Source: a virus
Strand: one strand, 5' to 3'
IMG/VR virus record: IMGVR_UViG_3300044712_001462
Location: 1 to 64,000 of that record
Length of the DNA stretch: 64,000 nucleotides
Under the pieces are notes generated by a model that saw nothing but the letters and a program-made list of their open reading frames with translations, was not told the origin of the DNA and searched no databases. Within the stretch, counting starts at the first letter, position 1; each line of letters opens with the position of its first letter. Below are positions 1 through 64,000 of the stretch, one piece after another. The position numbers and the translations under genes were made by a program.

Positions 1-441
1 GAAACCACTCATCCAGTAATGCAACTTGCCTTTCATGAACGTGCTGTTGGACAGAAAGATGGCTGCCACATCCTTCTCAGCGGCTCGTTTCGCTTCGTTG
101 TGCGCGTCCACTGAATACTGTGTCAACAGCACGTTAGGCAACGGAGCTTTACTACTATCCGCCGCCAGATCAAACACCGCCCGCGTATGCAGATAAGGAT
201 TCAAGTGGTGTTTCAGTTGAAACGCAGCCACCTTCTCCCATACGCAGACATAGTTTCTTCCACGATGCGAGCCGCCATCCCATCTGGGACCCGGCTTGTA
301 CTTCGTCTGATCATTCTTCCGGTAGCCCCACATGGTGCGTTGATGGATGTACGCAGCTCGAGCCAGACCCGCTGAACTCGAGACCATCTGTTGTGCTAAC
401 CAGTCTTCACGCTTAAGCGGCTTCGTCGTCGGTAGCACCAT
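1..441 (-). CDS. Unknown protein, C-terminus beyond window edge
   Basis: An open frame of 147 codons runs from an ATG at 439-441 to the window edge without a stop, so the gene is cut by the boundary. The ATG lies inside the last codons of the helicase gene upstream (29-base overlap), with a purine-rich GGGAAACAGAAGA before it. The product is basic and aromatic in its first half (W, Y, K and R rich around residues 30-65). I recognise no family. Operon position suggests a role with the helicase and SbcCD-like genes, which is inference only. Confidence 0.7.
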   Translation of the reverse strand, partial: MVLPTTKPLKREDWLAQQMVSSSAGLARAAYIHQRTMWGYRKNDQTKYKPGPRWDGGSHRGRNYVCVWEKVAAFQLKHHLNPYLHTRAVFDLAADSSKAPLPNVLLTQYSVDAHNEAKRAAEKDVAAIFLSNSTFMKGKLHYWMSGF

Positions 442-1912
442 TCTTCTGTTTCCCGTGTTTGAGCTGGGTCCAACCCTTCTTCTTGTAATCCGCTAATCGC
501 TGAAGCGACTTGCGTTTGAAAGAAGCATCGAACTCGTCCATGTAATCAATCAACAAACCGTACTGCTTGCCGTCGTTTAAACGAGAAAGCCGACCCGGGA
601 TCTGCGTGTCGGCTATCGCACTACTACTAGCATCCGCTCGGATCAGCACTTGCAAATGATGAAAATTCACACCGCGGTTCCACACCGTGGTAGCAATCAC
701 CTTGCGTAACGTACCTGCCTCAAATGCGCGTTTGTTCTCAAACAACTCAGTCGCAGTGATCGGTTCCATCTCTTGCGGAATCAACCCTCGCAACTTGTAG
801 TCATCAAGACTCTCTTTATGCATGTCATTGGGCGCATAGCACAAGGTGAATTCAGGCAAGTGCTTTTTCAGATAACAGGCATGCTCCAGCGTCTCCACCG
901 TGATGAGCACCTGGTCTTTCGGATGCTTCCGGGCATCTTCAGCAATCATGGCGTTACGGTGATTGTTCCGCCAAATACCAAACTTCTTGCGGAACACTCC
1001 ATCCATCCCCGCCGCGGGATTATTCCGCATCATGACCTCTCGCCAATGCACTTGGATGGGAACGATCATGTCGTTCTTCACACCCTCCTCGTACGTCAGC
1101 TTGGTAATGAGCGGACCAAAGATCCCTTCCAGCTCAAAGTCTGCGCCATCAAACCGGTCATTGAAGTTGGCACTCAGACCAAACATTCGCGAATACTCAA
1201 AACGCGCAAACTTCTCAAACATCACATCCGTGGCTAACTCGTGATGCTCATCTGCCAAGAAGATGTCAGTCGTCATGGGATCAATGTGTTGCAGCGATCC
1301 AGAAGAAACACACGTCACGCGGCAACCCATTTGCTTGGAGGAGCCGTTGACTAACCCCACGTCCGGTAAGTGTTTACTAAGACGCGTGTAATGCTCGTTG
1401 AGCACAGACAGGTGCTTTGTACAGATCACAATGCGTGCTCTGGGTAGCACCAAACAGAGAGGCACCATCAACCAACTCTTACCAGCACCCGTAGCCCACC
1501 ATACTTGACCCCTCTGATGGGCTAGCAGACACTCAAGCGTTTCGCGTTGACGGTGCCGCCAATCAAAGCCTTCCGCGTTATCCCAGTTTGGCACAAAGAC
1601 ACTGGCGCGACGTTCTGGCTCGAGATCTTTGATATTCGGCGTATAACCGTTTTGTTTCAAAACATCCGTGATGCGCTGTAAAAATCCCGCATTCGTGCGC
1701 AGCTGTGGTTCTTTGTCCACCGTGAGGGTGTCGAAGCAACGTACGACACTAATCTCCATGGTCCGGCCCTGAGCGGCATCACGCTCTTTTTTAGTCATCA
1801 GCTGCTTACGTCGCTCATACGTCAACGTACGTTTCAACAGATCCGCTAACTCACCTTTGACGTTACGAATGCGCAGCAAATTACGCTGCTTATAGATCGT
1901 CACCGTGCTCAT
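413..1912 (-). CDS. SF2 DNA/RNA helicase (UvsW-like)
   Basis: A 499-residue superfamily 2 helicase. Motif I is ATGAGKS at about 140-146, motif II is DEHH at about 221-224, and the motif VI-like QIPGRLSR lies near 455. The layout (an N-terminal domain of about 120 residues before motif I) resembles the phage T4 UvsW type, which unwinds branched recombination intermediates; the exact role here is inferred. The ATG at 1912 follows GGGAG with good spacing, so the ATG 12 bases upstream is less likely. It sits downstream of the SbcCD-like genes in the same operon. Confidence 0.9.
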   Translation of the reverse strand: MSTVTIYKQRNLLRIRNVKGELADLLKRTLTYERRKQLMTKKERDAAQGRTMEISVVRCFDTLTVDKEPQLRTNAGFLQRITDVLKQNGYTPNIKDLEPERRASVFVPNWDNAEGFDWRHRQRETLECLLAHQRGQVWWATGAGKSWLMVPLCLVLPRARIVICTKHLSVLNEHYTRLSKHLPDVGLVNGSSKQMGCRVTCVSSGSLQHIDPMTTDIFLADEHHELATDVMFEKFARFEYSRMFGLSANFNDRFDGADFELEGIFGPLITKLTYEEGVKNDMIVPIQVHWREVMMRNNPAAGMDGVFRKKFGIWRNNHRNAMIAEDARKHPKDQVLITVETLEHACYLKKHLPEFTLCYAPNDMHKESLDDYKLRGLIPQEMEPITATELFENKRAFEAGTLRKVIATTVWNRGVNFHHLQVLIRADASSSAIADTQIPGRLSRLNDGKQYGLLIDYMDEFDASFKRKSLQRLADYKKKGWTQLKHGKQKNGATDDEAA

Positions 1913-1953
1913 AGAAACTCCCACAGGTCAGCACGAATAGAAGCGCGACATTC

Positions 1954-1976
1954 AGTTGTAAGCCAAAGCTACAACT
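1954..1976. other. Hairpin between the 164-residue gene and the helicase
   Basis: AGTTGTA and GC pair with GC and TACAACT around a CAAA loop, with one bulged A: nine base pairs in a short gap. There is no T-tract on either strand, so it is not a classical terminator. It could be an RNA processing or stability element. Confidence 0.35.
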
Positions 1977-1981
1977 TGACG

Positions 1982-2476
1982 CTATTGCAGAGAGCGTCGG
2001 TCACGCGGCGTGATAGAAACCACGCGAAAGAAACCGAATTTGCGCGGGCCAAAGGGACTAATTCCCTTATACCGACCCACCAAATCCATCAACTTCCAGA
2101 AGTCTTCCAGAGGGATGGATTGCGGAACAACACAGTTTACGCTGATTATGTCCCCAGGGAAAAACGCTTCGTGCAGAATCCAGCGATCGCGCTCAAGATA
2201 GCGCCGATACAAAAACTCTGGATCCGTGCGCGTTTGGCCGTCAATAATGACATCGAAATGCACATTCTTCACGGCCCGATGGTGTTTACCCATAATCGTC
2301 GCGGCAAACACCAAGCTGGATTGCCACCAACTGGCTTCAAAACGAATCAGCCCGTCCGGAGTCCGTGGCATGTAATAACAGGGCCACGACCTGCCATCTG
2401 GAGTCGAGGGCGTCTTTCTTCGCACATCCCCCAAGCACTCCTTCGTGAATCGAATTGAGACCGTTAGTTCAATCAT
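1982..2476 (-). CDS. Unknown protein, 164 residues
   Basis: No family recognised. A mixed alpha/beta protein rich in aromatic residues, with no signal peptide or membrane segment. The second half has a conserved-looking LYRRYLERDRW helix and a PFGPRKFGFF segment near the C-terminus. It lies between the 322-residue gene (11 bases away) and the helicase in the recombination operon, so it may act in the same process; that is inference from position only. Confidence 0.75.
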   Translation of the reverse strand: MIELTVSIRFTKECLGDVRRKTPSTPDGRSWPCYYMPRTPDGLIRFEASWWQSSLVFAATIMGKHHRAVKNVHFDVIIDGQTRTDPEFLYRRYLERDRWILHEAFFPGDIISVNCVVPQSIPLEDFWKLMDLVGRYKGISPFGPRKFGFFRVVSITPRDRRSLQ

Positions 2477-2487
2477 CCATGACTCAT

Positions 2488-3456
2488 TTACGCCCGATTA
2501 CGTAGTTCCTCACAATGGGACCGATAAGCCTGCGCCACCGTCCCATCCTGATCCACGTTCGCCACGTCCATTCCTTTGCGCACAAAGAAATACTCAGGCA
2601 CAAACAGCTCCTGAGGTGACATGGCGTCGAGCCACACTTCCCGCAAAAACAACACAAACCACGAAGAGGCCCGCAGAGTACCCCTAATAGGATCATCTAT
2701 TTCCAGGTACCGACGCCAGACAAGATTGCCTGGAAGATCCAATTCGGGATAAGCCGGAGCCTCCCGCTTCGAATCCGTCCAGGCGTCAATGAGATTCCAG
2801 GTCCTCGAGGAAGCCTGACCGTATTGCTCCAAGACACTCACATCTCGGTGCCAAACCTTAGAGACAATCGGCGTTCGTAACCCAAGATAGCTGCGCAACT
2901 TAGCAGTGCGTCCAGGACGCGCTAGATCCACATACCATCTGGGGTCCACAATATGCGCCAGCAGCATCTCCATATCGACCCGGCTGTACTGCTGGAGAAA
3001 AGACACCGCCGCATAAGCCGGATGCTTCTCCAGCAAACCTTCTCGGTCTGTCCCGTAGAATACGGAGTTCACCAGCGCATACACCGTCATGTCGTGTCCG
3101 GTGGCCTTGTGCCAGCCACCCAGACACGCATTCAAACCATCTAGCCGGTCCATGCCTTCCAGCACTTCTCCCGGCTCCGTCTGGTACAGCGTTCGGCAGA
3201 ACAACGGAGTACCAATTTCCAATTTCTCTAAACACCCAGCTGCTTGTAACACCCGTCCGAGTTCAATAATCAAACCCGCATTACAAGGCAAACCTAGTAA
3301 ACGTACCTTCTCCGCCTTGGTGCACAACTCATCTGCAGCAAACGCATCAGCGCGTAGATTTGAAGATTTCGCCTTCCCTTTCCCATCCGCGAACCATACC
3401 ACGCCAGAGCTGTCCGCATAGGTACGAAGCTCTTTAACGTGTTTTCCTAGAAGCAT
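2488..3456 (-). CDS. Unknown protein, 322 residues, in recombination operon
   Basis: No family recognised. It starts at an ATG with AAGGCGGA upstream, and its first base is the last base of the SbcC-like stop codon, so the two are almost certainly translated together. Visible features are a Lys/Ser-rich stretch near residue 30 and a C-terminal half rich in Trp, Tyr and Leu; there are no nucleotide-binding loops. The position immediately after the SbcC/SbcD-like pair suggests an accessory factor of that complex or a replication clamp-loading or primosome protein, but I cannot distinguish these. Confidence 0.75.
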   Translation of the reverse strand: MLLGKHVKELRTYADSSGVVWFADGKGKAKSSNLRADAFAADELCTKAEKVRLLGLPCNAGLIIELGRVLQAAGCLEKLEIGTPLFCRTLYQTEPGEVLEGMDRLDGLNACLGGWHKATGHDMTVYALVNSVFYGTDREGLLEKHPAYAAVSFLQQYSRVDMEMLLAHIVDPRWYVDLARPGRTAKLRSYLGLRTPIVSKVWHRDVSVLEQYGQASSRTWNLIDAWTDSKREAPAYPELDLPGNLVWRRYLEIDDPIRGTLRASSWFVLFLREVWLDAMSPQELFVPEYFFVRKGMDVANVDQDGTVAQAYRSHCEELRNRA

Positions 3457-5570
3457 TAATTCCGCCTTATTTCAATTTTGTTGTCAAAGACTCGCTCAAG
3501 TCGATGATCATGTGTGATGATGATTACTTGCTGACCTTTTTCCCTGGTCACCTCGGAAACATGTTCCAACATGTCCACGAGACATTCAATATTGTCGCCG
3601 TCCAAGCCTGCCGTGGGTTCATCGAGAACCATCAAACCTACCTGTCCTGCGACCGAAAATCGGAAAGCAATCCCAAGGATTACCTTCTCACCACCCGATA
3701 GACGAGCGGCTTCCTCAACATACCCTCTCGGCTTATGCGCCATAAATGTCAGCTTGTCCTCCACGCTCACGCGGAAAGGACCGTTAAACAGCTCGAGTGT
3801 CTCATTGACACTATCCACCATGCCCTCCACTCTCGTCTGCGTGACGATGCGGGGAAGGGCCTCTCGGTGGAACACATCGCGCCACAGCGCCAAATCCGAC
3901 AGCCAGAGCTGAGCAGATTGTGTTCTCGCTATTAGAGTCGTGATGCGCTGAATGCCAGACTTATATTCATCCACCAGCTTCGAAGCTACCGAAAGAGCCG
4001 ACTTGTGCTTCCACAGATCCTGAGAAACCTGCTTGTGGACAGCGATCGCGTTAACAGCAGCCTCGTAGTCCTTCTCGCTGACCTTCAACTTGACGATCTG
4101 GCCACCTAGCGTCTTTACCTGGCGCTCCAGCTCGGCCGCACTACCTTCCTCCTGGGCAATCAACTTACGCGCTGTATTGCACTGCAGCTCCAGATCTTCG
4201 ACATACTGGATCGCTTCCTGCAGCTCGGCGTTAGCTGTACCCACATCCGCGGCGTTGATTTCTTCATCTACCTCTACAGGCGGGGGCAACTTAGCCAGAG
4301 CCAAGCGTGCTGATTCCATCTCCGCGTTATAAGCTTTGAGCTGTTTCTCGTAATCTGCGAGAGCCCGCTCGTAACCGTCAGAGATGCGATACTGCTTAAT
4401 CACCGCGTCATACTCGGCCTGCAGACGCTTCATCTCTTTGGTCCAGTGCTCAACACCGTTCTCCATATCGGATACCAGTGTTCCACACGTCGGACACTCC
4501 GAGACGCCGCCCTCCTCAAACACAGCGACCCGTTTCGCCAACACCTTCTTCTGGGTGTCAAGATCCCCCGCTCGAGATGCTAGTGCCTTGCTGTGCACGT
4601 ACTCGGGCGGCTCATCAATAACCGTAGGTGCTTTTTTCAGAAGTACGGCCTCGTACTTCTGACGCTGGACATCAAATTTCCTGTTAGCCTGCTGTTCGTC
4701 ATACTTGGCTTTCAGGGCCTTATATTCGGGCTGAAGCTTCGTATCAACCGCCTCACGAGCAGGCTCATACTCATCATCAAGCGCACGCAGCTTCGCGTAG
4801 AGTTTAATAATCTTCCCAGCCACCAGTGCTTGGCGTTCCTGAGCCTTCTCCAGATCCTGCAACAAGCGCTGGCGCATACCCCAGTCAGTCACCTGCTTCT
4901 CGGCTGCTTCCAGATCCTCGGGACTGAGGACGAACGTCTCCAGCTCCTTGATCTTCTCCTGTGCCGCAGCCATGCGCTTCTTCTGTTCTTTGATCTTCTC
5001 TTTCAGCTCATCGCGGTTGTCATCCACCTGGGAAGCCAACCCCTGATCCGCGGAGATCTGCTTACCCAGCATCGACCAGATCTGCTCAGCCCGATCGACA
5101 CCACAGAGCTTAGCGAAACTCTTTTGGCGCTCCGCGGGGTCTGATACCAGAATCGAGAAGGTGCTCCACTGCTGGACAAACATAAAGTTCTCGATGACGT
5201 GACGGTCGATGCCGATAAACTTTGTCAGCTCGTCAGAGATCTCATTCGCCTTCGACCACTTCTTGTCACCGATTACCAGCTTCTGGGAGGCCGGACGGAG
5301 CCCTCGCGTAATCGAGAAAGGGATTCCATCGTGCTCCCACTCCGTCACAATCTTCGACACCGCGTCCTCTGGAGCATCGTGTCGAATGTTAGCCTCTTTC
5401 TTACCTGGGTTGACTCCGAAGTCACCCGTCAGAGAGGCTTGGATCATATTTACAGCATTACTTTTTCCAGAACCATTCGGTGCGGTGATACCCGTAATGC
5501 CGGGCTCAAACTCTAAATATAGCTTCTCATGCTGACAAACATTCGTCAGATCTACCGACTTAAGCCGCAT
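3456..5570 (-). CDS. SbcC/Rad50-like (T4 gp46-type) recombination ATPase subunit
   Basis: A 704-residue SMC-like ATPase. Walker A PNGSGKS is at about residues 31-37. A long coiled coil is interrupted by a zinc hook CPTC near residue 358. The ABC signature LSGGEK is near 621, and Walker B with the following aspartate loop (VLDEPTAGLD) near 640. These are the diagnostic parts of SbcC/Rad50/gp46, which with its nuclease partner resects or trims DNA ends for recombination-dependent replication. It starts with ATG preceded by GGAGGAAGCGG, and overlaps the SbcD-like gene by 11 bases, typical of coupled translation of the two subunits. Confidence 0.95.
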   Translation of the reverse strand: MRLKSVDLTNVCQHEKLYLEFEPGITGITAPNGSGKSNAVNMIQASLTGDFGVNPGKKEANIRHDAPEDAVSKIVTEWEHDGIPFSITRGLRPASQKLVIGDKKWSKANEISDELTKFIGIDRHVIENFMFVQQWSTFSILVSDPAERQKSFAKLCGVDRAEQIWSMLGKQISADQGLASQVDDNRDELKEKIKEQKKRMAAAQEKIKELETFVLSPEDLEAAEKQVTDWGMRQRLLQDLEKAQERQALVAGKIIKLYAKLRALDDEYEPAREAVDTKLQPEYKALKAKYDEQQANRKFDVQRQKYEAVLLKKAPTVIDEPPEYVHSKALASRAGDLDTQKKVLAKRVAVFEEGGVSECPTCGTLVSDMENGVEHWTKEMKRLQAEYDAVIKQYRISDGYERALADYEKQLKAYNAEMESARLALAKLPPPVEVDEEINAADVGTANAELQEAIQYVEDLELQCNTARKLIAQEEGSAAELERQVKTLGGQIVKLKVSEKDYEAAVNAIAVHKQVSQDLWKHKSALSVASKLVDEYKSGIQRITTLIARTQSAQLWLSDLALWRDVFHREALPRIVTQTRVEGMVDSVNETLELFNGPFRVSVEDKLTFMAHKPRGYVEEAARLSGGEKVILGIAFRFSVAGQVGLMVLDEPTAGLDGDNIECLVDMLEHVSEVTREKGQQVIIITHDHRLERVFDNKIEIRRN

Positions 5571-6702
5571 CCGCTTCCTCCACCGTTAACCGCTCCTGTC
5601 GCAACATCTGCAACTCAGCAGCAGGATCTTTACTCTCCAGCAAACGATATAGCACCTGGTAGTGCTCATTATCCTCTGGCACCAGCAGCTTCAAGCAGCC
5701 TGCCAGACCGGCCTCAATCACGCGCTCGCGTTCTTCCCGCTCCAGAGAGATGGCCTCGTCTTCCGACTCGCGGACCAACAACTTCGGGAACAGAAAAGCC
5801 GTATTACCTACCGCATCCTGCACGCGCCGCAAAGCCCCTTCCACGTTGTCGTAGAACTTCAACCAGAGCATGGGCTTCTGCAGATGACCGGGTAACTCGT
5901 CGACGTCCAGACCGCTCAGCCGATCCTTCCACGTATCCACAAACTGCTCGAGATCGTCATCATCCGCGATCGTCTCGGTAATAACCGGTCGCGTCGGAAT
6001 CTCATGATGCGTCCAGCTGCCGTCTTCACGCAACAAGTAGTAATACTTCTTCGTGGGTTCATCGATCTTCCGCATATTCGTCGAGCCCGGTGAGTACACC
6101 GTCAGATCCTGACCCGACTCACCAATCAGCTTCAACACCTTGCGTTCGTGATAGTCACCAGTGAAAACCGTCTTGGCATACGGGATCTGGGTAAAACTAC
6201 CCTCACAGGGACGAAGGGCCCCCATAAGCTCCATCCAGACCTGGTGACAGACAAACAAATCGCAGTTCGACGGGATCGCCTTCAACTTCGACGCCAACTT
6301 GTCTCCCGGAGTCCAGTCCAAGCCGTACATCAGCATACCGTTTGGCAACTCCACGGCTTTCTCGTTCAAGTGAACAGGACAGCTGTGCGCGCTGATCGGC
6401 CAGGGCGGATCCGCCATGCAGTGTTGACCCTGGATAAAATACAGATCCAGGCCTTTGTCGCACACTGCTGCGGCTTGCTCCCGAAAGAAACGGATCACCT
6501 CAGAAGGAGGCTTCCGTACATCGAAGACATCGCCTGCCAGACAAATGAAAGATACCGATTCTGCCTCGGTCACTAAATACTCAAACGCCCACATGGCGTC
6601 CCCGCGGAGCTCAGGTTTCGAGCTCCACGCGTTAACATCTAGATGAGTGTCGGCACAGAATAGGCCGACCGGCTGAGCTAGCCGTTTAAGAAGTTTGCTC
6701 AC
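5560..6702 (-). CDS. SbcD/Mre11-like (T4 gp47-type) nuclease subunit
   Basis: A 380-residue calcineurin-like phosphoesterase paired with the SbcC-like gene. Phosphoesterase motifs in order: D18-x-H20, G57-D58-x-x-D61, a motif III reading GQHC at 92-95 where the family has GNHD, H153, and GDYH at 182-185 where the family usually has GHxH. The distal PGSTN segment is also typical of Mre11/SbcD. The start is GTG in the GAGTGAGTGAG junction with the upstream gene (4-base overlap). The metal-ligand Asn is replaced by Gln and the next Asp by Cys, so catalysis may be altered. Confidence 0.9.
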   Translation of the reverse strand: MSKLLKRLAQPVGLFCADTHLDVNAWSSKPELRGDAMWAFEYLVTEAESVSFICLAGDVFDVRKPPSEVIRFFREQAAAVCDKGLDLYFIQGQHCMADPPWPISAHSCPVHLNEKAVELPNGMLMYGLDWTPGDKLASKLKAIPSNCDLFVCHQVWMELMGALRPCEGSFTQIPYAKTVFTGDYHERKVLKLIGESGQDLTVYSPGSTNMRKIDEPTKKYYYLLREDGSWTHHEIPTRPVITETIADDDDLEQFVDTWKDRLSGLDVDELPGHLQKPMLWLKFYDNVEGALRRVQDAVGNTAFLFPKLLVRESEDEAISLEREERERVIEAGLAGCLKLLVPEDNEHYQVLYRLLESKDPAAELQMLRQERLTVEEADAA

Positions 6703-6959
6703 TCACTCTCCCAGGGTAATTCCACTTCAGGAAATGCACTCCGCAACACATTCCGAATCAATCGCTCCGCCACTACCAACTTCTCTTCCGCTTCCCTCAC
6801 GTTCTCAATCACAGGACCACCAGTTACACCTAACACCGGTAACTGGTCAGCCTGCAGCGCATGCACGTCCCTGCGTGTAGCCCCCACCATGATTAAAATG
6901 CTCAGCAGCTGAGTCCTGTCCAACTTCGGCATGGTTAGCCGATTCTCCGCGTCGGACAT
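6699..6959 (-). CDS. Unknown small protein, first gene of recombination operon
   Basis: An 86-residue protein with an ATG preceded by GCGAGGAG at good spacing. It is largely helical and acidic, with Glu-rich amphipathic segments from residue 50 on. No family recognised. It is the promoter-proximal gene before the SbcD-like gene and overlaps it by four bases, so it is probably co-translated with the nuclease complex. Its leader carries an 11-bp perfect inverted repeat. Confidence 0.75.
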   Translation of the reverse strand: MSDAENRLTMPKLDRTQLLSILIMVGATRRDVHALQADQLPVLGVTGGPVIENVREAEEKLVVAERLIRNVLRSAFPEVELPWESE

Positions 6960-6978
6960 TACTACTCCTCGCTAGAGA

Positions 6979-7014
6979 AGAGTCAGCCCTGAACTCCGGT
7001 GCCGGGCTGACTCT
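6979..7014. other. Perfect 11-bp inverted repeat in operon leader
   Basis: AGAGTCAGCCC (6979-6989) and GGGCTGACTCT (7004-7014) are exact reverse complements separated by 14 bases. It lies 20 bases before the first gene of the recombination operon, downstream of the candidate promoter, and has no T-tract. It could be an operator for a dimeric regulator, or an RNA hairpin controlling translation or stability. Confidence 0.7.
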
Positions 7015-7071
7015 ACAGATAAGACACTGTGCGCTCCATTCAGCAACTCTACGCTATTTTCACATAACTGT

Positions 7072-7100
7072 AATTGTTAATTCTTCGTAACGTTCGTCAA
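7072..7100 (-). promoter_or_regulatory. Candidate sigma70-type promoter of recombination operon
   Basis: On the minus strand TTGACG (7095-7100) is followed after 17 bases by ACAATT (7072-7077). This gives five of six matches to the -35 consensus and four of six to the -10 consensus. It sits between a strong terminator and the first gene of the operon, where a promoter is needed. Confidence 0.45.
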
Positions 7101-7121
7101 TCAACCACATGAGGGGTTTTT

Positions 7122-7157
7122 GAAAAAAACAGAAGACCGGCCGAGGGCACCGGTCTT
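7122..7157 (-). terminator. Rho-independent terminator after the acidic-protein gene
   Basis: Reading the minus strand, AAGACCGG pairs with CCGGTCTT (8 bp, 9-base loop) and is followed within two bases by seven T residues. It lies 24 bases past the stop codon of the 256-residue gene and closes the CsrA/alpha-CTD transcription unit. Confidence 0.85.
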
Positions 7158-7181
7158 CATTCGCGCGGGGCTGTCATTCGA

Positions 7182-7952
7182 TTAGGCCGACTGCTCAATC
7201 GCCTCTTTGATCTTCTTGCGTAACTGCTTCTCGTTTGTCTTGCTGCTGTAAACGACCCCCAGCTCGTCTGCAATCACCACCAAATCTTCCAGGGCGTAGG
7301 AATCGATGTCCAGCTCACTGAAGTCAACACCTTCCTCGTCCGCGTCACCCTCTACTTCGGAATCTTCGGCAGCATCAGATTCTTCGTCATCTTCGTACTC
7401 GAAGTCTCCTTCTTCGCCTTCATCCGTATCGTCGACTTCTTCAGCCGCTTCCTTCGTTTCAAACGGAACAGTTTCTGCCTCCTCGTTGTCTTCCTCTTCA
7501 CTGGCTGGCTCGTCGTCTGCGGTTGCATCAAGCACACAATCAACCTCCGCTACAGAACTATCCACGGATGCCACTTCTTCGTCAACGTCTGCTTTGATCT
7601 CTTCTTGCCGCGCCTTAACCAGGTTACCGAACTCCGGCGTGGCCACAAACTCCACTGGGTTGCCGTCGGCATCGCCTAGCATCAACATTGCGTGCGCTGA
7701 CGTCAGTATGCTGCTGACAAGCCCCTGAAACATCTCAAAATTCGTGTGACAACTAGTCACATTGGTGTTGTACAAGACAGGTTGCGGATTGTTCTCGTCT
7801 AGGTCGTACCCCACGCGCATAATCCGCCCAAATGCTCGCGCAGTCAGGGGCCCCGAGAACAACACATCCTTCACGAACGGAACCATTCCGCAACCAGGCA
7901 CGTTCGCAGCATCCAACGTAATGACCGTCTTCTTCACTTCTTTCTTCGCCAT
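7182..7952 (-). CDS. Acidic protein with possible Rho-N/SAP-like C-terminus
   Basis: A 256-residue protein in three parts. Residues 1-110 form a compact domain with no recognised family. Residues 120-205 are extremely acidic (long Asp/Glu runs) and probably disordered. Residues 207-256 (FSELDIDSYALEDLVVIADE onward, ending in a KQLRKKIKEAI helix) resemble the small helical Rho-N/SAP/HeH fold that binds nucleic acid. It is the last gene of the CsrA/alpha-CTD unit and is followed by a strong terminator. A nucleic-acid-binding or scaffold role is inference. Confidence 0.8.
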   Translation of the reverse strand: MAKKEVKKTVITLDAANVPGCGMVPFVKDVLFSGPLTARAFGRIMRVGYDLDENNPQPVLYNTNVTSCHTNFEMFQGLVSSILTSAHAMLMLGDADGNPVEFVATPEFGNLVKARQEEIKADVDEEVASVDSSVAEVDCVLDATADDEPASEEEDNEEAETVPFETKEAAEEVDDTDEGEEGDFEYEDDEESDAAEDSEVEGDADEEGVDFSELDIDSYALEDLVVIADELGVVYSSKTNEKQLRKKIKEAIEQSA

Positions 7953-7957
7953 ACTCT

Positions 7958-8146
7958 TTAGTTCTCCTGCTCAACAGACTTCAGTTTTGGATCTACAATG
8001 TTTTCTAACTCTGTCCGCAGCACACGTATGTGCTTCGGAGCCACAATCCCTAGCCGCACCCGACCGTTGTTGCACTGAATAGGCACAATCAGAATGTCGT
8101 CACCAATGCGAATTGATTCATTTGTCCTCCGTGTGATACACAACAT
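7958..8146 (-). CDS. csrA: CsrA/RsmA-family translational regulator
   Basis: The 62-residue product matches CsrA in length and along its whole sequence. It has the N-terminal strand MLCITRRTNESIRIGDD, a central RVRLGIVAPK segment, and the strand containing R44 (VLR), the residue that contacts the GGA motif in E. coli CsrA. CsrA dimers bind GGA-containing hairpins near ribosome binding sites and repress or stabilise mRNAs. The ATG is preceded by AAGGAATGGA. The gene lies six bases before the acidic-protein gene and directly after the alpha-CTD-like gene, so phage control of host gene expression is a reasonable inference. Confidence 0.93.
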   Translation of the reverse strand: MLCITRRTNESIRIGDDILIVPIQCNNGRVRLGIVAPKHIRVLRTELENIVDPKLKSVEQEN

Positions 8147-8162
8147 ATTCCATTCCTTTGGG

Positions 8163-8480
8163 TTAAAACCCGATCATAAACCTGCGTTCTTGCGTTCGTT
8201 TTCGCTCTAATTCCTCTTTCACCGAGCGAATGTATTCACGGCTTGGGCGATAGAAGCCCAGCTTTTCCAGCGCGCGGTATATCTTGCTTACCGTCTTATC
8301 GCCGATGTTTGGAATCCCTAGTAGCTCTTCAGGGCGACTCAGTAAGAGGTCGCGAATCGTCCGCACAACCGGCGGGTGACTAGGATTTTCTAGAGCATTT
8401 GTTGTCCGAACATCAAGACCAAGAACTTGCACAGGCTCATCTAAGAGAGCCTGTTGTTCGCGTGTCAATCCTTCAAGCAT
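8163..8480 (-). CDS. Stand-alone RNA polymerase alpha C-terminal-domain-like protein
   Basis: A 105-residue protein whose residues 13-76 follow the bacterial RpoA C-terminal domain: DEPVQVLGLDVRTTNAL, then a helix, then a helix-hairpin-helix IPNIGDKTVSKI. Residues that contact UP-element DNA in E. coli alpha are kept: R25 (R265), N28 (N268), G60 (G296) and K62 (K298); S299 is Thr. The alpha N-terminal assembly domain is absent. A basic helical tail (77-105) follows. It may bind DNA or sigma in competition with, or in support of, host polymerase; that is inference. The ATG follows AGGAATCTGA. Confidence 0.88.
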   Translation of the reverse strand: MLEGLTREQQALLDEPVQVLGLDVRTTNALENPSHPPVVRTIRDLLLSRPEELLGIPNIGDKTVSKIYRALEKLGFYRPSREYIRSVKEELERKRTQERRFMIGF

Positions 8481-8800
8481 TCAGATTCCTGGGATACATA
8501 GAAATAGCCACACATTTCCTTCGGATCACTGCGCGCACCGAAGCTGATAACTGCTGCACGATATTTATCCTGCAGAATAGGCAGGAGGTACTCTATCGCT
8601 TCCCTCACAGCCAACTCTGATCCAAGATAGCGCACTACAGCACGTCCACCATAGTACGACCAGTCGACTCGCTGACCACTCAGCTTGGCCACAGCGCGAA
8701 CCCAGTTTTCAATCTCAGCACACGGCACCGTATGTGTAACAAATATTGCTCTACCGTGGGAAAACACATCCGCATCGCACGGCGGTAATTCCTTACTCAC
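8465..8800 (-). CDS. Unknown protein upstream of the alpha-CTD gene
   Basis: About 111 residues. The GTG at 8800 has GAGAGG six to seven bases upstream; an in-frame ATG at 8806 is an alternative but is placed right against the same site. No family recognised. Mixed alpha/beta, with no membrane segment. Its 3' end overlaps the alpha-CTD-like gene by 16 bases, so the two are probably co-expressed. Confidence 0.7.
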   Translation of the reverse strand: MSKELPPCDADVFSHGRAIFVTHTVPCAEIENWVRAVAKLSGQRVDWSYYGGRAVVRYLGSELAVREAIEYLLPILQDKYRAAVISFGARSDPKEMCGYFYVSQESECLKD

Positions 8801-9080
8801 AATCATCCTCTCTTGCTGCGGCCTCAATCAAATGTGGTGGCACCGGCACGTCCTGGATCCTAGCCACTCGCTGCAGTCGTCGAGCTATGTCAGGCGGACA
8901 ACCAGGATCGTCCCATCCGCTTAACGTCTCCACAGGCGGCAACAGACACTTCAACAACTCCACATCCTCACGCAGACTGATTATATCTCGCTGCAAAAAA
9001 TCAATCAGCGTCTCGGGTCTCGGCTTAGGCACACGACCGTACCCCTGCGACTCGCACCAGGCCTTATAACTATCACTCAC
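8793..9080 (-). CDS. Unknown small protein, 95 residues
   Basis: It starts with GTG at the GGTGAGTG junction with the gene upstream (4-base overlap) and ends overlapping the next gene by 8 bases. Residues 25-50 form a predicted helix with heptad-like Leu spacing. The first residues (SYKAWCESQGYGRVPKP) are basic and aromatic. No family recognised. Confidence 0.7.
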   Translation of the reverse strand: MSDSYKAWCESQGYGRVPKPRPETLIDFLQRDIISLREDVELLKCLLPPVETLSGWDDPGCPPDIARRLQRVARIQDVPVPPHLIEAAAREDDCE

Positions 9081-9508
9081 CCTCTATCCTCCCCGTTATC
9101 TACTGGCTCCCGCGGCGTATCCCACTGAGGCTTCAGACTCGAGCCCAGAATATTCTGTTTCCACAACGGCCATGTTTTCACTTCTGCGCTTGCCCACTCC
9201 AGATGTTTCTGGAACAGCGCGTCTTTGAATTGCCGTAACTCATCGCGCAGCCACACTATCTCTGCGTCCTGCTCCTCAACCCGCTTCCTCAACTTAACAA
9301 TCTCGCTACACTGTTCCCGCCAGTCGGGCAGAAACTCATCCATCTCCAAGGGACCAAACCCGCCTCGCTCAGCTAATCGTTCCAGCGATTGACGTCGTCC
9401 GTACTGCGCGGCGTATACAGAATACGCCAACTCAGCCACGCTCCACGGAATCAACAGCGGGTGCGGCTGAGCCCCTCGTTGCGGCTGAATCGGAAACATT
9501 TTTGTCAT
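9077..9508 (-). CDS. Unknown coiled-coil protein, 143 residues
   Basis: The ATG start follows an AGAGAG-type site. An N-terminal segment holds YGRRQSLERLAERGGFG (about 35-51). Then comes a charged coiled coil (about 65-95, KLRKRVEEQDAEIVWLRDEL) and a Trp/Pro-rich tail. No enzyme motif. The layout resembles many phage accessory proteins in which a short head is followed by a coil. Function unknown. Confidence 0.7.
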   Translation of the reverse strand: MTKMFPIQPQRGAQPHPLLIPWSVAELAYSVYAAQYGRRQSLERLAERGGFGPLEMDEFLPDWREQCSEIVKLRKRVEEQDAEIVWLRDELRQFKDALFQKHLEWASAEVKTWPLWKQNILGSSLKPQWDTPREPVDNGEDRG

Positions 9509-9514
9509 ACATCA

Positions 9515-9534
9515 CTCTCTAATAGCGCTATCTC
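9515..9534. promoter_or_regulatory. Recurring 20-base intergenic motif, copy 1
   Basis: CTCTCTAATAGCGCTATCTC on the plus strand, overlapping the stop codon of the 129-residue gene and lying just before the next gene. Closely matching copies occur at 26643-26662 and 38504-38523, and a shorter core at 57321-57336. On the minus strand its AGAGAG end sits near the Shine-Dalgarno position. Role unknown. Confidence 0.5.
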
Positions 9535-9917
9535 GGAGTTTCAGAACTCGGAGACAGCTCAATACCCAGTAGCTCAGCAGCCTTCCTCACATCAGCCAGG
9601 GTGACACTACTCAGCTCTATCCGATAGCCATAAGTCTTTTGGTGAATCTCCGACACTAGACGCGCAAACTCTACCCTGTCGTTGTAGTGCTGCTCGGAGT
9701 CATACAAAGTGCCCGGAGATGAATACTCACCTCCATCAACCTGTCGCCAGTATTTGTCTGTCTTGTCAAAGCGATGACCGTTAGACAAGGTACACCACTT
9801 CCTACCCACCTTTGTCACCGTTACTGGTCCAGATGTATTGAACCTCTGAGCACCAACAAACCAGAACGTGTCACCTACTTTTACATCCACTACTATCTCT
9901 CCCCCGAACTCTAGCAA
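9528..9917 (-). CDS. Unknown protein with beta-barrel-like N-terminus
   Basis: A 129-residue protein. Residues 8-50 look like a small SH3/KOW-type barrel (VGDTFWFV, then VTVTKVGRKWCTLSNG), a pattern seen in many phage accessory proteins. The C-terminal half is helical. It overlaps the Thg1-like gene upstream by 7 bases. A nearby GTG or ATT could be the true start, so the N-terminus is uncertain by a few residues. Function unknown. Confidence 0.7.
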   Translation of the reverse strand: MLEFGGEIVVDVKVGDTFWFVGAQRFNTSGPVTVTKVGRKWCTLSNGHRFDKTDKYWRQVDGGEYSSPGTLYDSEQHYNDRVEFARLVSEIHQKTYGYRIELSSVTLADVRKAAELLGIELSPSSETPR

Positions 9918-10621
9918 GCTACCGACTCGTCGCAGTACACCAACGGTTCCAACACCTCGTTGATCTCTCCATACGACGGCAGAATATCACTGCGCAACTC
10001 CTCGCCGATAATGAACGTCCCATTCCGCTCAACATCACTTAGATCAGTAGCCCAGTTCTTATCGATCGAATGCAGCATCTCGTGCTGATCCGCCCGGCCT
10101 TTACCGTGCATCTCTTTGTGTGAGAAGTAGTGCCCACAGTACATGGTTACGGAGTTCCGTTCCCAGTCCTTCGCTCTCCAGAGAAAGTAGTTGACTACCT
10201 CCTCTCGAGGAATATTAAACGCACGGGCATCAAATGCAGCCATCAGCTGGCTATCCTCGCACACTCCCCAAATGAAGCGGTTAAACGTAGCCGTAAACAG
10301 ACTAGCTGTGATTGATTCCAGCTTGCTCTTCACGTAGCCGAACCAACCCTCTGTCTGATGTGTGTCATAGTCTGTCAGCAAGAAAGACGCCTCATCACTC
10401 TGGATGTACGCCGCCTTAAATCCTTGCATCTCTTTGGACACCTGCTGGGCTGAATCGCGCATAGCATCAATTATCAGCTCGGAAAACGGCCTATCAAACG
10501 ACCGCGTATACGTGTGAAAAGCTCGCCCATCCACCCGTATAATCACAGGCATCCGCCGCACCAGCTGATGTCGACTTGGAAACTCGTAATTCGCCTTCAT
10601 TCTTGCGCCAATGTCCATCAT
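9911..10621 (-). CDS. Thg1-like 3'-5' nucleotidyltransferase (tRNAHis guanylyltransferase family)
   Basis: A 236-residue protein matching the Thg1/TLP palm domain. IRVDGRAFHTYTRSF at 28-42 carries the first metal-binding Asp (D31). QSDEASF at 74-80 carries D76 and E77. RAFNIP...NYFLWRAKDWERNS follows in the family position. All three catalytic carboxylates are present. Family members add nucleotides to RNA in the 3'-to-5' direction, either as G-1 of tRNAHis or as 5'-end repair. The start is one of two adjacent ATGs after AAGGAGG (10621 or 10618). The phage could use it to repair tRNAs cut by host defence; that is inference. Confidence 0.9.
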   Translation of the reverse strand: MMDIGARMKANYEFPSRHQLVRRMPVIIRVDGRAFHTYTRSFDRPFSELIIDAMRDSAQQVSKEMQGFKAAYIQSDEASFLLTDYDTHQTEGWFGYVKSKLESITASLFTATFNRFIWGVCEDSQLMAAFDARAFNIPREEVVNYFLWRAKDWERNSVTMYCGHYFSHKEMHGKGRADQHEMLHSIDKNWATDLSDVERNGTFIIGEELRSDILPSYGEINEVLEPLVYCDESVAC

Positions 10622-10830
10622 TACCTCCTTGGGCCCAGGTGATAATTCCCCACATACCCCTTTGTATAGATGTCCAACATCACGTCGTCCGGTAGGTCTA
10701 ACACCTCGTCACACAGACTTACCAGGTCGGCTAACCAGAACTCGTCACCGACCTTACCAGTAAGCTGTTCTTCCCGCAAATACCGGAGACAGCATCCGAT
10801 CACATACTCAGCGTCACTCTTACGCACCAC
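10621..10830 (-). CDS. Unknown small protein, 69 residues
   Basis: I chose the GTG at 10830 because GGAGGAG precedes it. A longer frame to 10905 exists but would lie mostly inside the upstream gene and lacks a better site; GTG at 10827 is equally possible. The product is acidic and Leu/Asp rich (SLCDEVLDLPDDVML). Its stop overlaps the start of the Thg1-like gene by one base. Function unknown. Confidence 0.65.
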   Translation of the reverse strand: MVRKSDAEYVIGCCLRYLREEQLTGKVGDEFWLADLVSLCDEVLDLPDDVMLDIYTKGYVGNYHLGPRR

Positions 10831-11272
10831 GCATCTCCTCCAGAGCTTCCCGTGCCGCTTCAATACGATCCTCATCCTGCCAGTCAAACCGCCAGGCAAT
10901 GTCATCCAACGTGCTGAGAGCCAGGTCTAACTCTTGCTTCTGTTTTTGCATCTGCTCAGCCCGCTGTGCCAGCGTATTCCGGATGAACTCACTGGGCTTG
11001 GTACTTGTTGCGCAGACGACCCGCTCTAGATCATCCTCATTCTCGATCCCGCTCACGGCTTTCAGGCACGCCATTACGGTGTCTAGGGCATCCAGCTGCT
11101 TCTTGCGCACCGTTTCCAGTTCTTCTTCAAGAACCTTACAGCGTCGGGCTAACACCGGCACCATGGCCATACTGTCGTCAACCCAGCCCTCTAGGATCTC
11201 GTCGTATGTCCAGGCTCGCTCTTGTAGCTCAACACCCAGAGACACTGTCTCCATTGTTTTAACAGGTTCCAT
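10820..11272 (-). CDS. Unknown coiled-coil protein, 150 residues
   Basis: The ATG at 11272 has GAGGAG seven bases upstream and a 14-base overlap with the upstream stop, so I reject the longer frame reaching 11455. The protein is almost entirely helical, with two Leu/Glu/Lys coiled-coil stretches (about 30-60 and 95-145). No catalytic motif. Function unknown. Confidence 0.75.
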   Translation of the reverse strand: MEPVKTMETVSLGVELQERAWTYDEILEGWVDDSMAMVPVLARRCKVLEEELETVRKKQLDALDTVMACLKAVSGIENEDDLERVVCATSTKPSEFIRNTLAQRAEQMQKQKQELDLALSTLDDIAWRFDWQDEDRIEAAREALEEMRGA

Positions 11273-11858
11273 CACACTGCTCCTCGAATTTGCTAATACC
11301 CCAGACGATCGCTCGACAGGCGAAAATGAAATGATACGTATAGGCGTGCAGATTCGCCTCGTAGAAGTCCTGAAATACAAGATGTCCATCGTACTCGTAG
11401 TCGTAGCACAGACGGCGAAGATAATCCTCCCCCTCTTCAACAGCAGGGAGGACATCGCTGTAAACAGCCCGCTTTAACACCGAAGGGTATTCTCTTACCC
11501 AGTCCTTAATAGCCGTAGCCGCTGTTCGCGCGTCGTACCTCATGACCCCCTCTGTACCACTGGCAATGACTTTCTCACCCCAGTACTGCGGATTAATCCG
11601 TCTACCGCGGAAGAAATCAAACATGTCCTCTATTCGGGCAAACACATAGGTTCCCATGTCGCCCGTATAGCAGAGGTGCCCTGACCAGGTCAGGATGTCA
11701 AAAGCATCCACAGACCCATATGGGCCACGAAATTTCAGATGGCGCTTCTGGCCTACCACAAAACTCTCTACGAGCTTGTGATCCTTAACCCGACGCAAAA
11801 ACTCTTGCTCTATTGGCAGATAAGTATCTAGGGTTATCGTTCTACTTTCCGTCTCCAC
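11259..11858 (-). CDS. Conserved phage-type protein, 199 residues
   Basis: Contains LTWSGHLCYTGDMGTYVFAR (about 57-76) followed by IEDMFDFFR, a stretch I recognise from uncharacterised proteins of many phages and prophages. The rest is mixed alpha/beta, with Tyr and Phe rich helices at the end. No known activity. It overlaps both neighbours by 14-17 bases within the small-gene operon. Confidence 0.8.
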   Translation of the reverse strand: METESRTITLDTYLPIEQEFLRRVKDHKLVESFVVGQKRHLKFRGPYGSVDAFDILTWSGHLCYTGDMGTYVFARIEDMFDFFRGRRINPQYWGEKVIASGTEGVMRYDARTAATAIKDWVREYPSVLKRAVYSDVLPAVEEGEDYLRRLCYDYEYDGHLVFQDFYEANLHAYTYHFIFACRAIVWGISKFEEQCDGTC

Positions 11859-12177
11859 CGTGCTCCTTTAGCTCCATAGATACCACCATCCCCTGCGCAT
11901 AGAAGTACTCAGTGCTCGGAAGCTTAATCTTGCTCGGAAATGGCTTACACTCGAGCCCATCCAGGCATTGCCTCGCTAAATGCGCTTCATAGCTTCCAGG
12001 GGTCGTACCCGCGATCAGATCCAGTCCAGACCGCAGCCGCTCAATCTCTTCCTGCTGAGCTCGCAGCACGACCACAACATCTTCCAGATCAGCGTACGTC
12101 CCGTTTCGTACAATCCACTCGGTGATCTCTCCGCTAAATGGATTCTCATGCTTACGAACAAGCCACACATCACTCAT
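11842..12177 (-). CDS. Unknown protein, 111 residues
   Basis: The ATG at 12177 follows GGAGGCACAAGAAG and overlaps the upstream stop by 8 bases; the longer frame to 12348 is an artefact of overlap. The N-terminal part is beta-like (SDVWLVRKHENPFSGEITEW), the middle is a short coiled coil (VVLRAQQEEIERLRSGL), and the tail is short. No family recognised. Confidence 0.7.
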   Translation of the reverse strand: MSDVWLVRKHENPFSGEITEWIVRNGTYADLEDVVVVLRAQQEEIERLRSGLDLIAGTTPGSYEAHLARQCLDGLECKPFPSKIKLPSTEYFYAQGMVVSMELKEHGGDGK

Positions 12178-12373
12178 CTTCTTGTGCCTCCAGCTTCTCC
12201 CTAAACTCCACCAAAGAGTTGAAATACCCGCCGTCCAGCGAAAACACCTTCTTTGTAGCCAAGTCGACCGACCAGCCATCCACCTGACAGTCGTACAACC
12301 ACTTATAAGCCTCTCGCTCGGCATCAGAAAACTTAGCCGGAAGATCATCCCGTCTATCCTTCGTCTTTCTCAT
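12170..12373 (-). CDS. Unknown small basic/acidic protein, 67 residues
   Basis: The ATG at 12373 has GGAGGG seven bases upstream, a better site than the ATG five codons earlier. It starts with a basic stretch (RKTKDRRDD) and ends in a Glu-rich helix. Probable alpha/beta fold with SLDGGYFNSL. No family recognised. Confidence 0.65.
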   Translation of the reverse strand: MRKTKDRRDDLPAKFSDAEREAYKWLYDCQVDGWSVDLATKKVFSLDGGYFNSLVEFREKLEAQEDE

Positions 12374-12525
12374 CTTGTATCCCTCCACGCCTCACACCCG
12401 GCCCGCCAGCCCATCGAGCAGGCCACACTACCACAAAACAGAATTCGCCCGGCGTACATAGGCAAGAGCCACAGTAGACGCCAGGCGATAATGTAAGGCG
12501 GATTCCAGTCTTCAGGCCACTTCAC
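12370..12525 (-). CDS. Small membrane protein, 51 residues
   Basis: The GTG at 12525 lies 12 bases past GGAGG in the end of the gene upstream; no ATG fits better. After a short polar start (KWPEDWNPP) comes about 33 largely hydrophobic residues (YIIAWRLLWLLPMYAGRILF onward) that could form one or two membrane helices, then a basic tail. It is one of several tiny membrane proteins in this operon. Confidence 0.55.
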   Translation of the reverse strand: MKWPEDWNPPYIIAWRLLWLLPMYAGRILFCGSVACSMGWRAGCEAWRDTR

Positions 12526-12796
12526 TGCGAACAGGCTCCTCCAGCAACCAAGGGCAACGAGTCGCCCACTCTTCGTCGAAATCCGCGGGACCGTAAGATG
12601 TTGCATCCTCGTAGTAATGCCTGGCGCAGTTTTGAGCCTCGTCTAACTGCGCCTGTAACTCATCCACTCGCTTAACCAGCAAAGCATCCCCACCTTGCCA
12701 GATGTGTACTCGCGCACCGTGGGGAGCCTCCACGATCAATGAACCATCATCACAGTCCTTGACAATTACCCAGCCAGTCAAATCACTGATGGTCAT
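12512..12796 (-). CDS. Unknown protein, 94 residues
   Basis: The ATG at 12796 follows GGAGTGGAA and overlaps the upstream stop by 14 bases. Residues 1-45 are beta-like with Gly/Asp turns, followed by a coil (VDELQAQLDEAQN) and an acidic aromatic end. No family recognised. Confidence 0.7.
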   Translation of the reverse strand: MTISDLTGWVIVKDCDDGSLIVEAPHGARVHIWQGGDALLVKRVDELQAQLDEAQNCARHYYEDATSYGPADFDEEWATRCPWLLEEPVRSEVA

Positions 12797-13073
12797 TTCC
12801 ACTCCAATCTGCAATCTGCCGATCTATAGCCGCAGCAAACGTCTCACCAACAGGGCTAACCGTAGACACCCACCGCCACGTACCATCATTACGGCAGTCC
12901 TTGTTTATCACCATGTGATCGCGAATGTACTCAAATCTCCTGGCAGAAGCCTGTAACTCAGCCACCTGCTTCTCCAAATCCCGGACCCGAGCCCTCAGCG
13001 ACTCGTTGGAGGCCCGCTCCACCCCCTCTGGACCCTCTGAGCCTCGTTCAATCATATCTCCAATGTCACTCAT
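12783..13073 (-). CDS. Unknown protein with short coiled coil, 96 residues
   Basis: The ATG at 13073 has GGAGGCGTGAA before it and shares ATGA with the upstream stop. Residues 20-50 (RARVRDLEKQVAELQASARR) form a coil, followed by a Trp-rich segment (DGTWRWVSTVSP). This coil-then-aromatic-domain layout recurs in neighbouring genes. Function unknown. Confidence 0.7.
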   Translation of the reverse strand: MSDIGDMIERGSEGPEGVERASNESLRARVRDLEKQVAELQASARRFEYIRDHMVINKDCRNDGTWRWVSTVSPVGETFAAAIDRQIADWSGNDHQ

Positions 13074-13645
13074 TTCACGCCTCCAACCGCCCTGGCTCGC
13101 TCGATCCACTCATCCCACACCACCTCGTACGTATCTCCGCTATCCCAGATCTCCACAGCCTCCTGCAGCAACTCCTGTGACGACTCCAGGCGCTGCATCA
13201 TCGGCGCAATCACCTTCCTGGCTTGCCGCTCCCAGGCCCCAAAATACTCGTCGCCTGGACAAACATCATCTGGAAGAAAGTCTGCAATGTACGCACTGAG
13301 CAAACTCAGCACGTCGTTCACGGTCTTCGGATACGCGTCATCGGTCTGCGCGTCCGTATCCGGTCGACAAGGCTCCAAAAGCTGGCATAGACGCTCAACC
13401 TCCGCTGTCTTCTCAGCCAGCTGCTTTCTTAAACACTCAACACAGACACCGCAGGAGCCATTACCAGCATCTTGCTCCTCCTGGCACGATCGCAAAACAG
13501 CTACTTCCAGGTCAGCCACATTTAACCGGTGGAGACAGGAAGCCATCTCATTAGACAAACACCTGGAGCACCAGTAATTACCCACTGCCCGCACGTGGTA
13601 ACCATATGACACGTCGCCGCATTTACAGCATTTCGTCACTTCCAA
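13070..13645 (-). CDS. Zinc-ribbon and coiled-coil protein, 191 residues
   Basis: An N-terminal zinc ribbon with C6-x-x-C9 and C26-x-x-C29. Further Cys residues at about 65-71 (CGVCVEC) could form a second site. A coil follows (RKQLAEKTAEVERLCQLL) and a helical C-terminus. The first codon is probably TTG after AAAGGATAG; GTG two codons on is possible. Likely nucleic-acid or protein binding; no specific role can be given. Confidence 0.7.
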   Translation of the reverse strand: MEVTKCCKCGDVSYGYHVRAVGNYWCSRCLSNEMASCLHRLNVADLEVAVLRSCQEEQDAGNGSCGVCVECLRKQLAEKTAEVERLCQLLEPCRPDTDAQTDDAYPKTVNDVLSLLSAYIADFLPDDVCPGDEYFGAWERQARKVIAPMMQRLESSQELLQEAVEIWDSGDTYEVVWDEWIERARAVGGVK

Positions 13646-13888
13646 CTATCCTTTCTCCTTGCCACATCGCTCGCAGCGCCGCTTAGCCGTCATGCTGTCG
13701 AGTAGACAGAGCATTGGACTCATGAACAACTCAATACCGTATCCTGAGGCGTTGCGCTCTGACATCGATCCAGGCTTGTAAGGTTCGTCGACACGCCGCC
13801 ACTTATGCCAACCAAACCAACAGAAAATCCGCGTCACTCCCCACCAGAAAAATAGCCACATCACTCCCAGCCAGTAGAGAAATCGCAT
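13646..13888 (-). CDS. Small membrane-anchored protein with C-terminal Cys pair
   Basis: 80 residues. The ATG at 13888 shares TGATG with the upstream stop and follows GGAGGGCGAG. Residues 2-24 are a very aromatic membrane segment (FLYWLGVMWLFFWWGVTRIF), then a soluble part, ending in CERCGKEKG, a possible half zinc site. Probably an inner-membrane accessory protein. Confidence 0.7.
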   Translation of the reverse strand: MRFLYWLGVMWLFFWWGVTRIFCWFGWHKWRRVDEPYKPGSMSERNASGYGIELFMSPMLCLLDSMTAKRRCERCGKEKG

Positions 13889-14253
13889 CACTCGCCCTCC
13901 TCAAGTCTTATCAGCACCAAATCCGAACCGGCATACACCAGACGACAGCCAGCAGCGTGGATGGCCTTACTCACCTCTGCGGAATCTCTCGTCTGAGCCT
14001 CGTAGGCTTTCCGATACCCATTGCACTCGGACTGAGATGTGGCAAGCTGCTGCTCCAGATCGGCCACGCGAACGATCACGCCATTCTCGACGTCTTCACA
14101 CTTCGTGACCGCTTCCGCAAGCTGCTGCTGTGTCGCCTCCAGCGCATTAGCCAGCTCACCAATCAACTCCCCGCAGTAACAACAAAGCCAACCAATGCCG
14201 TTACGTAAAGGATTCGCCTCTGCGTGGCGGGCTCGTTCGAGTAAATCGCTCAC
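13888..14253 (-). CDS. Unknown coiled-coil protein, 121 residues
   Basis: A GTG start sharing GTGA with the upstream stop. CxxC at about 24-27 (WLCCYCGEL) and a long helix/coil from 30 to 90 (LEATQQQLAEAV, VADLEQQLATSQSE), then a beta-like tail (CRLVYAGSDLVLIRLEE). Function unknown. Confidence 0.7.
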   Translation of the reverse strand: MSDLLERARHAEANPLRNGIGWLCCYCGELIGELANALEATQQQLAEAVTKCEDVENGVIVRVADLEQQLATSQSECNGYRKAYEAQTRDSAEVSKAIHAAGCRLVYAGSDLVLIRLEEGE

Positions 14254-14519
14254 GGTCGCGCTCTCGTCATCTTGGCCATCTCCTTATCTCGACACTCGCC
14301 GAGGCACAACAGCGGAGCACCGTCCCAGCGCACCGCATCCCAGTAATATCCAGAAGGATCTGGATACAAATCCGCCGAGCCACACACTTTACATGTTGGC
14401 GGAGGCAGCTGACGGGCCATAGCCTCTGCAATCTTTTCAAACTCCTTAGACCTCTCTCGCCAAAAATCAATGTCTTTTTGCATCTGGAGCAGTCGGGCGC
14501 TAGTAACAATACGGAGCAT
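14250..14519 (-). CDS. Zinc-ribbon small protein, 89 residues
   Basis: The ATG at 14519 shares its A with the upstream TGA and follows GGGAGG. A helical N-terminus (10-40) is followed by C43-x-x-C46 and C72-x-x-x-C76, a likely zinc site, with an aromatic loop (SGYYWDAVRWDG) between. Function unknown. Confidence 0.7.
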   Translation of the reverse strand: MLRIVTSARLLQMQKDIDFWRERSKEFEKIAEAMARQLPPPTCKVCGSADLYPDPSGYYWDAVRWDGAPLLCLGECRDKEMAKMTRARP

Positions 14520-15016
14520 CACTCACCTCCCGCTTGTGCCGCCTCAGCCGTTGAATAGAACTTCGTCGGGTCATCAACGATGTGACACCCATTCCAGTCC
14601 ACCCAGTAAGCATCCAGCTTGGCTATCGGATCATAAAGGTTACGCGACATCCGATCGCCTCTGAACAAATCCATTCCGGGTCGAATCGGAACACCGTCTT
14701 TGGTCTTAGGCAGTGAATCAACAATCTCCTGGGCCGCGGAAAGCTTCTGCTCGAGTGATTCAACTTCATCATCCGTGTCATGCAGCTCTTGCACGGCATC
14801 TGCGTGCGTCATCGTTTCGCTGCCGCCGTCGATGATCGACCGCAGCTCCTCGTAAAGCGATTCCGTCCTTCCCAGCCTCTCGTTCTCAGTCGTAATTCGC
14901 TCTAGCTCATCGGCAGCCTGACAAACAATACAACTGTAATCGATCCTACTCCGGCACTCTGCGTACGGATTGAGCATCGCGCACAGTTTGCGCAATTCGT
15001 CAGGCAGGTTACTCAT
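14519..15016 (-). CDS. Unknown protein with central coil, 165 residues
   Basis: Starts with ATG inside the end of the upstream gene (8-base overlap). It has Cys residues at the N-terminus (C12, C21, C29, C32), a coil around 35-100 and a C-terminal region holding PKTKDGVPIRPGMDLFRGD and WVDWNGCHIVDDPTKFYST. The last segment resembles a small beta domain found in many phage accessory proteins. Function unknown. Confidence 0.75.
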   Translation of the reverse strand: MSNLPDELRKLCAMLNPYAECRSRIDYSCIVCQAADELERITTENERLGRTESLYEELRSIIDGGSETMTHADAVQELHDTDDEVESLEQKLSAAQEIVDSLPKTKDGVPIRPGMDLFRGDRMSRNLYDPIAKLDAYWVDWNGCHIVDDPTKFYSTAEAAQAGGE

Positions 15017-15284
15017 CCATACACCCCTTCGCCGCCTTGATTTTGTTAATTATTGCGTCCGTTATCGGCGACTGTTCCGCAACTACCTCCAACGACTCTA
15101 CTCTCCGCTGCAGTCTCAAATTAACAGCCTGTAGCTCAGCGAGCTGCTGCTCCAGCTCTTCGACCAACTCTTGCGCACATTCGTCGCAATATTTAGTGGG
15201 CTCATATCCATCACGAAGAAAAAACGCCCGATCACAGCGGGCGCAAATTACATCATCGTAGCCGTCGTCCGTACAACCACTCAT
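15009..15284 (-). CDS. Zinc-ribbon coiled-coil small protein, 91 residues
   Basis: The ATG at 15284 overlaps the upstream TAA by one base. C14-x-x-C17 and C33-x-x-C36 form a typical zinc ribbon, followed by a coil (EELEQQLAELQAVNLRLQ) at about 40-70. The longer upstream frame is inside the previous gene and rejected. Confidence 0.7.
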   Translation of the reverse strand: MSGCTDDGYDDVICARCDRAFFLRDGYEPTKYCDECAQELVEELEQQLAELQAVNLRLQRRVESLEVVAEQSPITDAIINKIKAAKGCMDE

Positions 15285-15463
15285 TATTGTCCACCCGGCC
15301 AAACAACCGCATCGGCCTTGCCTCGCAACACCGACCAGGCTGCTCGTACTCGCAACCAAAACAGATACCGGCCATTAACAGGTCTGGCCGGCACCCAAAT
15401 GCCGTCGATATGCGCGTGATTTTCCGTGACATGTTTTACAAGTGAATTAATTGTCCAGATCAT
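15284..15463 (-). CDS. Conserved small phage protein, 59 residues
   Basis: The ATG at 15463 shares ATGA with the upstream stop and is preceded by GGAGAGGAG. The product begins MIWTINSLVKHV and ends GKADAVVWPGGQ, with VPARP in the middle. I recognise this combination from uncharacterised proteins of several phages. One likely helix pair around an aromatic core. Function unknown. Confidence 0.75.
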   Translation of the reverse strand: MIWTINSLVKHVTENHAHIDGIWVPARPVNGRYLFWLRVRAAWSVLRGKADAVVWPGGQ

Positions 15464-15753
15464 TCGTCTTTCTCCTCTCCCACAGGACCCCATTCGTTGT
15501 CTTCCCACCAAGCATCCAAAGGCTCTAGGTCACCATTGTTGTGCCAACCAGCTACCTCGAGACCTTGGCCACACAGACACTCGCGAATATGCCGCAGACG
15601 CTGATTAGCCTCAGCCAACTGCTCCATAGCGTCTGTGTACCCACAAAACACCTGCCAACCGTAAGCATCACTCCGGGCACCACACTTCTCACAGCGCAGA
15701 GATGTGTGTTCGCATTTTGCGAACTTTTCCAAGCTCTTTACCAGATCGCTCAT
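15460..15753 (-). CDS. Cys-rich small protein, 97 residues
   Basis: The ATG at 15753 shares TAATG with the upstream stop and follows GGGAGG. Cys at 14, 21, 24 and 37 with a nearby His could bind zinc; a second Cys pair (CLCGQGL) follows. The C-terminal 25 residues are very acidic with Trp. Function unknown. Confidence 0.7.
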   Translation of the reverse strand: MSDLVKSLEKFAKCEHTSLRCEKCGARSDAYGWQVFCGYTDAMEQLAEANQRLRHIRECLCGQGLEVAGWHNNGDLEPLDAWWEDNEWGPVGEEKDE

Positions 15754-15962
15754 TACGCCTCCCACTTCTGATACTTCTCCAGCGCCCCGTTGTAGAAATG
15801 CCAACTCCCTGAGTCCGGGTCATGATCATCCCGGGCCCACCTCACAACCGACAATAAGCCTGCAATAGTCTCTCTGGCTTTCGCCAACTGGAGCTGAGCA
15901 TGGATTGCATTACGCTTAAACAGCATCATTTCGCGCTGAGCTTCTACTACTTCTTCGGCCAT
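15753..15962 (-). CDS. Unknown helical small protein, 69 residues
   Basis: The ATG at 15962 lies 5 bases after TGGTGGGA, overlapping the end of the membrane-protein gene. It is helical throughout its first two thirds, then has a DHDPDSGSWHFYNG segment typical of phage accessory proteins. Function unknown. Confidence 0.65.
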   Translation of the reverse strand: MAEEVVEAQREMMLFKRNAIHAQLQLAKARETIAGLLSVVRWARDDHDPDSGSWHFYNGALEKYQKWEA

Positions 15963-16120
15963 GATTCCCACCACTTATCTGACAGAACCGGCCCGCCTTG
16001 CATCAGATGGATTAGAGCTCCGGGCCCAAAACCAATGCAAGCGATCCCAAACATCAGCCACCAAGCCATCAAGTAGGGAAAAGTCCACAACAGCATCCAA
16101 CCGCGGATTAGCCATCGCAT
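15947..16120 (-). CDS. Small membrane protein, 57 residues
   Basis: The ATG at 16120 has GGAG ten bases upstream. A basic start (MRWLIRG) is followed by about 32 hydrophobic aromatic residues (WMLLWTFPYLMAWWLMFGIA onward), probably one or two transmembrane helices. The C-terminal DKWWESWPKK is polar. Similar in style to the proteins at 12370 and 13646. Confidence 0.65.
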   Translation of the reverse strand: MRWLIRGWMLLWTFPYLMAWWLMFGIACIGFGPGALIHLMQGGPVLSDKWWESWPKK

Positions 16121-16263
16121 GGTTCTACTCCAACAGGCCAGGGTTTCCACGAGACCACCACCTCGCCCTGGCACAGAGGACAGTGTGGCTCAAGAACATT
16201 CTCCAAGTTCCACCACTCCATGCCGCATGTTTCACAAATCCAGTTACAGTACGTCTCCGGCAT
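16108..16263 (-). CDS. Zinc-ribbon miniprotein, 51 residues
   Basis: A short gene filling what would otherwise be a gap. The ATG at 16263 follows AGGAGGAAGAGG in the end of the upstream gene, and TAA at 16108-16110 overlaps the next start. C10-x-x-C13 and C28-x-x-C31 make a complete zinc ribbon; the sequence between is acidic and Trp-rich (GMEWWNLENVLEP). The overlap pattern and Cys spacing support a real gene. Confidence 0.7.
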   Translation of the reverse strand: MPETYCNWICETCGMEWWNLENVLEPHCPLCQGEVVVSWKPWPVGVEPCDG

Positions 16264-16579
16264 CCTCTTCCTCCTGCACATGTTGTGTCAGCAGACTCAG
16301 AAACTCGCCGCGGCTCAGCCGGTAACCGTACACCAGCTCAAACTTCTCTTTGCCCCACATGCCTTCCATGGCCTCCCAGAGCAGGCGCTCAATACAATAC
16401 CCAGGGACCTTGTGGCCTACTTCAATGTGTTGCAGCAGGTGCTCACAGATCTCATCGAAATCCTGGCTCACCCAGCTACCATAGGCATCCGGACCTAAAC
16501 GGCACCCGCAGCAATTGATGTTCTCGCCGTCGGAATACACGTACACATCGCTCTCATCACAGAAACGGGCGTAGCTCAT
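16244..16579 (-). CDS. Unknown protein, 111 residues
   Basis: The ATG at 16579 shares ATGA with the upstream stop. Two Cys at about 25-26 and an acidic helical body containing HLLQHIEVGHKVPGYCIERL. The C-terminus is Glu/Asp rich. No family recognised. Confidence 0.7.
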   Translation of the reverse strand: MSYARFCDESDVYVYSDGENINCCGCRLGPDAYGSWVSQDFDEICEHLLQHIEVGHKVPGYCIERLLWEAMEGMWGKEKFELVYGYRLSRGEFLSLLTQHVQEEEDAGDVL

Positions 16580-16914
16580 TCTGTATCCTTCTTCTTCTCT
16601 ACCCTGTAACCACACCGGCCAAGAGCCTCGTGGAGAAAACTCATTCCTACGTTACTACCCAGCCACTGCACCACCGTAGCCGCGATAATCCGGTCACGCT
16701 CAGTGGTCTCACCTAAAGGAAACAGCCTATACCCCGTCAACGACCCCGGATTCCACACTCGTACGGCACCTTTGTCATCCGGATCACACTCAGGTGAGCA
16801 CAACGATTGCAGAACGTCCCGCCACTCATGTTCCTGGTCCCACTGAGCCGCAAAAGCCACCTCTCGGGGGTTGTGTTCGTTCAAGCGGCGAACATGCAGG
16901 CCTTTTACACTCAT
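16576..16914 (-). CDS. Conserved small phage protein, 112 residues
   Basis: The segment ERDRIIAATVVQWLGSNVGM near residue 75 followed by FLHEALGRCGYRVE is a combination I recognise from uncharacterised phage proteins. The first half contains CSPECDPDD and a basic start. Function unknown. It overlaps both neighbours by four bases. Confidence 0.75.
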   Translation of the reverse strand: MSVKGLHVRRLNEHNPREVAFAAQWDQEHEWRDVLQSLCSPECDPDDKGAVRVWNPGSLTGYRLFPLGETTERDRIIAATVVQWLGSNVGMSFLHEALGRCGYRVEKKKDTE

Positions 16915-17264
16915 TCTTTCTCATCCTTAACCGCATCCACTGCAGCCTTTAGTGTGGCGTTGATCCGCTCTCCTGTCTTCCGCAAAGCCTGTGAGACACT
17001 CGCAGTAATCACCCCACGCATCTGGTCCGTGATCGCCTCGTTAATCCACTGCTTGATTTGATACTCATTGCAACGTAAGTAGTTTCCTACCTCGGTTGTG
17101 ATGCGCTCACGGATCCGGTCGCTCAGAACAACGTTAGCGATGCACATCCCCCGCATATCCAAACCCTGCTCGATGTGCTGCCTCACTTGTTCTGTCACTT
17201 GATCGCGGCAGACCTCAGCCACAGCATCCACTAGTCTATCCAGTTCGTCTTTAGCAGCTCCCAT
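16911..17264 (-). CDS. Unknown helical protein, 117 residues
   Basis: The ATG at 17264 shares TGATG with the upstream stop. All-helical, with repeated short amphipathic helices (VTEQVRQHIEQGL, RIRERITTEVG, QIKQWINEAITDQM). No motif. It may be a scaffold or an oligomeric binding protein; function unknown. Confidence 0.7.
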   Translation of the reverse strand: MGAAKDELDRLVDAVAEVCRDQVTEQVRQHIEQGLDMRGMCIANVVLSDRIRERITTEVGNYLRCNEYQIKQWINEAITDQMRGVITASVSQALRKTGERINATLKAAVDAVKDEKE

Positions 17265-17647
17265 CACTCTTCTTCACCCTTATGCCTCTCCAAATAATTA
17301 CTCAGCGCTACAGCCAGATCGTCTCTCAGCCGCTTCTCGTACTCCTCAGACCCGTCACAGAGCTCTACCAGGTCCTCTAGCACGCGCTGCATACCCAGAC
17401 GGTAAAGAACCAGAGACACTGAATACTCGTCTCTGGGACCTTCATGGACACGCAGACGCCTGCGGCACTCTTCAAGCTGCTGCTTTAGCTCCTGGCGCTG
17501 CAGATAGTCTGAGATGGCTTTCTGCTTGTAGGCTTGAATATCAGATTGTAATAGCGATATCTCATTCTTTCCCTCAGCCTCAGCCCAAATGGCTTCCTCT
17601 TTCCCGACTGACCAAGCCAGCTCTGGCCGTTCTCTGTTGTCACTCAT
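17264..17647 (-). CDS. Unknown coiled-coil protein, 127 residues
   Basis: The ATG at 17647 overlaps the upstream stop by eight bases. The coil covers about 20-70 (KEEAIWAEAEGKNEISLLQS, QRQELKQQLEECRRRL). The C-terminus is helical with repeated acid/Leu. The codons for NEISLLQ contain TAATAGCGATATCTCA on the plus strand, very close to the recurring intergenic motif. Confidence 0.7.
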   Translation of the reverse strand: MSDNRERPELAWSVGKEEAIWAEAEGKNEISLLQSDIQAYKQKAISDYLQRQELKQQLEECRRRLRVHEGPRDEYSVSLVLYRLGMQRVLEDLVELCDGSEEYEKRLRDDLAVALSNYLERHKGEEE

Positions 17648-17954
17648 TCTCAATCTCCGAAGGATTCCAGGGTTCTTTAATAGGTCCAATCCAGTAATGG
17701 CGATCAGGCGTATACTGCCCTCCAGCCTCGGTCAACCAGTTTTCAGAATCAAGATACTTATGCAGCAGACGTCTCAATCGCGCCGTCAGACAACGCTCAG
17801 CCTCAAGCTCAGCCTTGAGCTCAGACTTTCGACAGCACCACTCAACAGCCATTTCCGAAGAACTAACCCACGCAGCTCCCAGAGCCAACGCCGCATCCCG
17901 ACACAGTGGATCCTCTGACCGCTCCAACTCAGCATACAATTTCCAGTCAGGCAT
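17640..17954 (-). CDS. Unknown protein, 104 residues
   Basis: The ATG at 17954 shares TAATG with the upstream stop. A helical first half with a Cys pair, and a C-terminal QYTPDRHYWIGPIKEPWNP segment of the kind common in phage accessory proteins. Function unknown. Confidence 0.7.
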   Translation of the reverse strand: MPDWKLYAELERSEDPLCRDAALALGAAWVSSSEMAVEWCCRKSELKAELEAERCLTARLRRLLHKYLDSENWLTEAGGQYTPDRHYWIGPIKEPWNPSEIENE

Positions 17955-18217
17955 TATCGCCGCCACCCTTTCCTTATTTCACGCCAAGGCGCACCATCTG
18001 TACGCTCAATCAACACCGCCCAGTCATTGTCGTCGTGATCTCCGTCTGAATCGCGATAACGGTGACACGAGTATCCAAGCCGTCGCCTCAACTCTCTCAC
18101 AGCCTGTCGTAGCTGAGCCAGAGTAATGTTGAAGCTAGGGACAGATAAGCCCTTCTGAGGCGTATAAGCCTGCTTCTCGCAATCCCACGTCCCTACGCTG
18201 TAAAGTGGTTCACTCAT
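17954..18217 (-). CDS. Conserved small phage protein, 87 residues
   Basis: The ATG at 18217 overlaps the zinc-ribbon gene by eight bases. It begins SEPLYSVGTWDCEKQAYTPQ, a start I recognise from small phage proteins of unknown function, followed by a helix (LRQAVRELRRRLGYSC) and an Asp-rich turn then a beta strand (WAVLIERTDG). Function unknown. Confidence 0.75.
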   Translation of the reverse strand: MSEPLYSVGTWDCEKQAYTPQKGLSVPSFNITLAQLRQAVRELRRRLGYSCHRYRDSDGDHDDNDWAVLIERTDGAPWREIRKGWRR

Positions 18218-18386
18218 TTTGTGCCTTTGCTTCCTCGATACACTTAGGACACACCAGGAGCTCATCCAGATAAGCCCAGCCCGTAAGCATGACAGTTGGG
18301 TCGCTATACAACCAAGTTTCCTCATGTGTCGTATGCGACTCCCCACAAATCTCACAAACGAACAAATTGATTTGGTAAATAGACAT
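18210..18386 (-). CDS. Zinc-ribbon miniprotein, 58 residues
   Basis: The ATG at 18386 follows AAGGAGTAAGAG right after the stop of the 319-residue gene, and the stop at 18210-18212 overlaps the next gene. C11-x-x-C14 and C46-x-x-C49 form a zinc ribbon around TWLYSDPTVMLTGWAYLDE. The same type of small protein occurs in other phages. The gene fills an otherwise empty gap with a perfect Shine-Dalgarno site. Confidence 0.75.
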   Translation of the reverse strand: MSIYQINLFVCEICGESHTTHEETWLYSDPTVMLTGWAYLDELLVCPKCIEEAKAQNE

Positions 18387-18389
18387 CTC

Positions 18390-19349
18390 TTACTCCTTAA
18401 CTAACGAAGAACACTCACTTCTCCCAGACTTACCAACAAACGCCCCAAACATCGCTTTGAGTCGAACCTTAGGCGCTAGAGCCTTGGCCCGAAGAAAAGG
18501 CTCAAGAGGCTGATCCTCTTCAAACAGCTCCCCAGGCATCCAGTCCTCTGGATACGCACACGCCTCAGCAATCAGCTTCGCTACGTCTAAGCGATGAGAC
18601 ATCGCATCATGAATACAGCGATAGTAATGTCGATGCTCATTCTTCCTCTGTTTGGCTGGAACATCCTTCGTTCTACCCAGAACAAGCACAGCGCGCTGCG
18701 CTAACCACTTCTCTCCATCTGGGATCACGGTGAACAGACTCTGGGCTCCTATGGCGTATCCTGGGATCTTGGACTTATGGAGACTCGGAAGATGCCGGAG
18801 GAGCTTAGCCCCCTCTCTTGGGGATCGAACCCTATACGTCCGGTTTTCCAGTGTGTACTCCACAGATAGATCCCAAGGCCTCACATCCTTCCCAAGGTCT
18901 CTGAGACAAGTCTTGTAGTTGGTCAGAGGATCGAGGATCCGGTGCGCAATCGGAGCCACTACATTTCGTTGCCAGCAGAAGCAACAGATAAACTGAAACT
19001 TACAAGTCCTGGTGACTGGATAAATCGGTGTGTCAGCCGGATGGCAGTTCATGATGAAGTAGTAGTCCGCTGGTTTGATCAGCTTCTTACTCGCCAGATG
19101 GGCGCACAGATAACGCTTCTCAGCTACCAGACGGTTGAAAGCTGTTTTGGTTGCACTACGCGTCAGGATCTCCCGTTCCGTCATTCTGGGCAGAGCCCTA
19201 CGCAGAGCCTGGGCGTAAGGAGTCTTCCGTAGCTCCTGAACAGTGAAATACACGCGCTCCTTAAAACCAGCCTCATGATCTGCTCGATAAGCAGAAAGGT
19301 GTCGAGTGGTATCTCGACGTTTCGACTTCTTCACTCCTCCGTACCTCAT
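18390..19349 (-). CDS. Unknown protein with CxxC centre beside repeat region; possible replication initiator
   Basis: A 319-residue basic protein. The centre has CKFQFICCFCWQRNVV (about 116-131), a Cys cluster that could bind zinc; HRHYY lies near 243. Its first codons contain GGAGGAG, but the ATG itself (19349) has no Shine-Dalgarno site, only a T-rich leader. It is the first gene downstream of the duplicated 79-base repeats, so an initiator or DNA-binding role is plausible but unproven. I see no Walker, HUH or helicase motif. It heads the 9-18 kb operon. Confidence 0.65.
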   Translation of the reverse strand: MRYGGVKKSKRRDTTRHLSAYRADHEAGFKERVYFTVQELRKTPYAQALRRALPRMTEREILTRSATKTAFNRLVAEKRYLCAHLASKKLIKPADYYFIMNCHPADTPIYPVTRTCKFQFICCFCWQRNVVAPIAHRILDPLTNYKTCLRDLGKDVRPWDLSVEYTLENRTYRVRSPREGAKLLRHLPSLHKSKIPGYAIGAQSLFTVIPDGEKWLAQRAVLVLGRTKDVPAKQRKNEHRHYYRCIHDAMSHRLDVAKLIAEACAYPEDWMPGELFEEDQPLEPFLRAKALAPKVRLKAMFGAFVGKSGRSECSSLVKE

Positions 19350-19382
19350 TTAAAAAAACAACACTTCTCCCACAGGACAATC

Positions 19383-19461
19383 AAAAAACCTGGGACTTAT
19401 CCTCACTCTCTCTCCTATAGAGAACCGTTAAGACATATACACCGTCTTCGGTGTGTATATG
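19383..19461. repeat. 79-base direct repeat, copy A
   Basis: Identical over 79 bases to 19593-19671 (offset 210). It holds an imperfect hairpin (CATATA CACCG TCTT CGGTG TG TATATG) at its 3' end and a TCTCTATAGGAGAG core on the minus strand. After the identical part the flanks stay similar for about 45 bases (CTTAG, TAGTAAG, ATTAG), so the duplicated unit was once longer. Confidence 0.95.
19409..19431 (-). promoter_or_regulatory. T7-promoter-like core in repeat copy A
   Basis: On the minus strand AACGGTTCTCTATAGG aligns without gaps to the last 16 bases around the start site of the T7 consensus (TACGACTCACTATAGG), with 12 of 16 identical, including CTATAGG. The presumed +1 would be G at 19415, reading toward the 319-residue gene. 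The resemblance is seen in the sequence; use by a single-subunit RNA polymerase is inference. Confidence 0.3.
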
Positions 19462-19523
19462 AATTGAGAAAAAACGCTTAGTAAGGTAAGTAGATTAGAT
19501 TCAACCAGCCAAAGACAGCAGAT

Positions 19524-19557
19524 AATTTACGCACATAGGATCCTCTTGGCGTAAATT
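19524..19557. other. Hairpin with AUAGGAU in loop, copy 1
   Basis: AATTTACGC and GCGTAAATT are exact reverse complements (9 bp) enclosing ACATAGGATCCTCTTG. It aligns over 33 bases with 19899-19931 with 26 identities, the outer arms and ATAGGAT being invariant. The loop GGA is the type of site CsrA binds when transcribed on the plus strand. Confidence 0.6.
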
Positions 19558-19592
19558 TGAAAAAACATCACATCGCCTATCCCATCTCAAGA

Positions 19593-19671
19593 AAAAAACC
19601 TGGGACTTATCCTCACTCTCTCTCCTATAGAGAACCGTTAAGACATATACACCGTCTTCGGTGTGTATATG
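19593..19671. repeat. 79-base direct repeat, copy B
   Basis: An exact copy of 19383-19461. Copies in an unselected intergenic stretch are expected to drift; identity over 79 bases suggests recent duplication, gene conversion or strong selection on the whole element. Confidence 0.95.
19619..19641 (-). promoter_or_regulatory. T7-promoter-like core in repeat copy B
   Basis: Same core as in copy A, presumed +1 at 19625 on the minus strand. Two tandem identical cores read in the same direction toward the small-gene operon. Confidence 0.3.
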
Positions 19672-19713
19672 TTAAAAGAAAAGTTCCTTAGTTTAGTAAG
19701 TATTAAGCTTAGT

Positions 19714-19842
19714 CTTTCATTGTTGTTCGCTCTTCCGAGGCGGAAGAGAAACAGCCATGAAAGCGATTTCTGAGTCCGCGAACCCTGGTTGATCGCTTCG
19801 CTCTCAACCTTAGGGCTCGCAAACTCTCTGACACAAGGTGTC
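19714..19842. ncRNA. Candidate structured RNA: three consecutive hairpins
   Basis: Hairpin 1 (19714-19763): CTTTCAT/ATGAAAG, GTTGTT/AACAGC and CTCTTCCG/CGGAAGAG stack to about 21 bp with a 3-base loop. Hairpin 2 (19772-19826): GAGT/ACTC, GCGA/TCGC, CCCT/AGGG and GTTGA/TCAAC, 17 bp with small internal loops. Hairpin 3 (19830-19842): GACAC/GTGTC. Such stacked pairing in a gene-free stretch suggests a structured RNA or a protein-bound DNA region. Strand and identity are unknown; it does not fold as a tRNA. Confidence 0.45.
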
Positions 19843-19898
19843 TGCGCTTTTGTTCAAAGGGAGAAGAAAGGTGCTGTGAGGAGCGAATCAGGTCTCTT

Positions 19899-19931
19899 AT
19901 TTACGTAGATAGGATTCTATCTGGGTAAATT
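19899..19931. other. Hairpin with AUAGGAU, copy 2
   Basis: A diverged copy of the 19525-19557 element. Arms TTTAC/GTAAA and AGATAG/CTATCT pair around GATT with a two-base mismatch. Ten bases before the stop of the next gene on the minus strand. Confidence 0.5.
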
Positions 19932-19940
19932 CTGAACACC

Positions 19941-20120
19941 TCACAGATTCTGGATGAGTGTGTTTGCCAGTCCAAAGGTTTGAAGCGTAGCAATATGATC
20001 TTCTTCAACCACTTCATTCTCCTCATCTCTGGTCATTCGATAAACATCCCACCAGTCATCTCCATTGAGTCTGCACACATATACTCTGCCATCGATGTCG
20101 AATAAGACGTGTTCAAGCAT
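19941..20120 (-). CDS. Unknown small acidic protein, 59 residues
   Basis: GTG, ATG, ATG run in frame after GAGAGG; ATG at 20120 has the best spacing. Starts MLEHVLFDIDGRVYVCRLNG, then a Trp/Asp-rich part and an acidic helix. Single beta-sheet-type domain. Function unknown. It is the last gene before the repeat block. Confidence 0.6.
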   Translation of the reverse strand: MLEHVLFDIDGRVYVCRLNGDDWWDVYRMTRDEENEVVEEDHIATLQTFGLANTLIQNL

Positions 20121-20170
20121 CATCACCTCTCAATCACTCTGTGAATCACTATGGCTCGCGATGTACGCGC

Positions 20171-20551
20171 TTAACACTCTGTGAAGCTGTCGGTTTGTTG
20201 TCGGTCAGAATAAGGACACGTCTCATCGGTACAAAATCCATACCTATCGATGTCTGACCCGCATCTCTTACAGCCAACACCTACGACATACCCGTTCCTA
20301 GTAGACACACCGTCTAGATTCAGTCGTCTTACATACCACCCACTTAGGTTAGTATTGATGTGTGTCGCTAAAGCAACCTCATCCAGTTTGACGACTTGAA
20401 CACTCAGTGCAGGATAGTTATCTGGATAGAAACTCACCTCGAGTCGATTGTCACCCTGAAGTCCTATCCAGGCGATGATGGCTCCGTTGTCAGCTGTGAG
20501 TAAGGTGTTTCCACGTTCATCTTCATGCCAGTGGTCATGTAGTTTGATCAT
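20171..20551 (-). CDS. Unknown protein with C-terminal zinc ribbon, 126 residues
   Basis: Residues 1-85 are a beta-rich domain. The C-terminus holds C94-x-x-C97 and C107-x4-C112, a probable zinc ribbon. It overlaps the upstream gene by four bases. No family recognised. Confidence 0.75.
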   Translation of the reverse strand: MIKLHDHWHEDERGNTLLTADNGAIIAWIGLQGDNRLEVSFYPDNYPALSVQVVKLDEVALATHINTNLSGWYVRRLNLDGVSTRNGYVVGVGCKRCGSDIDRYGFCTDETCPYSDRQQTDSFTEC

Positions 20552-20892
20552 TCTTCGTTTTCCTCAATGGAGAGGGTTTCGATCCATTCTTCGTCCCCTT
20601 CTTCGATGTGTTTCTCGTCGTAGGCCACCTGACCAGTCCTACACAGCTCTTCTGCTTCTTCTGGCGTACTGGCCTCTATGGCATAGTAAAAGGTGCGCAC
20701 TACAAACTTCTCTAAGGCAACAACGTTAAACGTCTTCGTTGGAGCCTCAAACTCGGGTACATCGACACCCACGACCATAATATTCACCAGTCTGGTATCG
20801 ATTTCTCCCAAGGCCTCTTGGGCTGTGTCGAAGATGGGCCCAGTTAGCATCGTTTCAGAAGCGTAATCGTATAAAGCGTATTTCTTGGTCAT
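20548..20892 (-). CDS. Unknown acidic protein, 114 residues
   Basis: An alpha/beta protein beginning TKKYALYDYASETMLTGPIF. Residues 68-90 (VRTFYYAIEASTPEEAEELC) look like a strand followed by a helix, and the C-terminus is a long acidic tail. No family recognised. Confidence 0.75.
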   Translation of the reverse strand: MTKKYALYDYASETMLTGPIFDTAQEALGEIDTRLVNIMVVGVDVPEFEAPTKTFNVVALEKFVVRTFYYAIEASTPEEAEELCRTGQVAYDEKHIEEGDEEWIETLSIEENEE

Positions 20893-20898
20893 TTCTGT

Positions 20899-21168
20899 TT
20901 ACTGATCCTTAAGGTCTGGTTGATAGCTTCTGGTTTGTTTTGCCAGTTTAGCCGCCTTCGATCTCTGATTTGGCGTGAGTTTGTTTAGGGCCTCGGCTAT
21001 GATCTCACCGTAAAAATCCAGTTCTTCCTGGGTCATGGCTGCAGCACCCGTTAGTTCGATCGTGACTGCGTTGAGTTTCTCTTGACCTAGAAAGATGTGA
21101 CCTTCTGCGTGATCTCGGTAGTGCTTCCGGTAGACCACACCATCTGTCGTTACCTTTTTTCCAGACAT
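20899..21168 (-). CDS. Unknown small protein, 89 residues
   Basis: The ATG follows AAGGAAAACACT. Basic at both ends, with a helical centre (TQEELDFYGEIIAEALNKLT) and a C-terminal NQRSKAAKLAKQT helix. No family recognised. Confidence 0.75.
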   Translation of the reverse strand: MSGKKVTTDGVVYRKHYRDHAEGHIFLGQEKLNAVTIELTGAAAMTQEELDFYGEIIAEALNKLTPNQRSKAAKLAKQTRSYQPDLKDQ

Positions 21169-21181
21169 AGTGTTTTCCTTG

Positions 21182-21883
21182 TTAGTCGTGGTAATCCACA
21201 GTCACACACAGCCAGTCATCCTGGGGGGTATGTGATTGGCGATACTCATCGCTGTAGTTCTGCAGTCTGCTCTCCAAGGTCTCGAGTGCTTTAGCAATCG
21301 TGCCATCCCAGGTTGTCTCTTCGCTATTCACTCCGTTCCAAATCTGTTGCGACAGCATGAATATGGCTTCATAGGGCCCGGAATAGACACTAACGCCTTC
21401 TGGTGGGTGCGGAACGAAGCTTGGGCCCGCCACGATGACCCTGGCAGCCGTAGCGTGTTTAGACCTGCTAAGAGGCCATACGTCGCCGTCTAACGCATCC
21501 AGAACAGCAGTCGCAAACTGGTTATTAGAGTGCTGGAAAAGCGGACAGGAAACCTCCTGGCCATCTTCTCGAGGAAACATCTCGTTCCACTTTGCATCGA
21601 CTCGGGGAATTTGTGTTGCTGGTTGAAGACTCTGCTTTCCAGCGATCAACCCAGATACGGTCAGTTTTTCGTTGTCGCACCAGTCGTAAAATTCTTGAAG
21701 TTTGTCCTGGTCGAGACTGTCTACGAATTTGTCTCCGGCCCAACGCCCGCCGATCACGTACCAGTCGTAGAAAGGATGGTACGCTTCTTCCTTGTTTTCG
21801 TCGAAGGGCTCCATAATGCTAGAAATTGCGCCCTCCACGTTGTCAGTTGGGGGCATGATGATTTCGAGATGGTAATGGGACAT
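21182..21883 (-). CDS. Conserved phage-type protein, 233 residues
   Basis: The ATG at 21883 follows GGGAGATACT; the frame extends further upstream but without a site and over the neighbouring gene. HYHLEIIMPP at the start and FYDWYVIGGRWAGDKF near residue 40 match uncharacterised phage proteins that carry a WYVIGGRW signature. Mixed alpha/beta. Function unknown. Confidence 0.8.
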   Translation of the reverse strand: MSHYHLEIIMPPTDNVEGAISSIMEPFDENKEEAYHPFYDWYVIGGRWAGDKFVDSLDQDKLQEFYDWCDNEKLTVSGLIAGKQSLQPATQIPRVDAKWNEMFPREDGQEVSCPLFQHSNNQFATAVLDALDGDVWPLSRSKHATAARVIVAGPSFVPHPPEGVSVYSGPYEAIFMLSQQIWNGVNSEETTWDGTIAKALETLESRLQNYSDEYRQSHTPQDDWLCVTVDYHD

Positions 21884-21896
21884 AGTATCTCCCTGG

Positions 21897-22094
21897 TTAT
21901 TTAAGGATTTCGTAGAGGAACCATTTACCAGCGTTGATGTTGCTAGTAAAGCAATAGAGACAGGTGGCACCTTTCACGCGGCGCTCTGTCATAATCTGCT
22001 GGAGACGGGCCCGAGCGTGGGCTACGTCAGAAACATCTTCGTAATAATCTTTGCCGCGGAACCACCAATGAAGGCGGTAGAGCCTTTCGCTCAT
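21897..22094 (-). CDS. Unknown small basic protein, 65 residues
   Basis: Starts MSERLYRLHWWFRGKDYYE and is rich in Arg, Tyr and Trp. A helix (AHARARLQQIMTERRV) is followed by a strand with CLYC. Function unknown. Confidence 0.7.
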   Translation of the reverse strand: MSERLYRLHWWFRGKDYYEDVSDVAHARARLQQIMTERRVKGATCLYCFTSNINAGKWFLYEILK

Positions 22095-22097
22095 GCC

Positions 22098-22445
22098 TTA
22101 GTATCTGTTCCCTAGAGCATCCAGGCATGTTTCGATGGCTTCGTTTACCCGAGGATCTTCTGACTCGGTAATAACACCGGCGCAAACTAGCGACAGTAGG
22201 AATGACTCCAGGGTGTGCAGGCCAGCGTTAACACAGTGTCGTCCGAGAGCATCCTCTTCACTCTCTGTGTTGTTTTCATCAGCTCCCTGGGAGCCATCGC
22301 AGTCATTGAAGCAGTCCTCGAGGCCACAGCTTGGGCAGGTTTCTCTAGCGAGCCCCATTATGACGCTGCCACTCTTGTCTACGTCGCGGATAATCAACAC
22401 GTTTTTGTCGTAAAAACTCAGGTATTGTGCGCTGGTATGACTCAT
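22098..22445 (-). CDS. Cys-rich small protein, 115 residues
   Basis: The ATG at 22445 shares ATGA with the RNase H stop. Cys at 37, 40, 45 and 49 (CPSCGLEDCFNDC) form a probable zinc site; the C-terminal half is helical. Function unknown. Confidence 0.7.
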   Translation of the reverse strand: MSHTSAQYLSFYDKNVLIIRDVDKSGSVIMGLARETCPSCGLEDCFNDCDGSQGADENNTESEEDALGRHCVNAGLHTLESFLLSLVCAGVITESEDPRVNEAIETCLDALGNRY

Positions 22446-22972
22446 GTTTTTCGCGTGATGTCCTGAATGTTCCACTTTAGTTGTTCTGTCAGCCCGATTT
22501 GAGATTTTCTGCTCAGATTCGCGAGATCGTGACAAACTCGTTGGTAATCCAGTTGGTCTCGATCGATATGGTGCGCGGTAATTACCAGCCCTTGTCGGAC
22601 AACTCCGAACATGGCCAGCCACAGCTCGCGATTCGTTTTGAGCGTTGGCGAAACGAGGAGCTTGTCATCTGCCAGTCCATTTATGACGTATTGACTGTCT
22701 GAGATAACGTGAACACGATATCCGCCATTTCTGACTTCCGCGGCATTTACCAAAAACATCAGGGGGTGCAGAATAGCGAGAATTTCTGAAAGATTATTTG
22801 TTCCACACGACATTCCGCCATGAAACGCTTTAACGTGCACGTCATCTCGTCGAATAAGTAGCGATCCCCAGCCCGCCTCGCGCTCCCAAGTTGTCGCCGA
22901 ACCGTCGCCGATGACGATCGCGTCCCAAAGATGATCCTCGATCTGGAAATACTCGAGTAGTTCTTTAATCAC
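22442..22972 (-). CDS. RNase HI-like ribonuclease
   Basis: A 176-residue protein with the full RNase H fold pattern and all four catalytic acids: D23 in VIGDGSATTW, E63 in TNNLSEILAI, D92 in ISDSQYVING and D149 in CHDLAN. RNase HI removes RNA from RNA-DNA hybrids such as Okazaki primers. GTG start with AGAGGACAGCA upstream. It follows a terminator and lies upstream of a zinc-ribbon gene, with which it shares four bases. Confidence 0.92.
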   Translation of the reverse strand: MIKELLEYFQIEDHLWDAIVIGDGSATTWEREAGWGSLLIRRDDVHVKAFHGGMSCGTNNLSEILAILHPLMFLVNAAEVRNGGYRVHVISDSQYVINGLADDKLLVSPTLKTNRELWLAMFGVVRQGLVITAHHIDRDQLDYQRVCHDLANLSRKSQIGLTEQLKWNIQDITRKT

Positions 22973-22994
22973 TGCTGTCCTCTTTCTAATATCG

Positions 22995-23027
22995 AAAACA
23001 GAAAGCCAGCCGTTTTACCGACTGGCT
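22995..23027 (-). terminator. Rho-independent terminator before the RNase H gene
   Basis: Minus strand: AGCCAG-T-CG pairs with CG-G-CTGGCT (9 bp including one T-G) around GTAAAA, followed by TTCTGTTTTC. It lies between the stop of the 65-residue gene and the RNase H start. Confidence 0.75.
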
Positions 23028-23048
23028 CTCTCCTTACTGTCTTGATAT

Positions 23049-23246
23049 TCAATCCACGATGAGTAGTGTTGGTGGGGGACGATCCTCATCGACATCTGCA
23101 AAATCGTGAACAAACATTAAAAACAACTCACCAGATTCGCCTCTCACTGGCATGCAGTCAGGTAGGTCGGCGATTAAAGACTTCAAATCAGCAATGGTAT
23201 CAACCGTCATATTACATCCCATGTGTATCCACTGCTCGTCGCTCAT
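23049..23246 (-). CDS. Unknown small acidic protein, 65 residues
   Basis: Starts ATG within the end of the upstream gene (35-base overlap). Contains TIADLKSLIADLPDCMPVRG followed by a beta strand and an Asp-rich tail. The pattern LKSLIADLPDxxPV is common in small phage proteins of unknown function. Confidence 0.7.
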   Translation of the reverse strand: MSDEQWIHMGCNMTVDTIADLKSLIADLPDCMPVRGESGELFLMFVHDFADVDEDRPPPTLLIVD

Positions 23247-23466
23247 TCAACTTCCTCACGTAGCGATTCAGGTTGTCAAGGTCCGTCCAGCACTGACTGG
23301 TACGTACGGTAGTGGATTCGGCCTCTTCCGTCGGGTACAGAGCAACCCACTGCTGGTTCTCCATAAGCTGTTTAATCCGCCTGACTGAGATGGTGCCGTC
23401 ACCTCGGATAACAAATACCGTATCACCCTTGTGAAGAACGTGGCCGTCTGCGCTAGTCAACTGCAT
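23212..23466 (-). CDS. Unknown small beta protein, 84 residues
   Basis: Looks like a small SH3-type barrel: LHKGDTVFVIRGDGTISVRR at 11-30, then a longer loop and a helix. Ends in an overlap with the next gene. No family recognised. Confidence 0.7.
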   Translation of the reverse strand: MQLTSADGHVLHKGDTVFVIRGDGTISVRRIKQLMENQQWVALYPTEEAESTTVRTSQCWTDLDNLNRYVRKLNERRAVDTHGM

Positions 23467-23647
23467 TACGTTTCTCCCAATCTCTGTTCATTAATCGAAA
23501 CGCTTCGCCGCGCTCCTGGGCCCAGCCGATGTTAACGAAACACACACCTTGCTCTAATCGTTCTTTCCGATCTATGGCGAACCGACATGGCAGCTTCCAC
23601 CCCGTGAATTCCTCAATCCGATAGTCTTGCGAATCGTGGATGATCAT
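23453..23647 (-). CDS. Unknown small protein, 64 residues
   Basis: The ATG at 23647 shares ATGA with the upstream stop and follows AAGGTAGAG. DSQDYRIEEFTGWKLPCRFA then a helical end. The longer frame reaching 23743 lies in the previous gene. Function unknown. Confidence 0.65.
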   Translation of the reverse strand: MIIHDSQDYRIEEFTGWKLPCRFAIDRKERLEQGVCFVNIGWAQERGEAFRLMNRDWEKRNAVD

Positions 23648-23880
23648 GTCTCTACCTTCATCATGTCGTATTTGGTTGCCGCTGACTCTGTCCACCCCTT
23701 CATAAGTTTCGGGGCGTGTAGACGCACCACACAGCAGAAACAATCGTACCGCCCCTTATACGGGAGAATGGCAAGGATCCGTGCCATGTGCTGGCCGGGT
23801 TCTCGACCGTCGTCAGTCTCCCAGAATACGGGGCCGAATTCGTCGCCTACTTTCAGTGTCTCTGGTTTTTTTGGTCTCAT
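23644..23880 (-). CDS. Unknown small protein, 78 residues
   Basis: Starts MRPKKPETLKVGDEFGPVFW, again a small beta-barrel-type start, followed by a Cys pair (CFCCVV) and a Lys-rich end. Function unknown. Confidence 0.7.
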   Translation of the reverse strand: MRPKKPETLKVGDEFGPVFWETDDGREPGQHMARILAILPYKGRYDCFCCVVRLHAPKLMKGWTESAATKYDMMKVET

Positions 23881-23881
23881 T

Positions 23882-24319
23882 TCATTTCAGGCGCATGGCC
23901 GAACGGTAGCCTGCGGGTAATACACCGACACAGACTCGCGAAACATGGCCCTTGAAAACGCCTTTTCCTTCCCTCACCAGTCGCCCAGACTTGGAAACGA
24001 CATCTGCTTTTCGCCGGTACGTTCCGTGGAATCGGTAGATCTCGCTAGGTCCGAGCTTTACCTTTCCTTTGTCGACACACCGTTGATTTAGTGTTTCATG
24101 CAAGTCTTCGTAAACCCAGGGTGAGTCTTCGAGCTGGATACCGTCAACAGTTTCAAATGTCCAATCGATAACTGTCACATCACCGTAGTAGCCATGTGTG
24201 AAAAGAGCGAACCCGGCGTACACTTCCTCTGGAACAGGAGCTAAGTGGCCCCATGTCTCGTGAGTGATTGTTCTGGCGTAAACATCTTCTGCGGCGGCGA
24301 ATTGGTCAGCTAGAGACAT
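23882..24319 (-). CDS. Unknown protein, 145 residues
   Basis: A beta-rich protein with FTHGYYGDVTVIDWTFETVD near 40 and a basic C-terminal half ending in GYRSAMRLK. The Shine-Dalgarno site is weak (GAAAG), and its start overlaps the preceding short gene by 14 bases. No family recognised. Confidence 0.75.
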   Translation of the reverse strand: MSLADQFAAAEDVYARTITHETWGHLAPVPEEVYAGFALFTHGYYGDVTVIDWTFETVDGIQLEDSPWVYEDLHETLNQRCVDKGKVKLGPSEIYRFHGTYRRKADVVSKSGRLVREGKGVFKGHVSRVCVGVLPAGYRSAMRLK

Positions 24320-24452
24320 TAGTAGCTTTCTGGATTGCGGATCTTAGAAGGTTTACGGCTTCCCTGTTGTCATCGGAGTAATCCTCGTTAGCCCCAAACT
24401 GGATCAGCGACAACGGGCAGGCCTCAAGTAATTCCCGGTCGTGTCTGTTCAT
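24306..24452 (-). CDS. Short gene paralogous to the end of the 103-residue gene
   Basis: 48 residues from ATG at 24452 to TGA at 24306-24308, filling a 139-base gap. Its ACPLSLIQFGANEDYSDDNR region matches ACQLALIQFGANEDYSDDDK of the gene at 25150, and 30 bases are identical at DNA level (24369-24398 versus 25219-25248). It is either a real truncated paralogue or a duplicated gene remnant that stays open. Confidence 0.6.
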   Translation of the reverse strand: MNRHDRELLEACPLSLIQFGANEDYSDDNREAVNLLRSAIQKATNVSS

Positions 24453-24458
24453 GCTGAC

Positions 24459-24671
24459 TCATTCACTTTTGGTTTCATTCTTTTCTTCGTGATGGATGCA
24501 CCCAAACTCGGGCCCAGTTTTAAGACCACAGTGCAGTCCCGTGTCGTCAGCCGCATCAGCGTAAATATCAAAAAGGGTAGCCGGATTTCTGGTAGCTGGA
24601 ATGTTTCCGACTTTATCACACTCACCCGGAAACCATACTGACCAGCACTTACATGTTTGACATGTCTTCAT
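24459..24671 (-). CDS. Cys-rich small protein, 70 residues
   Basis: The ATG at 24671 is preferred over GTG at 24683. C4-x-x-C7-x-C9 and C18, with C48 and C58-x-H-H near the end, give up to two metal sites. The CQTCKCW start and GCIHHE end recur in small phage proteins. Function unknown. Confidence 0.65.
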   Translation of the reverse strand: MKTCQTCKCWSVWFPGECDKVGNIPATRNPATLFDIYADAADDTGLHCGLKTGPEFGCIHHEEKNETKSE

Positions 24672-24679
24672 ACTTGTTC

Positions 24680-25153
24680 TCACATCTGCCCCGCTTCCAC
24701 TAATACCTTCGTCAACTCATCCACAACCTCTTGGCCTGGGAACTCCCCTTTTCCTCCCGCAATGTGCCAGGCGTCTCGTACATCACACAGAGTCTGGAGC
24801 GCCTTTTTACAGGCTTGAGCCATTTCTGGGGCTCTGAGGATCAACCGTGTGTTGGCATAGCTGACCTGCAGCGGTGGAGCATCGTTGTGGCACCTATTAT
24901 CGGTCATAATAGCGATCCAGCAACCGTCGGCATCGTGGATAGATGTTTCCGGTATTTGCCACTCCGTAGCCACCCAGGGAGCCGAGCTGTGCTTTGAAAT
25001 CTCTTCGAGCTTCACCCATGAGCCGTCAAGAGGAAGGTGTAACTCAAACGTTTCTGACTCAGAAAAGCGATCAGCAAAATTCAAGCCCGTCCAGCCATAT
25101 TCGTTGGACCAGAACAGTCCGTCGTCGATCTGGTTAATAATGACGTAGGTCAC
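24680..25153 (-). CDS. Phage NARLIAAAPE-type accessory protein, 157 residues
   Basis: The segment ANTRLILRAPEMAQACKKAL near residue 105 is a variant of the NARLIAAAPEMLEAL motif found in very many phage accessory proteins. The N-terminal half is a separate beta-rich domain starting TYVIINQIDDGLFWSNEYGW. Function unknown. The first of at least three relatives in a row. Confidence 0.75.
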   Translation of the reverse strand: MTYVIINQIDDGLFWSNEYGWTGLNFADRFSESETFELHLPLDGSWVKLEEISKHSSAPWVATEWQIPETSIHDADGCWIAIMTDNRCHNDAPPLQVSYANTRLILRAPEMAQACKKALQTLCDVRDAWHIAGGKGEFPGQEVVDELTKVLVEAGQM

Positions 25154-25461
25154 TCTTCCTCCTCCCCCTCCAAAGCCGCTCGAATAGCCTCTCTGAGAGC
25201 ATCTACAGCTTCCTTGTCGTCATCGGAGTAATCCTCGTTAGCCCCAAATTGGATGAGGGCTAACTGGCAAGCGGCAAACATTTTTGGCGAAGCGGCTATC
25301 AGCCGAGCATTCGCCTCCCGCTCCTCCTCACTGATAAAAAGGGCCGCCAGATCATACCGAGCTACGGTAGGCGTAGCTCCGTCGTCTCGCTCAGCCACGC
25401 TTTTGATGTGTCCAAGCGTTCCGCCGTAATCTTTTACCCAGGGACCTGGTGTAAAGGTCAT
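25150..25461 (-). CDS. Phage NARLIAAAPE-type accessory protein, 103 residues
   Basis: The ATG at 25461 begins MTFTPGPWVKDYGG, then REANARLIAASPKMFAACQL: the standard TPGPW plus NARLIAAxP layout of this widespread phage family. The C-terminus is duplicated at 24306-24452. Function of the family is unknown to me. Confidence 0.8.
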   Translation of the reverse strand: MTFTPGPWVKDYGGTLGHIKSVAERDDGATPTVARYDLAALFISEEEREANARLIAASPKMFAACQLALIQFGANEDYSDDDKEAVDALREAIRAALEGEEEE

Positions 25462-25793
25462 TCTGTCTCCCATCTTGTTGAGTTGTTGATAACTTCACGG
25501 CAGCGATCTGCGTGATACTCCCATCCGCCAACAATTTTAGCTTTGACGAGCCCAGCTGCCTTCTGAACCGCATCACGGATGACAAGTTCTGCCTGCTGGA
25601 GTTCAGCCAGAAGGGCTGGTGCGTTACTTATTAGCTGGGCGTTGTTTTCTTGGACAACGCCTGGACATGCCTCGTCATCTAGCTCGAGATCAGCACAAAC
25701 ATTCGCTACTATGTTTCGGTCTGCCGCGTAAATAGGGATGTCATCTGAGTCTGACCAGGTTTTGGCTTCCCACGGCCCAGGTGAGTGGGTCAT
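25458..25793 (-). CDS. Phage NARLIAAAPE-type accessory protein, 111 residues
   Basis: Starts MTHSPGPWEAKTWSD and has NNAQLISNAPALLAELQQAE at about 49-68, again the TPGPW plus NAxLI layout. A divergent paralogue of the next gene in the operon (25150). Shares four bases with it. Confidence 0.8.
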   Translation of the reverse strand: MTHSPGPWEAKTWSDSDDIPIYAADRNIVANVCADLELDDEACPGVVQENNAQLISNAPALLAELQQAELVIRDAVQKAAGLVKAKIVGGWEYHADRCREVINNSTRWETE

Positions 25794-26179
25794 TCTGTTC
25801 CTCCCGCGATTGGATCAAACCGCTCCCACGACGCCAGCAACTGAGCTACATGCGTAGCAATCAAACCCTCTGCGCCTTCTTTGCTGTGTAGATCCAGATT
25901 GAATCTGCCGGTCTCAGACCAGCTTGGTATTGGAAATAGATTCATGCGCAATTGCGACTCGAACGGGTAGATCACAATCACGTCCGTCTCCGCGGCTCCA
26001 TCCGGCGCGCGCATGCATAGCGCATATTCCTGATTTCGCTGCTCAAACCGCCCGACTGTCTGACCGAGCTGCCGCAGTAGTTCTTGGAAGTACTGATATT
26101 TATCTTGCCGTGCAGCGTAGTCGGCGTGGTGCTTGTCCAGCTCTTGGTTTATCCGGTCAATCACTGTTTGGTAGGTCAT
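25790..26179 (-). CDS. Unknown protein, tandem paralogue of the next upstream gene
   Basis: 129 residues. TYQTVIDRINQELDKHHADY and YQYFQELLRQLGQTVGRFEQ parallel the first 50 residues of the gene at 26176, and both end in a helix then a short polar tail. The pair arose by duplication. Helical N-terminal half, beta-rich centre. Function unknown. Confidence 0.75.
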   Translation of the reverse strand: MTYQTVIDRINQELDKHHADYAARQDKYQYFQELLRQLGQTVGRFEQRNQEYALCMRAPDGAAETDVIVIYPFESQLRMNLFPIPSWSETGRFNLDLHSKEGAEGLIATHVAQLLASWERFDPIAGGTE

Positions 26180-26568
26180 TCTTCCTCCTCCAGTCGTAGC
26201 GGTTCATATCGATCCATGTACATCAGCATCTTTGCCACGTGCTCGGCGATCATAGTCTCTACAGCGTCGTTGCCGTAACCACCTAGATCTACTGTGGTGT
26301 TTTCTTTCGTTAAACACTCACCCAGAGTCATGGTGATCTGATTCAGGTCTAGTGTGATCGTGATAGTGTGTACGTCGTGTGTCCGCCCGGTATTTGGAAT
26401 AACCAGTGTGGTACTGTACTCATCTTGGTTAATCGTCTGTCCTGTCTGTTTCCCGAGTTTTCTCAGTATTTCTTGAAAATAGGCATACCTCGCCTCACGT
26501 TTTCTACGTTGTTTCAGCCCTGCTTGAAGTTCCTCGTTGATAACTTTGACAATGCCTGAATAAGCCAT
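26176..26568 (-). CDS. Unknown protein, tandem paralogue, 130 residues
   Basis: The ATG at 26568 follows AAAGGAGTGGAT; a longer frame would run through the terminator at 26594-26632 and is rejected. AYSGIVKVINEELQAGLKQR and YAYFQEILRKLGKQTGQT match the neighbouring gene. It is the first gene of the 23-26.6 kb transcription unit. Confidence 0.8.
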   Translation of the reverse strand: MAYSGIVKVINEELQAGLKQRRKREARYAYFQEILRKLGKQTGQTINQDEYSTTLVIPNTGRTHDVHTITITLDLNQITMTLGECLTKENTTVDLGGYGNDAVETMIAEHVAKMLMYMDRYEPLRLEEEE

Positions 26569-26593
26569 ATCCACTCCTTTTCCTCTGTGCCCC

Positions 26594-26632
26594 AAATAAA
26601 AACACCCGACTACCGTCATGGTAGCCGGGTGT
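26594..26632 (-). terminator. Rho-independent terminator after the small membrane-protein genes
   Basis: Minus strand: ACACCCGGCTACC pairs with GGTAGTCGGGTGT (13 bp, one G-T pair, 5-base loop), followed by TTTTTATTT. It separates the 26.7-27.4 kb genes from the paralogue pair. Confidence 0.9.
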
Positions 26633-26642
26633 CCTGTTTTCC

Positions 26643-26662
26643 TCTCTGTTATCGCTATCTCA
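26643..26662. promoter_or_regulatory. Recurring 20-base intergenic motif, copy 2
   Basis: CTCTCTGTTATCGCTATCTC, just past the stop of the membrane-protein gene and before the terminator. Near-identical to 38504-38523. Confidence 0.5.
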
Positions 26663-26666
26663 ATCT

Positions 26667-26999
26667 TTACTCATCGCTAACGTAGCCTCCCTGTCGGGGT
26701 GTGCGACAGGACCAGTGAGTCATGTCGTTAGCCAAATTGGCTAGGCGGCAGACAGCCAACGCATATACCGGGAGCCGATACCACACCGTACCAGTCAGGT
26801 ATTGCGCTGTCAGATACCACCCCGTCACAATAAGTGCAGTGTGCATTGACAAGCAAAATGGACATAGCAACAGCGAACTAAAGAATCCGGAGCCTAGCTC
26901 CAACCGGGCCCGCCAGTCAGCAAAGATACTTCCATGATGCCATACTTCGACGGCATGCCAGACGGCGGTAGCACAAATCAAAATATCGAGTGGTGTCAT
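26667..26999 (-). CDS. Membrane protein, 110 residues
   Basis: The ATG at 26999 follows AGAAGGTCGAAT and overlaps the gene before it by four bases. Several hydrophobic segments: about 3-15, 37-60 (SSLLLCPFCLSMHTALIVTG) and 68-90. The LLCPFCLSMH motif recalls a family of bacterial and phage membrane proteins of the DUF1360 type. No function known; no holin signature. Confidence 0.75.
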   Translation of the reverse strand: MTPLDILICATAVWHAVEVWHHGSIFADWRARLELGSGFFSSLLLCPFCLSMHTALIVTGWYLTAQYLTGTVWYRLPVYALAVCRLANLANDMTHWSCRTPRQGGYVSDE

Positions 27000-27118
27000 A
27001 TTCGACCTTCTAAAAACGCTCCTGTAAGTGCCATGCCGAGAATCATAGCCACGAGAAGCAACCACTCACCGTTGAAGAGGGCTTGGAATAGCCCTACCCC
27101 TAAAATCACCCAACACAA
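26996..27118 (-). CDS. Possible tiny membrane protein, 40 residues
   Basis: The frame ends TGA at 26996-26998 in ATGA overlap with the next gene. Two hydrophobic stretches (CWVILGVGLFQALF and WLLLVAMILGMALTGAFL) look like a hairpin of membrane helices. There is no ATG; TTG at 27118 with AGGT ten bases upstream is the most plausible start, GTG at 27106 the alternative. Confidence 0.4.
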   Translation of the reverse strand: MCWVILGVGLFQALFNGEWLLLVAMILGMALTGAFLEGRI

Positions 27119-27153
27119 GTTCTTGATACCTGCGCGGTCAAAACATCCAGGCA

Positions 27154-27369
27154 TTAGAGCGCCTCATGAGGCCACGGACGCGCCGCATAGCGATCGGGAG
27201 CCTCTGACTCCCTCACGAGCTGGACGACGTCTGGTGGCGGTAGGGGAGCTTCCAGAGGGAGATTATGAGCCAAGAGGTTACAAGGCTGGAGCCTTGGTTC
27301 CGGATTCACATAGGCTTGGATCAGCCCGGAACGTTGAAGGAACGTTAAACCACTCTTGGAATCGTACAT
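27154..27369 (-). CDS. Unknown proline-rich small protein, 71 residues
   Basis: The ATG at 27369 has AGGAG eight bases upstream, better than the earlier GTG/ATG codons. Begins YDSKSGLTFLQRSGLIQAYV, then a Pro-rich part (LPLEAPLPPPDVV) and a charged end. First gene of the minus-strand set diverging from terL. Function unknown. Confidence 0.65.
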   Translation of the reverse strand: MYDSKSGLTFLQRSGLIQAYVNPEPRLQPCNLLAHNLPLEAPLPPPDVVQLVRESEAPDRYAARPWPHEAL

Positions 27370-27448
27370 CGGGAAGCTCCTAAACATCATTTCTGAGGAC
27401 ACACGTCACTCAGATTGTACTTGAGGAAAGTAAGGGAAAGGAATCTGT

Positions 27449-29308
27449 GTGAGTTCGTTAGCACGCCAGTCGGATATCCGCCGGTCGATGCAGGTCATGG
27501 CTGACCGGATGGTCGACAAAGAGCTGGCCCAGAAGATGCTTCGGGAACTCGAGTATCTCATGTCGACGGGGATCCCCAACCTGTCCCCGCTCCTCCCTTA
27601 CATGCTGTCGCTCAAAGGGAAGCCATATACGCTGGAACGGCACTTTCCGTTGGAGCCGTTTTTTAACACCAATATGCCTCGCAAGATCTTGTTGAAGGCC
27701 GGTCGTCAGATAGGCAAGTCTACGGTTCTGGCAGCGCAAGGTATCGTGTCAGCCGCAACGATACCCTTCTTCAACATTCTGTACATCACGCCGCTGTTCG
27801 AAATGATTCGGCGTTTCAGCCACAACTACGTGCGTAGTTTTATAGAGCAGTCGCACATCAAGCACATGTTGGTGAGGAATGAAAATAGCCAGAATGTGCT
27901 TCAGCGTCAGTTCGTGAACAACTCAAGTCTCTATTTCAGCTTTTGTTTTACTGACGCAGAAAGAACTCGAGGAGTGCCCGCCTCCAAAGTGGGGGTAGAC
28001 GAAATTCAGGACATAGATAGTACATTTTTGCCTGTAATTCGCGAGACTTTAAGCGGTTCTGAGGACTGGGGACTTGAAAGTTTTGCTGGCACACCCAAGA
28101 GTCTCGATAACACAATTGAACAACTTTGGCAAAAATCTTCAGGCGGAGAATGGTGCATACCTTGCAGCAACTGCAAGTATCTGAACGTACCAAGAGAGTC
28201 GCATGATTTAGTAGACATGCTGGGTCCGTGGCGCGACGACATTTCCGACGAAAAACCGGGGACAATCTGCGCAAAGTGTGGACACATCATTGATGCGCGA
28301 AATGGGTTTTGGGTTCATGAGTATCCAGAGCGTGTTGCAGAGTTTGCGGGATATCACTTACCCCAATGTATCTTTCCTCTTCATTATGCGAGCAGCGATA
28401 AATGGAAAATTCTCAAAGGCAAACAAGAGGGAGCATACAACACACAGGTCAACACATTTTTTAACGAAGTGCTAGGTGAGTCATACGACACCGGCTCACG
28501 TCTGTTAACTCAGACTGAAATTCAAGCTGCGGCTTGTCTGCATCCTAATGACGAAGACATCGCGATGCAGACAATCGGTCAGTACGATTTACGTGTTCTT
28601 GGAGTGGACTGGGGTGGTTCCTCAGAAGGGGGGGATAGTTATACGGTGTACATGGTTGTGTGTAGGCGCTCCGACGGGTCCGGAATTGATGTTATCTATG
28701 GTTTCAGATCCCTTACGCCAAATGACCATCAACGAGAGGCGCGTATAGCTATAGACATTGTTAAGAAATTCCGTTGTCACTACATCGCGCACGACTACGG
28801 AGGAGCCGGTCAGTTTAGAGAAAAATACATCGTGGATGCCGGGTGGCCGGTCGAACGTCTCATACCGATTGTCTATGTAAGGTCGTCGGTACAGGGGATG
28901 TTTCGGTTTCTACCGGCTACGGATATTCATCCAAGAAACAGATACAGCTTGGATAAGACACGAAGTCTAGTGCTCATGTGCCACGGTATTAAGAATAAGT
29001 TGATTAAGACGTTTGCTTGGAACCTAGAAGAAGAAGCCGCCTCCGGGCAACAGTCGATCCTCGGAGATCTGCTTGCGCTGGTCGAGGAGAAAACCGATAG
29101 CCGCACCGGAAGCGACATGTACACGATCATCAGAAAACAAAATCAGAGCGACGACGCCTGCCATGCTCTTAATTACGGGTGTTGCTGCATATGGCACATC
29201 CGTAATGAATGGCCGAACGTGGCCGACATGGATAAATACACCCCGAGTGAGGAGTTCTTGAAAGCTGCTGAGCCTGAAATTGGTGCTAGAGACTGGGATG
29301 ACGCCTAG
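27449..29308 (+). CDS. terL: Terminase large subunit
   Basis: 619 residues. Walker A KAGRQIGKS (83-91) and Walker B VGVDEIQD with D184/E185 form the packaging ATPase. Cys at 236, 239, 242, 274 and 277 make a zinc-ribbon insert. The RNase H-like nuclease has D387 in GVDWGG, D449 in HDYGGAG, and a final acid in SDDACHALNYG. It packages and cuts phage DNA at the portal. GTG start after AAAGGAA. It is one of three plus-strand genes. By eye the stretch 27.9-29.0 kb is lower in G+C than its ends. Confidence 0.95.
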   Translation: MSSLARQSDIRRSMQVMADRMVDKELAQKMLRELEYLMSTGIPNLSPLLPYMLSLKGKPYTLERHFPLEPFFNTNMPRKILLKAGRQIGKSTVLAAQGIVSAATIPFFNILYITPLFEMIRRFSHNYVRSFIEQSHIKHMLVRNENSQNVLQRQFVNNSSLYFSFCFTDAERTRGVPASKVGVDEIQDIDSTFLPVIRETLSGSEDWGLESFAGTPKSLDNTIEQLWQKSSGGEWCIPCSNCKYLNVPRESHDLVDMLGPWRDDISDEKPGTICAKCGHIIDARNGFWVHEYPERVAEFAGYHLPQCIFPLHYASSDKWKILKGKQEGAYNTQVNTFFNEVLGESYDTGSRLLTQTEIQAAACLHPNDEDIAMQTIGQYDLRVLGVDWGGSSEGGDSYTVYMVVCRRSDGSGIDVIYGFRSLTPNDHQREARIAIDIVKKFRCHYIAHDYGGAGQFREKYIVDAGWPVERLIPIVYVRSSVQGMFRFLPATDIHPRNRYSLDKTRSLVLMCHGIKNKLIKTFAWNLEEEAASGQQSILGDLLALVEEKTDSRTGSDMYTIIRKQNQSDDACHALNYGCCCIWHIRNEWPNVADMDKYTPSEEFLKAAEPEIGARDWDDA

Positions 29309-30006
29309 CCACACTTCTTCCGGGCCGACAGTCGGTCTAACACTTGATCTGGGTTTTGTCCTCGAGTGCGAATATACCAGTAAGCAAGCATATATGGCAC
29401 ATTTGCAAGCTTGACAGCCTGACCCAGCGTCATCGTTTCTCCGCGGTAGGTAATCATGACATTGTTACGTTTGTTATTGCCTTGCGTAATAGAGTCAGCC
29501 CAGCAGCAGTTTTCTTTAGAGTATCCCCTGTTGTTATCGATTCGTTCAATGGAATGACCGTCAGGGCATCTGCCCATGTCGTTAAAGAAAGTTTGAAACG
29601 AATTCCATTCGTCACAGACTGTTATCCCCCGGCCTCCGTAGTTATGAAAGTACTTATTAGACGGACACTGGCAGCGTTGTCGCATGTGCATCCAGATTCT
29701 GTATTCGCGTGTTCCTCGGTAAAGAGAGTCTCGAAGCTTGTGCTTGTTTGGTGCGCCATGCGACTGTCCGTGTGTGATAGACCTGGCACTAAGTTCTTCG
29801 GCGCGCAGACAACCGCAACTCTTCGATCTGCCGTTGCGCAGATCACCTGCTTGTACTTCGCGGTAACGACCACACTCGCACAAACAGAGATAAATAACCT
29901 GTTGCGATCTTCGGCGTACAGGCCCCAACGCGGTCAACCGCCCAAACACCTTTCCATTCAGCGGTTTTGCGTTTTTGTGTAACTTAATGAACTGAGGTAA
30001 CTCCAT
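29305..30006 (-). CDS. Free-standing HNH homing endonuclease
   Basis: 233 residues, encoded opposite to terL and phoH between which it sits. The N-terminal domain FGRLTALG...CLCECG...SKSCGC (21-66) is the Cys-rich domain usual in phage AP2/HNH-type homing enzymes. The HNH part is YGGRGITVCDEW followed by DGHSIERIDNN and the NCCWA/NNKRNN helices. AGGAGAAACACGT precedes ATG. Such genes move by cutting an unoccupied allele near their insertion point. It ends four bases inside the terL 3' end. Confidence 0.9.
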   Translation of the reverse strand: MELPQFIKLHKNAKPLNGKVFGRLTALGPVRRRSQQVIYLCLCECGRYREVQAGDLRNGRSKSCGCLRAEELSARSITHGQSHGAPNKHKLRDSLYRGTREYRIWMHMRQRCQCPSNKYFHNYGGRGITVCDEWNSFQTFFNDMGRCPDGHSIERIDNNRGYSKENCCWADSITQGNNKRNNVMITYRGETMTLGQAVKLANVPYMLAYWYIRTRGQNPDQVLDRLSARKKCG

Positions 30007-30047
30007 ACGTGTTTCTCCTAGAAACGGATTTCTAAAACGAGGCTATA

Positions 30048-30731
30048 GTGGCACGAAAAAAGAACGGCAACATTGCAGCTACTCCCGAGACCACTTCCAA
30101 ACTTTTGAAAGAGTTCAAACCAAAAACAGTTAACCAGGCAAACTATGTTCGCGCTATCTCAGAGTCCGACGTGATCATCTGCACGGGCCCCGCGGGTACC
30201 GGAAAGACGGCAGTGGCCATCGGACTAGCGATCGAACATTTGATGAACGGCAAGATCGCGAAGATTGTGTTGACGCGCCCGGTGATCGAAGCGGGACGCG
30301 GGATGGGCTTTTTGCCGGGTACGGCCAGCGAGAAGCTGCATCCGTATCTCTTACCCATGCTGGATGAATTGGAGGCTTACCTCAGTCCTCCGGAGATCCA
30401 CAAATACATGAATCTGAACTTGGTGGAGGTGGCCGCACTTGAACATATGCGCGGGCGTAATTTCCACCAAAGTTATATGGTTTTAGACGAGGCGCAGAAC
30501 GCGACGATGAAACAGATCAAGATGTTCATCACGCGCATGGGTCGCAATTCGAAGTGCATCATCAACGGCGACCTTCGGCAGAGCGATCTGGAGAGGTTCG
30601 GAAAGTTGGATCTAGAGCTTTGCCTGGAGAAGCTGGACAATGTGCCGCGGGTCAGCCTGGTAACGCTGACTAGCGAGGACATTGTTAGAAATCCGCTGAT
30701 CGCCGACATCCTCGACCGGCTTGAGAGCTAA
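30048..30731 (+). CDS. phoH: PhoH-like ATPase
   Basis: 227 residues. Walker A GPAGTGKT (47-54) and Walker B MVLDEAQN with D146/E147; TRPVIEAGRGMGFLPG and the final TSEDIVRNPLIADIL match the PhoH family. GTG start after CGAGG. PhoH proteins are P-loop ATPases related to SF1 helicases, common in large phages; the precise phage role is not settled. Confidence 0.95.
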   Translation: MARKKNGNIAATPETTSKLLKEFKPKTVNQANYVRAISESDVIICTGPAGTGKTAVAIGLAIEHLMNGKIAKIVLTRPVIEAGRGMGFLPGTASEKLHPYLLPMLDELEAYLSPPEIHKYMNLNLVEVAALEHMRGRNFHQSYMVLDEAQNATMKQIKMFITRMGRNSKCIINGDLRQSDLERFGKLDLELCLEKLDNVPRVSLVTLTSEDIVRNPLIADILDRLES

Positions 30732-30742
30732 ACCGCTCTCAA
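30721..30742. terminator. Hairpin spanning the convergent stops of phoH and the primase-like gene
   Basis: TTGAGAGC (30721-30728) pairs exactly with GCTCTCAA (30735-30742) around TAAACC; both stop codons lie in it. No T-tract on either side, so efficiency as a terminator is uncertain; the position suggests a bidirectional one. Confidence 0.5.
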
Positions 30743-33472
30743 TCTGAATGGCCTCTCGGCGGCAGCGTGCCTACTAAGCGCCTGCCGCCACCACTCTCCT
30801 TGGATTAGCCAGCAGTCTCTGCCCATATGCTCGCAGAGGCCCAGCAGCGCATTGTCTGTCTCTAGCTGTTCTGTGATTCGATCCGCAGAAACTAGTAACC
30901 GAGTGTTCTTGAGGATGAGCTGCACGAGATCCGCTTTGGGGACCAAGATGCCAGGCGGATCCGTAGCCTGCCAGCAGCAGTTCGTCTCGTAAGGGAAGCT
31001 CTCTGGCAGCTGCTTAAGGTGACCCTGCTTGAGGAACAACCAGAGCAGCTCACCCAGCGCATCGGCTTGTCCCGAGTCACCAGCCAGCATCAAAGAGTCT
31101 TCACCCTCTTCGATCACTGTTGTGTCGTGGTGCATCGCCCTTAGCCACTCCACCACATCATTCCGGATATCGAGGATCAACTCTCCGCCGGTATACACCC
31201 CTTCGAAGTGCCGCTGACAAAGATGCTGGAGATACCCCGTGAGTAAGGGGGAAGATGCTAGCTCAGGTGAGTGGTTAAAGTGGCCGGAATCATGAAGGTT
31301 GATAACGTGCCAACCACTACTGAGTCTTAAAGCTGAGAGGTATCTAGGTTTCACCTGCACCAAGCAGTTCCTACCCAGCGGCTCTAAGAGCCAAGGCTCT
31401 TTCACCTTAGCCCGATCCTCATTCGACACCTTCACCACGATCGGCCATGTATGCGCCTTCTCGTTATCTGCGTAGTCCCCAAACGGTACATCCGGGTAGA
31501 CCTGGCAGCCACAAGCGAGTGCAGCAGCGCCCGCCACAGACGTTGCAGCGTCAGAGGCTGTAGCAATACCTCTATAAGGATGATTGAAAACGGGGGCTAC
31601 GATGTTTGAGACTAAAGCCAACCAGGCATTCCAGAACTCTTTGTTAGCCGGAGTAGGAGCCAGCCAGTTCTCCGTGTCTCCTGGCTCGATCGGTCTGGGT
31701 TTAGGCAGCGCGGCTCCAGGGAGGTGCGAGTCAGGGATAATGTCTTTGTGGTCGAGGACCTGACCACCAAACTCGATCCGGAACGTCGGCAGAATGAACG
31801 CCGACTTCTGGGAATCCCAGCCTACGAGATCCACACCTGTTGAGAACTTCGGTTTCTGGAACTGAGTCGCCAGTGTCACGAGCCGGTTATTCCACGAAGC
31901 ATTAAACCGGAGGAGCCCTTTTTGCTCCTTTACCAAGAGCCGTTTCATCCAGTTAAATGCTTTTTGCTCCACCTCGTCTGCCGGTGCCGAGTAAGGGATC
32001 TCTTCACCTTGGTAGAGAATCCGGCCCTGGTAGTAGGTTTTGTCGGCTCGAGGATGATAAACAGCTCGATCGATTCTCAAGACACCATCGGAGATCAGCT
32101 CCTCACCAGCCTCACCTCTTCGAAACCAGCCCTCACTCCGCTCCTCAATTGGAGATTTATCCACAATGATCACACTTGTGGCATCCGATTTCTGTAAGAG
32201 ATCCTGGATCCTTTTTCTTACAGTGTGATCACACTTACTCAGGATTCCAGCTTGCTTGTCTCCACTGAGTTGCATTCGGAGGAATAACTCTTCGATCTCA
32301 TGGTCTTCCATCCTCGGGATCTCAAAGTTTAACCGCTCTGTCCAGTGCACGGCTTGGCGCTTCATCCATTTGAGGAGACTCCCAGGATCCTGCTCCATGG
32401 CATAATCCAGAGCCTCATCTGGGCCCAAGGCCTTAATCCCAGCACGACAGAGATAACCATCCGTCTGAATCGCCTGGATTAGTCCTTCCGCGGTGAGTCT
32501 GGGAGCCCAGAAATAGATCTTCCTCCCAGCAAACATCCGCCAAGCAAACCGAGATCTCCACTTCTCCTGAGCGCCCCAACACACAATATCCAGTGGTTCT
32601 GGCTCGAGGTAGAAAGACTCGACGTGGGTTCTCAGGTAGAGGAAGGGGTCGTTGAAAGCGTAGATGTCATTGCGACGGTGATTCAGGATATCGGGGTGAA
32701 AAGCGAGTCCGAAGTCAGGGTTCTTTGATTTCGTGCCATACGGGGAGACCGTCTTGTACCTGATATCCTTCGATCGGTCGCAATCTCGGCCCACACAGCA
32801 CCAAGCAGAGACTCTAAATGGTTGGCTGTAAAATGGAAAGAACGCAGCATACCGCCACTTGGCCCCAGTAAAAATGCGCCCAGCAGAGGGGTTTGCGATC
32901 CCCGCTTTCTTCCCATACTTGTTCTGTTCATTGGCGGAAGCGGCCTTAGGAGCCTGGCAGACCTCGATATCATGCACATGAGCGGCACCCAGAATCTTCC
33001 CCGGACCATCCGCTTGCCATGAGGTGGTCTCTGCCCTGAGCTTGGCTTTCTTCAGGATATCTTGGATCTCTGGCTGCTGCATCCGCCAGGGGTTCTGGTT
33101 GGCCTCCCAGAAGTCCGTATAGCGCTTCCAGCGTTCGAGAGTCCACTCCTCGTAGTTGTTGAGGAGTGTTTCATCGACGAGTTCTGGCGGGTAGTAGACG
33201 TGGCTGTTGGAGAGTTTGGTGACTGTAGCGGGGATACTGAGCTTCCAAGCCTTTGAAAGGAGGCCTAACATGTTCCCATAGTTTTTACAGCGGGAGCAAT
33301 AATACCATTGCCCGTCGATGGTGGGATCTGCGAAAATTACTAGCTGACCCGAATTACAGAGCGGACACGGTATTTTCGCCGGTAGTGCCGCTGATTCAAC
33401 CGACACTCCCAACAGGTCTAAAGCGTCTTTCCAGGTTGGGTACTTGTTATACGAAGTGTGAGAGTCAGCCAT
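30728..33472 (-). CDS. Large zinc-finger protein, primase-like N-terminus
   Basis: 914 residues. C36-x-x-C39 and C59-x-x-C62 with GQWYYC between make a CHC2/T7-primase-type zinc finger at the N-terminus, as in phage primases. The rest lacks obvious TOPRIM acids or a Walker A loop. The region around 560-620 (VTLATQFQKPKFSTGVDLVG, FRIEFGG) is reminiscent of primase-helicase fusions of the D5/DUF927 type. A replication role is a fair inference; the enzymatic parts are not proven. Its ATG abuts the next plus-strand ATG head to head. Confidence 0.75.
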   Translation of the reverse strand: MADSHTSYNKYPTWKDALDLLGVSVESAALPAKIPCPLCNSGQLVIFADPTIDGQWYYCSRCKNYGNMLGLLSKAWKLSIPATVTKLSNSHVYYPPELVDETLLNNYEEWTLERWKRYTDFWEANQNPWRMQQPEIQDILKKAKLRAETTSWQADGPGKILGAAHVHDIEVCQAPKAASANEQNKYGKKAGIANPSAGRIFTGAKWRYAAFFPFYSQPFRVSAWCCVGRDCDRSKDIRYKTVSPYGTKSKNPDFGLAFHPDILNHRRNDIYAFNDPFLYLRTHVESFYLEPEPLDIVCWGAQEKWRSRFAWRMFAGRKIYFWAPRLTAEGLIQAIQTDGYLCRAGIKALGPDEALDYAMEQDPGSLLKWMKRQAVHWTERLNFEIPRMEDHEIEELFLRMQLSGDKQAGILSKCDHTVRKRIQDLLQKSDATSVIIVDKSPIEERSEGWFRRGEAGEELISDGVLRIDRAVYHPRADKTYYQGRILYQGEEIPYSAPADEVEQKAFNWMKRLLVKEQKGLLRFNASWNNRLVTLATQFQKPKFSTGVDLVGWDSQKSAFILPTFRIEFGGQVLDHKDIIPDSHLPGAALPKPRPIEPGDTENWLAPTPANKEFWNAWLALVSNIVAPVFNHPYRGIATASDAATSVAGAAALACGCQVYPDVPFGDYADNEKAHTWPIVVKVSNEDRAKVKEPWLLEPLGRNCLVQVKPRYLSALRLSSGWHVINLHDSGHFNHSPELASSPLLTGYLQHLCQRHFEGVYTGGELILDIRNDVVEWLRAMHHDTTVIEEGEDSLMLAGDSGQADALGELLWLFLKQGHLKQLPESFPYETNCCWQATDPPGILVPKADLVQLILKNTRLLVSADRITEQLETDNALLGLCEHMGRDCWLIQGEWWRQALSRHAAAERPFRLRAV

Positions 33473-34675
33473 ATGAAAACTCTTGACCAGCGCGGCGATA
33501 AGTCCTTCTCAAAACTCAACCGGTATGTCCAGCTTTACCCGGTTCCCGACTTTGCCAAACAAGCCTCAGCCGCTGACGTCTGTCAACCGCCTGAGGAGAA
33601 GGCGCAGTTCTTTGCGGATGTCCGGCATCCTTACCAGTTCCCCTGCCACAGCAAAGCTGCCACATTTGTCTCCTACATGTACTTCCTCGAGAACGGATCT
33701 GACTTGAACCCTAAAGTCCGACCTCTCGTTGAAGAGCGGTTGGACAAAATGGCGAGTTACTTTGGGATCAACAACGCCGTGTTGGCTCTGAAAAGCAAAC
33801 ATGCGGCTTTACATGAAGATCCCGAGAACAGCTTGCCTGATTCTGCTTATGCGATTGTACGGGCGTCGGATGATGGGCGCAAAGAGCGAATGTATCCTCT
33901 CCGGAATGCTCTGGAGGTGAAAGCGGCAGCTTCTTGGTTTGTTGATTACTTACCGGAACTGCGTGAAGCGCTTGAGTGGTCGGATCGCCAAGGAGTAGCG
34001 AACAAGATCCTCAACAAGGCCGCGGAGTTCGGTGCAGACGTTGGTGACTACTTAGAGACACTGGAAAAATGCGCTGGGCGTGGTCTCTGTGACAAGGCAA
34101 AAGCCGCGGGGATGATTCGGGATCGCGTCAAAGCGGCTTATCGGGTTGCGCCTGCTATGCAGGAGGCCATGAATAAGTTCGCCAGCATGATCGAAGAGAA
34201 GCCCTTGGCTTATTTTGATCCAGCGACGATGACGCAGATGGCAGGAGTGGTCGATCGGTTTGATCGGTCCCACAGCTTGCTGAACAAGTACTCAGAACTG
34301 ATTCCAGCTCCTGAGGATGTGTTGTTCGAAGGCACGTACTCCAAGACCGCGGAGTTTGTGAAAGATGCCTGTACGCTGACCTCGGGTTCCGTCTACGACA
34401 AGCAGGACTTCACCAAGCTGTCGCTCCAGAGTCTCAAGGATGTGTTCGGCGACGACATCGCTACGAGTGTGGCGAGCGGATACAGCGTGGATCCAGAGAA
34501 GATGGCGGAACTGGCTTGCACGTTCCCTCGTCCGGATGCGGAGATGTTTGAAGACTTGTTATCCGAGGTGGACATCAAGCCGATGGCCAAACAAGCAGCC
34601 CTCCAAGGGGTCGGAATCCCCGTGGAGGTACTGCGAAAGATGGCTGAAGCTACTGACGACTGTAAAAGTCGTTGA
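33473..34675 (+). CDS. Unknown protein, 400 residues
   Basis: The ATG at 33473 directly abuts the divergent primase-like start (CATATG); a GTG at 33458 could add five residues. Helical, Lys/Glu/Ala-rich, with no membrane segment. AYAIVRASDDGRKERMYPLRN near 127 is the most distinctive stretch. Could be a virion or portal-adjacent protein as it follows phoH and terL in orientation; function unknown. Confidence 0.75.
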   Translation: MKTLDQRGDKSFSKLNRYVQLYPVPDFAKQASAADVCQPPEEKAQFFADVRHPYQFPCHSKAATFVSYMYFLENGSDLNPKVRPLVEERLDKMASYFGINNAVLALKSKHAALHEDPENSLPDSAYAIVRASDDGRKERMYPLRNALEVKAAASWFVDYLPELREALEWSDRQGVANKILNKAAEFGADVGDYLETLEKCAGRGLCDKAKAAGMIRDRVKAAYRVAPAMQEAMNKFASMIEEKPLAYFDPATMTQMAGVVDRFDRSHSLLNKYSELIPAPEDVLFEGTYSKTAEFVKDACTLTSGSVYDKQDFTKLSLQSLKDVFGDDIATSVASGYSVDPEKMAELACTFPRPDAEMFEDLLSEVDIKPMAKQAALQGVGIPVEVLRKMAEATDDCKSR

Positions 34676-34910
34676 TCTCTTTCTGGTGGTCGGCTTTTAG
34701 TGCTTGCTTACCTCGTCTCCACGGAATGTAGACTCCGATGTAAGCACTCGCTACACCTACGACTAGCAACCCAGGCAGTGCTAGTAGTAACCAATTCCCT
34801 GATTCAGCAAGAGTTGTCTTAAACACAATAGCACTAAAAACACCCCAGAGCCCGACTGCCATAGTGTAAACACAAGCCACAGCCACGATCTTACCGAGTC
34901 TGTCTGACAT
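34650..34910 (-). CDS. Membrane protein, 86 residues
   Basis: Two or three hydrophobic segments (about 8-30 and 38-62), then a basic end (PWRRGKQALKADHQKEIN). Its stop lies inside the end of the plus-strand gene (26-base tail overlap). A lysis role is possible from size but no holin motif is visible. Confidence 0.7.
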   Translation of the reverse strand: MSDRLGKIVAVACVYTMAVGLWGVFSAIVFKTTLAESGNWLLLALPGLLVVGVASAYIGVYIPWRRGKQALKADHQKEINDFYSRQ

Positions 34911-34949
34911 AATCTTCTACTGCAGCTCTTTGTGCAGCCTCACAAACTC

Positions 34950-34987
34950 AGCCCAGGCCCCTTCTTGGTGGCTTGGGCTTTTTCTTT
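34950..34987 (+). terminator. Rho-independent terminator, plus strand
   Basis: AGCCCAGGCC pairs with GGCTTGGGCT (10 bp, one G-T pair, 10-base loop), followed by TTTTTCTTT on the plus strand. It would end transcripts of the 400-residue plus-strand gene after reading through the antisense membrane-protein gene. Confidence 0.8.
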
Positions 34988-35032
34988 AATCTCATACGCC
35001 TTATACCAGCGTATCACTTCACAAATCGTCGA

Positions 35033-35755
35033 TCAAGCAGCTGCCTCGGGCTTCTTGATTTGATGTATCTGCTTACCAGTACTGTAGTTACTGAAACAGA
35101 TCCCACATTTTTCACAGGTGATTTTCACCTTTCTCTCTACGCCCTGTTCGACCGGACAGACCAGATTATTGTGTGCCCCGACTCGTTTCTTAGGCGTGTT
35201 GTTCCGCACACGGAACACCAGATCCACTTTGAACCACGGCTCATCCCAGTCGTCGATCGACATGTAGCAGCGTCGGATCCCCTTGAATTTCGGCGGTACC
35301 GGCATGGTACGGTCACAGGACAGCCAACCATATACGTTTGGCTGTTGAGCAAGCTTCTTCAGATGAGGCAGCAGTTCGGAGATTACCCATGAGCGCGTGT
35401 AAAAATAAAACACAGTTTCAGGACAGTCTCGAACAATTCGCTGCCAGCGCTTGATGTACGTTACGTTGTCGAAATCACCTGAAGCGTGAATACGTACGAT
35501 TTTTGTCTTTGATCTGTTAATGCTCTCAATCATTTTTGGTACCCAATCTCTGCGGTTACGTGCTTGTCGTCTACGTTTATACGACTCTTGCACGTTCACA
35601 TTCTTGTACATGTGGTGTCTAGCGTAGCAGACCGAGGAACAGAGATGCGAGGCTCCTGGACAGGTATGCCACGCGGGAAGGTTCCAGTTGAGAATCCGCC
35701 CAAGCTTACGATTACCGGGCGACAGAGACGGAATAGTCAGTTGAACTAGTTGCAA
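35033..35755 (-). CDS. Gp88-like phage protein
   Basis: 240 residues. AWHTCPGASHLCSSVCYAR (29-46, Cys 32, 39 and 43) and RIHASGDF (about 88-95) are the signature of the phage Gp88 family as I recall it. The Cys cluster and a C-terminal C-x-x-C-x-x-C suggest metal or cluster binding. Start codon is probably TTG at 35755; no in-frame ATG before residue 49. Activity of the family is not known to me. Confidence 0.75.
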   Translation of the reverse strand: MQLVQLTIPSLSPGNRKLGRILNWNLPAWHTCPGASHLCSSVCYARHHMYKNVNVQESYKRRRQARNRRDWVPKMIESINRSKTKIVRIHASGDFDNVTYIKRWQRIVRDCPETVFYFYTRSWVISELLPHLKKLAQQPNVYGWLSCDRTMPVPPKFKGIRRCYMSIDDWDEPWFKVDLVFRVRNNTPKKRVGAHNNLVCPVEQGVERKVKITCEKCGICFSNYSTGKQIHQIKKPEAAA

Positions 35756-35793
35756 TCAATCCACTCATCCCTGAGTTCCTCTACTAAGGGACC

Positions 35794-35822
35794 AAATAAA
35801 AAACCCGGGAACTGGCCCGGGT
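35794..35822 (-). terminator. Rho-independent terminator, minus strand
   Basis: Minus strand: ACCCGGG pairs with CCCGGGT (loop CCAGTT), followed by TTTTTATTT. 27 bases after the stop of the 228-residue gene; closes the 36-37.8 kb unit. Confidence 0.85.
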
Positions 35823-35848
35823 AACAGAGAATCACGTTGTGGTGACGC

Positions 35849-36535
35849 TTACGCCTGTTCGCGTATGCGTTTGAGCAGATTCGAAGGATCTCCGTTTTGT
35901 AACGGGAGAGACTCAATCTGTTTAATGAGTTCCGTCAGATTGCTCCGGATCAGTTCTTTAATCTCAGAGCTCTTAGCCTGCTGAGACTGGTACAGTGCGG
36001 AGTACATGACAGGATCGCCTGAAAAATCAGCTAACGGATCCGCGGCTTGTTTGCGGATCGCCAATCTGAGAACATCAGGCGCATCAACTACGCCTTCCTC
36101 ATCCAACATCGACCCGATGTACCACCGGATCTCATCACAAAAATGCTCTTCTGCTTCAGGAGGATTGATAAGCAGGGCCTCGGTAATACTCCAGGCCATC
36201 TCACTCACATCCGCGATATCGAAGACAGACGGGTCAAAGGTGTCGTCGGCCAGCACGTTACACAGCTGAATGAACGAAGGGAGACTCCGTTCAAACCGAT
36301 CTGTAGTCAGAATCGTGATCGCCGCCATGAGCTTGTGCATGTTCTGATTCGGAAGCTGTACTCCGAAATCATCCTGCAGCTCATACCGAATTGTCTGGGG
36401 ATGCCACGTGAGTACCTCAGTGCCGTATCGGTCTAAAGCCAGTACAAGCAGAGTGGTGGCATACGTCTCTGGGCTAGTAAGGATTTGCTGAACATACTGC
36501 TTGTTGAAGAGCAGCTTGTTCTGTGTAGTTTCCAT
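35849..36535 (-). CDS. Unknown helical protein, 228 residues
   Basis: Helical, acidic, with no catalytic motif. ATTLLVLALDRYGTEVLTWH near 27 and a coil-like C-terminus (IKELIRSNLTELIKQIESL). It overlaps the upstream gene by 62 bases, unusually long for this window, although each start is fixed by its own ATG. Possible virion-assembly gene by position; unknown. Confidence 0.75.
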   Translation of the reverse strand: METTQNKLLFNKQYVQQILTSPETYATTLLVLALDRYGTEVLTWHPQTIRYELQDDFGVQLPNQNMHKLMAAITILTTDRFERSLPSFIQLCNVLADDTFDPSVFDIADVSEMAWSITEALLINPPEAEEHFCDEIRWYIGSMLDEEGVVDAPDVLRLAIRKQAADPLADFSGDPVMYSALYQSQQAKSSEIKELIRSNLTELIKQIESLPLQNGDPSNLLKRIREQA

Positions 36536-36986
36536 GATTTCTTACCTTCGCCAGAGTTGCGAGAAACTGTTGCCACACCACGGCTAAGTCGAGACTGACC
36601 GTAAACAACGGCGCTTTGAGCGTCTCGACTATTTGCATGTTGGGCAGTTCAAAAATATCAGGGCATCCGTCTAGCAGGATGTACCGACCATCCGCCAGCA
36701 TGACCCGCCAAGGTGTTGTCTGAGCGAACAGAGGCTTCCGGGTTTCGATTCTACGCGCGATCTGCCGATAGATATGCGGCAAGACGGCTTTCCCAGTAAA
36801 CATACCCAGCGTGCTCTCTAGCATGTTGTAGATGGCAGCCCCGTACGCAGCACCCCAAGGGATCGCAATCTCGTAGAGCGAGTCCTCAGGCAGAGAGCAG
36901 ACATAGTTCACGGCGTAATGGACGTCTGTGAACTGGAGTTGCGGGCAGGCTTTTAACAGCTCATCAAAAGTTGGATTACCAATCAT
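36474..36986 (-). CDS. Unknown protein, 170 residues
   Basis: No family recognised. The middle part has IPWGAAYGAAIYNMLESTLG and a strand-rich region (WRVMLADGRYILLDG). Shares four bases with the upstream gene and overlaps the next by 62. No membrane segment certain. Confidence 0.75.
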   Translation of the reverse strand: MIGNPTFDELLKACPQLQFTDVHYAVNYVCSLPEDSLYEIAIPWGAAYGAAIYNMLESTLGMFTGKAVLPHIYRQIARRIETRKPLFAQTTPWRVMLADGRYILLDGCPDIFELPNMQIVETLKAPLFTVSLDLAVVWQQFLATLAKVRNHGNYTEQAALQQAVCSANPY

Positions 36987-37261
36987 AACAGTTTGCGCGT
37001 CACCGGCACGTCGGCACGAAAAGCCACCATCTTCTGAGTCGTCGGATCCTCGACTTCTTTCCCCGACTCATCGACAGCATACACGTTGACGGTGCCGTTG
37101 ATCCGCGGATCCGGGAGACCGAGTTTCGAAGCGTGAGAGATAGCCATCTCCATTGCGGGAGCCGCCCGCAACTCATCAAACGCAGCCGGGCCCAGAATCG
37201 AGCTCTGTAAAACAATCGTGCCTTTGGTTTCATTCAGATCAGAACTACAGACGGAAATCAT
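36983..37261 (-). CDS. Unknown small protein, 92 residues
   Basis: A beta-rich protein with a Gly/Pro turn-rich centre (GLPDPRINGTVNVYAVDESG). No family recognised. A 73-base gap upstream holds nothing I can identify. Confidence 0.7.
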   Translation of the reverse strand: MISVCSSDLNETKGTIVLQSSILGPAAFDELRAAPAMEMAISHASKLGLPDPRINGTVNVYAVDESGKEVEDPTTQKMVAFRADVPVTRKLL

Positions 37262-37334
37262 AATTACCTCACATTGTCAGGGAAAATACACGTACCGGCG
37301 TCATTGTAGCGCCCGGTAAGAAGGGGCATAAAGA

Positions 37335-37844
37335 TCAATCACTTTCCGCCGCTTGCGCCACCAGCCACTCTGCCAGGTACTTTTTGGCGACTTCAAAGCG
37401 AGCGAACAAATACGGGACATAAGCATCCTCCAGTAGACGATTCAGTTCGGGGATGAGCTTGTCGCAGCCTTTCTTGTTCCGCTTCTTCGCTACGTCCGCG
37501 GCGATAGCTGTGACAGCAGGATCCTCTAGAGCCATGCCTAGGAAGATCTCGGGGTCCATCCAGGTGGCAGGCGCGTCGGTATCTCTCTGCCCGTAGTGCG
37601 TGAGCCCGTAGCGGTCATCCACAAACACGAGCCCTGTCGGTTGCGCGTACCCTTTGTCTGCCGTCATCATGCGTGCACGCCAGAACTTAGGCTTTCCAAA
37701 AATCTCCATGTCCTCACCAGGCTTCGACAGGGGAATGAGATGATTCGGTACAGTCATTCCGTCAAGTCGTTCCGTAGCCGGTGTCTTGGGCTTTAAAAGA
37801 TCAGGTTCAGAGGTTTTTCTTCCTCGGCGGCGTCTCCGCGCCAT
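37335..37844 (-). CDS. Unknown basic protein, 169 residues
   Basis: The ATG at 37844 follows GGGAGTTTAC. The first ten residues are Arg-rich (ARRRRRGRK), suggesting nucleic-acid contact; then NHLIPLSKPGEDMEIFGKPK and a helical C-terminal half. Its long leader contains a strong hairpin. Function unknown. Confidence 0.75.
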   Translation of the reverse strand: MARRRRRGRKTSEPDLLKPKTPATERLDGMTVPNHLIPLSKPGEDMEIFGKPKFWRARMMTADKGYAQPTGLVFVDDRYGLTHYGQRDTDAPATWMDPEIFLGMALEDPAVTAIAADVAKKRNKKGCDKLIPELNRLLEDAYVPYLFARFEVAKKYLAEWLVAQAAESD

Positions 37845-37882
37845 GTAAACTCCCAATAGTTAAAAGGGAAGAAATAGCTAAC

Positions 37883-37957
37883 AACGGGCTTTCCTTTAAT
37901 ACAACGAGCCCTGCTTTGCGTGGAAGTGTAATTACTTCCTGGCAAAGAGGGCCCGTT
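37883..37957. ncRNA. Candidate structured leader RNA
   Basis: In a 205-base gene-free gap, CTTTGC/GCAAAG and GGAAGT/ACTTCC stack to 12 bp around GTAATT, extended outward by GCCCT/AGGGC after one bulge, and AACGG/CCGTT closes a larger loop. It lies about 40 bases upstream of the basic-protein gene on the minus strand. It does not fit a tRNA cloverleaf. A regulatory leader is plausible. Confidence 0.4.
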
Positions 37958-38049
37958 AAGGCAGCCAGACGCGGTTAGCGCAAATGGGACATAAATGAGA
38001 CAGTTAAACTGGTTCCGTCTATTATGTCACGCTTTTTGCCCGAATTTAG

Positions 38050-38499
38050 CTATCTCAAGACGCTGTGCAAGGCTTTAGGAGCATAGTGTTTAGGCGGATC
38101 GGTGATGGGTCGCCGTATAACACGGGGGTAATATTCCACGTCTGTACGCTCGGGATCCCAGGTAGATTGTGAGTACTTCACGCTGGATATATGAATACGA
38201 CGAAACACTTGCGCACGTCGATCAAAGAAGACGATGACGTAGCCAGGCTGGCCGTGTACTCTGCGAGCCACCGACATAGAAGGGCTGATGTGTGATCCAA
38301 TAATCAGAAAGTCATGTGCGTGCACTAGCCCATCTTTAGGATCCAGCGCCCACAAGATGATCTGCGGCAGTGCCGGATCTCCCTTGTGGAAGGGCAAGAG
38401 ATTGTTGAACTCGGCAATGTCGTAGGTGTCTTCGATGTAGTCAGGCCGAAGACCTAGATCGCTGACAAGAGACAAGCAGATTAATGTGCATCCAAGCAT
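38050..38499 (-). CDS. Unknown protein with short hydrophobic start, 149 residues
   Basis: Starts MLGCTLICLSLVSDLGL, a short hydrophobic stretch with an early Cys, possibly a weak signal or lipoprotein-like start, although no positive charge precedes it. The body is beta-rich with HDFLIIGSHISPSMSVARRV and GYVIVFFDRR. No family recognised. AGAGAGTTGCA before the ATG comes from the recurring motif. Confidence 0.7.
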   Translation of the reverse strand: MLGCTLICLSLVSDLGLRPDYIEDTYDIAEFNNLLPFHKGDPALPQIILWALDPKDGLVHAHDFLIIGSHISPSMSVARRVHGQPGYVIVFFDRRAQVFRRIHISSVKYSQSTWDPERTDVEYYPRVIRRPITDPPKHYAPKALHSVLR

Positions 38500-38503
38500 T
38501 GCA

Positions 38504-38523
38504 ACTCTCTGTTATCGCTATCA
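38504..38523. promoter_or_regulatory. Recurring 20-base intergenic motif, copy 3
   Basis: ACTCTCTGTTATCGCTATCA spans the stop of the 101-residue gene and the Shine-Dalgarno region of the next. 17 bases match copy 2 exactly. Confidence 0.5.
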
Positions 38524-38826
38524 GAAGGTCATCTTCACCTTCTGCTTTTTACTGTTTACGAAATACAGGCGTACCTTCTCCGCATCCACCATCTTCTTGA
38601 ACTTCACCTTCTGGTCATTCGCCAGACTGCCGATGGCAACCTTGATACCGTTGTAGTCAAAACCGTTCTGGACTCGCTTCGCCGCACAGGGCTTACAGCG
38701 CGGTTTGCTTGTCTGTGGAGCGACCCGACTGGCCAGGTTGGACATGAATGGAAAGGCAGTTACCAGCTCCTGATTGCGAAGGAGCTGGGTAATGACGGAG
38801 TCTTCGAGGACAAGCAGTGGTGTCAT
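38521..38826 (-). CDS. Unknown small basic protein, 101 residues
   Basis: CKPC near residue 44 and a Lys-rich second half (KVKFKKMVDAEKVRLYFVNS). Probably a small structural or nucleic-acid-binding protein of the virion block. No family recognised. Confidence 0.7.
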   Translation of the reverse strand: MTPLLVLEDSVITQLLRNQELVTAFPFMSNLASRVAPQTSKPRCKPCAAKRVQNGFDYNGIKVAIGSLANDQKVKFKKMVDAEKVRLYFVNSKKQKVKMTF

Positions 38827-38828
38827 GA

Positions 38829-39266
38829 TTAGCCCAACGAAGAGGAGGAAGAAGAATCTGTACCGGCAGAAAGGGTCACCGTCTCGTCAAGCACTAGGTT
38901 GTCTAGGGAGGACAACAGAGTGAGCAGGCGCTGGACTTGTGAGTTGATCTCAGCCTTGGTGTCTTCGAACATCCTAACGGTGGGCAGAAGAATATCGATC
39001 TCGGCTTTGCGGAAGTAGGCCGGGCTCTGGGTGGGATTCGGTTCGCCTGCGGGGTAGATCGATAGCTCGTAAGGGGAGCAGATAAAGCTGAACTCATCTT
39101 GCTGCGCGCCAGTAGCCGGATCTACCAACGTCTTCTGGTGTCCGAAGATCTCCGTAGGCATGTTCACCGCGTTTGAGGCTAAACATACCAGTCTGAAAAC
39201 TTCTCGACCTTGAAAAGCAATCGGCTCTGGAGATTGAAACGAGAGATCGATCGAATACAGGGCCAT
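38829..39266 (-). CDS. Unknown protein, possible virion component, 145 residues
   Basis: A beta-rich start (ALYSIDLSFQSPEPIAFQGR), a helix near 95-125 and a Ser-rich end (DSSSSSSLG). The Ser-rich end recalls the linkers of the 1352-residue adhesin. It lies directly after the glycosyltransferase cluster. No family recognised. Confidence 0.7.
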   Translation of the reverse strand: MALYSIDLSFQSPEPIAFQGREVFRLVCLASNAVNMPTEIFGHQKTLVDPATGAQQDEFSFICSPYELSIYPAGEPNPTQSPAYFRKAEIDILLPTVRMFEDTKAEINSQVQRLLTLLSSLDNLVLDETVTLSAGTDSSSSSSLG

Positions 39267-39276
39267 GGTTTGTCTC

Positions 39277-40206
39277 TTACTGCCAGGGGAATTTCTCTTT
39301 ACGACCCCGCTTCAGACCTTGGCCTGCGGGAGGTGTAAATACGAGGTTTTTTGCGGAATTGAAGTCTTTGATCTTGTATCCATTTTGGTAAAGCTGTTCC
39401 CCAATCACAATGTCACCGCCTTTTTGCAGCAACCGACGATCCGGAATATCACACTGTCGAATGGCTTCCGCACTAACCACAAAGAACCAATCGGAGCAGA
39501 AGTGAATGGTATCTCCATTGGGAATCGGAGAGCCGTGCTTTGACCGGAAGTCTTTGCCTCTATACCAGCTTGACTGCTGAAACCAGCCACGGGGATCTTT
39601 TTCTTGGTGCAGTTTGAATGTGCGATAGCTTCGGGGGCCATAAGCGCCGACTTGCTGACTCTGCCTGTGAATGTCGTCCGCCAGAATATTGAGCCAGTTG
39701 AGGTGTTTGACCCAGGTGTTGTCGTCAAACCAGGCTACGTAATTGGTGGTGATTGGATGATCTGGGTCCCAGAACATCTGGCGCATCGCTGGGTATTTGA
39801 AGATGTTGCCCTCGTTAATGTAGAGGGCTGTTGGAGAGAGCGTGCGAACGTATTCGAGAACCTGTGTCGAGCAGGCGTTGCAAGTAATGCGGAGGTCTAA
39901 CTTGTCCGAAGGAATTGTCTTGAGAATTCCGTCTAGGCAGGCGCGCTGGGTCCAAAAGTAATCGCCGTAACACAGTACACAGACTGTTAACTTGCCCCCG
40001 AGTTCGAAGTAATCAAGGCCTGTACCGCAATTATCGGTGATATTGGGTGCTGGTTTAGGGTCTGACACACCAGGCTGCCAGGCTGTTGACGTATCCAGGA
40101 GTACCAAGTCCGTGAAGATGGGATCAGACCAGATCAACGGATGAGGCTGATGGGCGTCCGCGCGCAGTGGATACTTGTCGAGAGGGCGAATAATCGCGGA
40201 AGTCAT
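39277..40206 (-). CDS. Glycosyltransferase (GT-A fold, family 2-like)
   Basis: 309 residues. LTVCVLCYGDYFWTQRACLD at 73-92 is the nucleotide-sugar-binding start of GT2 enzymes, and AWFDDNTW with D161-D162-N163 is in the position of the metal-binding DxD. The C-terminal half has Trp/Tyr-rich acceptor-type segments. Last of four consecutive glycosyltransferases; it shares four bases with the gene before it. Probably modifies a virion protein or host glycan. Confidence 0.85.
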   Translation of the reverse strand: MTSAIIRPLDKYPLRADAHQPHPLIWSDPIFTDLVLLDTSTAWQPGVSDPKPAPNITDNCGTGLDYFELGGKLTVCVLCYGDYFWTQRACLDGILKTIPSDKLDLRITCNACSTQVLEYVRTLSPTALYINEGNIFKYPAMRQMFWDPDHPITTNYVAWFDDNTWVKHLNWLNILADDIHRQSQQVGAYGPRSYRTFKLHQEKDPRGWFQQSSWYRGKDFRSKHGSPIPNGDTIHFCSDWFFVVSAEAIRQCDIPDRRLLQKGGDIVIGEQLYQNGYKIKDFNSAKNLVFTPPAGQGLKRGRKEKFPWQ

Positions 40207-41282
40207 GATTTTGACCAGTGCTGGTCCCAGTTAATCGGGCAGCTGAATACGTTGTGAGGAGTTGCTGTTATTGCATTTCGGGCATACCAGTCGCGAACTT
40301 CCCACTGCGGGAGCCCGATCGGCGGTAAATAACCCTGCTCGTAGTACGACATAACGGCTTCGCACACCGTTGCTGGTGTGATCAGGTTCATGCAGGCCGG
40401 TAAAGGCTGAGACCCGGGCGGTTGAGGGGCCCGCTGATGACAGATCAGTTTGTCTTTAGGGTGCGGCATGACTTTATTGCGCCAACAGCCGCGGTCTTTA
40501 CAGCACTCTAGCAAGCCAATCGTGTGCAAATATCTGTGTGGCACACGAATCGGAGCCGCTTTGGTACCAAACTGCCCATCATTTGTGTAAGCTTCCCAAG
40601 CCCAGTGCTCTCGACCTCCAGCTATAACCACAACCGGCTTCTCAAACGCAGCACCCATGTGCATTGCACAGGTGATCGGGCAGATGATGCCTTCACAGTG
40701 ATAGATTTGCCACATCAGCTGTCGGATGTAGCCCCAACCCAGCAGACTCATGACTCGCTGCATAGGCGGGTGGACACTGTCGGGTTTAGCTGATCCAGAT
40801 TGTGCGAAGCGCAAGCCGTAGGACTGCAGCGTGTCGATCGTCTCTTGATACCAGCTGTAGCGCCAGTGTTTGACAGTGAAGTCGGTCTTTCCGCCTCCAA
40901 ACACTAACCAATAACGTCCGCGTATCGGAGAACACTCTTTTTCGACCGTCGAGAGGTGCAAATCCGTCTTCGACTGGAGGCAATCAACGTGAATCCCGGT
41001 TTGCGCCTCGAAATTACGGTGAAATTCCGTAATGAAGTGGTGTTTATCGCCTCGTTCCACCGTAGTCATGCCTTTTCGGTAGCACAACTTGATGGTTTCG
41101 GCTTCGCTGTCCTGCAGAGGAGTCAAATATGGGTTGCATTCGTAGATTGCTCGAAACGTGTTCCGAAAATCAACTGCATACCTGTCGCCATAGGTTAGTA
41201 CGATGTCCCGGACTAAGGCGGTTGTACAAGTCTCATCTCCCGGTGCGAGATGATGTGTCAGGATAAATTTGCGCTCGGGCAT
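40203..41282 (-). CDS. Heptosyltransferase-like glycosyltransferase (GT9-like, GT-B)
   Basis: 359 residues. It begins FILTHHLAPGDETCTTALVRD, the GT9 (ADP-heptose transferase) N-terminal pattern. The GT-B C-terminal site is GIICPITCAMHMGAAFEKPV followed by VVIAGGREHWAWEAY. Cys-rich near 260 (CCKDRGCW). Phage members of this family usually glycosylate phage structures or DNA; the substrate here is not known. Overlaps its neighbours by 25 and 4 bases. Confidence 0.85.
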   Translation of the reverse strand: MPERKFILTHHLAPGDETCTTALVRDIVLTYGDRYAVDFRNTFRAIYECNPYLTPLQDSEAETIKLCYRKGMTTVERGDKHHFITEFHRNFEAQTGIHVDCLQSKTDLHLSTVEKECSPIRGRYWLVFGGGKTDFTVKHWRYSWYQETIDTLQSYGLRFAQSGSAKPDSVHPPMQRVMSLLGWGYIRQLMWQIYHCEGIICPITCAMHMGAAFEKPVVVIAGGREHWAWEAYTNDGQFGTKAAPIRVPHRYLHTIGLLECCKDRGCWRNKVMPHPKDKLICHQRAPQPPGSQPLPACMNLITPATVCEAVMSYYEQGYLPPIGLPQWEVRDWYARNAITATPHNVFSCPINWDQHWSKS

Positions 41283-42016
41283 GTTTGCAGCGTTTGGATG
41301 TGATGACGAATTTCGGTCACGTAGTCATCAATCTTAGCCGGATGCAAAGAAATGCGGCCAGGTGAAACAGGTAACTGACCAATGCGCGCGTAACTGGCGT
41401 CACCTTTAGCCGACAAGTGATAACTTGGTGAGTGCCAGCGGTAGAAGTAGTAGGTTTTTTCGAGGCCTACCGGTTCTCTCACCACCTCCACACCGAGTCT
41501 GCGGATTTTGTGCTCCAGATCAATGTCCTGACCGGAGTTCATAACAGTAAAGCCGCTGACTTTTTCAAGTAACTGCCTGGTCCAAATGGCTTTTGAAGGC
41601 GCAGGGTAGACTCCGGTGTCTTCAAACTGCAAACCAGCGCCTGTTTTCATCCAAATTTCACGACTCTGCCAGATTTCAGACCTTGTCTGCCATAATTTGT
41701 TGAGCGAGTAGCGTAATCGCCAGGGAAAACTGATGTCATCATCGTCAAAGCGACAAATATAGTCGCCTTGGCACTGCGAAATCGCAAAATTGAGCTTCTC
41801 TCCGAGCGTTTGAAAGCGCTCAGCGCGGTTGATGACCCGAATTTTAGGGTGCTGGAGCTGAAAGACCTGCTCTGGGCAGTCGTTGACCAGAATCAGCTCA
41901 GTATTCGGGTGATTTTGGGCCAAAAACGACCCTACAGCGTGCTCAACCAGCCACAATGCGTGTGGATACCGGTTGTAAGTGGGCATCACGCATGAGACTA
42001 GATCACAGGAGGACAT
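41258..42016 (-). CDS. Family 2 glycosyltransferase
   Basis: 252 residues from the ATG at 42016 (a longer frame to 42058 is possible). VSCVMPTYNR at 7-16 and LILVNDCP near 41-48 are the GT2 nucleotide-binding pattern; CRFDDDDISF places four Asp at 91-94 as the metal-binding DxD. The C-terminus has the acceptor-side DIDLEHKIRRLG helix. Probably soluble, as no membrane segment is present. Confidence 0.9.
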   Translation of the reverse strand: MSSCDLVSCVMPTYNRYPHALWLVEHAVGSFLAQNHPNTELILVNDCPEQVFQLQHPKIRVINRAERFQTLGEKLNFAISQCQGDYICRFDDDDISFPWRLRYSLNKLWQTRSEIWQSREIWMKTGAGLQFEDTGVYPAPSKAIWTRQLLEKVSGFTVMNSGQDIDLEHKIRRLGVEVVREPVGLEKTYYFYRWHSPSYHLSAKGDASYARIGQLPVSPGRISLHPAKIDDYVTEIRHHIQTLQTCPSANLS

Positions 42017-42848
42017 ACTGAGATGATTTCTGGGGGGTTGAATGGATCCCGCACTCATCGAGGACGCGCTGATAGGCGTCGGCCGGTACTTTTTCTTTGA
42101 AATGCTCCAGTACCGGCTCTAGATCCAGTTTTAGTTCTTGCAGACCGATTAGGTAGTTGCGGAATTTGTCGACGGTTTGACAACGGTAAGGAATCCCAGC
42201 GGGTCGATTAAAGCGGTGCATCCATTTGAAATCAGGCAGACAGATGACTTGTCCGCCTTGTTGTCTGATCTTCTCGTGGATATACCCCTCTTCACCGCCG
42301 AATCCGCGGAAGCGCGGGTTGAATCCGGGCCAGGCAGCTTTGGTACAGGCCATGACACCGGTACCTTGCTGTGGAATCACCACTGGTTCCGTACTTAGCT
42401 CCTGCCTGGCCCACGTCCCCCACATTTCGCTGCGCCAGTTCGCATCCTGGTGTGTCGCTGAGACTTTGAAGTTGTCATCGATCAGTGGACCCTGGATCAG
42501 GTCCTTATCATTTCCACGGAAGTCCAAGTAATGGAGGAGGTACTGCAGGCTCCCAGGAGGAAAGAAGACGTGACAGTCCATGCAGAGCACATAGTCGGTG
42601 TCTGCGATGGTAAAGACCTGGTTTTTTACCGTGGTTCCTTGCCACTCGGTAAACGTCTCGTAGCGACCACCAATGCGTTTAAGAAAGGCAGCTGTGGCTT
42701 TGCCTGCTGCGCTCTCTGGCTGATTATCCACCACCAGAAGGTCAGATCGCTCAAGAATTTCCGGGTGATAGAGCCGGATGGCTTGGACGGAGAAATACAC
42801 TCCATCGTAGTCATCGTACACAGCCATACCGATTGTCAGTCGCTTCAT
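42003..42848 (-). CDS. GT-A glycosyltransferase
   Basis: 281 residues. DLLVVDNQPE at 36-45, CMDCHVFF (D91-x-H93) in place of DxD, and GFGGEEGYIHEKIRQQGGQV near 182 with a HRFNRP segment after it: typical of GT-A enzymes related to the polypeptide or galactosyl transferases. First of the four transferases after the collagen/mucin-like protein gene (6 bases apart). Confidence 0.88.
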   Translation of the reverse strand: MKRLTIGMAVYDDYDGVYFSVQAIRLYHPEILERSDLLVVDNQPESAAGKATAAFLKRIGGRYETFTEWQGTTVKNQVFTIADTDYVLCMDCHVFFPPGSLQYLLHYLDFRGNDKDLIQGPLIDDNFKVSATHQDANWRSEMWGTWARQELSTEPVVIPQQGTGVMACTKAAWPGFNPRFRGFGGEEGYIHEKIRQQGGQVICLPDFKWMHRFNRPAGIPYRCQTVDKFRNYLIGLQELKLDLEPVLEHFKEKVPADAYQRVLDECGIHSTPQKSSQYVLL

Positions 42849-42854
42849 ATTTGA

Positions 42855-44099
42855 TTACGGCGGAGGAGGCGGTATCTCCGTAGATGTACTAGCCGGACCA
42901 TCCGAAGTAGGTGCTGAAGTGGATGGCGATGAAGTAGGTTCTAGTGTTGAGGATGTTGGCGCTGGTGTTGTCGTTGTGGTTGTGGGCGCATCCGTTGTCG
43001 GCGGATAGGTTGTCGGCGGATAACTGGTCGGAGGCGTTGTTGTAGTCGGCGGACACGGGCATACAATCTCAACCTGACCGTAATAATCTCCAGTGATTCC
43101 CGGTGCCACACAGGCCGGATCGCTTCCAGCTACGGGCATCCAGGTTCCCGGTGGGCACCACACAAACCAGCAGCACTCTCCATCTGCGTAACTTTGGCAG
43201 AGATGGAAGGTGAAGACAATCTCAACGCTACATTCCCCGTAGGGCACGACTTCCACGTCGACGGTAGGTGTCGTACAGTCATAAGCCACAACCACAGTGG
43301 AGGAGACGGTTACGTCGGGTGTACAACCGTCGTCTCCTGGAGGTCCAGGAGGTCCTGGCGGTCCATCCAGTCCCGACATCGCGGCGAAAGCTGGAATGGG
43401 TACATCAATGGCAGGACAATCCGTTAGAGGCTCTGGCGCATCAGGTACATCGCAGTCGTTAATGATTGGGACGTCTTCGATGGGGCATACCGGAGCCATT
43501 GAGCAACGAGCTGGGGCAAAAACAGGTGTGAAGGGCTCCGCGCAGGGATCCAATGTTGTGGGTCCCTCGACTGAGACAAATTTACCCTCGAGGAAAGCCA
43601 CATTGATGGCATTCTCTGGGGACTGGAAACGGGTGACCTTGTTGCCGTCTTCGTCGACGAACCCTGTGATCTGCAGGACAATGCCACTGGATGACACTGT
43701 CTGGGGTAATGAGTTCTTGAAGTCGACAAAATCGCGATCCAGCCAAGGATCTCCGGTATCATTTGAAGTCTCCGTGTGCTTGAACCGGACTTCAAAGATT
43801 GCCTCGCCGACGTCAGCCACCTCGACGGTGAGCTTAAGATCCACTTCACCCAAAAAGACCCCATCGCGAATCTCTTCATTGAAATGGCGTAGGGATCCGA
43901 GAATAAACGTGGCACCGATCTCGACGTCGGTATTATCGATGCCGCGGAAGCCATAACCGCTGGCTGCGTTATTTGTGTTGTCAGGCTCACCCCAGTGAAT
44001 ACGCGCTTCCGTACCCAGTGTGCTGAGATACAGATTGGTGATGCCGGACGGCGTCCAGTCATTCCAGGCGGAGCGAATTTGGTTGATATGTACGGTCAT
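42855..44099 (-). CDS. Structural protein with choice-of-anchor-K-like domain, collagen-like segment and mucin-like tail
   Basis: 414 residues. Residues 1-170 resemble the choice-of-anchor-K type domain (SAWNDWTPSGITNLYLSTLG, then GYGFRG). A Cys/Pro-rich part follows. GPPGPPGPPGDDG at about 245-257 is collagen-like. After a second Cys-rich domain, residues 350-414 are almost only Thr, Pro and Ser (TTTTTTPAPTSSTLEPTSSP), a mucin-like, O-glycosylation-type tail. The four genes that follow are glycosyltransferases, so this is a likely glycosylated virion or fibre protein. Confidence 0.8.
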   Translation of the reverse strand: MTVHINQIRSAWNDWTPSGITNLYLSTLGTEARIHWGEPDNTNNAASGYGFRGIDNTDVEIGATFILGSLRHFNEEIRDGVFLGEVDLKLTVEVADVGEAIFEVRFKHTETSNDTGDPWLDRDFVDFKNSLPQTVSSSGIVLQITGFVDEDGNKVTRFQSPENAINVAFLEGKFVSVEGPTTLDPCAEPFTPVFAPARCSMAPVCPIEDVPIINDCDVPDAPEPLTDCPAIDVPIPAFAAMSGLDGPPGPPGPPGDDGCTPDVTVSSTVVVAYDCTTPTVDVEVVPYGECSVEIVFTFHLCQSYADGECCWFVWCPPGTWMPVAGSDPACVAPGITGDYYGQVEIVCPCPPTTTTPPTSYPPTTYPPTTDAPTTTTTTPAPTSSTLEPTSSPSTSAPTSDGPASTSTEIPPPPP

Positions 44100-45145
44100 G
44101 GGGAGGTACCGCAGTCGCAGGGGTCTTCGGATTCAGCTGGCATGGGTGCAGGAGCACCGACGTCTCGGAATTGCGGACAGATGGCCATATTCTGTAGATC
44201 CGCGTTGATGATGACTTTGTGTTCATCGGGAACCGGTGTGATGACCACACCGTTGCCGCCTGTGATGTTAAAGAAGCGGGAACCAATGCCGTTCAGGCTG
44301 CGCACCACTTCACCGCAGCGCAGCGCTCCATCCAGAGCCGTACGGCCGTTGGGTGCCGCTTCCGCTGGGAACAGCAGAACGTCTTCACAGGGTTCGCCTT
44401 TTCCTGCTCCTACGTTCGCTTCAATCACAATTCGATTACCATCTGTCTCTTGACGAATGGAAATGTTGTACCCTTCCTCGAACTTCACATCTCCAACCAC
44501 ATATCCGTCCGCCACATAGTGCTCGTAAGCCGGGAATGACCAACAAAGGTCACGGCAGTCTTCTTTAGTTGTGGCGCGTGTGCGTTCCGCGTTAGCAAGA
44601 CTCAGGGAGTTTACAAAAGCATTGGAAGCGTTGGTGACTCGGGAGGGCTCAACTGTGGCCGTGTTCACCCAGTCGCCAGTGGCTAAGAACTCAGCGAGGC
44701 GGGACAGATCCCCGGAGACCATAAACCCATACCACAAGGGCATCGTGTAAGTATCGTCGAGAGGAGAGAAAGGAGGCCACAGTTCCGCTAGACTAACAAA
44801 GGGATTATCCCAAAGCTGCACAACAACGGAGTAACTGCTGGCGGCTTCTTCTGAGACGGAAGAGTTGGAATAGGAGGAGATGTAGTTACCGTCGTTGATG
44901 TCTCGTTGAAACAGTAAGCAGGTGCCTAAGGTGCCTGCGGCGTTCGAGCGGAATTCAAACTCAATCAGACTTCCGCTCAGACGCATCGCATAGAGATAGA
45001 CGGAATGCGTGGCATCCACGAATCCGGTTCCCGAGTTCACAACACAACCAAAATCCACGATTGCATAGTCGGGCAGATCAGACTGCGGTGTGTAGATGAA
45101 CGGATAGCTACGGTTCAGATTGTCGTTGAAGAAGCCAGGACGCAT
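44096..45145 (-). CDS. Putative tail/adhesin protein, RSYPF family
   Basis: 349 residues. Begins MRPGFFNDNLNRSYPF, the N-terminal motif shared with three other proteins of this region (45145, 46686, 52362). Beta-rich centre. VRSLNGIGSRFFNITGGNGV near 285 is the shared NGI...NxxG motif, and the end is Cys/Pro-rich (ESEDPCDCGTSP). Probably a fibre or baseplate-tip component; inferred from family and position. Confidence 0.75.
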   Translation of the reverse strand: MRPGFFNDNLNRSYPFIYTPQSDLPDYAIVDFGCVVNSGTGFVDATHSVYLYAMRLSGSLIEFEFRSNAAGTLGTCLLFQRDINDGNYISSYSNSSVSEEAASSYSVVVQLWDNPFVSLAELWPPFSPLDDTYTMPLWYGFMVSGDLSRLAEFLATGDWVNTATVEPSRVTNASNAFVNSLSLANAERTRATTKEDCRDLCWSFPAYEHYVADGYVVGDVKFEEGYNISIRQETDGNRIVIEANVGAGKGEPCEDVLLFPAEAAPNGRTALDGALRCGEVVRSLNGIGSRFFNITGGNGVVITPVPDEHKVIINADLQNMAICPQFRDVGAPAPMPAESEDPCDCGTSP

Positions 45146-46686
45146 TACCGAATATCCTCAAGTTTTTCACCGACTGCTTCAATGATCAGACCCTCGCTAG
45201 AGGGGCGTACCCGCAAGATGGTATCAGGCACATCTTGGCTACCGACTGTGATGTTGATGTTGCCACGTTCCCCAGGGCCACAGCACAGAATCTGTGAGAG
45301 GACAGCCGGGGAGCCTTCTCCGCTGGTGACCACGGTGATCACAGAGTCTACAATTGCGGCGGCGACTTCAGCCGCTACTGCTGTATTCACGCTGTGGTAG
45401 ATTCCGCCATCAGTTTCTGTAGTGATGGTAGACGCCTGATAGCGGCCATCGGACGGAGCAGGGCCCGGAGCATCGAGACCCGCGCCAGCTGCCTTCTGGT
45501 TTAAGGCGAAGACTGCGATGTTCTGGTCGACGAGTTCATTGAGCGTGGCTTGAAAGGTGGGATAAGGTTGACCCTTTGCGCCATCTTCCCAGCCAGGGAC
45601 ATCCCCGGCCCAGAGAATTCCTCGCCCAGCTGTGCTACTACCGGTTAATGTATCCCAACCTGTCGCGATGTGCAGTAAAGCAGCGAGGTTCTGTTCTGAG
45701 GTATCTCCACCTCCACCTGCGGTTAGCGCGTTGATTGCAGAGAGGATGGAAGCGCTATCGCTGGTAAAAGGAAGGTGGAGCTTGTAGCCGTAGCTGGCGT
45801 AGTCTCCGCCGTCTTCATAATCTCGATATCCGGCTACCGCCCAACGAATTGTGGCGTCCGGTGCCGTGGCGGTTACAGTCGTCAGGATATCCGGCATAAC
45901 TGTCTTCAAAGTGGATAGAAAACCACTCATCGAGCCTGTGGTATCCACCAGGATCAAGATGTCGGCATTACCTTCACTGTAGACCTCAGATGTACCTGTC
46001 CCTTTGAGTTCGGGCGTGGTAAAGCAGATCCGCTCGATAAACTGAGAGGTTTGGAATTGGGCTGGTGAAGCGCATAGGGCTCGACGGAAAAGCGGATCGC
46101 CTACAGCGTCTACCCTTACAGCTGTAAAAGTGCGCTGAGCGGTTTCGCAGTATCCTCCCACGGTGACTTGGCTACTGGAGAGGACGATGCCACCATCTCC
46201 TACTAACCACACATCCCCTGAAACAACCGAGCCATCATCCAACAAAAGTCCTTGCACCCCGATCCCAGGCATAGGAATGCAGACGGAAGCCACGAAGGGA
46301 GTTTGGCTGGAGGAAAAGGTATGCGTCCCCACGCCCAGCGACTTGAGCTGAGTAAGCCTTACGGCTTCAGAAACCAGCAAACCCGCCGCTCGTCCGTAGG
46401 TATCCACTAAGCGCAACGAATCTGGGACAGCATTGGATTGAAACGAGGCGGAAGCCAGCTGGGTGTTTGTTTCGTCTCCCACGTAAACGGTAGTCGTCGT
46501 GTTGGTAATGACGAGCTTTGAGAGGTAATATTGTCCGGTTCCGCCGACAGGATAAAGCGCCGCGTCTAAGAATGTAGACGGATCGATCGTAATGCCTGCG
46601 GCGTTAGTGAGCAGGGCATCATCCTCAAACGGATAGTTGGTCGGGTCGTGACTGTCTCGCCACTCAGGATGCCGAATGTGTGTCAT
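45145..46686 (-). CDS. Putative tail adhesin with von Willebrand factor A domain
   Basis: 513 residues. The N-terminus has the family motif as DPTNYPFEDD (14-23). A vWA domain starts near 240: ADILILVDTTGSMSGFLSTL, with MIDAS residues D248 and the S252/S254 of DTTGSMS, then AVAGYRDYEDGGDYASYGYK and GGGGDTSEQNLAALL. This is the integrin/vWA arrangement of a metal-ion-dependent ligand-binding site. The C-terminal part is the shared Cys-rich domain (ILCCGPGERGNINI). Role in receptor binding is inference. Confidence 0.82.
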   Translation of the reverse strand: MTHIRHPEWRDSHDPTNYPFEDDALLTNAAGITIDPSTFLDAALYPVGGTGQYYLSKLVITNTTTTVYVGDETNTQLASASFQSNAVPDSLRLVDTYGRAAGLLVSEAVRLTQLKSLGVGTHTFSSSQTPFVASVCIPMPGIGVQGLLLDDGSVVSGDVWLVGDGGIVLSSSQVTVGGYCETAQRTFTAVRVDAVGDPLFRRALCASPAQFQTSQFIERICFTTPELKGTGTSEVYSEGNADILILVDTTGSMSGFLSTLKTVMPDILTTVTATAPDATIRWAVAGYRDYEDGGDYASYGYKLHLPFTSDSASILSAINALTAGGGGDTSEQNLAALLHIATGWDTLTGSSTAGRGILWAGDVPGWEDGAKGQPYPTFQATLNELVDQNIAVFALNQKAAGAGLDAPGPAPSDGRYQASTITTETDGGIYHSVNTAVAAEVAAAIVDSVITVVTSGEGSPAVLSQILCCGPGERGNINITVGSQDVPDTILRVRPSSEGLIIEAVGEKLEDIR

Positions 46687-48281
46687 CAGGTAATCGGATT
46701 GTTAGCGAGGGTGATCGTAGAGTATTCCGTCGCGGAGCGGTTGCTGAACAGACCGACGGTGCCTTCCGCGGCTCGATAGTTGGGCGTATAGACCGGTCCA
46801 ATCGTCGATAAGACGGCGTCATCGAGACCGGTCACAGTAGCCGTAATCCAGGCCGCATCACTGAGCGTGGAGACAGGCAGTACTGTCACATCAAGTGTAT
46901 AGCGATTATCAATGGTTAGCCCGGTCAGCGCGATCTCTGCGAGAGAGATGAAGGTGGAGCCATTAAACCACCGCACACGCATCTGCTTGTAATCATCCCA
47001 GGTGATATCTACCAGCCAGTAGTTATAGGTCGTGGGACTATCTGGTGTGGTGCGGTAGTTGAGAACCACTCCCGCGTTGTGTAAGGCACCAATATCTCCG
47101 GAACGAATACGACAGGTGGTGGTAATGCGTTTGTAGAAGGTCGTCCAGCTCGGTTCGCCGGTAGGACTGTCGGAGTTGAATAGCAGGAGGTTGACACCGC
47201 CACCATCGGAGAAGAAAGCGGATTGCCCTAGTTCAGCGTCTGCAGCCACCACCACGGATCCCCGGATCAGATCCATATCACCTGTCGTGGTATCTTCGAA
47301 GTTGATGGTGACAGGCAGAGAAGCCAAAACATCGCCTGCTCCCGAGACCAGCTCTTCGAACGTGGGAACTTCGGAGGGGTCGTCAGAGAGATCGATACTG
47401 ATGTCTACGAGGCTGGCGCACAGATCATCATACTCATTAGGCAGTTTGCCAGTCGCATCAGGTAATCGATCCGCCGTAGGACAGGCCTCACCCAGGCCAA
47501 AGCCACAGTCGAGTACGATATTGCAGTTATCAATGTCTTTGCTGATGGCTACGCAGCCCCGAAACTCAAACGTCAGATTACCACAACAGTCCGGACCCAC
47601 ATTGTTGATGAATTCAATGGGCTCTGGTGAGCCGCAGTTCCTCGACTCGGGCCGTTTCCCGCAGGGGCCCGCGTAGTCCTCATAGATGTTGCGCTCACCC
47701 TGATCCGTGTCAGGCTTCAGGCGAATAACCACCGCCTCGTGAATGACTCCCTCGATCTCACGGTCTTCTTTCACGATCTCGATATCATTACCGGCAGACA
47801 GGCGGACGAGACCCGTCAAAGAAGCCTGGTTGTTGAGTGTCCCTAACGAGGTTAGCGGAGCCGGGAAGTATTTACTCGCTGAGCGAAATTGTAAGCGCGA
47901 CTGAGCCAAGGTGGAGAAACGGTAACTTTTCAGGTGCTCTGTCTCAATGCCGTTACCAAACACAATCCAGCCGGACACGCCTGGATAGATGGACTCCAGG
48001 GCATAGTGTCGATAAATGTCGACAGGCCGCGGCAGGCTGATCGAAGCCACGGGCGTGTAGACCGAACTGGCAGCCAGGAAGGTCGCGGTGACGATATTGG
48101 GACCCACAGTAAGCGAGCTGAGTAAAACTTCGTCACCCAGAATACTTGGGAAGCGAAGCTGAATGTCCGCCAGAATATCGTGGGGTAGCCGCTGACCTGC
48201 GTCATCGATCAGCGTGGCGGCATCATCCAGAGGCCAGGGCCGCTGTTCATTCAGGTTGTACCAGCCGAGATTACGCGCCAT
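46686..48281 (-). CDS. Putative tail adhesin with C-terminal lectin/LamG-like domain
   Basis: 531 residues. Begins MARNLGWYNLNEQRPWPLDD, the shared N-terminal motif. The centre is Cys-rich (PCGKRPESRNCGSPEPIEF, CCGNLTFEFRGC). Residues 315-531 look like a concanavalin/laminin-G-type beta sandwich with WLVDITWDDYKQMRVRWFNG and a GLFSNRSATEYS end, a fold often binding glycans. Fibre or receptor-binding role inferred. Confidence 0.75.
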   Translation of the reverse strand: MARNLGWYNLNEQRPWPLDDAATLIDDAGQRLPHDILADIQLRFPSILGDEVLLSSLTVGPNIVTATFLAASSVYTPVASISLPRPVDIYRHYALESIYPGVSGWIVFGNGIETEHLKSYRFSTLAQSRLQFRSASKYFPAPLTSLGTLNNQASLTGLVRLSAGNDIEIVKEDREIEGVIHEAVVIRLKPDTDQGERNIYEDYAGPCGKRPESRNCGSPEPIEFINNVGPDCCGNLTFEFRGCVAISKDIDNCNIVLDCGFGLGEACPTADRLPDATGKLPNEYDDLCASLVDISIDLSDDPSEVPTFEELVSGAGDVLASLPVTINFEDTTTGDMDLIRGSVVVAADAELGQSAFFSDGGGVNLLLFNSDSPTGEPSWTTFYKRITTTCRIRSGDIGALHNAGVVLNYRTTPDSPTTYNYWLVDITWDDYKQMRVRWFNGSTFISLAEIALTGLTIDNRYTLDVTVLPVSTLSDAAWITATVTGLDDAVLSTIGPVYTPNYRAAEGTVGLFSNRSATEYSTITLANNPIT

Positions 48282-48287
48282 AGCTAC

Positions 48288-51200
48288 TTATTCACCCGTT
48301 TCACAGCAGCTGCCTGAATCCGATGAGACAATCAAACCCGAGGCCCACGAGATCGGAGTGGCTCCGCCTGGGTTCGCTCCGCCTGCTGCAGAAGCGGAGA
48401 CGGTTAAGGCCACGATGTCGGAGGCGGTACAGCCCGGAAGCTGCAGGACAAACGTAACATAGCCGTTTTCACCCTCGTTGATACAGTCGAATGATGCGGT
48501 GAAGAGGGGCCATTCACCACCCAGCTTGTACGGCATGAGTTGAGAAGGTGGAATGTTGCGATAGGGATCCACGTTTCCGCGTCGGTAAGTCGTGCCGCAG
48601 AGGACACAACCGGCAATCGTGGAAGCCGAGAAGTCCAGAGTCAGCTCCCCGTCGAGGAGTGGTTCCGTGGTTCCATTACACAGAGAAGCTGCCACCGCTA
48701 GACGACACGAACCAATGGGGAGCAGAGCCATCTGGAGTAGATTGGCTTGTCGGCAAGACTTCTGGGCATTCCAGCGGTCAATGTTCTCTTTGTACTGGTC
48801 GCGTACCGCTTCCGCGCGTCTCCCTAACTCAGCGTAACGATTACTGACACGGCGGATGGCTTCGTAAACGTTGACGAAGTCATCGCACTCGCAGCAGGGC
48901 CCGCAGTCATTCGAGATCTTGAGCGTGGCTTGGTTCAGCCGAATATTCCGAGTGCCACCCAGATAGGTGTACTCCAGAGGACCCAGCTCAGAGACGGCTT
49001 CTGGATCACTCTCGAGGATAGGCTGTTCAAGTCGGTAGCACTCCGCAGCATCCAGTCTCAGGTTACCGGCATCATCCGCGGTGACTCCGTTGATTCGGCG
49101 CAGCACTGGGACCGCATCACAGCCCGGATATTGTCCGAGTCCGGCTCCGGGTACTGCCTCCAATAAAACGTTGGTGACTCGCCGAGTGCCATCTACATCG
49201 GTCTGACTCTGGACATCCAGAATACTGTTGTAGCCTGCCTGCCAAACCACAGGAGAGCCTGCGGGGATAACAACGTCACCTGAGGTATCTACCAGCGCCG
49301 TGCCGACTCGCAGCTCCGTAACTTGAGAAACAACACGCTCATAAGTACGCGGATCGAGTCGAGCATCAAGCGGCTCGAAATACCGAGGCCAGTTTCTGGG
49401 TGTCTCGCCGATGGCCCAAGTGCGATACAACGTCAGGCGCAAGATCTCGTCGTCCGACGTCGTCCACTGCAGGATTAGTTTGGAGGCGGCCCAGGTGTTG
49501 ATGGAGAAATCAAATGCATCTCGAGAATCGAAGACGACTCGGTCCTGGGCATCCGTAATCGCCACATCATACCGATGTACCTCTCCAGTGGGATTCGTTG
49601 CGGCAAGCGTACCAAAACCTGAAAGCCAAGCAACTTTGAACGGCTGCTCGAGCTGGCAGTAATGATCCTGATAGCGCAAATAGAGATCCCCGATCAGGAT
49701 GTCCAGATCATCCGAGGGATCCACAAAGGGGAAGCGTGTTCCACCTTGGTTCTGATCGACCGCGACCTGCTGTCTGCCTACCTCGTCGAATACCGTGAGC
49801 GAAGAGGATGAGACATACGATTCACTGCTTACCAGTGAGCTGGAGAGAGAGCTCTCAGGGTACACGTAACTGGAAGAGGACGTCAGGCTGGAGTAGGAAC
49901 TAGTGAGGCTGCTACTGAACTCCGCGCCCAGGCTGGAGTAGCCGTTGCAGTTATCGAAGTAGAAGTAATCGTAGAACGTACCTGCTGTGGAGTTGAGGAC
50001 GCGAATACCAAACTTGGTAGCCGTAACGTTGTAGTCCGCAGTGAACGAGAGACTGGCTAGGGTGGTAGTACCATTCCAGATCGTGACGGTCGCCAGGTTA
50101 CCGTTGATCTGGATGACAGCTATTAGCCGAGTATCGAGAGGCAGGTACGGAGAGATAGCCGTGCTGGCAATCTCCGTGACGCCATCCTTGAGAATTTGAA
50201 TGCGGGCTTGGGTAATGTGCACATGGGTATAGGTGTTGTCATCCACCACCCGCAGTACAAAGCCAGCCGCTTTGACCAAGCTGGAGGTATGGAGCTGGAA
50301 AGCAGATGTCAGGGTCCCGTTACAGTATCCGGCGTCCACATACGCCATCGTCTCCGGCCAGAGCGAGCCAAAAGGCCGGACGACCATCTGACCAATAATG
50401 GAGAGGTAGGGTGCGGCATCGCCTTCCCAGACGATTCCGTCTCCGCCGAGATAGGTTATTCCGTTGGTAGACAAACCATCGGTATACCCCAGACCACTGG
50501 CTGACGACCGGGCAAAGCTGTCACCGATCCAGGGAATACACGTCGTAGGGGTCAGAGAGCTACTGGAACTGGTGAGACTACTGGTAGGTTCATCCGGAGT
50601 GTAGGAACTGCTCAGCGTGATCGAGCTAGAAGTGAGGTAGCTACAGGCAAAAAGCTCCACATCATCGATGTCGATCTGGGTGAAGGTACCTTCTAGTTCG
50701 ACGACCGCGGAGATCCGTCCGCGCACATACCCGGAAGCAGGGACGATGAAGCTGACTTCAAAGAGTCCTGTGGTGGACGTACTTGCGGAGGCCAGTAAGG
50801 AGCCATTACTAGCGTCATAGACTGCGGCGGTCAGCACTGCAGGCGATGACCAGTGTACAGCTTGAATCTGTACCGAGAGTGTTCCTGCCGTAGCCGGAAC
50901 TAATCCAGAGACCGACTGCTCCACGTACGCAGGATCCGCATACTCGGCATAGAGCCGGACTGTTTTGTCCGACAGAACTGTAGCCAGGTGATTACCCCAG
51001 CCCACAAAGTCATAGTCAAACGTGCTGTTGATAAACTGGTTGTAGCAATAGTACGGCGATTCAGAAGAGCTGATCACCGACTCGGAAGATGTATCGGAAC
51101 TACCGGCTAACCCACCAAACAAAAAGGCAAACACTTGTCTGGCTGTGGTATCTACCGAGGACCAAGTCAGTGCAATATTGGTCTCGTTGAGGGCTACTGT

Positions 51201-52346
51201 GGAAACTGCGGCCGCAGCATTGACTCGATCGGTATTTTTCCAGAGACGTAGCGCGTAGTTGCTATACTCACGGAAACCATTTTGCGGAGAAACACTGCTT
51301 TTATCGTCGGCCCACACAGCGGCCTGCACACCAGGAGCCGAGACCGCGCCAATCGCGATCTGAGCATGGGAGGTGGCGGATGTGGATGCTACCTTACCGG
51401 TACTCAGAAACAAAGCGGCTTGGGCGTTGACCGCTGAGGAGACTGTTTGGGTCTGTGCTGTTGTAGGCTGGGTGATGGAGAGAATATCTGTCTCCATTCC
51501 CTTTAAGCAGATGGCCCAGAAATAGGTGCTGGCCGCGGAGGTGAGCCCTGTGAAGTTCATCGTAAACCCGTCAGCATCAAACGATGTCAACGAGCCTTCA
51601 CCTACTGACGCTCCCGTGGTTGAGGAGAGATACTGTAGGAGCGTGGTGGAAAGTTGCTTCGACCAGCAGCTGGTGGTTGTTGGGACGTCGGCGTAGTTTT
51701 CAGACAGCGTCACCGAAGCCTGACTGGTGGCGTTCGCCATCCCAATACAGGCATAGGATCCACCAGTGACTGCGCTGGCTCCTCGGGCCCCGAATACCAA
51801 TACGGAGTCGGGCTGAAATCCACATCCAGTGAATGATTTGGAGCTATTGCTGGCGGGGACTCGGCACTGTCTGATACAGACGTTCTCAATATCACTCCCG
51901 CCCAGCGCCAGATAGTTAACCACCAGCGGAGAAGCGATCGATTCAACAACCCACCGCAAGGTAAAACCGGTGGACGAGAAGCTCTGCACCACACCTCCCG
52001 CAGGGTCTTCTGGAAATCCGGTCGCATTGCAGCGAAAGATGGTGACAGAGGTGTCGCGGTTGGCATAGGTCAGGGCTGTGGGGGTTGTACCGCCTTCCGT
52101 GCTGCCTGTAGATAGGTAAGCGGAATCAACGAGACCCTCGGTAACAATGTCCGGAATTCCCGGGGCAACGGCGGCACCAAATCCAAAGCCATATTCAGGG
52201 GCCGTAGCTCCGTCTTCGTCAGCCGTACCCCAAAAGAACAGAATCAGCTTGGGCTCAAAGCCTACTGAGATTGTCTGATCGAAGGTAGTTGGAACAGCCC
52301 CTGGGAGCGGGATGTTAATGGTGCCTGCGCGAGTCAGCAGAGCCAT
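48288..52346 (-). CDS. Giant multidomain tail adhesin, 1352 residues
   Basis: Domain order: 1-420 beta-rich, with two GFxPxxxxxFG-type repeats (ISVGFEPKLILFFWG, CGFQPDSVLVFG). A Ser-rich linker (SSDTSSESVISSSESP) near 425, then a jelly-roll-like domain. Ser/Thr linkers at about 570-600 and 807-850 flank a concanavalin-like domain (FARSSASGLGYTDG onward). The C-terminal 450 residues are the shared family domain, with INGVTADDAGNLRLDAAECY and a Cys cluster (CGPCCECDDF) followed by a helix. Largest gene in the window; host-binding fibre inferred. Confidence 0.78.
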   Translation of the reverse strand: MALLTRAGTINIPLPGAVPTTFDQTISVGFEPKLILFFWGTADEDGATAPEYGFGFGAAVAPGIPDIVTEGLVDSAYLSTGSTEGGTTPTALTYANRDTSVTIFRCNATGFPEDPAGGVVQSFSSTGFTLRWVVESIASPLVVNYLALGGSDIENVCIRQCRVPASNSSKSFTGCGFQPDSVLVFGARGASAVTGGSYACIGMANATSQASVTLSENYADVPTTTSCWSKQLSTTLLQYLSSTTGASVGEGSLTSFDADGFTMNFTGLTSAASTYFWAICLKGMETDILSITQPTTAQTQTVSSAVNAQAALFLSTGKVASTSATSHAQIAIGAVSAPGVQAAVWADDKSSVSPQNGFREYSNYALRLWKNTDRVNAAAAVSTVALNETNIALTWSSVDTTARQVFAFLFGGLAGSSDTSSESVISSSESPYYCYNQFINSTFDYDFVGWGNHLATVLSDKTVRLYAEYADPAYVEQSVSGLVPATAGTLSVQIQAVHWSSPAVLTAAVYDASNGSLLASASTSTTGLFEVSFIVPASGYVRGRISAVVELEGTFTQIDIDDVELFACSYLTSSSITLSSSYTPDEPTSSLTSSSSSLTPTTCIPWIGDSFARSSASGLGYTDGLSTNGITYLGGDGIVWEGDAAPYLSIIGQMVVRPFGSLWPETMAYVDAGYCNGTLTSAFQLHTSSLVKAAGFVLRVVDDNTYTHVHITQARIQILKDGVTEIASTAISPYLPLDTRLIAVIQINGNLATVTIWNGTTTLASLSFTADYNVTATKFGIRVLNSTAGTFYDYFYFDNCNGYSSLGAEFSSSLTSSYSSLTSSSSYVYPESSLSSSLVSSESYVSSSSLTVFDEVGRQQVAVDQNQGGTRFPFVDPSDDLDILIGDLYLRYQDHYCQLEQPFKVAWLSGFGTLAATNPTGEVHRYDVAITDAQDRVVFDSRDAFDFSINTWAASKLILQWTTSDDEILRLTLYRTWAIGETPRNWPRYFEPLDARLDPRTYERVVSQVTELRVGTALVDTSGDVVIPAGSPVVWQAGYNSILDVQSQTDVDGTRRVTNVLLEAVPGAGLGQYPGCDAVPVLRRINGVTADDAGNLRLDAAECYRLEQPILESDPEAVSELGPLEYTYLGGTRNIRLNQATLKISNDCGPCCECDDFVNVYEAIRRVSNRYAELGRRAEAVRDQYKENIDRWNAQKSCRQANLLQMALLPIGSCRLAVAASLCNGTTEPLLDGELTLDFSASTIAGCVLCGTTYRRGNVDPYRNIPPSQLMPYKLGGEWPLFTASFDCINEGENGYVTFVLQLPGCTASDIVALTVSASAAGGANPGGATPISWASGLIVSSDSGSCCETGE

Positions 52347-52361
52347 GAATTGTTCCCTGTG

Positions 52362-53318
52362 TTATTCGCACGGCGTAGCGGGTGTGCAGCCTCGATCGCC
52401 TAGGCGACTACCCAAGATGACTTGATCCGTCTGCGTGACACGCGCTTCCAGGCTGACGAGGAAGTTCTCGAGTGTTGTCGCCTTCTCCCCAAACGATTCC
52501 AGCGCCTGAGTGATCGTGACTAGCTCCGAACAGCCGCAGCAGGGCTCCGAGCAGACATCGTTGAAGGTGAGCGCATGGGTACCGGAGTTGATCTCCATGC
52601 AGTCATTACCCAGAAACGTGAAGTTCCCTTCGCTATCTGGAGTGATGCCGTTGAGTGTGCGAATCGGAATGGTAGAGGTGTCGTCACAGATACAGGTCTC
52701 AGTCAGCCCTTCACCCTCAATGGCATCGAAGACAATGATTGGGGAGACGCCTTCAGCCAATACCGGAGTCAGACGGAAATTGCGCCCAGCCACGAGCCGA
52801 ATAACGCCTGTGAGTTCGTCACTGAGCTCTCCGCCATTATCTAGCTGGAGAGCGGTAACACCCCGCAGATTCGGTCGGACAACGTCGGGTTCCAGGCGAC
52901 TACCGTCGACATCGAAGTTCCAGAGCCCCGCCGGTTGGATACCGATGTTGTGCAGTGAACCGATCTGGAGCCATCCCCAGCTGTCTGCGAAGTCACCTAA
53001 CCCACCGAGACCGTAGACCTGGTTAGTGGTGTGACTAGCGGAAGAGATGAGTGCTGAGGCGACGTCCACGTCTCCGTCGTTGGCGGCATACCCAATCGTG
53101 AGGCTGTAACCCACCGGACCCGCTTCAATTTTGCGTACAAAGAAGCTGGCCGGATTGATATTATTGGCCCAGGTCACAGGCAGATACAAAGCCACGAGGA
53201 AATCCTCGGGTATCTCGAAGGTACCTGTGGTGTCTTTCTTCGTACTCTCTGCAGTCAGAGGGTACGAGCGCTGCGCATTATGTGCGAGCCAGTCTAAGTT
53301 AAAGTGACCAACAGGCAT
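52362..53318 (-). CDS. Putative tail adhesin, RSYPL family, 318 residues
   Basis: The N-terminus reads GHFNLDWLAHNAQRSYPLTA (4-23), the family motif. The C-terminal third holds RTLNGITPDSEGNFTFLGND, a Cys cluster (CSEPCCGC) and a helix (QALESFGEKATTLENFLVSL), the same order as at the end of the 1352-residue protein, so the two share a domain by descent. Sixteen bases separate it from that gene. Probable attachment or fibre-base module. Confidence 0.75.
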   Translation of the reverse strand: MPVGHFNLDWLAHNAQRSYPLTAESTKKDTTGTFEIPEDFLVALYLPVTWANNINPASFFVRKIEAGPVGYSLTIGYAANDGDVDVASALISSASHTTNQVYGLGGLGDFADSWGWLQIGSLHNIGIQPAGLWNFDVDGSRLEPDVVRPNLRGVTALQLDNGGELSDELTGVIRLVAGRNFRLTPVLAEGVSPIIVFDAIEGEGLTETCICDDTSTIPIRTLNGITPDSEGNFTFLGNDCMEINSGTHALTFNDVCSEPCCGCSELVTITQALESFGEKATTLENFLVSLEARVTQTDQVILGSRLGDRGCTPATPCE

Positions 53319-53333
53319 CCTTGCCTCCTCAGG

Positions 53334-55145
53334 TTACACCGCGGCGGTGATGACAGGTCGCTGATCAATGACGTGCATGTCGCCGCTATAGCCGTCTCCG
53401 CCGTATCCATTCCTGGTGACCGAGAACAGCACTACATCCCCCGGGTATGCTGTGAATGTACTCGTGGCGACTTCGATGTATTCCGCAGCACCCATGGCTG
53501 TGGGAGCCTGGGCTGCCGACATATCCAGAGTCAGGGCCGTATCGGTTAACGGCAAAGCGGTATGAGTCGAAGCGGGACTGGGTCTGGGGATACGGCGATA
53601 ACTCACGTCCAGATCGGGTAAACTACCAGCGCTGATAGCGAGCAAGCGCAAACGAATCTGCATGGTTACCGAAGTGATACCGTCCAGCGTAGCAGGGATT
53701 TCAAACCGCGCTCGATAAGCTGAATCACGACCGGCAGGCATTCCCAAGCCAAGTACATCTTCGTAATTCTCCTCAGTCACTCCATCCAGGCGTACCAACT
53801 GAACAGGCAGTTCTCCGCCCAGAGCACTCGTGATGACTGCAATGTTGACGGTTCCACGGTGCTCATCATCGGCTGTATCGGTGCTCGTCAAGTACACGTT
53901 ACTGGAGCTGGACGTAATGGCTTCGACGACGGGTCCTCGCCGGAACTGATTGTTCACGAGTTCCTTGAATACAATGTGACCGGCTGTCGTCGTATCGGAG
54001 GCCACAACATTGTCGGAATCAAACGCGATCTGCAGGGCCCCAGTGGAACCAGGAAGTCCTGTGGAGACGCAAGTAATGTCGAGGAAGTTCTCACTGCCTT
54101 CAGCCACCTGGAGAGAGGTAACGACGTTTCCAGCAGTCATAAACGTCATCCGGGCGAACCACAGGGTGAGCTGCATCTGGAGGTTACGCGGACATTCCAG
54201 ACTGTAGCTGCTGACAATGCTCGAGACGGCAGACGAGTCGTAGTCGACGGGCCAAGGCACATCTCCGTAGCAATCACTCATCCACCAGATGCCGTTCTCG
54301 TCGATAACTGCCAGACCGTCTGGGCCCAGCGGAACACCCATACCTAGGTAGTCTTTGAGTTCCCCTTTGTTCCACTCCAAGTACACGTTGGAGAGCGGAA
54401 TCGGAGGCCATAGGTTGTTCAAAGCGCTGGCAGACAGGTTGTAACCAAACGCTGCGCCATAGGGGGCTTTCCCGGCGAAGATTGCGTGATCGGCAGGGAG
54501 CCAACCTTCTACCGCCGTATCTGGATTCGTGATCTCGTGTCGGAGATCCAGAGCCGGAGGTGTATGATCCCCGGCCGGGAGACACACCAGCTCAAACTTG
54601 TAGTGCCGGTGGTCCATAAAGGCGTCGTAGAGCCGTGGGTTGATGAACACATGTCCGTCGTCATCTGCTGAGAGCACCGGGACTGTTACTGCAGGGGACT
54701 GCTGTGTCAGCAATCCGGGAGAACCGGCTGACAGGAAATAGATACCTGGCTCGACTGTGCCACCCGTAGCCAACGAGATATCGAGTTCCGCATAGCCCGT
54801 AAGCAGAATATCCGCGGAGGTGCTGTTGTGCTTCGTGTGGACCACACCCCAGACCTGGGCGGATTCATTCGTAATGAGATCGCCTTCAGCGCTCATCGTG
54901 GAAGCCGCTAAGGCGAGTTCAAAACGGTTGCTTACCGAGTTGAAGTAGACGGGAGCACCGACAAAGGTATTCGAAGCAACAGTGACGCTACGAGCAAACA
55001 CAGCCGAACCTAGTTCCGTAGTGTCGATCAGCTGCTTGAGATACTTGATGTTCCCATCCAGCTGTCGCAGCACCCGGTTGATGGTCCCCGAGTCGACCGG
55101 GTCACCGTTGCGGATGAGTGTAATAAGATCTTGATAGGTTGCCAT
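53334..55145 (-). CDS. Putative tail fibre/baseplate protein, 603 residues
   Basis: Begins MATYQDLITLIRNGDPVDSG, with a helix then a beta-rich body containing repeated short strands, as in phage fibre shafts (FARSVTVASNTFVGAPVYFN; AQVWGVVHTKHNST). No enzyme motif. Sits between baseplate genes and the adhesin array, so a fibre or fibre-connector role is likely; inferred. Confidence 0.7.
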   Translation of the reverse strand: MATYQDLITLIRNGDPVDSGTINRVLRQLDGNIKYLKQLIDTTELGSAVFARSVTVASNTFVGAPVYFNSVSNRFELALAASTMSAEGDLITNESAQVWGVVHTKHNSTSADILLTGYAELDISLATGGTVEPGIYFLSAGSPGLLTQQSPAVTVPVLSADDDGHVFINPRLYDAFMDHRHYKFELVCLPAGDHTPPALDLRHEITNPDTAVEGWLPADHAIFAGKAPYGAAFGYNLSASALNNLWPPIPLSNVYLEWNKGELKDYLGMGVPLGPDGLAVIDENGIWWMSDCYGDVPWPVDYDSSAVSSIVSSYSLECPRNLQMQLTLWFARMTFMTAGNVVTSLQVAEGSENFLDITCVSTGLPGSTGALQIAFDSDNVVASDTTTAGHIVFKELVNNQFRRGPVVEAITSSSSNVYLTSTDTADDEHRGTVNIAVITSALGGELPVQLVRLDGVTEENYEDVLGLGMPAGRDSAYRARFEIPATLDGITSVTMQIRLRLLAISAGSLPDLDVSYRRIPRPSPASTHTALPLTDTALTLDMSAAQAPTAMGAAEYIEVATSTFTAYPGDVVLFSVTRNGYGGDGYSGDMHVIDQRPVITAAV

Positions 55146-55165
55146 CGCGTATATTCTTCTCCGGC

Positions 55166-55783
55166 TTACTCGCCTGTAATGTCCCAGCTAAGACCAATCT
55201 GACTGTTCTGGGCGACAACGATCTGGTTCTCGGTAGTGAAATAGGTCCGGCTGAAAATGACATCCTGAGAGGGATCATCGTATTCCGGACAGGCGACCAG
55301 CGATGCGCCATAGACATAGCTACCCAGACCACAGGTCAACCCGTTAACGCCGGTTTTCGTCTCGGTCTGGGCAAAAAAGCGGGCTCGGTTGTCGACCAGA
55401 AACAAAGTGGAATCCGTGTTATCCAGTCGCGTAGCAATCACAGGCACGCGCAAATAGTCCTGGTTGGGATCTGTGTCGTTTAACGAGGCGTAGTAATCGA
55501 CAGAACCACCGCGAGTTGCTGTGGGAGGCGTGGGCGCGGAACCCGAGTTGTCAAACTCGATGTACATCGCGTTGATATGCCACGACTTCCCATCTGGTCG
55601 ATTACATAGGTTCTTCACCAGGATGCCTGCCCAGTCGTAGCAGATGGCATTGGGCGTGGTGTAGAGGGGGTTATTCCAGTCCCAGAAATAGGAGAGTTCC
55701 GAATCTCCAGGTAGACGTTCTTCGTGTACACGGTAGAGAGTAACCTGGCCTTTAAGCAACCAAGCGGGAATCAGTCTGTCCAT
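55166..55783 (-). CDS. Putative tail/baseplate protein, 205 residues
   Basis: A Trp/Tyr-rich beta protein (ELSYFWDWNNPLYTTPNAIC) with Cys near 47 and 60 and a Gly/Thr-rich centre. No family recognised. It follows the 504-residue tail gene by six bases. Confidence 0.7.
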   Translation of the reverse strand: MDRLIPAWLLKGQVTLYRVHEERLPGDSELSYFWDWNNPLYTTPNAICYDWAGILVKNLCNRPDGKSWHINAMYIEFDNSGSAPTPPTATRGGSVDYYASLNDTDPNQDYLRVPVIATRLDNTDSTLFLVDNRARFFAQTETKTGVNGLTCGLGSYVYGASLVACPEYDDPSQDVIFSRTYFTTENQIVVAQNSQIGLSWDITGE

Positions 55784-55789
55784 GAGAAC

Positions 55790-57304
55790 TTACTCGCAAG
55801 TAGTATCGATTAGGCGTACAGTGAGTGTTTCAGTGAGGTACGTGGTTCCGTTAACCGTGTCTGCGCTGTGCGCTCCAGATTCATAAGTACCGATGGCTTC
55901 GGACATACTGGAGGCTGAGATCGAATCCGAAGCTGGAGCCTCCATCCAGATAATCAAAGCGGTCCATGGTGGAACGATTTTAGGTAGGACGCTAGGCAGC
56001 AGCTTTCCTAAGAGCTCGGTGTCGACGACTCCGGTATTGATGCGAACACAGAAGGCGTGGAAGCGGAGAATGTTGGATACCAGGAACTCCAGAGGATTGA
56101 CGGTACTGGGCAGGCTAGCTGCGGTGGGCTCAGATACCGCTGCGGGACCCCTAATGTCGAGTAGATGTCCGAGAGTAGTGTCTGCTGCCATTCCGCGAGC
56201 ATGCACGTCGTTCCAGAATGCTCGAACGTCTGTATTTTGTCCCCCCAGCTCGAAGCTGACTTTGGTGTATCCATCAACATTCTCTTCTACGATTAACGGA
56301 ACGGACTCGTTACGGAATGTCAGGTTATCGGCATATCCCGAAATGAAACCGTTATCCAGTGCCAACGCATACAGATCGGCTGGGACTTCGCCGTGGTTCA
56401 ACTCATAGAACCGGAGTCCAGCTGTGAGCGATTGCCCGGCATATACCGTGTCACCCACATCAACAATGGGCTCATCTGATAAGTGAAACCGGTAAACGTG
56501 CTGATCGGTGGCAATGACCAGATAGTGGTTATCGCGCTGGATAAGCTCAACCGTTTCCTCATCTTCAACCACTAACGGTATACCGGTTAGCGCGGAAAGC
56601 GCCAGTTCAACTGGCTTTTTACTTGAGCCTTCCACAAGCGCGTCGAATACTGCGTTAATGGCGGCTGTGTAATGGTCGCTGCTTTCTGGCGCATACAGTG
56701 AGACAACGTAGCCAAAGTGTTTGCGCGCATACTCCCAATCAAACTGGCCCCGGAACAACCATAAGACGGCTTCATGATCTGTTAATTCTCCGTCCTCAAA
56801 GATCTCCCGACTCGAGACCAGGGCGTTGTTAAAGGGATTCTCGCGGAAAACAATCCGTTGTCTCTCTGTGTCGATCGTGAAATCTAGCCCTGACACCCAG
56901 CTCAAGGATGGCTCAGTGATTCTGTTAAAGAGACACGTAACGGCTTTGAGGTCTTCCGGAAGGGGAAAAGCGTAGAGGGGTCGGTCATAGGGGGTCCCGT
57001 AGGAGTAGGGCCCGCCGTAAACTCCTCCCTCGCCGTACCGAAGAGGATCGCTATCCTGATCCGACTCTTTGAGCGTCAGCATGTACCAGTTGTCGGTATG
57101 GTGCGTCCGGATTTCCAGACGGCACATCGCCTGCTGCGCCTCAGTCAGGTTCAAGGCGGACTGTTGCTCTTCCAGGGCCCGGGCTTCCACATACTGCTTT
57201 ACCAGGTCGTGACCAGCGTAGGTGTGCTGCCAATGACTACCCAGTAGCGAGATGAGAAAATCCGCTCGCTCAAGATCGTTGGAAGGATAGGTGTAAGTAG
57301 TCAT
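55790..57304 (-). CDS. Putative tail protein in gpI-like position, 504 residues
   Basis: Directly follows the baseplate J-like gene, where the phage P2/Mu order places the tail protein I or its substitutes. Contains VDVGDTVYAGQSLTAGLRFY (about 279), a possible hammerhead/biotinyl-like or LysM-like strand pair, and long helices (RALEEQQSALNLTEAQQAMC). Family not recognised with confidence. Confidence 0.7.
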   Translation of the reverse strand: MTTYTYPSNDLERADFLISLLGSHWQHTYAGHDLVKQYVEARALEEQQSALNLTEAQQAMCRLEIRTHHTDNWYMLTLKESDQDSDPLRYGEGGVYGGPYSYGTPYDRPLYAFPLPEDLKAVTCLFNRITEPSLSWVSGLDFTIDTERQRIVFRENPFNNALVSSREIFEDGELTDHEAVLWLFRGQFDWEYARKHFGYVVSLYAPESSDHYTAAINAVFDALVEGSSKKPVELALSALTGIPLVVEDEETVELIQRDNHYLVIATDQHVYRFHLSDEPIVDVGDTVYAGQSLTAGLRFYELNHGEVPADLYALALDNGFISGYADNLTFRNESVPLIVEENVDGYTKVSFELGGQNTDVRAFWNDVHARGMAADTTLGHLLDIRGPAAVSEPTAASLPSTVNPLEFLVSNILRFHAFCVRINTGVVDTELLGKLLPSVLPKIVPPWTALIIWMEAPASDSISASSMSEAIGTYESGAHSADTVNGTTYLTETLTVRLIDTTCE

Positions 57305-57320
57305 GGAGATCCTAAGTTTG

Positions 57321-57336
57321 TAATAGCGCTATCTCA
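57321..57336. promoter_or_regulatory. Recurring intergenic motif, short copy
   Basis: TAATAGCGCTATCTCA overlaps the stop of the baseplate J-like gene and precedes the next gene by 16 bases. The TAATAGCGCTATCTC core is identical to 9520-9534. It lacks the CTCTCT end. Confidence 0.45.
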
Positions 57337-58992
57337 AACCACGTCCATCGAGTTCACCGTCCGGGCGGAAATCGCAATGTCATCCCGAGACAAAACAAAG
57401 GTGACGGTGCGCGATGACACCATGTCGTCTGGCAGATAAGGGATGGTCAGCACTTCCGTACTACGGAGATTCTCGACAGTGTTATCCGGCTTCCGGATCT
57501 GCCCAAACATATCAATCTTGCTGACCGCCACTCGACCACTCAGGAAGTTGTGAATTCGATCGGCCAGTTCCGAAGCATAGAGCCGACCGCAGAACCCCAG
57601 TGAGTTCACATGATCAACGAGATCGTCTTTGATGGCTTCCGGATCGGGCAGGGCTTCACCCGCATAGCCTTCCAGCGAGAAAGACAAGCTGACAAAGCAA
57701 GGAATAGCCGCTTTGATCAGTACATCTCCCGCGTAGTTGCGGTACTCGCGGGAGTTCACAAAGGACTGAATGTCGTCCAGCAGAGGCATATAGCGCACGG
57801 TGACGGAGTAATCTTGTGTTGCCCACAAAGCTAGGCTGGAAGCATCGGTCAGCGTATCCACGAAACGAATGATTGCAGTCTGGTAGCGGCTGTAGACACC
57901 CTCGATCGGATCCTCGATGTCCGGAGTCAGCTCATTCGCTAGGGGCGCTAAGTCCGCTCCGCGCACGTCGTAAGTAATCTCGAACCCACCCGTGATCTCA
58001 CTGAGTGAAGGCGGCTGGATCGCAGTAATGTCGTAAAACCCAGGGGCGTCATCTCGAGAGATGGAAAACTGCCAGGTTCCGACTCCGTCTGGAGTAACTG
58101 AAACCAGCGCTGCAGTTTTAGTGAGCGCAACCTGCTGCGGCAAAGCCTGAGTACGCAGATACCAATCCGCTCTGCCCCCGTAAGACACAGGGAAGAGGGA
58201 GTGCTGATCGCGGATCATCTCGGCATCCCCGTAACCGATGATTGAGGAAGCGACAATCCCCGAAAAAGCCGGTTCGTTCTGTAGTAGCGCCAGCATGTTC
58301 ACCCGGTTCGACAGGGCTTTGCAGGCGATACCCGTCTGAAGCCGAGACAGCATTTCCGCGTTTGTTTCAGTATCCGTGCCATCGGCGAAGTCGCTCGTCG
58401 CGTAGGCCTTCACAAAGTTGACGATGGCGGAGCTGGGAATCAGCAGCGTGTTCTTTGTCAGCTGCGAGGCGCTCCCGACTTCCGCGGCGGTCACGGTAAT
58501 CGTAAAGGCATACGTACCGTCACCCAGAGAGGTGAGTACTTTATCCGTTGCTGACTGGGTGCTTCCGGAGGTTGTTCGAGCGACATAGGAAGCATTCGAG
58601 CGGTATTCTTTACCGTTCGCGGTAAACACAGCGCCATTTTCAACCGTTGTTGTAGCGAGAGCCGAAACAACGATGGTAACGCTACCCGTGGCTTTCTGAC
58701 CGGTTTGCCTGGTGACTCGGTAATTCGAGAGGACAGCATCTACTACGTCATCGTCAGCCAGCGTGGGATCTGCTTCGATCTCTAGGAGACTACTGGAGCG
58801 GCGGAGCTTATCGATGTTCTCCTGAGTACCTGCAGCTAACAGCGAGCTGTAGTGCAGTAGCAAATCGTGGAGCACACCGCGCTTCAGGTCGAGGGCGGGA
58901 TTCGCCTCTTGCAGTAACTGAGCCAGTGTCTCGCGGATCTGCTCAACGCTGGTAGTCGAAAGTTCAGAGAGGCTACTGATCTCTAAAGCCAT
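57334..58992 (-). CDS. Baseplate assembly protein J-like
   Basis: 552 residues. The N-terminal helices, then ADPTLADDDVVDAVLSNYRV and the beta domain GQKATGSVTIVVSALATTTV followed by NGAVFTANGKEYRS, are the gpJ pattern, as is the long C-terminal region with FSLEGYAGEALPDPEAIKDD. Such proteins build the baseplate wedge of contractile tails. Eight bases downstream of the gp25-like gene, as in many myoviruses. Confidence 0.88.
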   Translation of the reverse strand: MALEISSLSELSTTSVEQIRETLAQLLQEANPALDLKRGVLHDLLLHYSSLLAAGTQENIDKLRRSSSLLEIEADPTLADDDVVDAVLSNYRVTRQTGQKATGSVTIVVSALATTTVENGAVFTANGKEYRSNASYVARTTSGSTQSATDKVLTSLGDGTYAFTITVTAAEVGSASQLTKNTLLIPSSAIVNFVKAYATSDFADGTDTETNAEMLSRLQTGIACKALSNRVNMLALLQNEPAFSGIVASSIIGYGDAEMIRDQHSLFPVSYGGRADWYLRTQALPQQVALTKTAALVSVTPDGVGTWQFSISRDDAPGFYDITAIQPPSLSEITGGFEITYDVRGADLAPLANELTPDIEDPIEGVYSRYQTAIIRFVDTLTDASSLALWATQDYSVTVRYMPLLDDIQSFVNSREYRNYAGDVLIKAAIPCFVSLSFSLEGYAGEALPDPEAIKDDLVDHVNSLGFCGRLYASELADRIHNFLSGRVAVSKIDMFGQIRKPDNTVENLRSTEVLTIPYLPDDMVSSRTVTFVLSRDDIAISARTVNSMDVV

Positions 58993-58999
58993 AATCTTC

Positions 59000-59467
59000 T
59001 CACAGTACGACGTTTAAGGGGGCAATGACTTCGCGATCAGTTCCAGCGCTGCTGGTGATGCGTACCGTAATCGATGCGTTACCGGGAGCAAATGTTACAT
59101 TGACAACTTCAGCCTCTTCAAAACGTTCATCCAGAGGATCGTAAGACGTTTCCTCGTCTTGGAGATTGCGTTTGATATCCACGAGAGCCGAAGAGAAGGA
59201 AGCCATGACGTCAAAGGAATTGCCAAACATCCCGAGCCGAGCATCCGTCATAAACAGACAGCCTCGGTTGGGCAGATAAGCGATAGAGCCCGCCTCGGTA
59301 AGCAGCTCCAGCAAAAACCGCTGAGCTAACTTTTGAATACCCGTACAGATCTGTCCGTTGTTGGAGGACTGCACCAGTTCCTGAGTGGTCAGCACTTCAC
59401 CTACGGCAGGCGCATCTTGGTAAGCCAGCAGATCGATTGTGCGGTCTACATACTGGGCAACACTCAT
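59000..59467 (-). CDS. gp25/W-like baseplate protein
   Basis: 155 residues. GIQKLAQRFLLELLTEAGSIAYLPNRGC (residues about 43-70) matches the gp25-like lysozyme-fold baseplate family, in which the residues before Gly form the wedge core. The C-terminal half is beta-rich (VNVTFAPGNASITVRI). The gene order gp25-like then J-like supports the call. Confidence 0.78.
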   Translation of the reverse strand: MSVAQYVDRTIDLLAYQDAPAVGEVLTTQELVQSSNNGQICTGIQKLAQRFLLELLTEAGSIAYLPNRGCLFMTDARLGMFGNSFDVMASFSSALVDIKRNLQDEETSYDPLDERFEEAEVVNVTFAPGNASITVRITSSAGTDREVIAPLNVVL

Positions 59468-59964
59468 GAGACCACCTGCTGATTCTTACTCGCCTGGAGC
59501 ACACTTTCGACGTGCCGGAGGAGACCTTTCTGGAGTGTACCGTTGACGTGAGCGTGTCCGCGGCGACGACCTAGTGCATGAAACCAAGCCCGCACCGGCG
59601 TACTGTGCCGGGAACGGAAAGCACGCTCCATGGTGGCCATCCAGTCACCCTGCAGACTGATCGCCATCAAGTCGCCGCTGGTGCCAGGAGCCGCCGGGTC
59701 AATGACCTTCAGGAAGTCCTGCTCGATGGCCTCTCGATCAAAGGCTTTACTCATATCTTCGAGATTAAACAGGCTGCCATCCCAGGCTTCCCACCCGTCG
59801 GCGCGCGTAATGTCTTCGTAAGCCTCGCCGTTGCCGACTTCAGGCTGTTTGGGATCTGCGTGCTCAAGGATCGCTTTGACCTGATTGTCAGCCGTATGCT
59901 GGAGGGCCTCGATCCCTTGCTTCTGGAAGGTCTGGCGAATTTCACTAACTGACTTTGCGGTCAC
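59464..59964 (-). CDS. Unknown protein between sigma-like and gp25-like genes
   Basis: 166 residues, helical, with the acidic stretch EDITRADGWEAWDGSLFNLE near 50 and a basic His/Arg-rich end (ALGRRRGHAHVNGTLQKGL). Shares one and four bases with its neighbours. Could be a baseplate or assembly factor; no family recognised. Confidence 0.72.
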   Translation of the reverse strand: MTAKSVSEIRQTFQKQGIEALQHTADNQVKAILEHADPKQPEVGNGEAYEDITRADGWEAWDGSLFNLEDMSKAFDREAIEQDFLKVIDPAAPGTSGDLMAISLQGDWMATMERAFRSRHSTPVRAWFHALGRRRGHAHVNGTLQKGLLRHVESVLQASKNQQVVS

Positions 59965-60710
59965 TAGAAGTTCCCTCCCAGCTCTTGCATCTCATCGAGC
60001 TGCTGCTGAATACGTTGTTTCCGCTGGGTAATCGCTCCAGGAGTTAGTCGGAGACGTCTGGCAATTTCTTTGTTGGGCAGCATAGGGCTGTTATTCAGGC
60101 CCATAGTCCACTCCAGAATTTTCTGGTTGGTGGGATCCAGGTCGTAATACAGCACTTCGGCCCAGTTGCTGTCTTGGGTGGGGTTCACAGCCATGTTAGC
60201 TGAGTCCCCTTGGGTGTTCTTAGCGTAGACACCCTCGGAGAGCGCCATCTGGGAGTTAAGTGCTCTGTTAATGCGCTTTACCGAGAAGCCGGTATAGTCC
60301 GCCAGCTCTGCCGTGGAAGGAGCTCGGCCCATATCGTCTTCGAGTTCTTGGGACAGACGTTCAATCTGTTGCCGGTCATAGGACAGGCGCTCAGGGACAG
60401 CAATGATATCTGTTTGTTTCCGGTTGATGCGCTTGAGCCCTTGGAGCGAATTCACCACATGAGTGCCCAGCTTGGCTTTTGTGGGGTCGTAATTCTTCAG
60501 CGACTGCAGCGCCAGCTTCCGGGCCCGGCTTTTCAGTAACGGGTTATCTGCCCCTACATGAGCAAACACACCACGCCGAATCTCAGGCTCGATCGCTCGC
60601 AGCAGATTTCCGGTATTCGCCTTATCCGGCTGGGCTTGCCACATGCGGAACGGCTCGGCATAGCTCGCTTCGAGCTTGTTATCCGCTTCGGGGTCAAGAA
60701 AGGGCATCAT
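59964..60710 (-). CDS. Sigma-70-like transcription factor
   Basis: 248 residues (ATG at 60710 or 60707). YDPTKAKLGTHVVNSLQGLK (78-97 region) then NRKQTDIIAVPERLSYDRQQ follow the region 2-to-3 pattern of sigma70 proteins. DDMGRAPSTAELADYTGFSV is the region 3 helix-turn-helix, and LPNKEIARRLRLTPGAITQR near the C-terminus resembles region 4. A phage-directed late sigma factor is the likely role; core binding is unverified. It overlaps the hub gene by 4 bases and sits amid baseplate genes. Confidence 0.82.
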   Translation of the reverse strand: MMPFLDPEADNKLEASYAEPFRMWQAQPDKANTGNLLRAIEPEIRRGVFAHVGADNPLLKSRARKLALQSLKNYDPTKAKLGTHVVNSLQGLKRINRKQTDIIAVPERLSYDRQQIERLSQELEDDMGRAPSTAELADYTGFSVKRINRALNSQMALSEGVYAKNTQGDSANMAVNPTQDSNWAEVLYYDLDPTNQKILEWTMGLNNSPMLPNKEIARRLRLTPGAITQRKQRIQQQLDEMQELGGNF

Positions 60711-62470
60711 GCATCTCCAAAACAGCAATCCGTGCCTTCCTCCGCAAAGGCCAGATCTGGCACAAGCGGCGCACCCAAAAAGAGGGTGGTATAGAGCGGG
60801 TGGTGCTCAATGGAAGTTAAATCACTCTTATTTTCCGCTTCTGACCGGACATGTTTCAATGTGAAACCAGTTCCGGCCTTCCCAGACTCGGCATTGATGT
60901 CGATGGAAACACTGACCACGCAGCCCACAAACACACCGGCCAGATCGTCTTGGTCTTCTTCCGCATGCTGCTCACCGGCTACTTCGACCTTCACCGTGGA
61001 GCCTGGAGCGATATCAAAGCGCAGCTTCCCGGCTACGTTACCTTCTCTGCCGCGCAGAGCCTCCAGGACATAGAAGGCTTGAGCGTACCGGTCATACATG
61101 TGCTTGACTGAGAGAAAGACGTCTGCGGGCTTCGTGCCTTTCTCGTGACCTTTGATTTCCTCTTTGGGCTCACCATCAATGGGTGTGGTTGCCGTGCTGA
61201 TTTCGACTTCGGCTTTGGTTCCGGAAGTCTTTTCCGCGGAATACGGGATAGAAGATACGTTGTAGAGCCAGGCTGGCGCGTCGACGAACAACACCATGCC
61301 GTCCTGAACAGTGGCATCCGCTGGGGCGAAACAGCCACCCAGTCCCATGATGCCTGCCGCCTTGGCATCTTCACCTTCACCTGTCATGAGCCCGGCATCG
61401 GATTCCAGCCCAGACCAGACTCCGATGGCGCGGAGAGGTCGGTTAATGGTAGCAGGTAAGCGAATGAAGTCGTAATCGTTGATGCTGATGACTTTGCAGT
61501 AGGTGTCCCGGGTTCCGCAGCAGAGCGGTACAACCAGCGCATGCTCGGCTTGGGGGATCACCGAGAAGAAGAAGGTGGAACCATAGCTGAGGAGCTTTGT
61601 CCAGGCAGTCTGACCGGCAAACGAACCTACCATGTCTCGACCCACCAGCTCTTGTACCGCTTCCGCAACTTCAAAGGGTACGAACTTTCCCTCTTCGGCT
61701 GGTGAGAAGGAAAGTTTGGGAGTGTAGCAGGAGTAGGCCAGATCGGTGTCTTTACGGTCACTGACCCCTTCGATCTTCTTCAGGGCCTGTAAAGCCAACT
61801 TGTTATACCCTTCCAGCTCACCCAGGCAGTCAAAGGTCTCTGTCGCAAACTGCACGTGTTTTTCTTCCGCCATCCGACAGAAGATCGGCTTCAGAGCTTG
61901 TCCCCAGAAGTCGTCCGCTACCGTGTCCACGGTGATTACATTACAGAGGTCGGACTGGTAAAGCATGTAGATGCCATCCCCGTCACCGCTGGCCCCTTCA
62001 CCTTCCTCGCTATCTGATGTGGAGGCAGGATTCACGATCGCCTGAAAGGTGTACTTCGTGTTGTTGGTAACGTGGCTGTATTTGGAGATCGCGGAGGTGC
62101 AGTCCAGGTCGTACAGCCAGTGCATGATATTCACGGAGTACTGCACGTTGCCGCCTGACTTCTGGAAACCGGTGCCGGTGATGTAACCCTCGAAGATGAC
62201 GGTTTCTTTGTCAGGCCAGGCGATGTTTGGGCTGTATTCCCCGTAGCCGCGGAAGTACACCTTGCACCGGGTACCCTTTTTGAGCTTCGAGAGCTGGGTA
62301 TGGACCTTACTCGACTTATTACCAGCTAGAGCTTCCCGGCCGATCTCCAAAATACAACTAGCCTGTGGGATCTGGTTGAGCGTAAAGACAGCTCCAAAGT
62401 GGGCCACTCGGAAGCGAGTCGACTCCACCTCTAACGTCACATCAAGTTCGGAGCTGGCATAGAACGTCAT
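60707..62470 (-). CDS. Putative baseplate hub protein, 587 residues
   Basis: The ATG at 62470 follows GGACTTGCT. The N-terminus FYASSELDVTLEVESTRFRV, then LEIGREAL...KGTRCKVYFRG and VIFEGYITGTGFQKSGGNVQ, resembles the gpD/gp27 tail-hub fold start. The central part is Cys-rich, with a long acidic-to-basic C-terminus. Located between tail-tube-side genes and the gp25/J module, as a hub would be. Family assignment by position and partial pattern. Confidence 0.65.
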   Translation of the reverse strand: MTFYASSELDVTLEVESTRFRVAHFGAVFTLNQIPQASCILEIGREALAGNKSSKVHTQLSKLKKGTRCKVYFRGYGEYSPNIAWPDKETVIFEGYITGTGFQKSGGNVQYSVNIMHWLYDLDCTSAISKYSHVTNNTKYTFQAIVNPASTSDSEEGEGASGDGDGIYMLYQSDLCNVITVDTVADDFWGQALKPIFCRMAEEKHVQFATETFDCLGELEGYNKLALQALKKIEGVSDRKDTDLAYSCYTPKLSFSPAEEGKFVPFEVAEAVQELVGRDMVGSFAGQTAWTKLLSYGSTFFFSVIPQAEHALVVPLCCGTRDTYCKVISINDYDFIRLPATINRPLRAIGVWSGLESDAGLMTGEGEDAKAAGIMGLGGCFAPADATVQDGMVLFVDAPAWLYNVSSIPYSAEKTSGTKAEVEISTATTPIDGEPKEEIKGHEKGTKPADVFLSVKHMYDRYAQAFYVLEALRGREGNVAGKLRFDIAPGSTVKVEVAGEQHAEEDQDDLAGVFVGCVVSVSIDINAESGKAGTGFTLKHVRSEAENKSDLTSIEHHPLYTTLFLGAPLVPDLAFAEEGTDCCFGDA

Positions 62471-63270
62471 AGCAAGTCCGTATGGTAAATAAGCGCCAAC
62501 AGTAGGCCACCCAGGCAATACGGTAGCTCTTTACGCTGTTCCCAGAGATTACGGAAGGTGGTAAATGGCTCTGATGATCCAGCCGAAGTACCAGTGAGAA
62601 ACAACGTGGTGAACGTCTCAGTGCCCAGTGTTCGGAGCGTAGCCGCTAAAGTTCCCAAGTCGTATTGGGGACGGATCGTGTGCTGAATGTGATAACTAAG
62701 ACCGGCTGTGTCGCGCACCTGTACAAATAGACTTGAACCGGGTAATTGAACGGGCTGACTGAGTTGATTGGTAAATGTCAGGTCTACGGTGGTTGTGCGT
62801 GCAGGATTTGCGGAGGTTATGTCGAGCTGGCTGGAGCCGTTGATCAGGATCCACCAATCTCGGCGCATATGACCCGTCACGTCAGGAAAATCGGGCCGGT
62901 TCTCATCCCAGGTCACAGCGATGTCAGTCAGATCACTGGGGGAGTAACTTCCCATCAGTGTTGCTACAGGTTTGAAGCGCGTACTCGAGAGTGACTCTGT
63001 ACTGGTGAAGTCGTAAGTGATACGGCTATCCAGAGCGGTGATGAAGCTCTCTAGTTCCGTGCGATGGAGCAGTGAGAGGAGCTGTCGGCAGCGGTAGTTC
63101 AGCATCGCCCGATCAGGATTCGCACCAAACAACACCCGGCGGATGTTCTGTAAACCCTGAGGAAGTACTTTGGGCTGATACGTGGCGGGAATGATTTCCT
63201 CGCCCAGTTCTGGGTTCAAGGAAGCAGCTCCCGGGATGTTCATCAACAATGTGCGAGCGTGATTGATCAT
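62467..63270 (-). CDS. Putative tail protein, 267 residues
   Basis: A first half of helices (LQNIRRVLFGANPDRAMLNY), a beta-rich second half with VDLTFTNQLSQPVQLPGSSL. Hypothetical tail or baseplate component by location. Shares four bases with both neighbours. Confidence 0.65.
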   Translation of the reverse strand: MINHARTLLMNIPGAASLNPELGEEIIPATYQPKVLPQGLQNIRRVLFGANPDRAMLNYRCRQLLSLLHRTELESFITALDSRITYDFTSTESLSSTRFKPVATLMGSYSPSDLTDIAVTWDENRPDFPDVTGHMRRDWWILINGSSQLDITSANPARTTTVDLTFTNQLSQPVQLPGSSLFVQVRDTAGLSYHIQHTIRPQYDLGTLAATLRTLGTETFTTLFLTGTSAGSSEPFTTFRNLWEQRKELPYCLGGLLLALIYHTDLL

Positions 63271-63986
63271 GGGGCTACTGTGCGCGTAAGTGTTGTATTG
63301 GGCCCGGTACCATAAGCGGAATAGCCGCTACCCGCTGGAACCGCCACGGTGACATCGGTCGAGGTGATGGCTCCCCCGGAATCTACTGAGACAAGTCCCA
63401 TACTCGGATCTGGTGTGGGAAAATCTCCAATCATCCCTGAGCCTGGAGCCGGTGTTCCGGTTGCCGGAGTGGTGGTACCGGAACCGGCAGCTGGGCTATC
63501 TGCTAAAGATTTCCGTTTCTTCGGGAAGGGAATCAGCGCCAGCTTGTAACTGAATTCCCAAATGCGAGACTTGGGATCCGCGATCTGACAAGTCATTCCC
63601 ACCAGGTACGTCACAAACGTCGAAGCCACACCCAGAGTGATCTTGAGTGGCATGGCCCGATTCGAAGCGCGGTTCTGGTTGTAATACTGCATGACATGCT
63701 CGACACCGATCAACCCGGCTGAGTTGTCGCAGGTACTGTCGAATGCCAAGCCGTTTAGCGAGAACGTGCCTACGCGATCTCCAAACACATACACGTAGAT
63801 GTTGCCACCCATGGTGTGAAGGAATTGAAGATTCGTCTGGGCCGAAAGCATGGCGGAAGTAATGACTGACTTCTGTACCAGGTACCCGTCCCAGTCTTCC
63901 AGACGAATCAGGGTACGAGCTGGAATCGTGGGGTCGGTAAAGGCTGCGATCTGTCCGACCTGACGGCTAAAAAAAGTGATTGCCAT
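63267..63986 (-). CDS. Putative tail protein with Gly/Pro/Thr-rich C-terminus, 239 residues
   Basis: The ATG at 63986 follows GGGATGTGTTA. Residues 1-150 are beta-rich with aromatic strands (YVYVFGDRVGTFSLNGLAFD). From about 165 the sequence is Pro/Gly/Thr/Ser-rich (AAGSGTTTPATGTPAPGSGM), a probable flexible linker. Upstream genes lie past the window edge, so it may be part of a longer tail operon. Confidence 0.65.
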   Translation of the reverse strand: MAITFFSRQVGQIAAFTDPTIPARTLIRLEDWDGYLVQKSVITSAMLSAQTNLQFLHTMGGNIYVYVFGDRVGTFSLNGLAFDSTCDNSAGLIGVEHVMQYYNQNRASNRAMPLKITLGVASTFVTYLVGMTCQIADPKSRIWEFSYKLALIPFPKKRKSLADSPAAGSGTTTPATGTPAPGSGMIGDFPTPDPSMGLVSVDSGGAITSTDVTVAVPAGSGYSAYGTGPNTTLTRTVAP

Positions 63987-64000
63987 TAACACATCCCTGC

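What the first reader, a model, noticed from the sequence alone, without database searches (positions are those of the whole stretch)
7958..8146. Phage-encoded CsrA with its RNA-contact arginine
The 62-residue product follows CsrA along its whole length and keeps R44 in VLR, the residue that reads the GGA motif. CsrA in a lytic-type phage could reprogramme host translation or protect phage mRNAs. It is paired with an alpha-CTD-like gene, which makes a transcription/translation takeover cassette likely.
Basis: partly seen in the sequence, partly recalled or inferred. Interest (0 to 1): 0.75.

Follow-up and report, generated by a model that had tools for sequence, protein, structure and literature searches.

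The report
Large phage carries bacterial RNA regulator CsrA
A very large, little-known virus of bacteria carries an intact-looking copy of CsrA, a small protein that bacteria use to control which messenger RNAs are translated; such viral copies are already known, and the less usual part is its neighbour, a loose piece of RNA polymerase that traces to planctomycete bacteria.

Summary
The ORF at 7958-8146 (minus) is a CsrA: Pfam 64.2 bits against a cut-off of 27, matching the PHROG "CsrA-like regulator" and solved CsrA/RsmE structures, with R44 and the other near-universal residues kept. It lies in a 224.5-kb viral record between an alpha-CTD-like gene (16 nt upstream) and an acidic 256-aa gene closed by a terminator. 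Phage CsrA is not new: a 2020 survey found it in 30 of 2,517 phages, IMG/VR holds hundreds, and knocking one down in phage PTXU04 shrinks plaques. So this is a new member of a known kind, most likely repressing translation by binding GGA sites. Its own start region is rich in ANGGA, a weak hint of autoregulation. The alpha-CTD is the rarer part: no viral relative was found, and it falls with full support inside a stand-alone alpha-CTD family of Planctomycetota, some of which carry up to 13 csrA copies. The host is therefore probably a planctomycete. A dedicated csrA/alpha-CTD takeover cassette is not shown, as no second example was found. The phage also encodes its own beta/beta' RNA polymerase, a sigma-like protein and a tyrosine recombinase, so "lytic" is unproven.

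The parts
7958..8146 (-). csrA: 62-aa CsrA-family RNA-binding protein
   Evidence: Pfam CsrA 64.2 bits vs cut-off 27; PHROG 9500; CsrA/RsmE structures; R44, R6, L2, E46 kept
8154..8158 (-). ANGGA (AAGGA) overlapping the csrA Shine-Dalgarno: candidate self-binding site
   Evidence: not separable from an ordinary Shine-Dalgarno
8149..8153 (-). ANGGA (ATGGA) just before the csrA start: candidate self-binding site
   Evidence: at least 2 ANGGA in -20..0 in only 4 of 327 genes
8125..8132 (-). ACGGAGGA early in the csrA coding region: further GGA sites, partly dictated by the conserved T-R-R residues
   Evidence: 3 ANGGA in -20..+30, reached by 2 of 327 genes
8163..8480 (-). stand-alone RNA polymerase alpha-CTD-like protein, 105 aa, no alpha N-terminal domain
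   Evidence: PF03118 39.7 bits vs 23.8; inside a planctomycete stand-alone alpha-CTD clade, support 100/100
7182..7952 (-). 256-aa acidic protein of unknown function, 5 nt downstream of csrA
   Evidence: no Pfam match; weak PHROG 2130 match to its last 36 residues
7132..7158 (-). intrinsic terminator closing the csrA transcription unit (10-pair stem, then 7 T)
   Evidence: first-listed of 26 terminator-like sites in 1-20000
8465..8806 (-). upstream ORF overlapping the alpha-CTD gene by 16 nt, unknown function
   Evidence: no Pfam or PHROG match; gene call
9528..9890 (-). protein with a phage ProQ C-terminal-like domain, same strand run; membership of the csrA unit not shown
   Evidence: PF24203 57.9 bits vs 27

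Best explanation
A genuine phage CsrA. Shown: family membership, conserved RNA-contact residues, and position in a same-strand unit with an alpha-CTD-like gene and an acidic protein, ended by a terminator. Inferred: it forms a homodimer, binds ANGGA/GGA sites in mRNA leaders, and mainly lowers translation of host and possibly phage messages in a planctomycete-like host that itself may carry several CsrA copies; its own start region carries three ANGGA motifs, so it may repress its own translation.
For: Pfam 64.2 bits; PHROG 9500; PDB relatives; R44 present in all 32 planctomycete, all 10 viral and 59 of 61 other aligned sequences (two gaps) and in this one; ANGGA density of its start region; CsrA placed in a group of only planctomycete and viral sequences, SH-aLRT 82, unstarred; planctomycete genomes with up to 13 csrA matches; alpha-CTD phylogeny pointing to Planctomycetota. 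Outside: knock-down of the csrA homologue of phage PTXU04 gives small plaques (PMC11879866).
Against: H43 is L, L4 is I and I47 is L here. Score is below the NCBIfam equivalog cut-offs. ANGGA cannot be told from Shine-Dalgarno sequence, the leader folds no better than shuffles (z 1.07), and no Csr sponge RNA family was found.
Confidence: 0.8

Rival explanations
1. csrA and the alpha-CTD gene form a dedicated transcription/translation takeover pair: the free alpha-CTD competes with the host RNA polymerase for UP elements or activators while CsrA redirects translation.
For: Adjacent, same strand, 16 nt apart; alpha-CTD residues equivalent by eye to E. coli R265, N268, G296 and K298 are kept; a terminator closes the unit.
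Against: Adjacency within a long same-strand run is weak; no alpha-CTD near any other viral csrA examined; no relative of the alpha-CTD found in 50,697 phage records or IMG/VR.
Confidence: 0.15
2. CsrA acts mainly on phage mRNAs, as a timing device for the phage's own genes, rather than on the host.
For: 17 of 326 phage leaders carry two or more ANGGA, csrA among them.
Against: The ANGGA peak lies exactly at the Shine-Dalgarno position, so it may be only ribosome binding sites.
Confidence: 0.3
3. A decoy CsrA that forms mixed dimers with the host CsrA copies or titrates their partners (FliW, sponge RNAs).
For: Probable hosts have many csrA copies; CsrA is an intertwined dimer (established knowledge of the family).
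Against: The RNA-contact positions are kept, so there is no sign of a dead binding face.
Confidence: 0.12

Closest known systems
CsrA/RsmA family (Pfam PF02599), cellular
   Same: Full domain, RNA-contact residues including R44, 62 aa
   Different: Phage-borne; residue 43 is L, not H; scores under the NCBIfam csrA equivalog cut-offs
Phage CsrA proteins (PHROG 9500; RsmM type of P. aeruginosa phages such as F116; PTXU04 gp28)
   Same: CsrA in a phage genome; 43-45% identity to the F116-type and Vibrio phage copies
   Different: Large phage with its own RNA polymerase, probable planctomycete host, alpha-CTD neighbour
Stand-alone alpha-CTD proteins of Planctomycetota (L121, L127-L132; seen in this work)
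   Same: Single alpha-CTD without the N-terminal domain; VRTTN and DLL motifs; the phage copy falls inside the clade
   Different: Phage copy has a 4-residue insert and a basic C-terminal tail of about 28 residues

Membership tests
CsrA (PF02599) | Score over the curated family cut-off | tested here: met
   64.2 bits vs 27
CsrA (PF02599) | RNA-contact residues (L4, R6, R7, V42, R44, I47 in E. coli, from knowledge of the family) | tested here: met
   R6, R7, V42, R44 identical; L4 to I and I47 to L, both seen in other family members
csrA equivalog (TIGR00202, NF002469) | Score over the equivalog cut-off | tested here: not met
   57.8 vs 70.1 and 58 vs 73 bits: family member, not a strict orthologue
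CsrA (PF02599) | Dimer formation and binding to GGA RNA | not testable with these tools
   structure prediction off; needs experiment
RNA polymerase alpha-CTD (PF03118) | Score over cut-off and DNA-contact residues R265/N268 | tested here: met
   39.7 vs 23.8 bits; R25 and N28 are invariant columns
RNA polymerase alpha subunit (full RpoA) | N-terminal assembly domain | tested here: not met
   105-aa ORF; best RpoA equivalog scores about 30 bits vs cut-offs of 228-434

The most novel reading that the evidence does not exclude
The phage captured a stand-alone alpha-CTD from planctomycetes and uses it as a detached DNA-binding subunit of its own beta/beta' RNA polymerase (no alpha N-terminal domain was seen), in one transcription unit with CsrA, giving linked control of phage transcription and translation.
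Probability: 0.1. Interest if true: 0.75.

Novelty: new member of a known kind. Interest (0 to 1): 0.36.

Why it matters
Phage CsrA is a known but barely tested class, and its role in infection is open. This copy adds a divergent member from a large phage with its own RNA polymerase and a probable planctomycete host, a bacterial group whose phages are poorly known. The free alpha-CTD beside it is, as far as these searches reach, without a viral relative, and would allow a simple test of whether phages use detached RNA polymerase domains.

Tried and rejected
Structure prediction: switched off. Close relatives by terminase or SbcC in IMG/VR: none. DNA similarity to known phages for the first 25 kb: none. 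CsrA sponge RNA by Rfam: none. Phage-wide ANGGA enrichment: rejected as evidence because it coincides with Shine-Dalgarno sites. CsrA tree as proof of host: too few columns.

Full report
What is there. The ORF at 7958-8146 on the minus strand (62 aa, ATG) is a CsrA-family protein. Pfam CsrA scores 64.2 bits against a curated cut-off of 27, over profile positions 1-49 of 53. PHROGs gives 'CsrA-like regulator' at 5.9e-16, and the best solved relatives are RsmE, CsrA and related carbon storage regulators. It scores below the NCBIfam csrA equivalog cut-offs, so it is a divergent member of the family. In an alignment of 107 CsrA proteins the near-universal positions L2, R6, E10, I14, G15, P37, R44 and E46 are all kept; position 43 is L where E. 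coli has H, a position that varies widely.

The setting. The window is the first 64 kb of a 224,528-base virus record; its first 25 kb have no near relative among 50,697 phage records. csrA lies 16 nt downstream of an alpha-CTD-like gene and 5 nt upstream of an acidic 256-aa gene, after which comes a strong terminator (stem 7158-7132, then seven T). The unit therefore ends with csrA and the 256-aa gene.

Is phage CsrA new? No. A survey found it in 30 of 2,517 phage genomes (PMC7366521). In phage PTXU04, knock-down of the csrA homologue reduced plaque size (PMC11879866), so at least one phage CsrA matters during infection.

The neighbour. The 105-aa product of 8163-8480 matches only the C-terminal domain of RNA polymerase alpha (39.7 bits, cut-off 23.8). 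It had no match among phage records or IMG/VR, whether searched alone or as an alignment, and none in PHROGs. In 294 Planctomycetota genomes its best matches are stand-alone alpha-CTD ORFs at 47-59 bits and 44-49% identity, whereas 249 Pseudomonadota and 149 Bacillota genomes gave only matches of about 32 bits or less, nearly all in ORFs of rpoA length. In a tree of 62 alpha-CTD domains the phage protein lies inside the planctomycete stand-alone group (support 100/100), which in turn groups with the RpoA alpha-CTDs of planctomycete genomes, two of them from named Pirellulaceae. The phage branch is long (1.19), so its place within that group is unsure. The columns equivalent to E. coli R265 and N268 are invariant in this set (the equivalence was drawn by eye). 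The four genomes with the best stand-alone alpha-CTDs carry 3 to 7 csrA matches, and others in the phylum up to 13. CsrA itself falls in a group made only of planctomycete and viral sequences, but with modest support (SH-aLRT 82, 55 columns). Together these make a planctomycete host likely; this is inference.

How it probably works. By established knowledge of the family, CsrA dimers bind ANGGA motifs, often over the ribosome binding site, and repress translation. The csrA start region reads AAAGGAAUGGAAU-AUG and continues to ACACGGAGGA: two ANGGA before the start (4 of 327 genes have this) and three within -20 to +30 (2 of 327). This resembles the self-repression known for E. coli csrA, but AAGGA is also a normal Shine-Dalgarno and the third motif lies in codons that the family sequence favours; several window sizes were tried, so the rank is only suggestive. 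The RNA is not unusually structured (z 1.07), though the centroid fold leaves both upstream GGA sites unpaired between two small hairpins.

Takeover cassette? The adjacency is real but unsupported as a functional unit: none of the other viral csrA loci or records examined has an alpha-CTD, and the planctomycete alpha-CTD loci read show no csrA beside them. The phage also encodes its own beta/beta' RNA polymerase in a 1,911-aa ORF that joins beta to the first part of beta' and holds a LAGLIDADG intein, with more of beta' in a separate gene, and a protein with sigma-70 region 3. No alpha N-terminal domain was seen, though none was searched for by profile over the whole record, so a free alpha-CTD might serve either host or phage polymerase. 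A tyrosine recombinase is present, so the 'lytic' label is open.

Verdict. Observation confirmed; this CsrA is a new member of a known kind. The alpha-CTD next to it is the more unusual gene, and the planctomycete link is the most useful new piece of context.

Noticed in passing
L095:12475-18210 (record 116475-122210, minus): 1,911-aa ORF joining RNA polymerase beta to the N-terminal part of beta' (NADFDGDQMNF), with a LAGLIDADG intein between; more of beta' (Rpb1 domain 5) is a separate ORF at L095:8644-10542. Relatives at 31-57% identity in IMG/VR contigs up to 216 kb and at 33% in Salmonella phage Arash.
   Followed up: partly
L121, L127-L132: A stand-alone alpha-CTD protein family (about 93-142 aa, VRTTNCLE motif) in Planctomycetota incl. 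Pirellulaceae, and ORFs of 450-511 aa with two alpha-CTDs.
   Followed up: partly
planctomycete genomes G078, G099, G257, G211 and others: Up to 13 csrA-like matches per genome in Planctomycetota; the 2020 survey names Pseudomonas and Legionella as the multi-copy genera and does not mention planctomycetes.
   Followed up: no
L095:11132-11500: 122-aa ORF with a GGQ RF-1 domain (84 bits), a release-factor-like protein next to the RNA polymerase genes.
   Followed up: no
window 59964-60713: Sigma-70 region 3 match (30.8 bits) with a region-4-like helix-turn-helix: a probable phage sigma factor.
   Followed up: no
window 9911-10621 and 9528-9890: tRNA-His guanylyltransferase (Thg1) and a ProQ C-terminal-like domain protein in the same strand run as csrA, further RNA-related genes.
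   Followed up: no
L097:737-956 and L096:1983-2054: Group I intron (71 bits) and one tRNA by Rfam.
   Followed up: no
L100:14162-17518: Family A DNA polymerase with an N-terminal uracil-DNA glycosylase superfamily domain in the same ORF.
   Followed up: no
record 147765-148313 (L195): Tyrosine recombinase (55.9 bits), so a temperate or plasmid-like phase is not excluded.
   Followed up: no

What the first reader, a model, noticed from the sequence alone, without database searches (positions are those of the whole stretch)
8163..8480. Free-standing RNA polymerase alpha-CTD with UP-element contact residues intact
R25, N28, G60 and K62 correspond to R265, N268, G296 and K298 of E. coli alpha, but there is no alpha N-terminal domain. 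A soluble alpha-CTD could occupy UP elements, sequester activators or bind region 4 of sigma. I know of no well-described phage protein of this kind, though a search is needed.
Basis: partly seen in the sequence, partly recalled or inferred. Interest (0 to 1): 0.8.

Follow-up and report, generated by a model that had tools for sequence, protein, structure and literature searches.

The report
Phage stand-alone polymerase alpha-CTD protein
A large phage that carries its own multi-subunit RNA polymerase also carries a tiny protein that is only the DNA-gripping tail domain of the bacterial polymerase alpha subunit, apparently taken from a family of such stand-alone proteins in planctomycete bacteria; it is real and unstudied, but not the first of its kind in phages.

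Summary
ORF 8163-8480 (minus, 105 aa) is one RNA polymerase alpha-CTD: Pfam PF03118, E 4e-10, 39.7 bits against a cut-off of 23.8. Its AlphaFold model matches solved alpha-CTDs better than any other helix-hairpin-helix fold. R25, N28, G60 and K62 align with R265, N268, G296 and K298. There is no alpha N-terminal domain in the 224.5-kb record, nor in 50 related records.
New: (1) The same record encodes a beta-beta' RNA polymerase, as in the 'mReC' phages. (2) In 84,980 bacterial and archaeal genomes, all 15 confirmed relatives are stand-alone alpha-CTD proteins of planctomycetes (48-54% identity), not RpoA, which suggests a planctomycete host and origin. (3) 11 of 50 RNAP-related phage records carry stand-alone alpha-CTDs, from at least two sources, one with four in tandem, against 0 of 47 T4-like and phiKZ-like records. 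Close pairs are under purifying selection. (4) It sits next to csrA in an early-type gene cluster.
Best reading: a host-derived, promoter-upstream DNA-binding regulator acting in trans. Which polymerase it serves is unproven. Phage alpha-CTD-only proteins are already annotated (Bacillus phage Goe8, Mycobacterium phage Mithril); I found no study of one.

The parts
8163..8480 (-). stand-alone alpha-CTD protein, 105 aa
   Evidence: ORF; PF03118 E 4e-10 over cut-off; fold match to solved alpha-CTDs
8262..8459 (-). alpha-CTD domain proper (PF03118 match, codons 8-73)
8487..8490 (-). Shine-Dalgarno-like AGGA upstream of the ATG at 8480
   Evidence: sequence read; inference from position
8465..8827 (-). 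upstream ORF overlapping the alpha-CTD start by 16 bases, no family; suggests translational coupling in one transcript
7958..8146 (-). csrA homologue directly downstream (62 aa)
   Evidence: PF02599 E 1.1e-17; a csrA also lies within 0.7 kb of the alpha-CTD gene in G010
3456..6702 (-). SbcC-like (3456-5570) and SbcD-like (5560-6702) genes of the same minus-strand cluster; also near the alpha-CTD gene in G027 and G029
9911..10621 (-). Thg1-like tRNA-His guanylyltransferase, upstream in the same cluster
   Evidence: PF04446 E 4.4e-27, phrog_4717 8.6e-75

Best explanation
The protein is a single RNA polymerase alpha-CTD used without the rest of the alpha subunit. It was most likely acquired from the family of small stand-alone alpha-CTD proteins found in planctomycetes (order Pirellulales and kin), so the phage probably infects such a host. 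It most likely works as a regulator in trans: it binds AT-rich minor groove upstream of promoters through the conserved R25/N28/G60/K62 surface and alters which promoters are used during the early or middle phase of infection, as the host's own stand-alone alpha-CTD presumably does. Shown here: identity, fold, DNA-contact residues, absence of an alpha-NTD, planctomycete kinship, recurrence in RNAP-encoding phages, purifying selection in close phage pairs. Inferred: DNA binding, the promoter effect, the host, the timing, and which polymerase is affected.
For: Domain, fold and residues. No alpha-NTD in 51 records. Kinship: all 15 confirmed relatives in 84,980 genomes are planctomycete proteins with the alpha-CTD as their only recognised domain (ORFs of 89-163 aa), 48-54% identical, sharing 'ALEKLGFYRPSRE' with Rubripirellula/Rhodopirellula; K298 is kept as in that family while planctomycete RpoA has T there. 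Function retained: dN/dS about 0.02-0.09 between close phage pairs of sister alpha-CTDs. Recurrence: 11/50 RNAP-related records against 0/47 controls, Fisher p 0.0006. R265 and G296 equivalents are invariant in every phage and host copy compared. Placed in a cluster with csrA, SbcCD, a helicase and Thg1, not with virion genes.
Against: No experiment; no close homologue of the window protein itself, so selection could be measured only on sisters. The loop insertion near the DNA face and the lost 261 determinant may change the function. The function of the planctomycete family is itself unknown. The tree has few columns, and the window's placement is not in a starred clade. The excess in RNAP-related phages may reflect host range rather than a link to the phage polymerase.
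Confidence: 0.5

Rival explanations
1. It is a detached promoter-binding module of the phage's own polymerase: the phage RNAP (fused beta-beta' plus a separate beta' C-terminal part, no alpha) uses this protein in trans at phage promoters.
For: The record encodes beta-beta' and beta' C-terminus and no alpha-NTD; alpha-CTDs occur in 11/50 RNAP-related records and 0/47 others.
Against: 39 of 50 RNAP-related records show no alpha-CTD, though many are fragments; phiKZ-like phages, which encode their own RNAPs, have none; copies come from different host families; the gene is 100 kb from the RNAP genes in this record; nothing shows a tether to the polymerase.
Confidence: 0.2
2. It is a host-takeover decoy: a soluble alpha-CTD that competes with host RpoA or with the host's own stand-alone alpha-CTD for UP elements or activators and so shuts down host promoters.
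For: Other phages attack alpha: Rac of phiKMV-like phages leads to cleavage of the alpha subunit (PMC7552054); T4 alpha modification (general knowledge). Goe8 has its alpha-CTD gene near the genome end in an apparent terminal repeat.
Against: DNA affinity of a single alpha-CTD is expected to be weak, so competition needs high expression; no evidence on expression. The 4x tandem version in G010 would suit tighter binding, but the window protein has one copy.
Confidence: 0.18
3. It is a general helix-hairpin-helix DNA-binding protein serving DNA repair or replication, as its SbcCD, helicase and Thg1 neighbours might suggest.
For: Alpha-CTD is an HhH fold; weak matches to HHH_5/HHH_8; SbcCD is also nearby in G027 and G029.
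Against: Alpha-CTD fits better by sequence and structure; the transcription-type DNA-contact residues are conserved; other alpha-CTD phages have different neighbours.
Confidence: 0.1
4. It is a neutral host gene fragment picked up by chance.
For: No close homologue of the window copy itself.
Against: Intact ORF with ribosome-binding site inside a tight gene cluster; conserved contact residues; recurrence in at least 12 records; strong purifying selection in sisters.
Confidence: 0.02

Closest known systems
Small stand-alone alpha-CTD proteins of planctomycetes (Rubripirellula, Rhodopirellula, Thermoguttaceae; e.g. L266, L271, L277)
   Same: Single alpha-CTD, no other domain, 48-54% identity, shared C-terminal ALEKLGFYR(PSRE), K298 kept
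   Different: Phage copy lacks the N-terminal T-R-(I/V) motif, has a 4-residue insertion after helix 1 and a longer charged C-terminal helix; acidic residue at 259 lost
Bacterial RpoA C-terminal domain (E. coli, Thermus)
   Same: Fold, PF03118, R265/N268/G296/K298 equivalents
   Different: No N-terminal domain, so no assembly into core polymerase; 261 determinant lost
Bacillus phage vB_BmeM-Goe8 c00050 ('RNA polymerase subunit alpha', 210 aa) and Microbacterium phage Mazun gp26 ('DNA binding protein', 141 aa)
   Same: Phage proteins ending in one alpha-CTD with R265, N268 and G296 kept, no alpha-NTD match
   Different: Extra N-terminal parts of 70-140 aa; different hosts; not close in sequence
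BFVD/UniProt entries 'RNA polymerase, alpha subunit, C-terminal' of uncultured Caudovirales and Mycobacterium phage Mithril A0A5Q2WLP1
   Same: Annotated phage alpha-CTD-only proteins with matching predicted fold
   Different: 22-30% identity; no function reported in the papers searched
Multi-subunit-RNAP-encoding Caudovirales, mReC (Weinheimer and Aylward 2020, PMC7481178)
   Same: Large tailed-phage record encoding beta and beta'
   Different: That paper's main text does not mention alpha or hosts by phylum; here a fused, intein-bearing beta-beta' plus a stand-alone alpha-CTD

Membership tests
RNA polymerase alpha-CTD domain (PF03118) | Profile score over curated cut-off | tested here: met
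   39.7 bits vs 23.8
RNA polymerase alpha-CTD domain (PF03118) | Alpha-CTD fold, better than other HhH families | tested here: met
   Top Foldseek hits are alpha-CTDs; RAD51 and LigA far below
RNA polymerase alpha-CTD domain (PF03118) | DNA-contact residues R265, N268, G296, K298 | tested here: met
   R25, N28, G60, K62 by alignment
RNA polymerase alpha-CTD domain (PF03118) | Binds UP-element/A-tract DNA | not testable with these tools
   needs binding assay
RpoA (alpha subunit) | Alpha N-terminal dimerisation domain | tested here: not met
   105 aa only; PF01193 absent from the record and from 50 related records, control positive in 13/14 genomes
Planctomycete small stand-alone alpha-CTD family | Single alpha-CTD without other domains, about 85-120 aa | tested here: met
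Planctomycete small stand-alone alpha-CTD family | Closest relatives in genome-wide search belong to it | tested here: met
   15/15 confirmed relatives
Planctomycete small stand-alone alpha-CTD family | N-terminal T-R motif invariant in the family | tested here: not met
   T2 R3 invariant in A6, absent from the phage protein; so it is called a relative, not a member
Planctomycete small stand-alone alpha-CTD family | Falls inside the family in a tree | tested here: inconclusive
   nearest rows by path, but no starred clade; few columns
mReC phages (for the host record) | Encodes beta and beta' of multi-subunit RNAP | tested here: met
mReC phages (for the host record) | Major capsid protein of PF07068 | tested here: inconclusive
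   0 of 8 records, but no control genome rang either
mReC phages (for the host record) | RNAP branches with the phage clade outside cellular RNAPs | not tested
   only identities seen: up to 57-58% to other phage betas

The most novel reading that the evidence does not exclude
A group of planctomycete phages with an alpha-less multi-subunit RNA polymerase repeatedly captures stand-alone alpha-CTD proteins of its hosts and uses them as detachable promoter-upstream binding subunits, so that alpha's two jobs (assembly and promoter contact) are split, with the second supplied in trans.
Probability: 0.18. Interest if true: 0.85.

Novelty: new variant of a known kind. Interest (0 to 1): 0.6.

Why it matters
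If the protein acts as proposed, promoter contact by alpha-CTD can work without covalent attachment to RNA polymerase, both in a phage and in its apparent planctomycete hosts, whose stand-alone alpha-CTD and TPR-alpha-CTD proteins I found no study of. It also gives a first hint of the hosts of RNAP-encoding large phages, and a small soluble protein that is easy to test.

Tried and rejected
Single-sequence searches for close phage kin of the window protein: none in IMG/VR, only one weak hit in named phages and three in plasmids. PHROGs has no family for it. RNAP C-terminal part as bait gave no relatives; the beta region did. Alignment A3 was too diverse to scan. Other HhH families (HHH_5, HHH_8, LigA, RAD51 N-domain) considered and rejected on score. 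Alpha-NTD encoded elsewhere in the record: rejected. Sigma-70 region 2 in this record: none; 3 of 51 related records have a match. Conserved gene neighbourhood across all alpha-CTD phages: none, only csrA (2 records) and SbcCD (3 records). Host gene neighbourhood in planctomycetes gave no functional clue.

Full report
OBSERVATION. ORF 8163-8480 on the minus strand encodes 105 aa. It starts with ATG at 8480, preceded by AGGA at 8490-8487, and overlaps the end of the upstream ORF 8465-8827 by 16 bases, so it looks like a translated gene of a tight cluster. Pfam gives RNA_pol_A_CTD at E 4e-10, 39.7 bits against a cut-off of 23.8; the generic HhH models fall below their cut-offs. NCBIfam finds only the C-terminal part of RpoA models. 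The best solved relative is Thermus alpha-CTD. An AlphaFold model from eight phage sequences (pLDDT 77.7) matches solved alpha-CTDs first, with RAD51 N-domains and DNA ligase well behind. R25, N28, G60 and K62 align with R265, N268, G296 and K298 of E. coli.

TWO DEPARTURES FROM A STANDARD ALPHA-CTD. Four extra residues (about 33-36) lie between the helix bearing R25/N28 and the next element (alignments), and the three acidic '261' positions that contact sigma in E. coli are Q, V and G here (role of these positions from general knowledge). A charged C-terminal helix (residues 81-103) follows the domain.

THE PHAGE. The window is the start of a 224,528-base IMG/VR record. The record, read in stretches, encodes a DNA polymerase A, a terminase (PF05876) and many virion-type proteins, and, decisively, a 1,911-aa protein with RNA polymerase beta domains followed by beta' domains (Rpb2_6 E 3e-48, Rpb1_2 E 1e-24) interrupted by an intein, plus a 632-aa protein with Rpb1 domain 5 (E 7e-21). 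It thus resembles the multi-subunit-RNAP-encoding Caudovirales ('mReC') of Weinheimer and Aylward 2020 (PMC7481178). Their text mentions neither alpha nor a host phylum. Formal membership was not established: I ran no RNAP tree, and the capsid test was inconclusive.

RELATIVES IN PHAGES. The beta region found 469 IMG/VR contigs encoding relatives. Of the 50 longest records searched, 11 carry PF03118 (10 over the cut-off). None of the 51 records, the window's included, has the alpha-NTD domain PF01193, although 13 of 14 control genomes do. The alpha-CTD proteins are 103-220 aa, except one of 375 aa with four alpha-CTDs in tandem. In 47 T4-like and phiKZ-like records of comparable total size, none was found (Fisher p 0.0006; records within a group are related, so this p is optimistic). 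A scan with one alpha-CTD subfamily found 14 contigs; 3 of the 12 records checked show the RNAP, while most of the others are fragments. Pairs of sister alpha-CTDs have dN/dS of about 0.09, 0.02 and 0.07 (calculated from dN and dS), hence purifying selection.

ORIGIN. A scan of 84,980 bacterial and archaeal genomes with the window protein confirmed 15 relatives, all planctomycetes, and all in small ORFs with an alpha-CTD and nothing else recognisable. Identity is 48-54%, with an identical ALEKLGFYRPSRE stretch in several. Each of these 15 genomes also has rpoA and a second protein with two alpha-CTDs; the sequences read show the latter to be a TPR-like protein ending in two alpha-CTDs. Across 59 genomes of the phylum most have three matches, which fits rpoA plus the two-alpha-CTD protein; the small stand-alone gene appears to be a further one in a subset (inferred from match counts and frame lengths). 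In a 35-row tree and by pairwise score, the window protein is nearest to the small stand-alone proteins, whereas the G015, G009 and G010 copies are nearest to the TPR protein's alpha-CTDs, so there were at least two captures. The tree is short of columns and the window's place is not strongly supported. The comparison set is rich in planctomycetes, but the genome scan that chose it was not restricted to them. I take a planctomycete host as likely, not shown.

CONTEXT. The gene lies in a minus-strand cluster with csrA directly downstream (7958-8146), SbcD and SbcC, a helicase and Thg1. In G010 a csrA lies within 0.7 kb of the four-fold alpha-CTD gene. CsrA occurs in 27 of 51 records, and in 11 of the 12 with an alpha-CTD (p 0.0025; record length is a confounder). 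No neighbour is shared by all. The cluster is not one of virion genes, which suggests early or middle expression (inference).

MECHANISM. The conserved surface is the DNA-contact surface: R265 and G296 equivalents are invariant in all phage and host copies compared. The sigma-contact surface is not conserved in the window copy. The best reading is therefore a DNA-binding regulator acting in trans at AT-rich upstream DNA, borrowed from a host family that already works without alpha-NTD. Whether it serves host RNAP, serves the phage's alpha-less RNAP, or blocks host promoters cannot be decided from sequence. The excess in RNAP-encoding phages is compatible with a polymerase link but equally with shared hosts. 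Phages are known to target alpha: the Rac protein of phiKMV-like phages leads to alpha cleavage (PMC7552054).

NOVELTY. Phage alpha-CTD-only proteins are already annotated: Goe8 c00050 and Microbacterium phage Mazun gp26, and BFVD entries including Mycobacterium phage Mithril. I found no paper that studies one. What is new is the planctomycete stand-alone origin, the recurrence in RNAP-encoding phages that lack alpha, and the tandem form. I rate it a new variant of a known kind.

Noticed in passing
record G000 116475-122210 (L004:12475-18210, minus) and 112644-114542 (L004:8644-10542, minus); outside the window: Fused beta-beta' RNA polymerase interrupted by a LAGLIDADG intein, with the beta' C-terminal part in a separate gene.
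   Followed up: partly
record G000 196205-199120 and 142787-144703; outside the window: Two further intein-like insertions: in a portal-like protein (weak Pfam Intein_splicing) and in an AAA-ATPase-like protein (read by eye).
   Followed up: no
planctomycete genomes G108-G122 and G123-G180; e.g. L281, L285, L310: A TPR-like protein ending in two alpha-CTDs (449-480 aa where read) seems near-universal in Planctomycetota, beside rpoA and, in some, a small stand-alone alpha-CTD; I found no study of it.
   Followed up: partly
record G000, TTAGCTAT at 196064, 139960, 126097, 112624 and 37881 (minus): The 8-mer TTAGCTAT lies 25-75 bases upstream of a gene start at 5 of its 7 sites in the record, often just after a terminator-like T-run; a possible promoter element (post hoc).
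   Followed up: partly
L118:7001-8128 (minus), record G010: Phage protein with four tandem alpha-CTDs, close to a csrA gene.
   Followed up: partly
window 9911-10621 (minus): Thg1-like tRNA-His guanylyltransferase in the phage.
   Followed up: no
record G000 218162-221542 (L009:14162-17542, minus); outside the window: DNA polymerase A with an N-terminal uracil-DNA-glycosylase-like domain (PF03167 E 1.6e-10).
   Followed up: no
27 of 51 RNAP-related phage records: CsrA homologues are common in these phages, some with two.
   Followed up: partly
L117:7881-8543 (minus), record G009: Phage protein joining a DUF3085 domain to an alpha-CTD.
   Followed up: no
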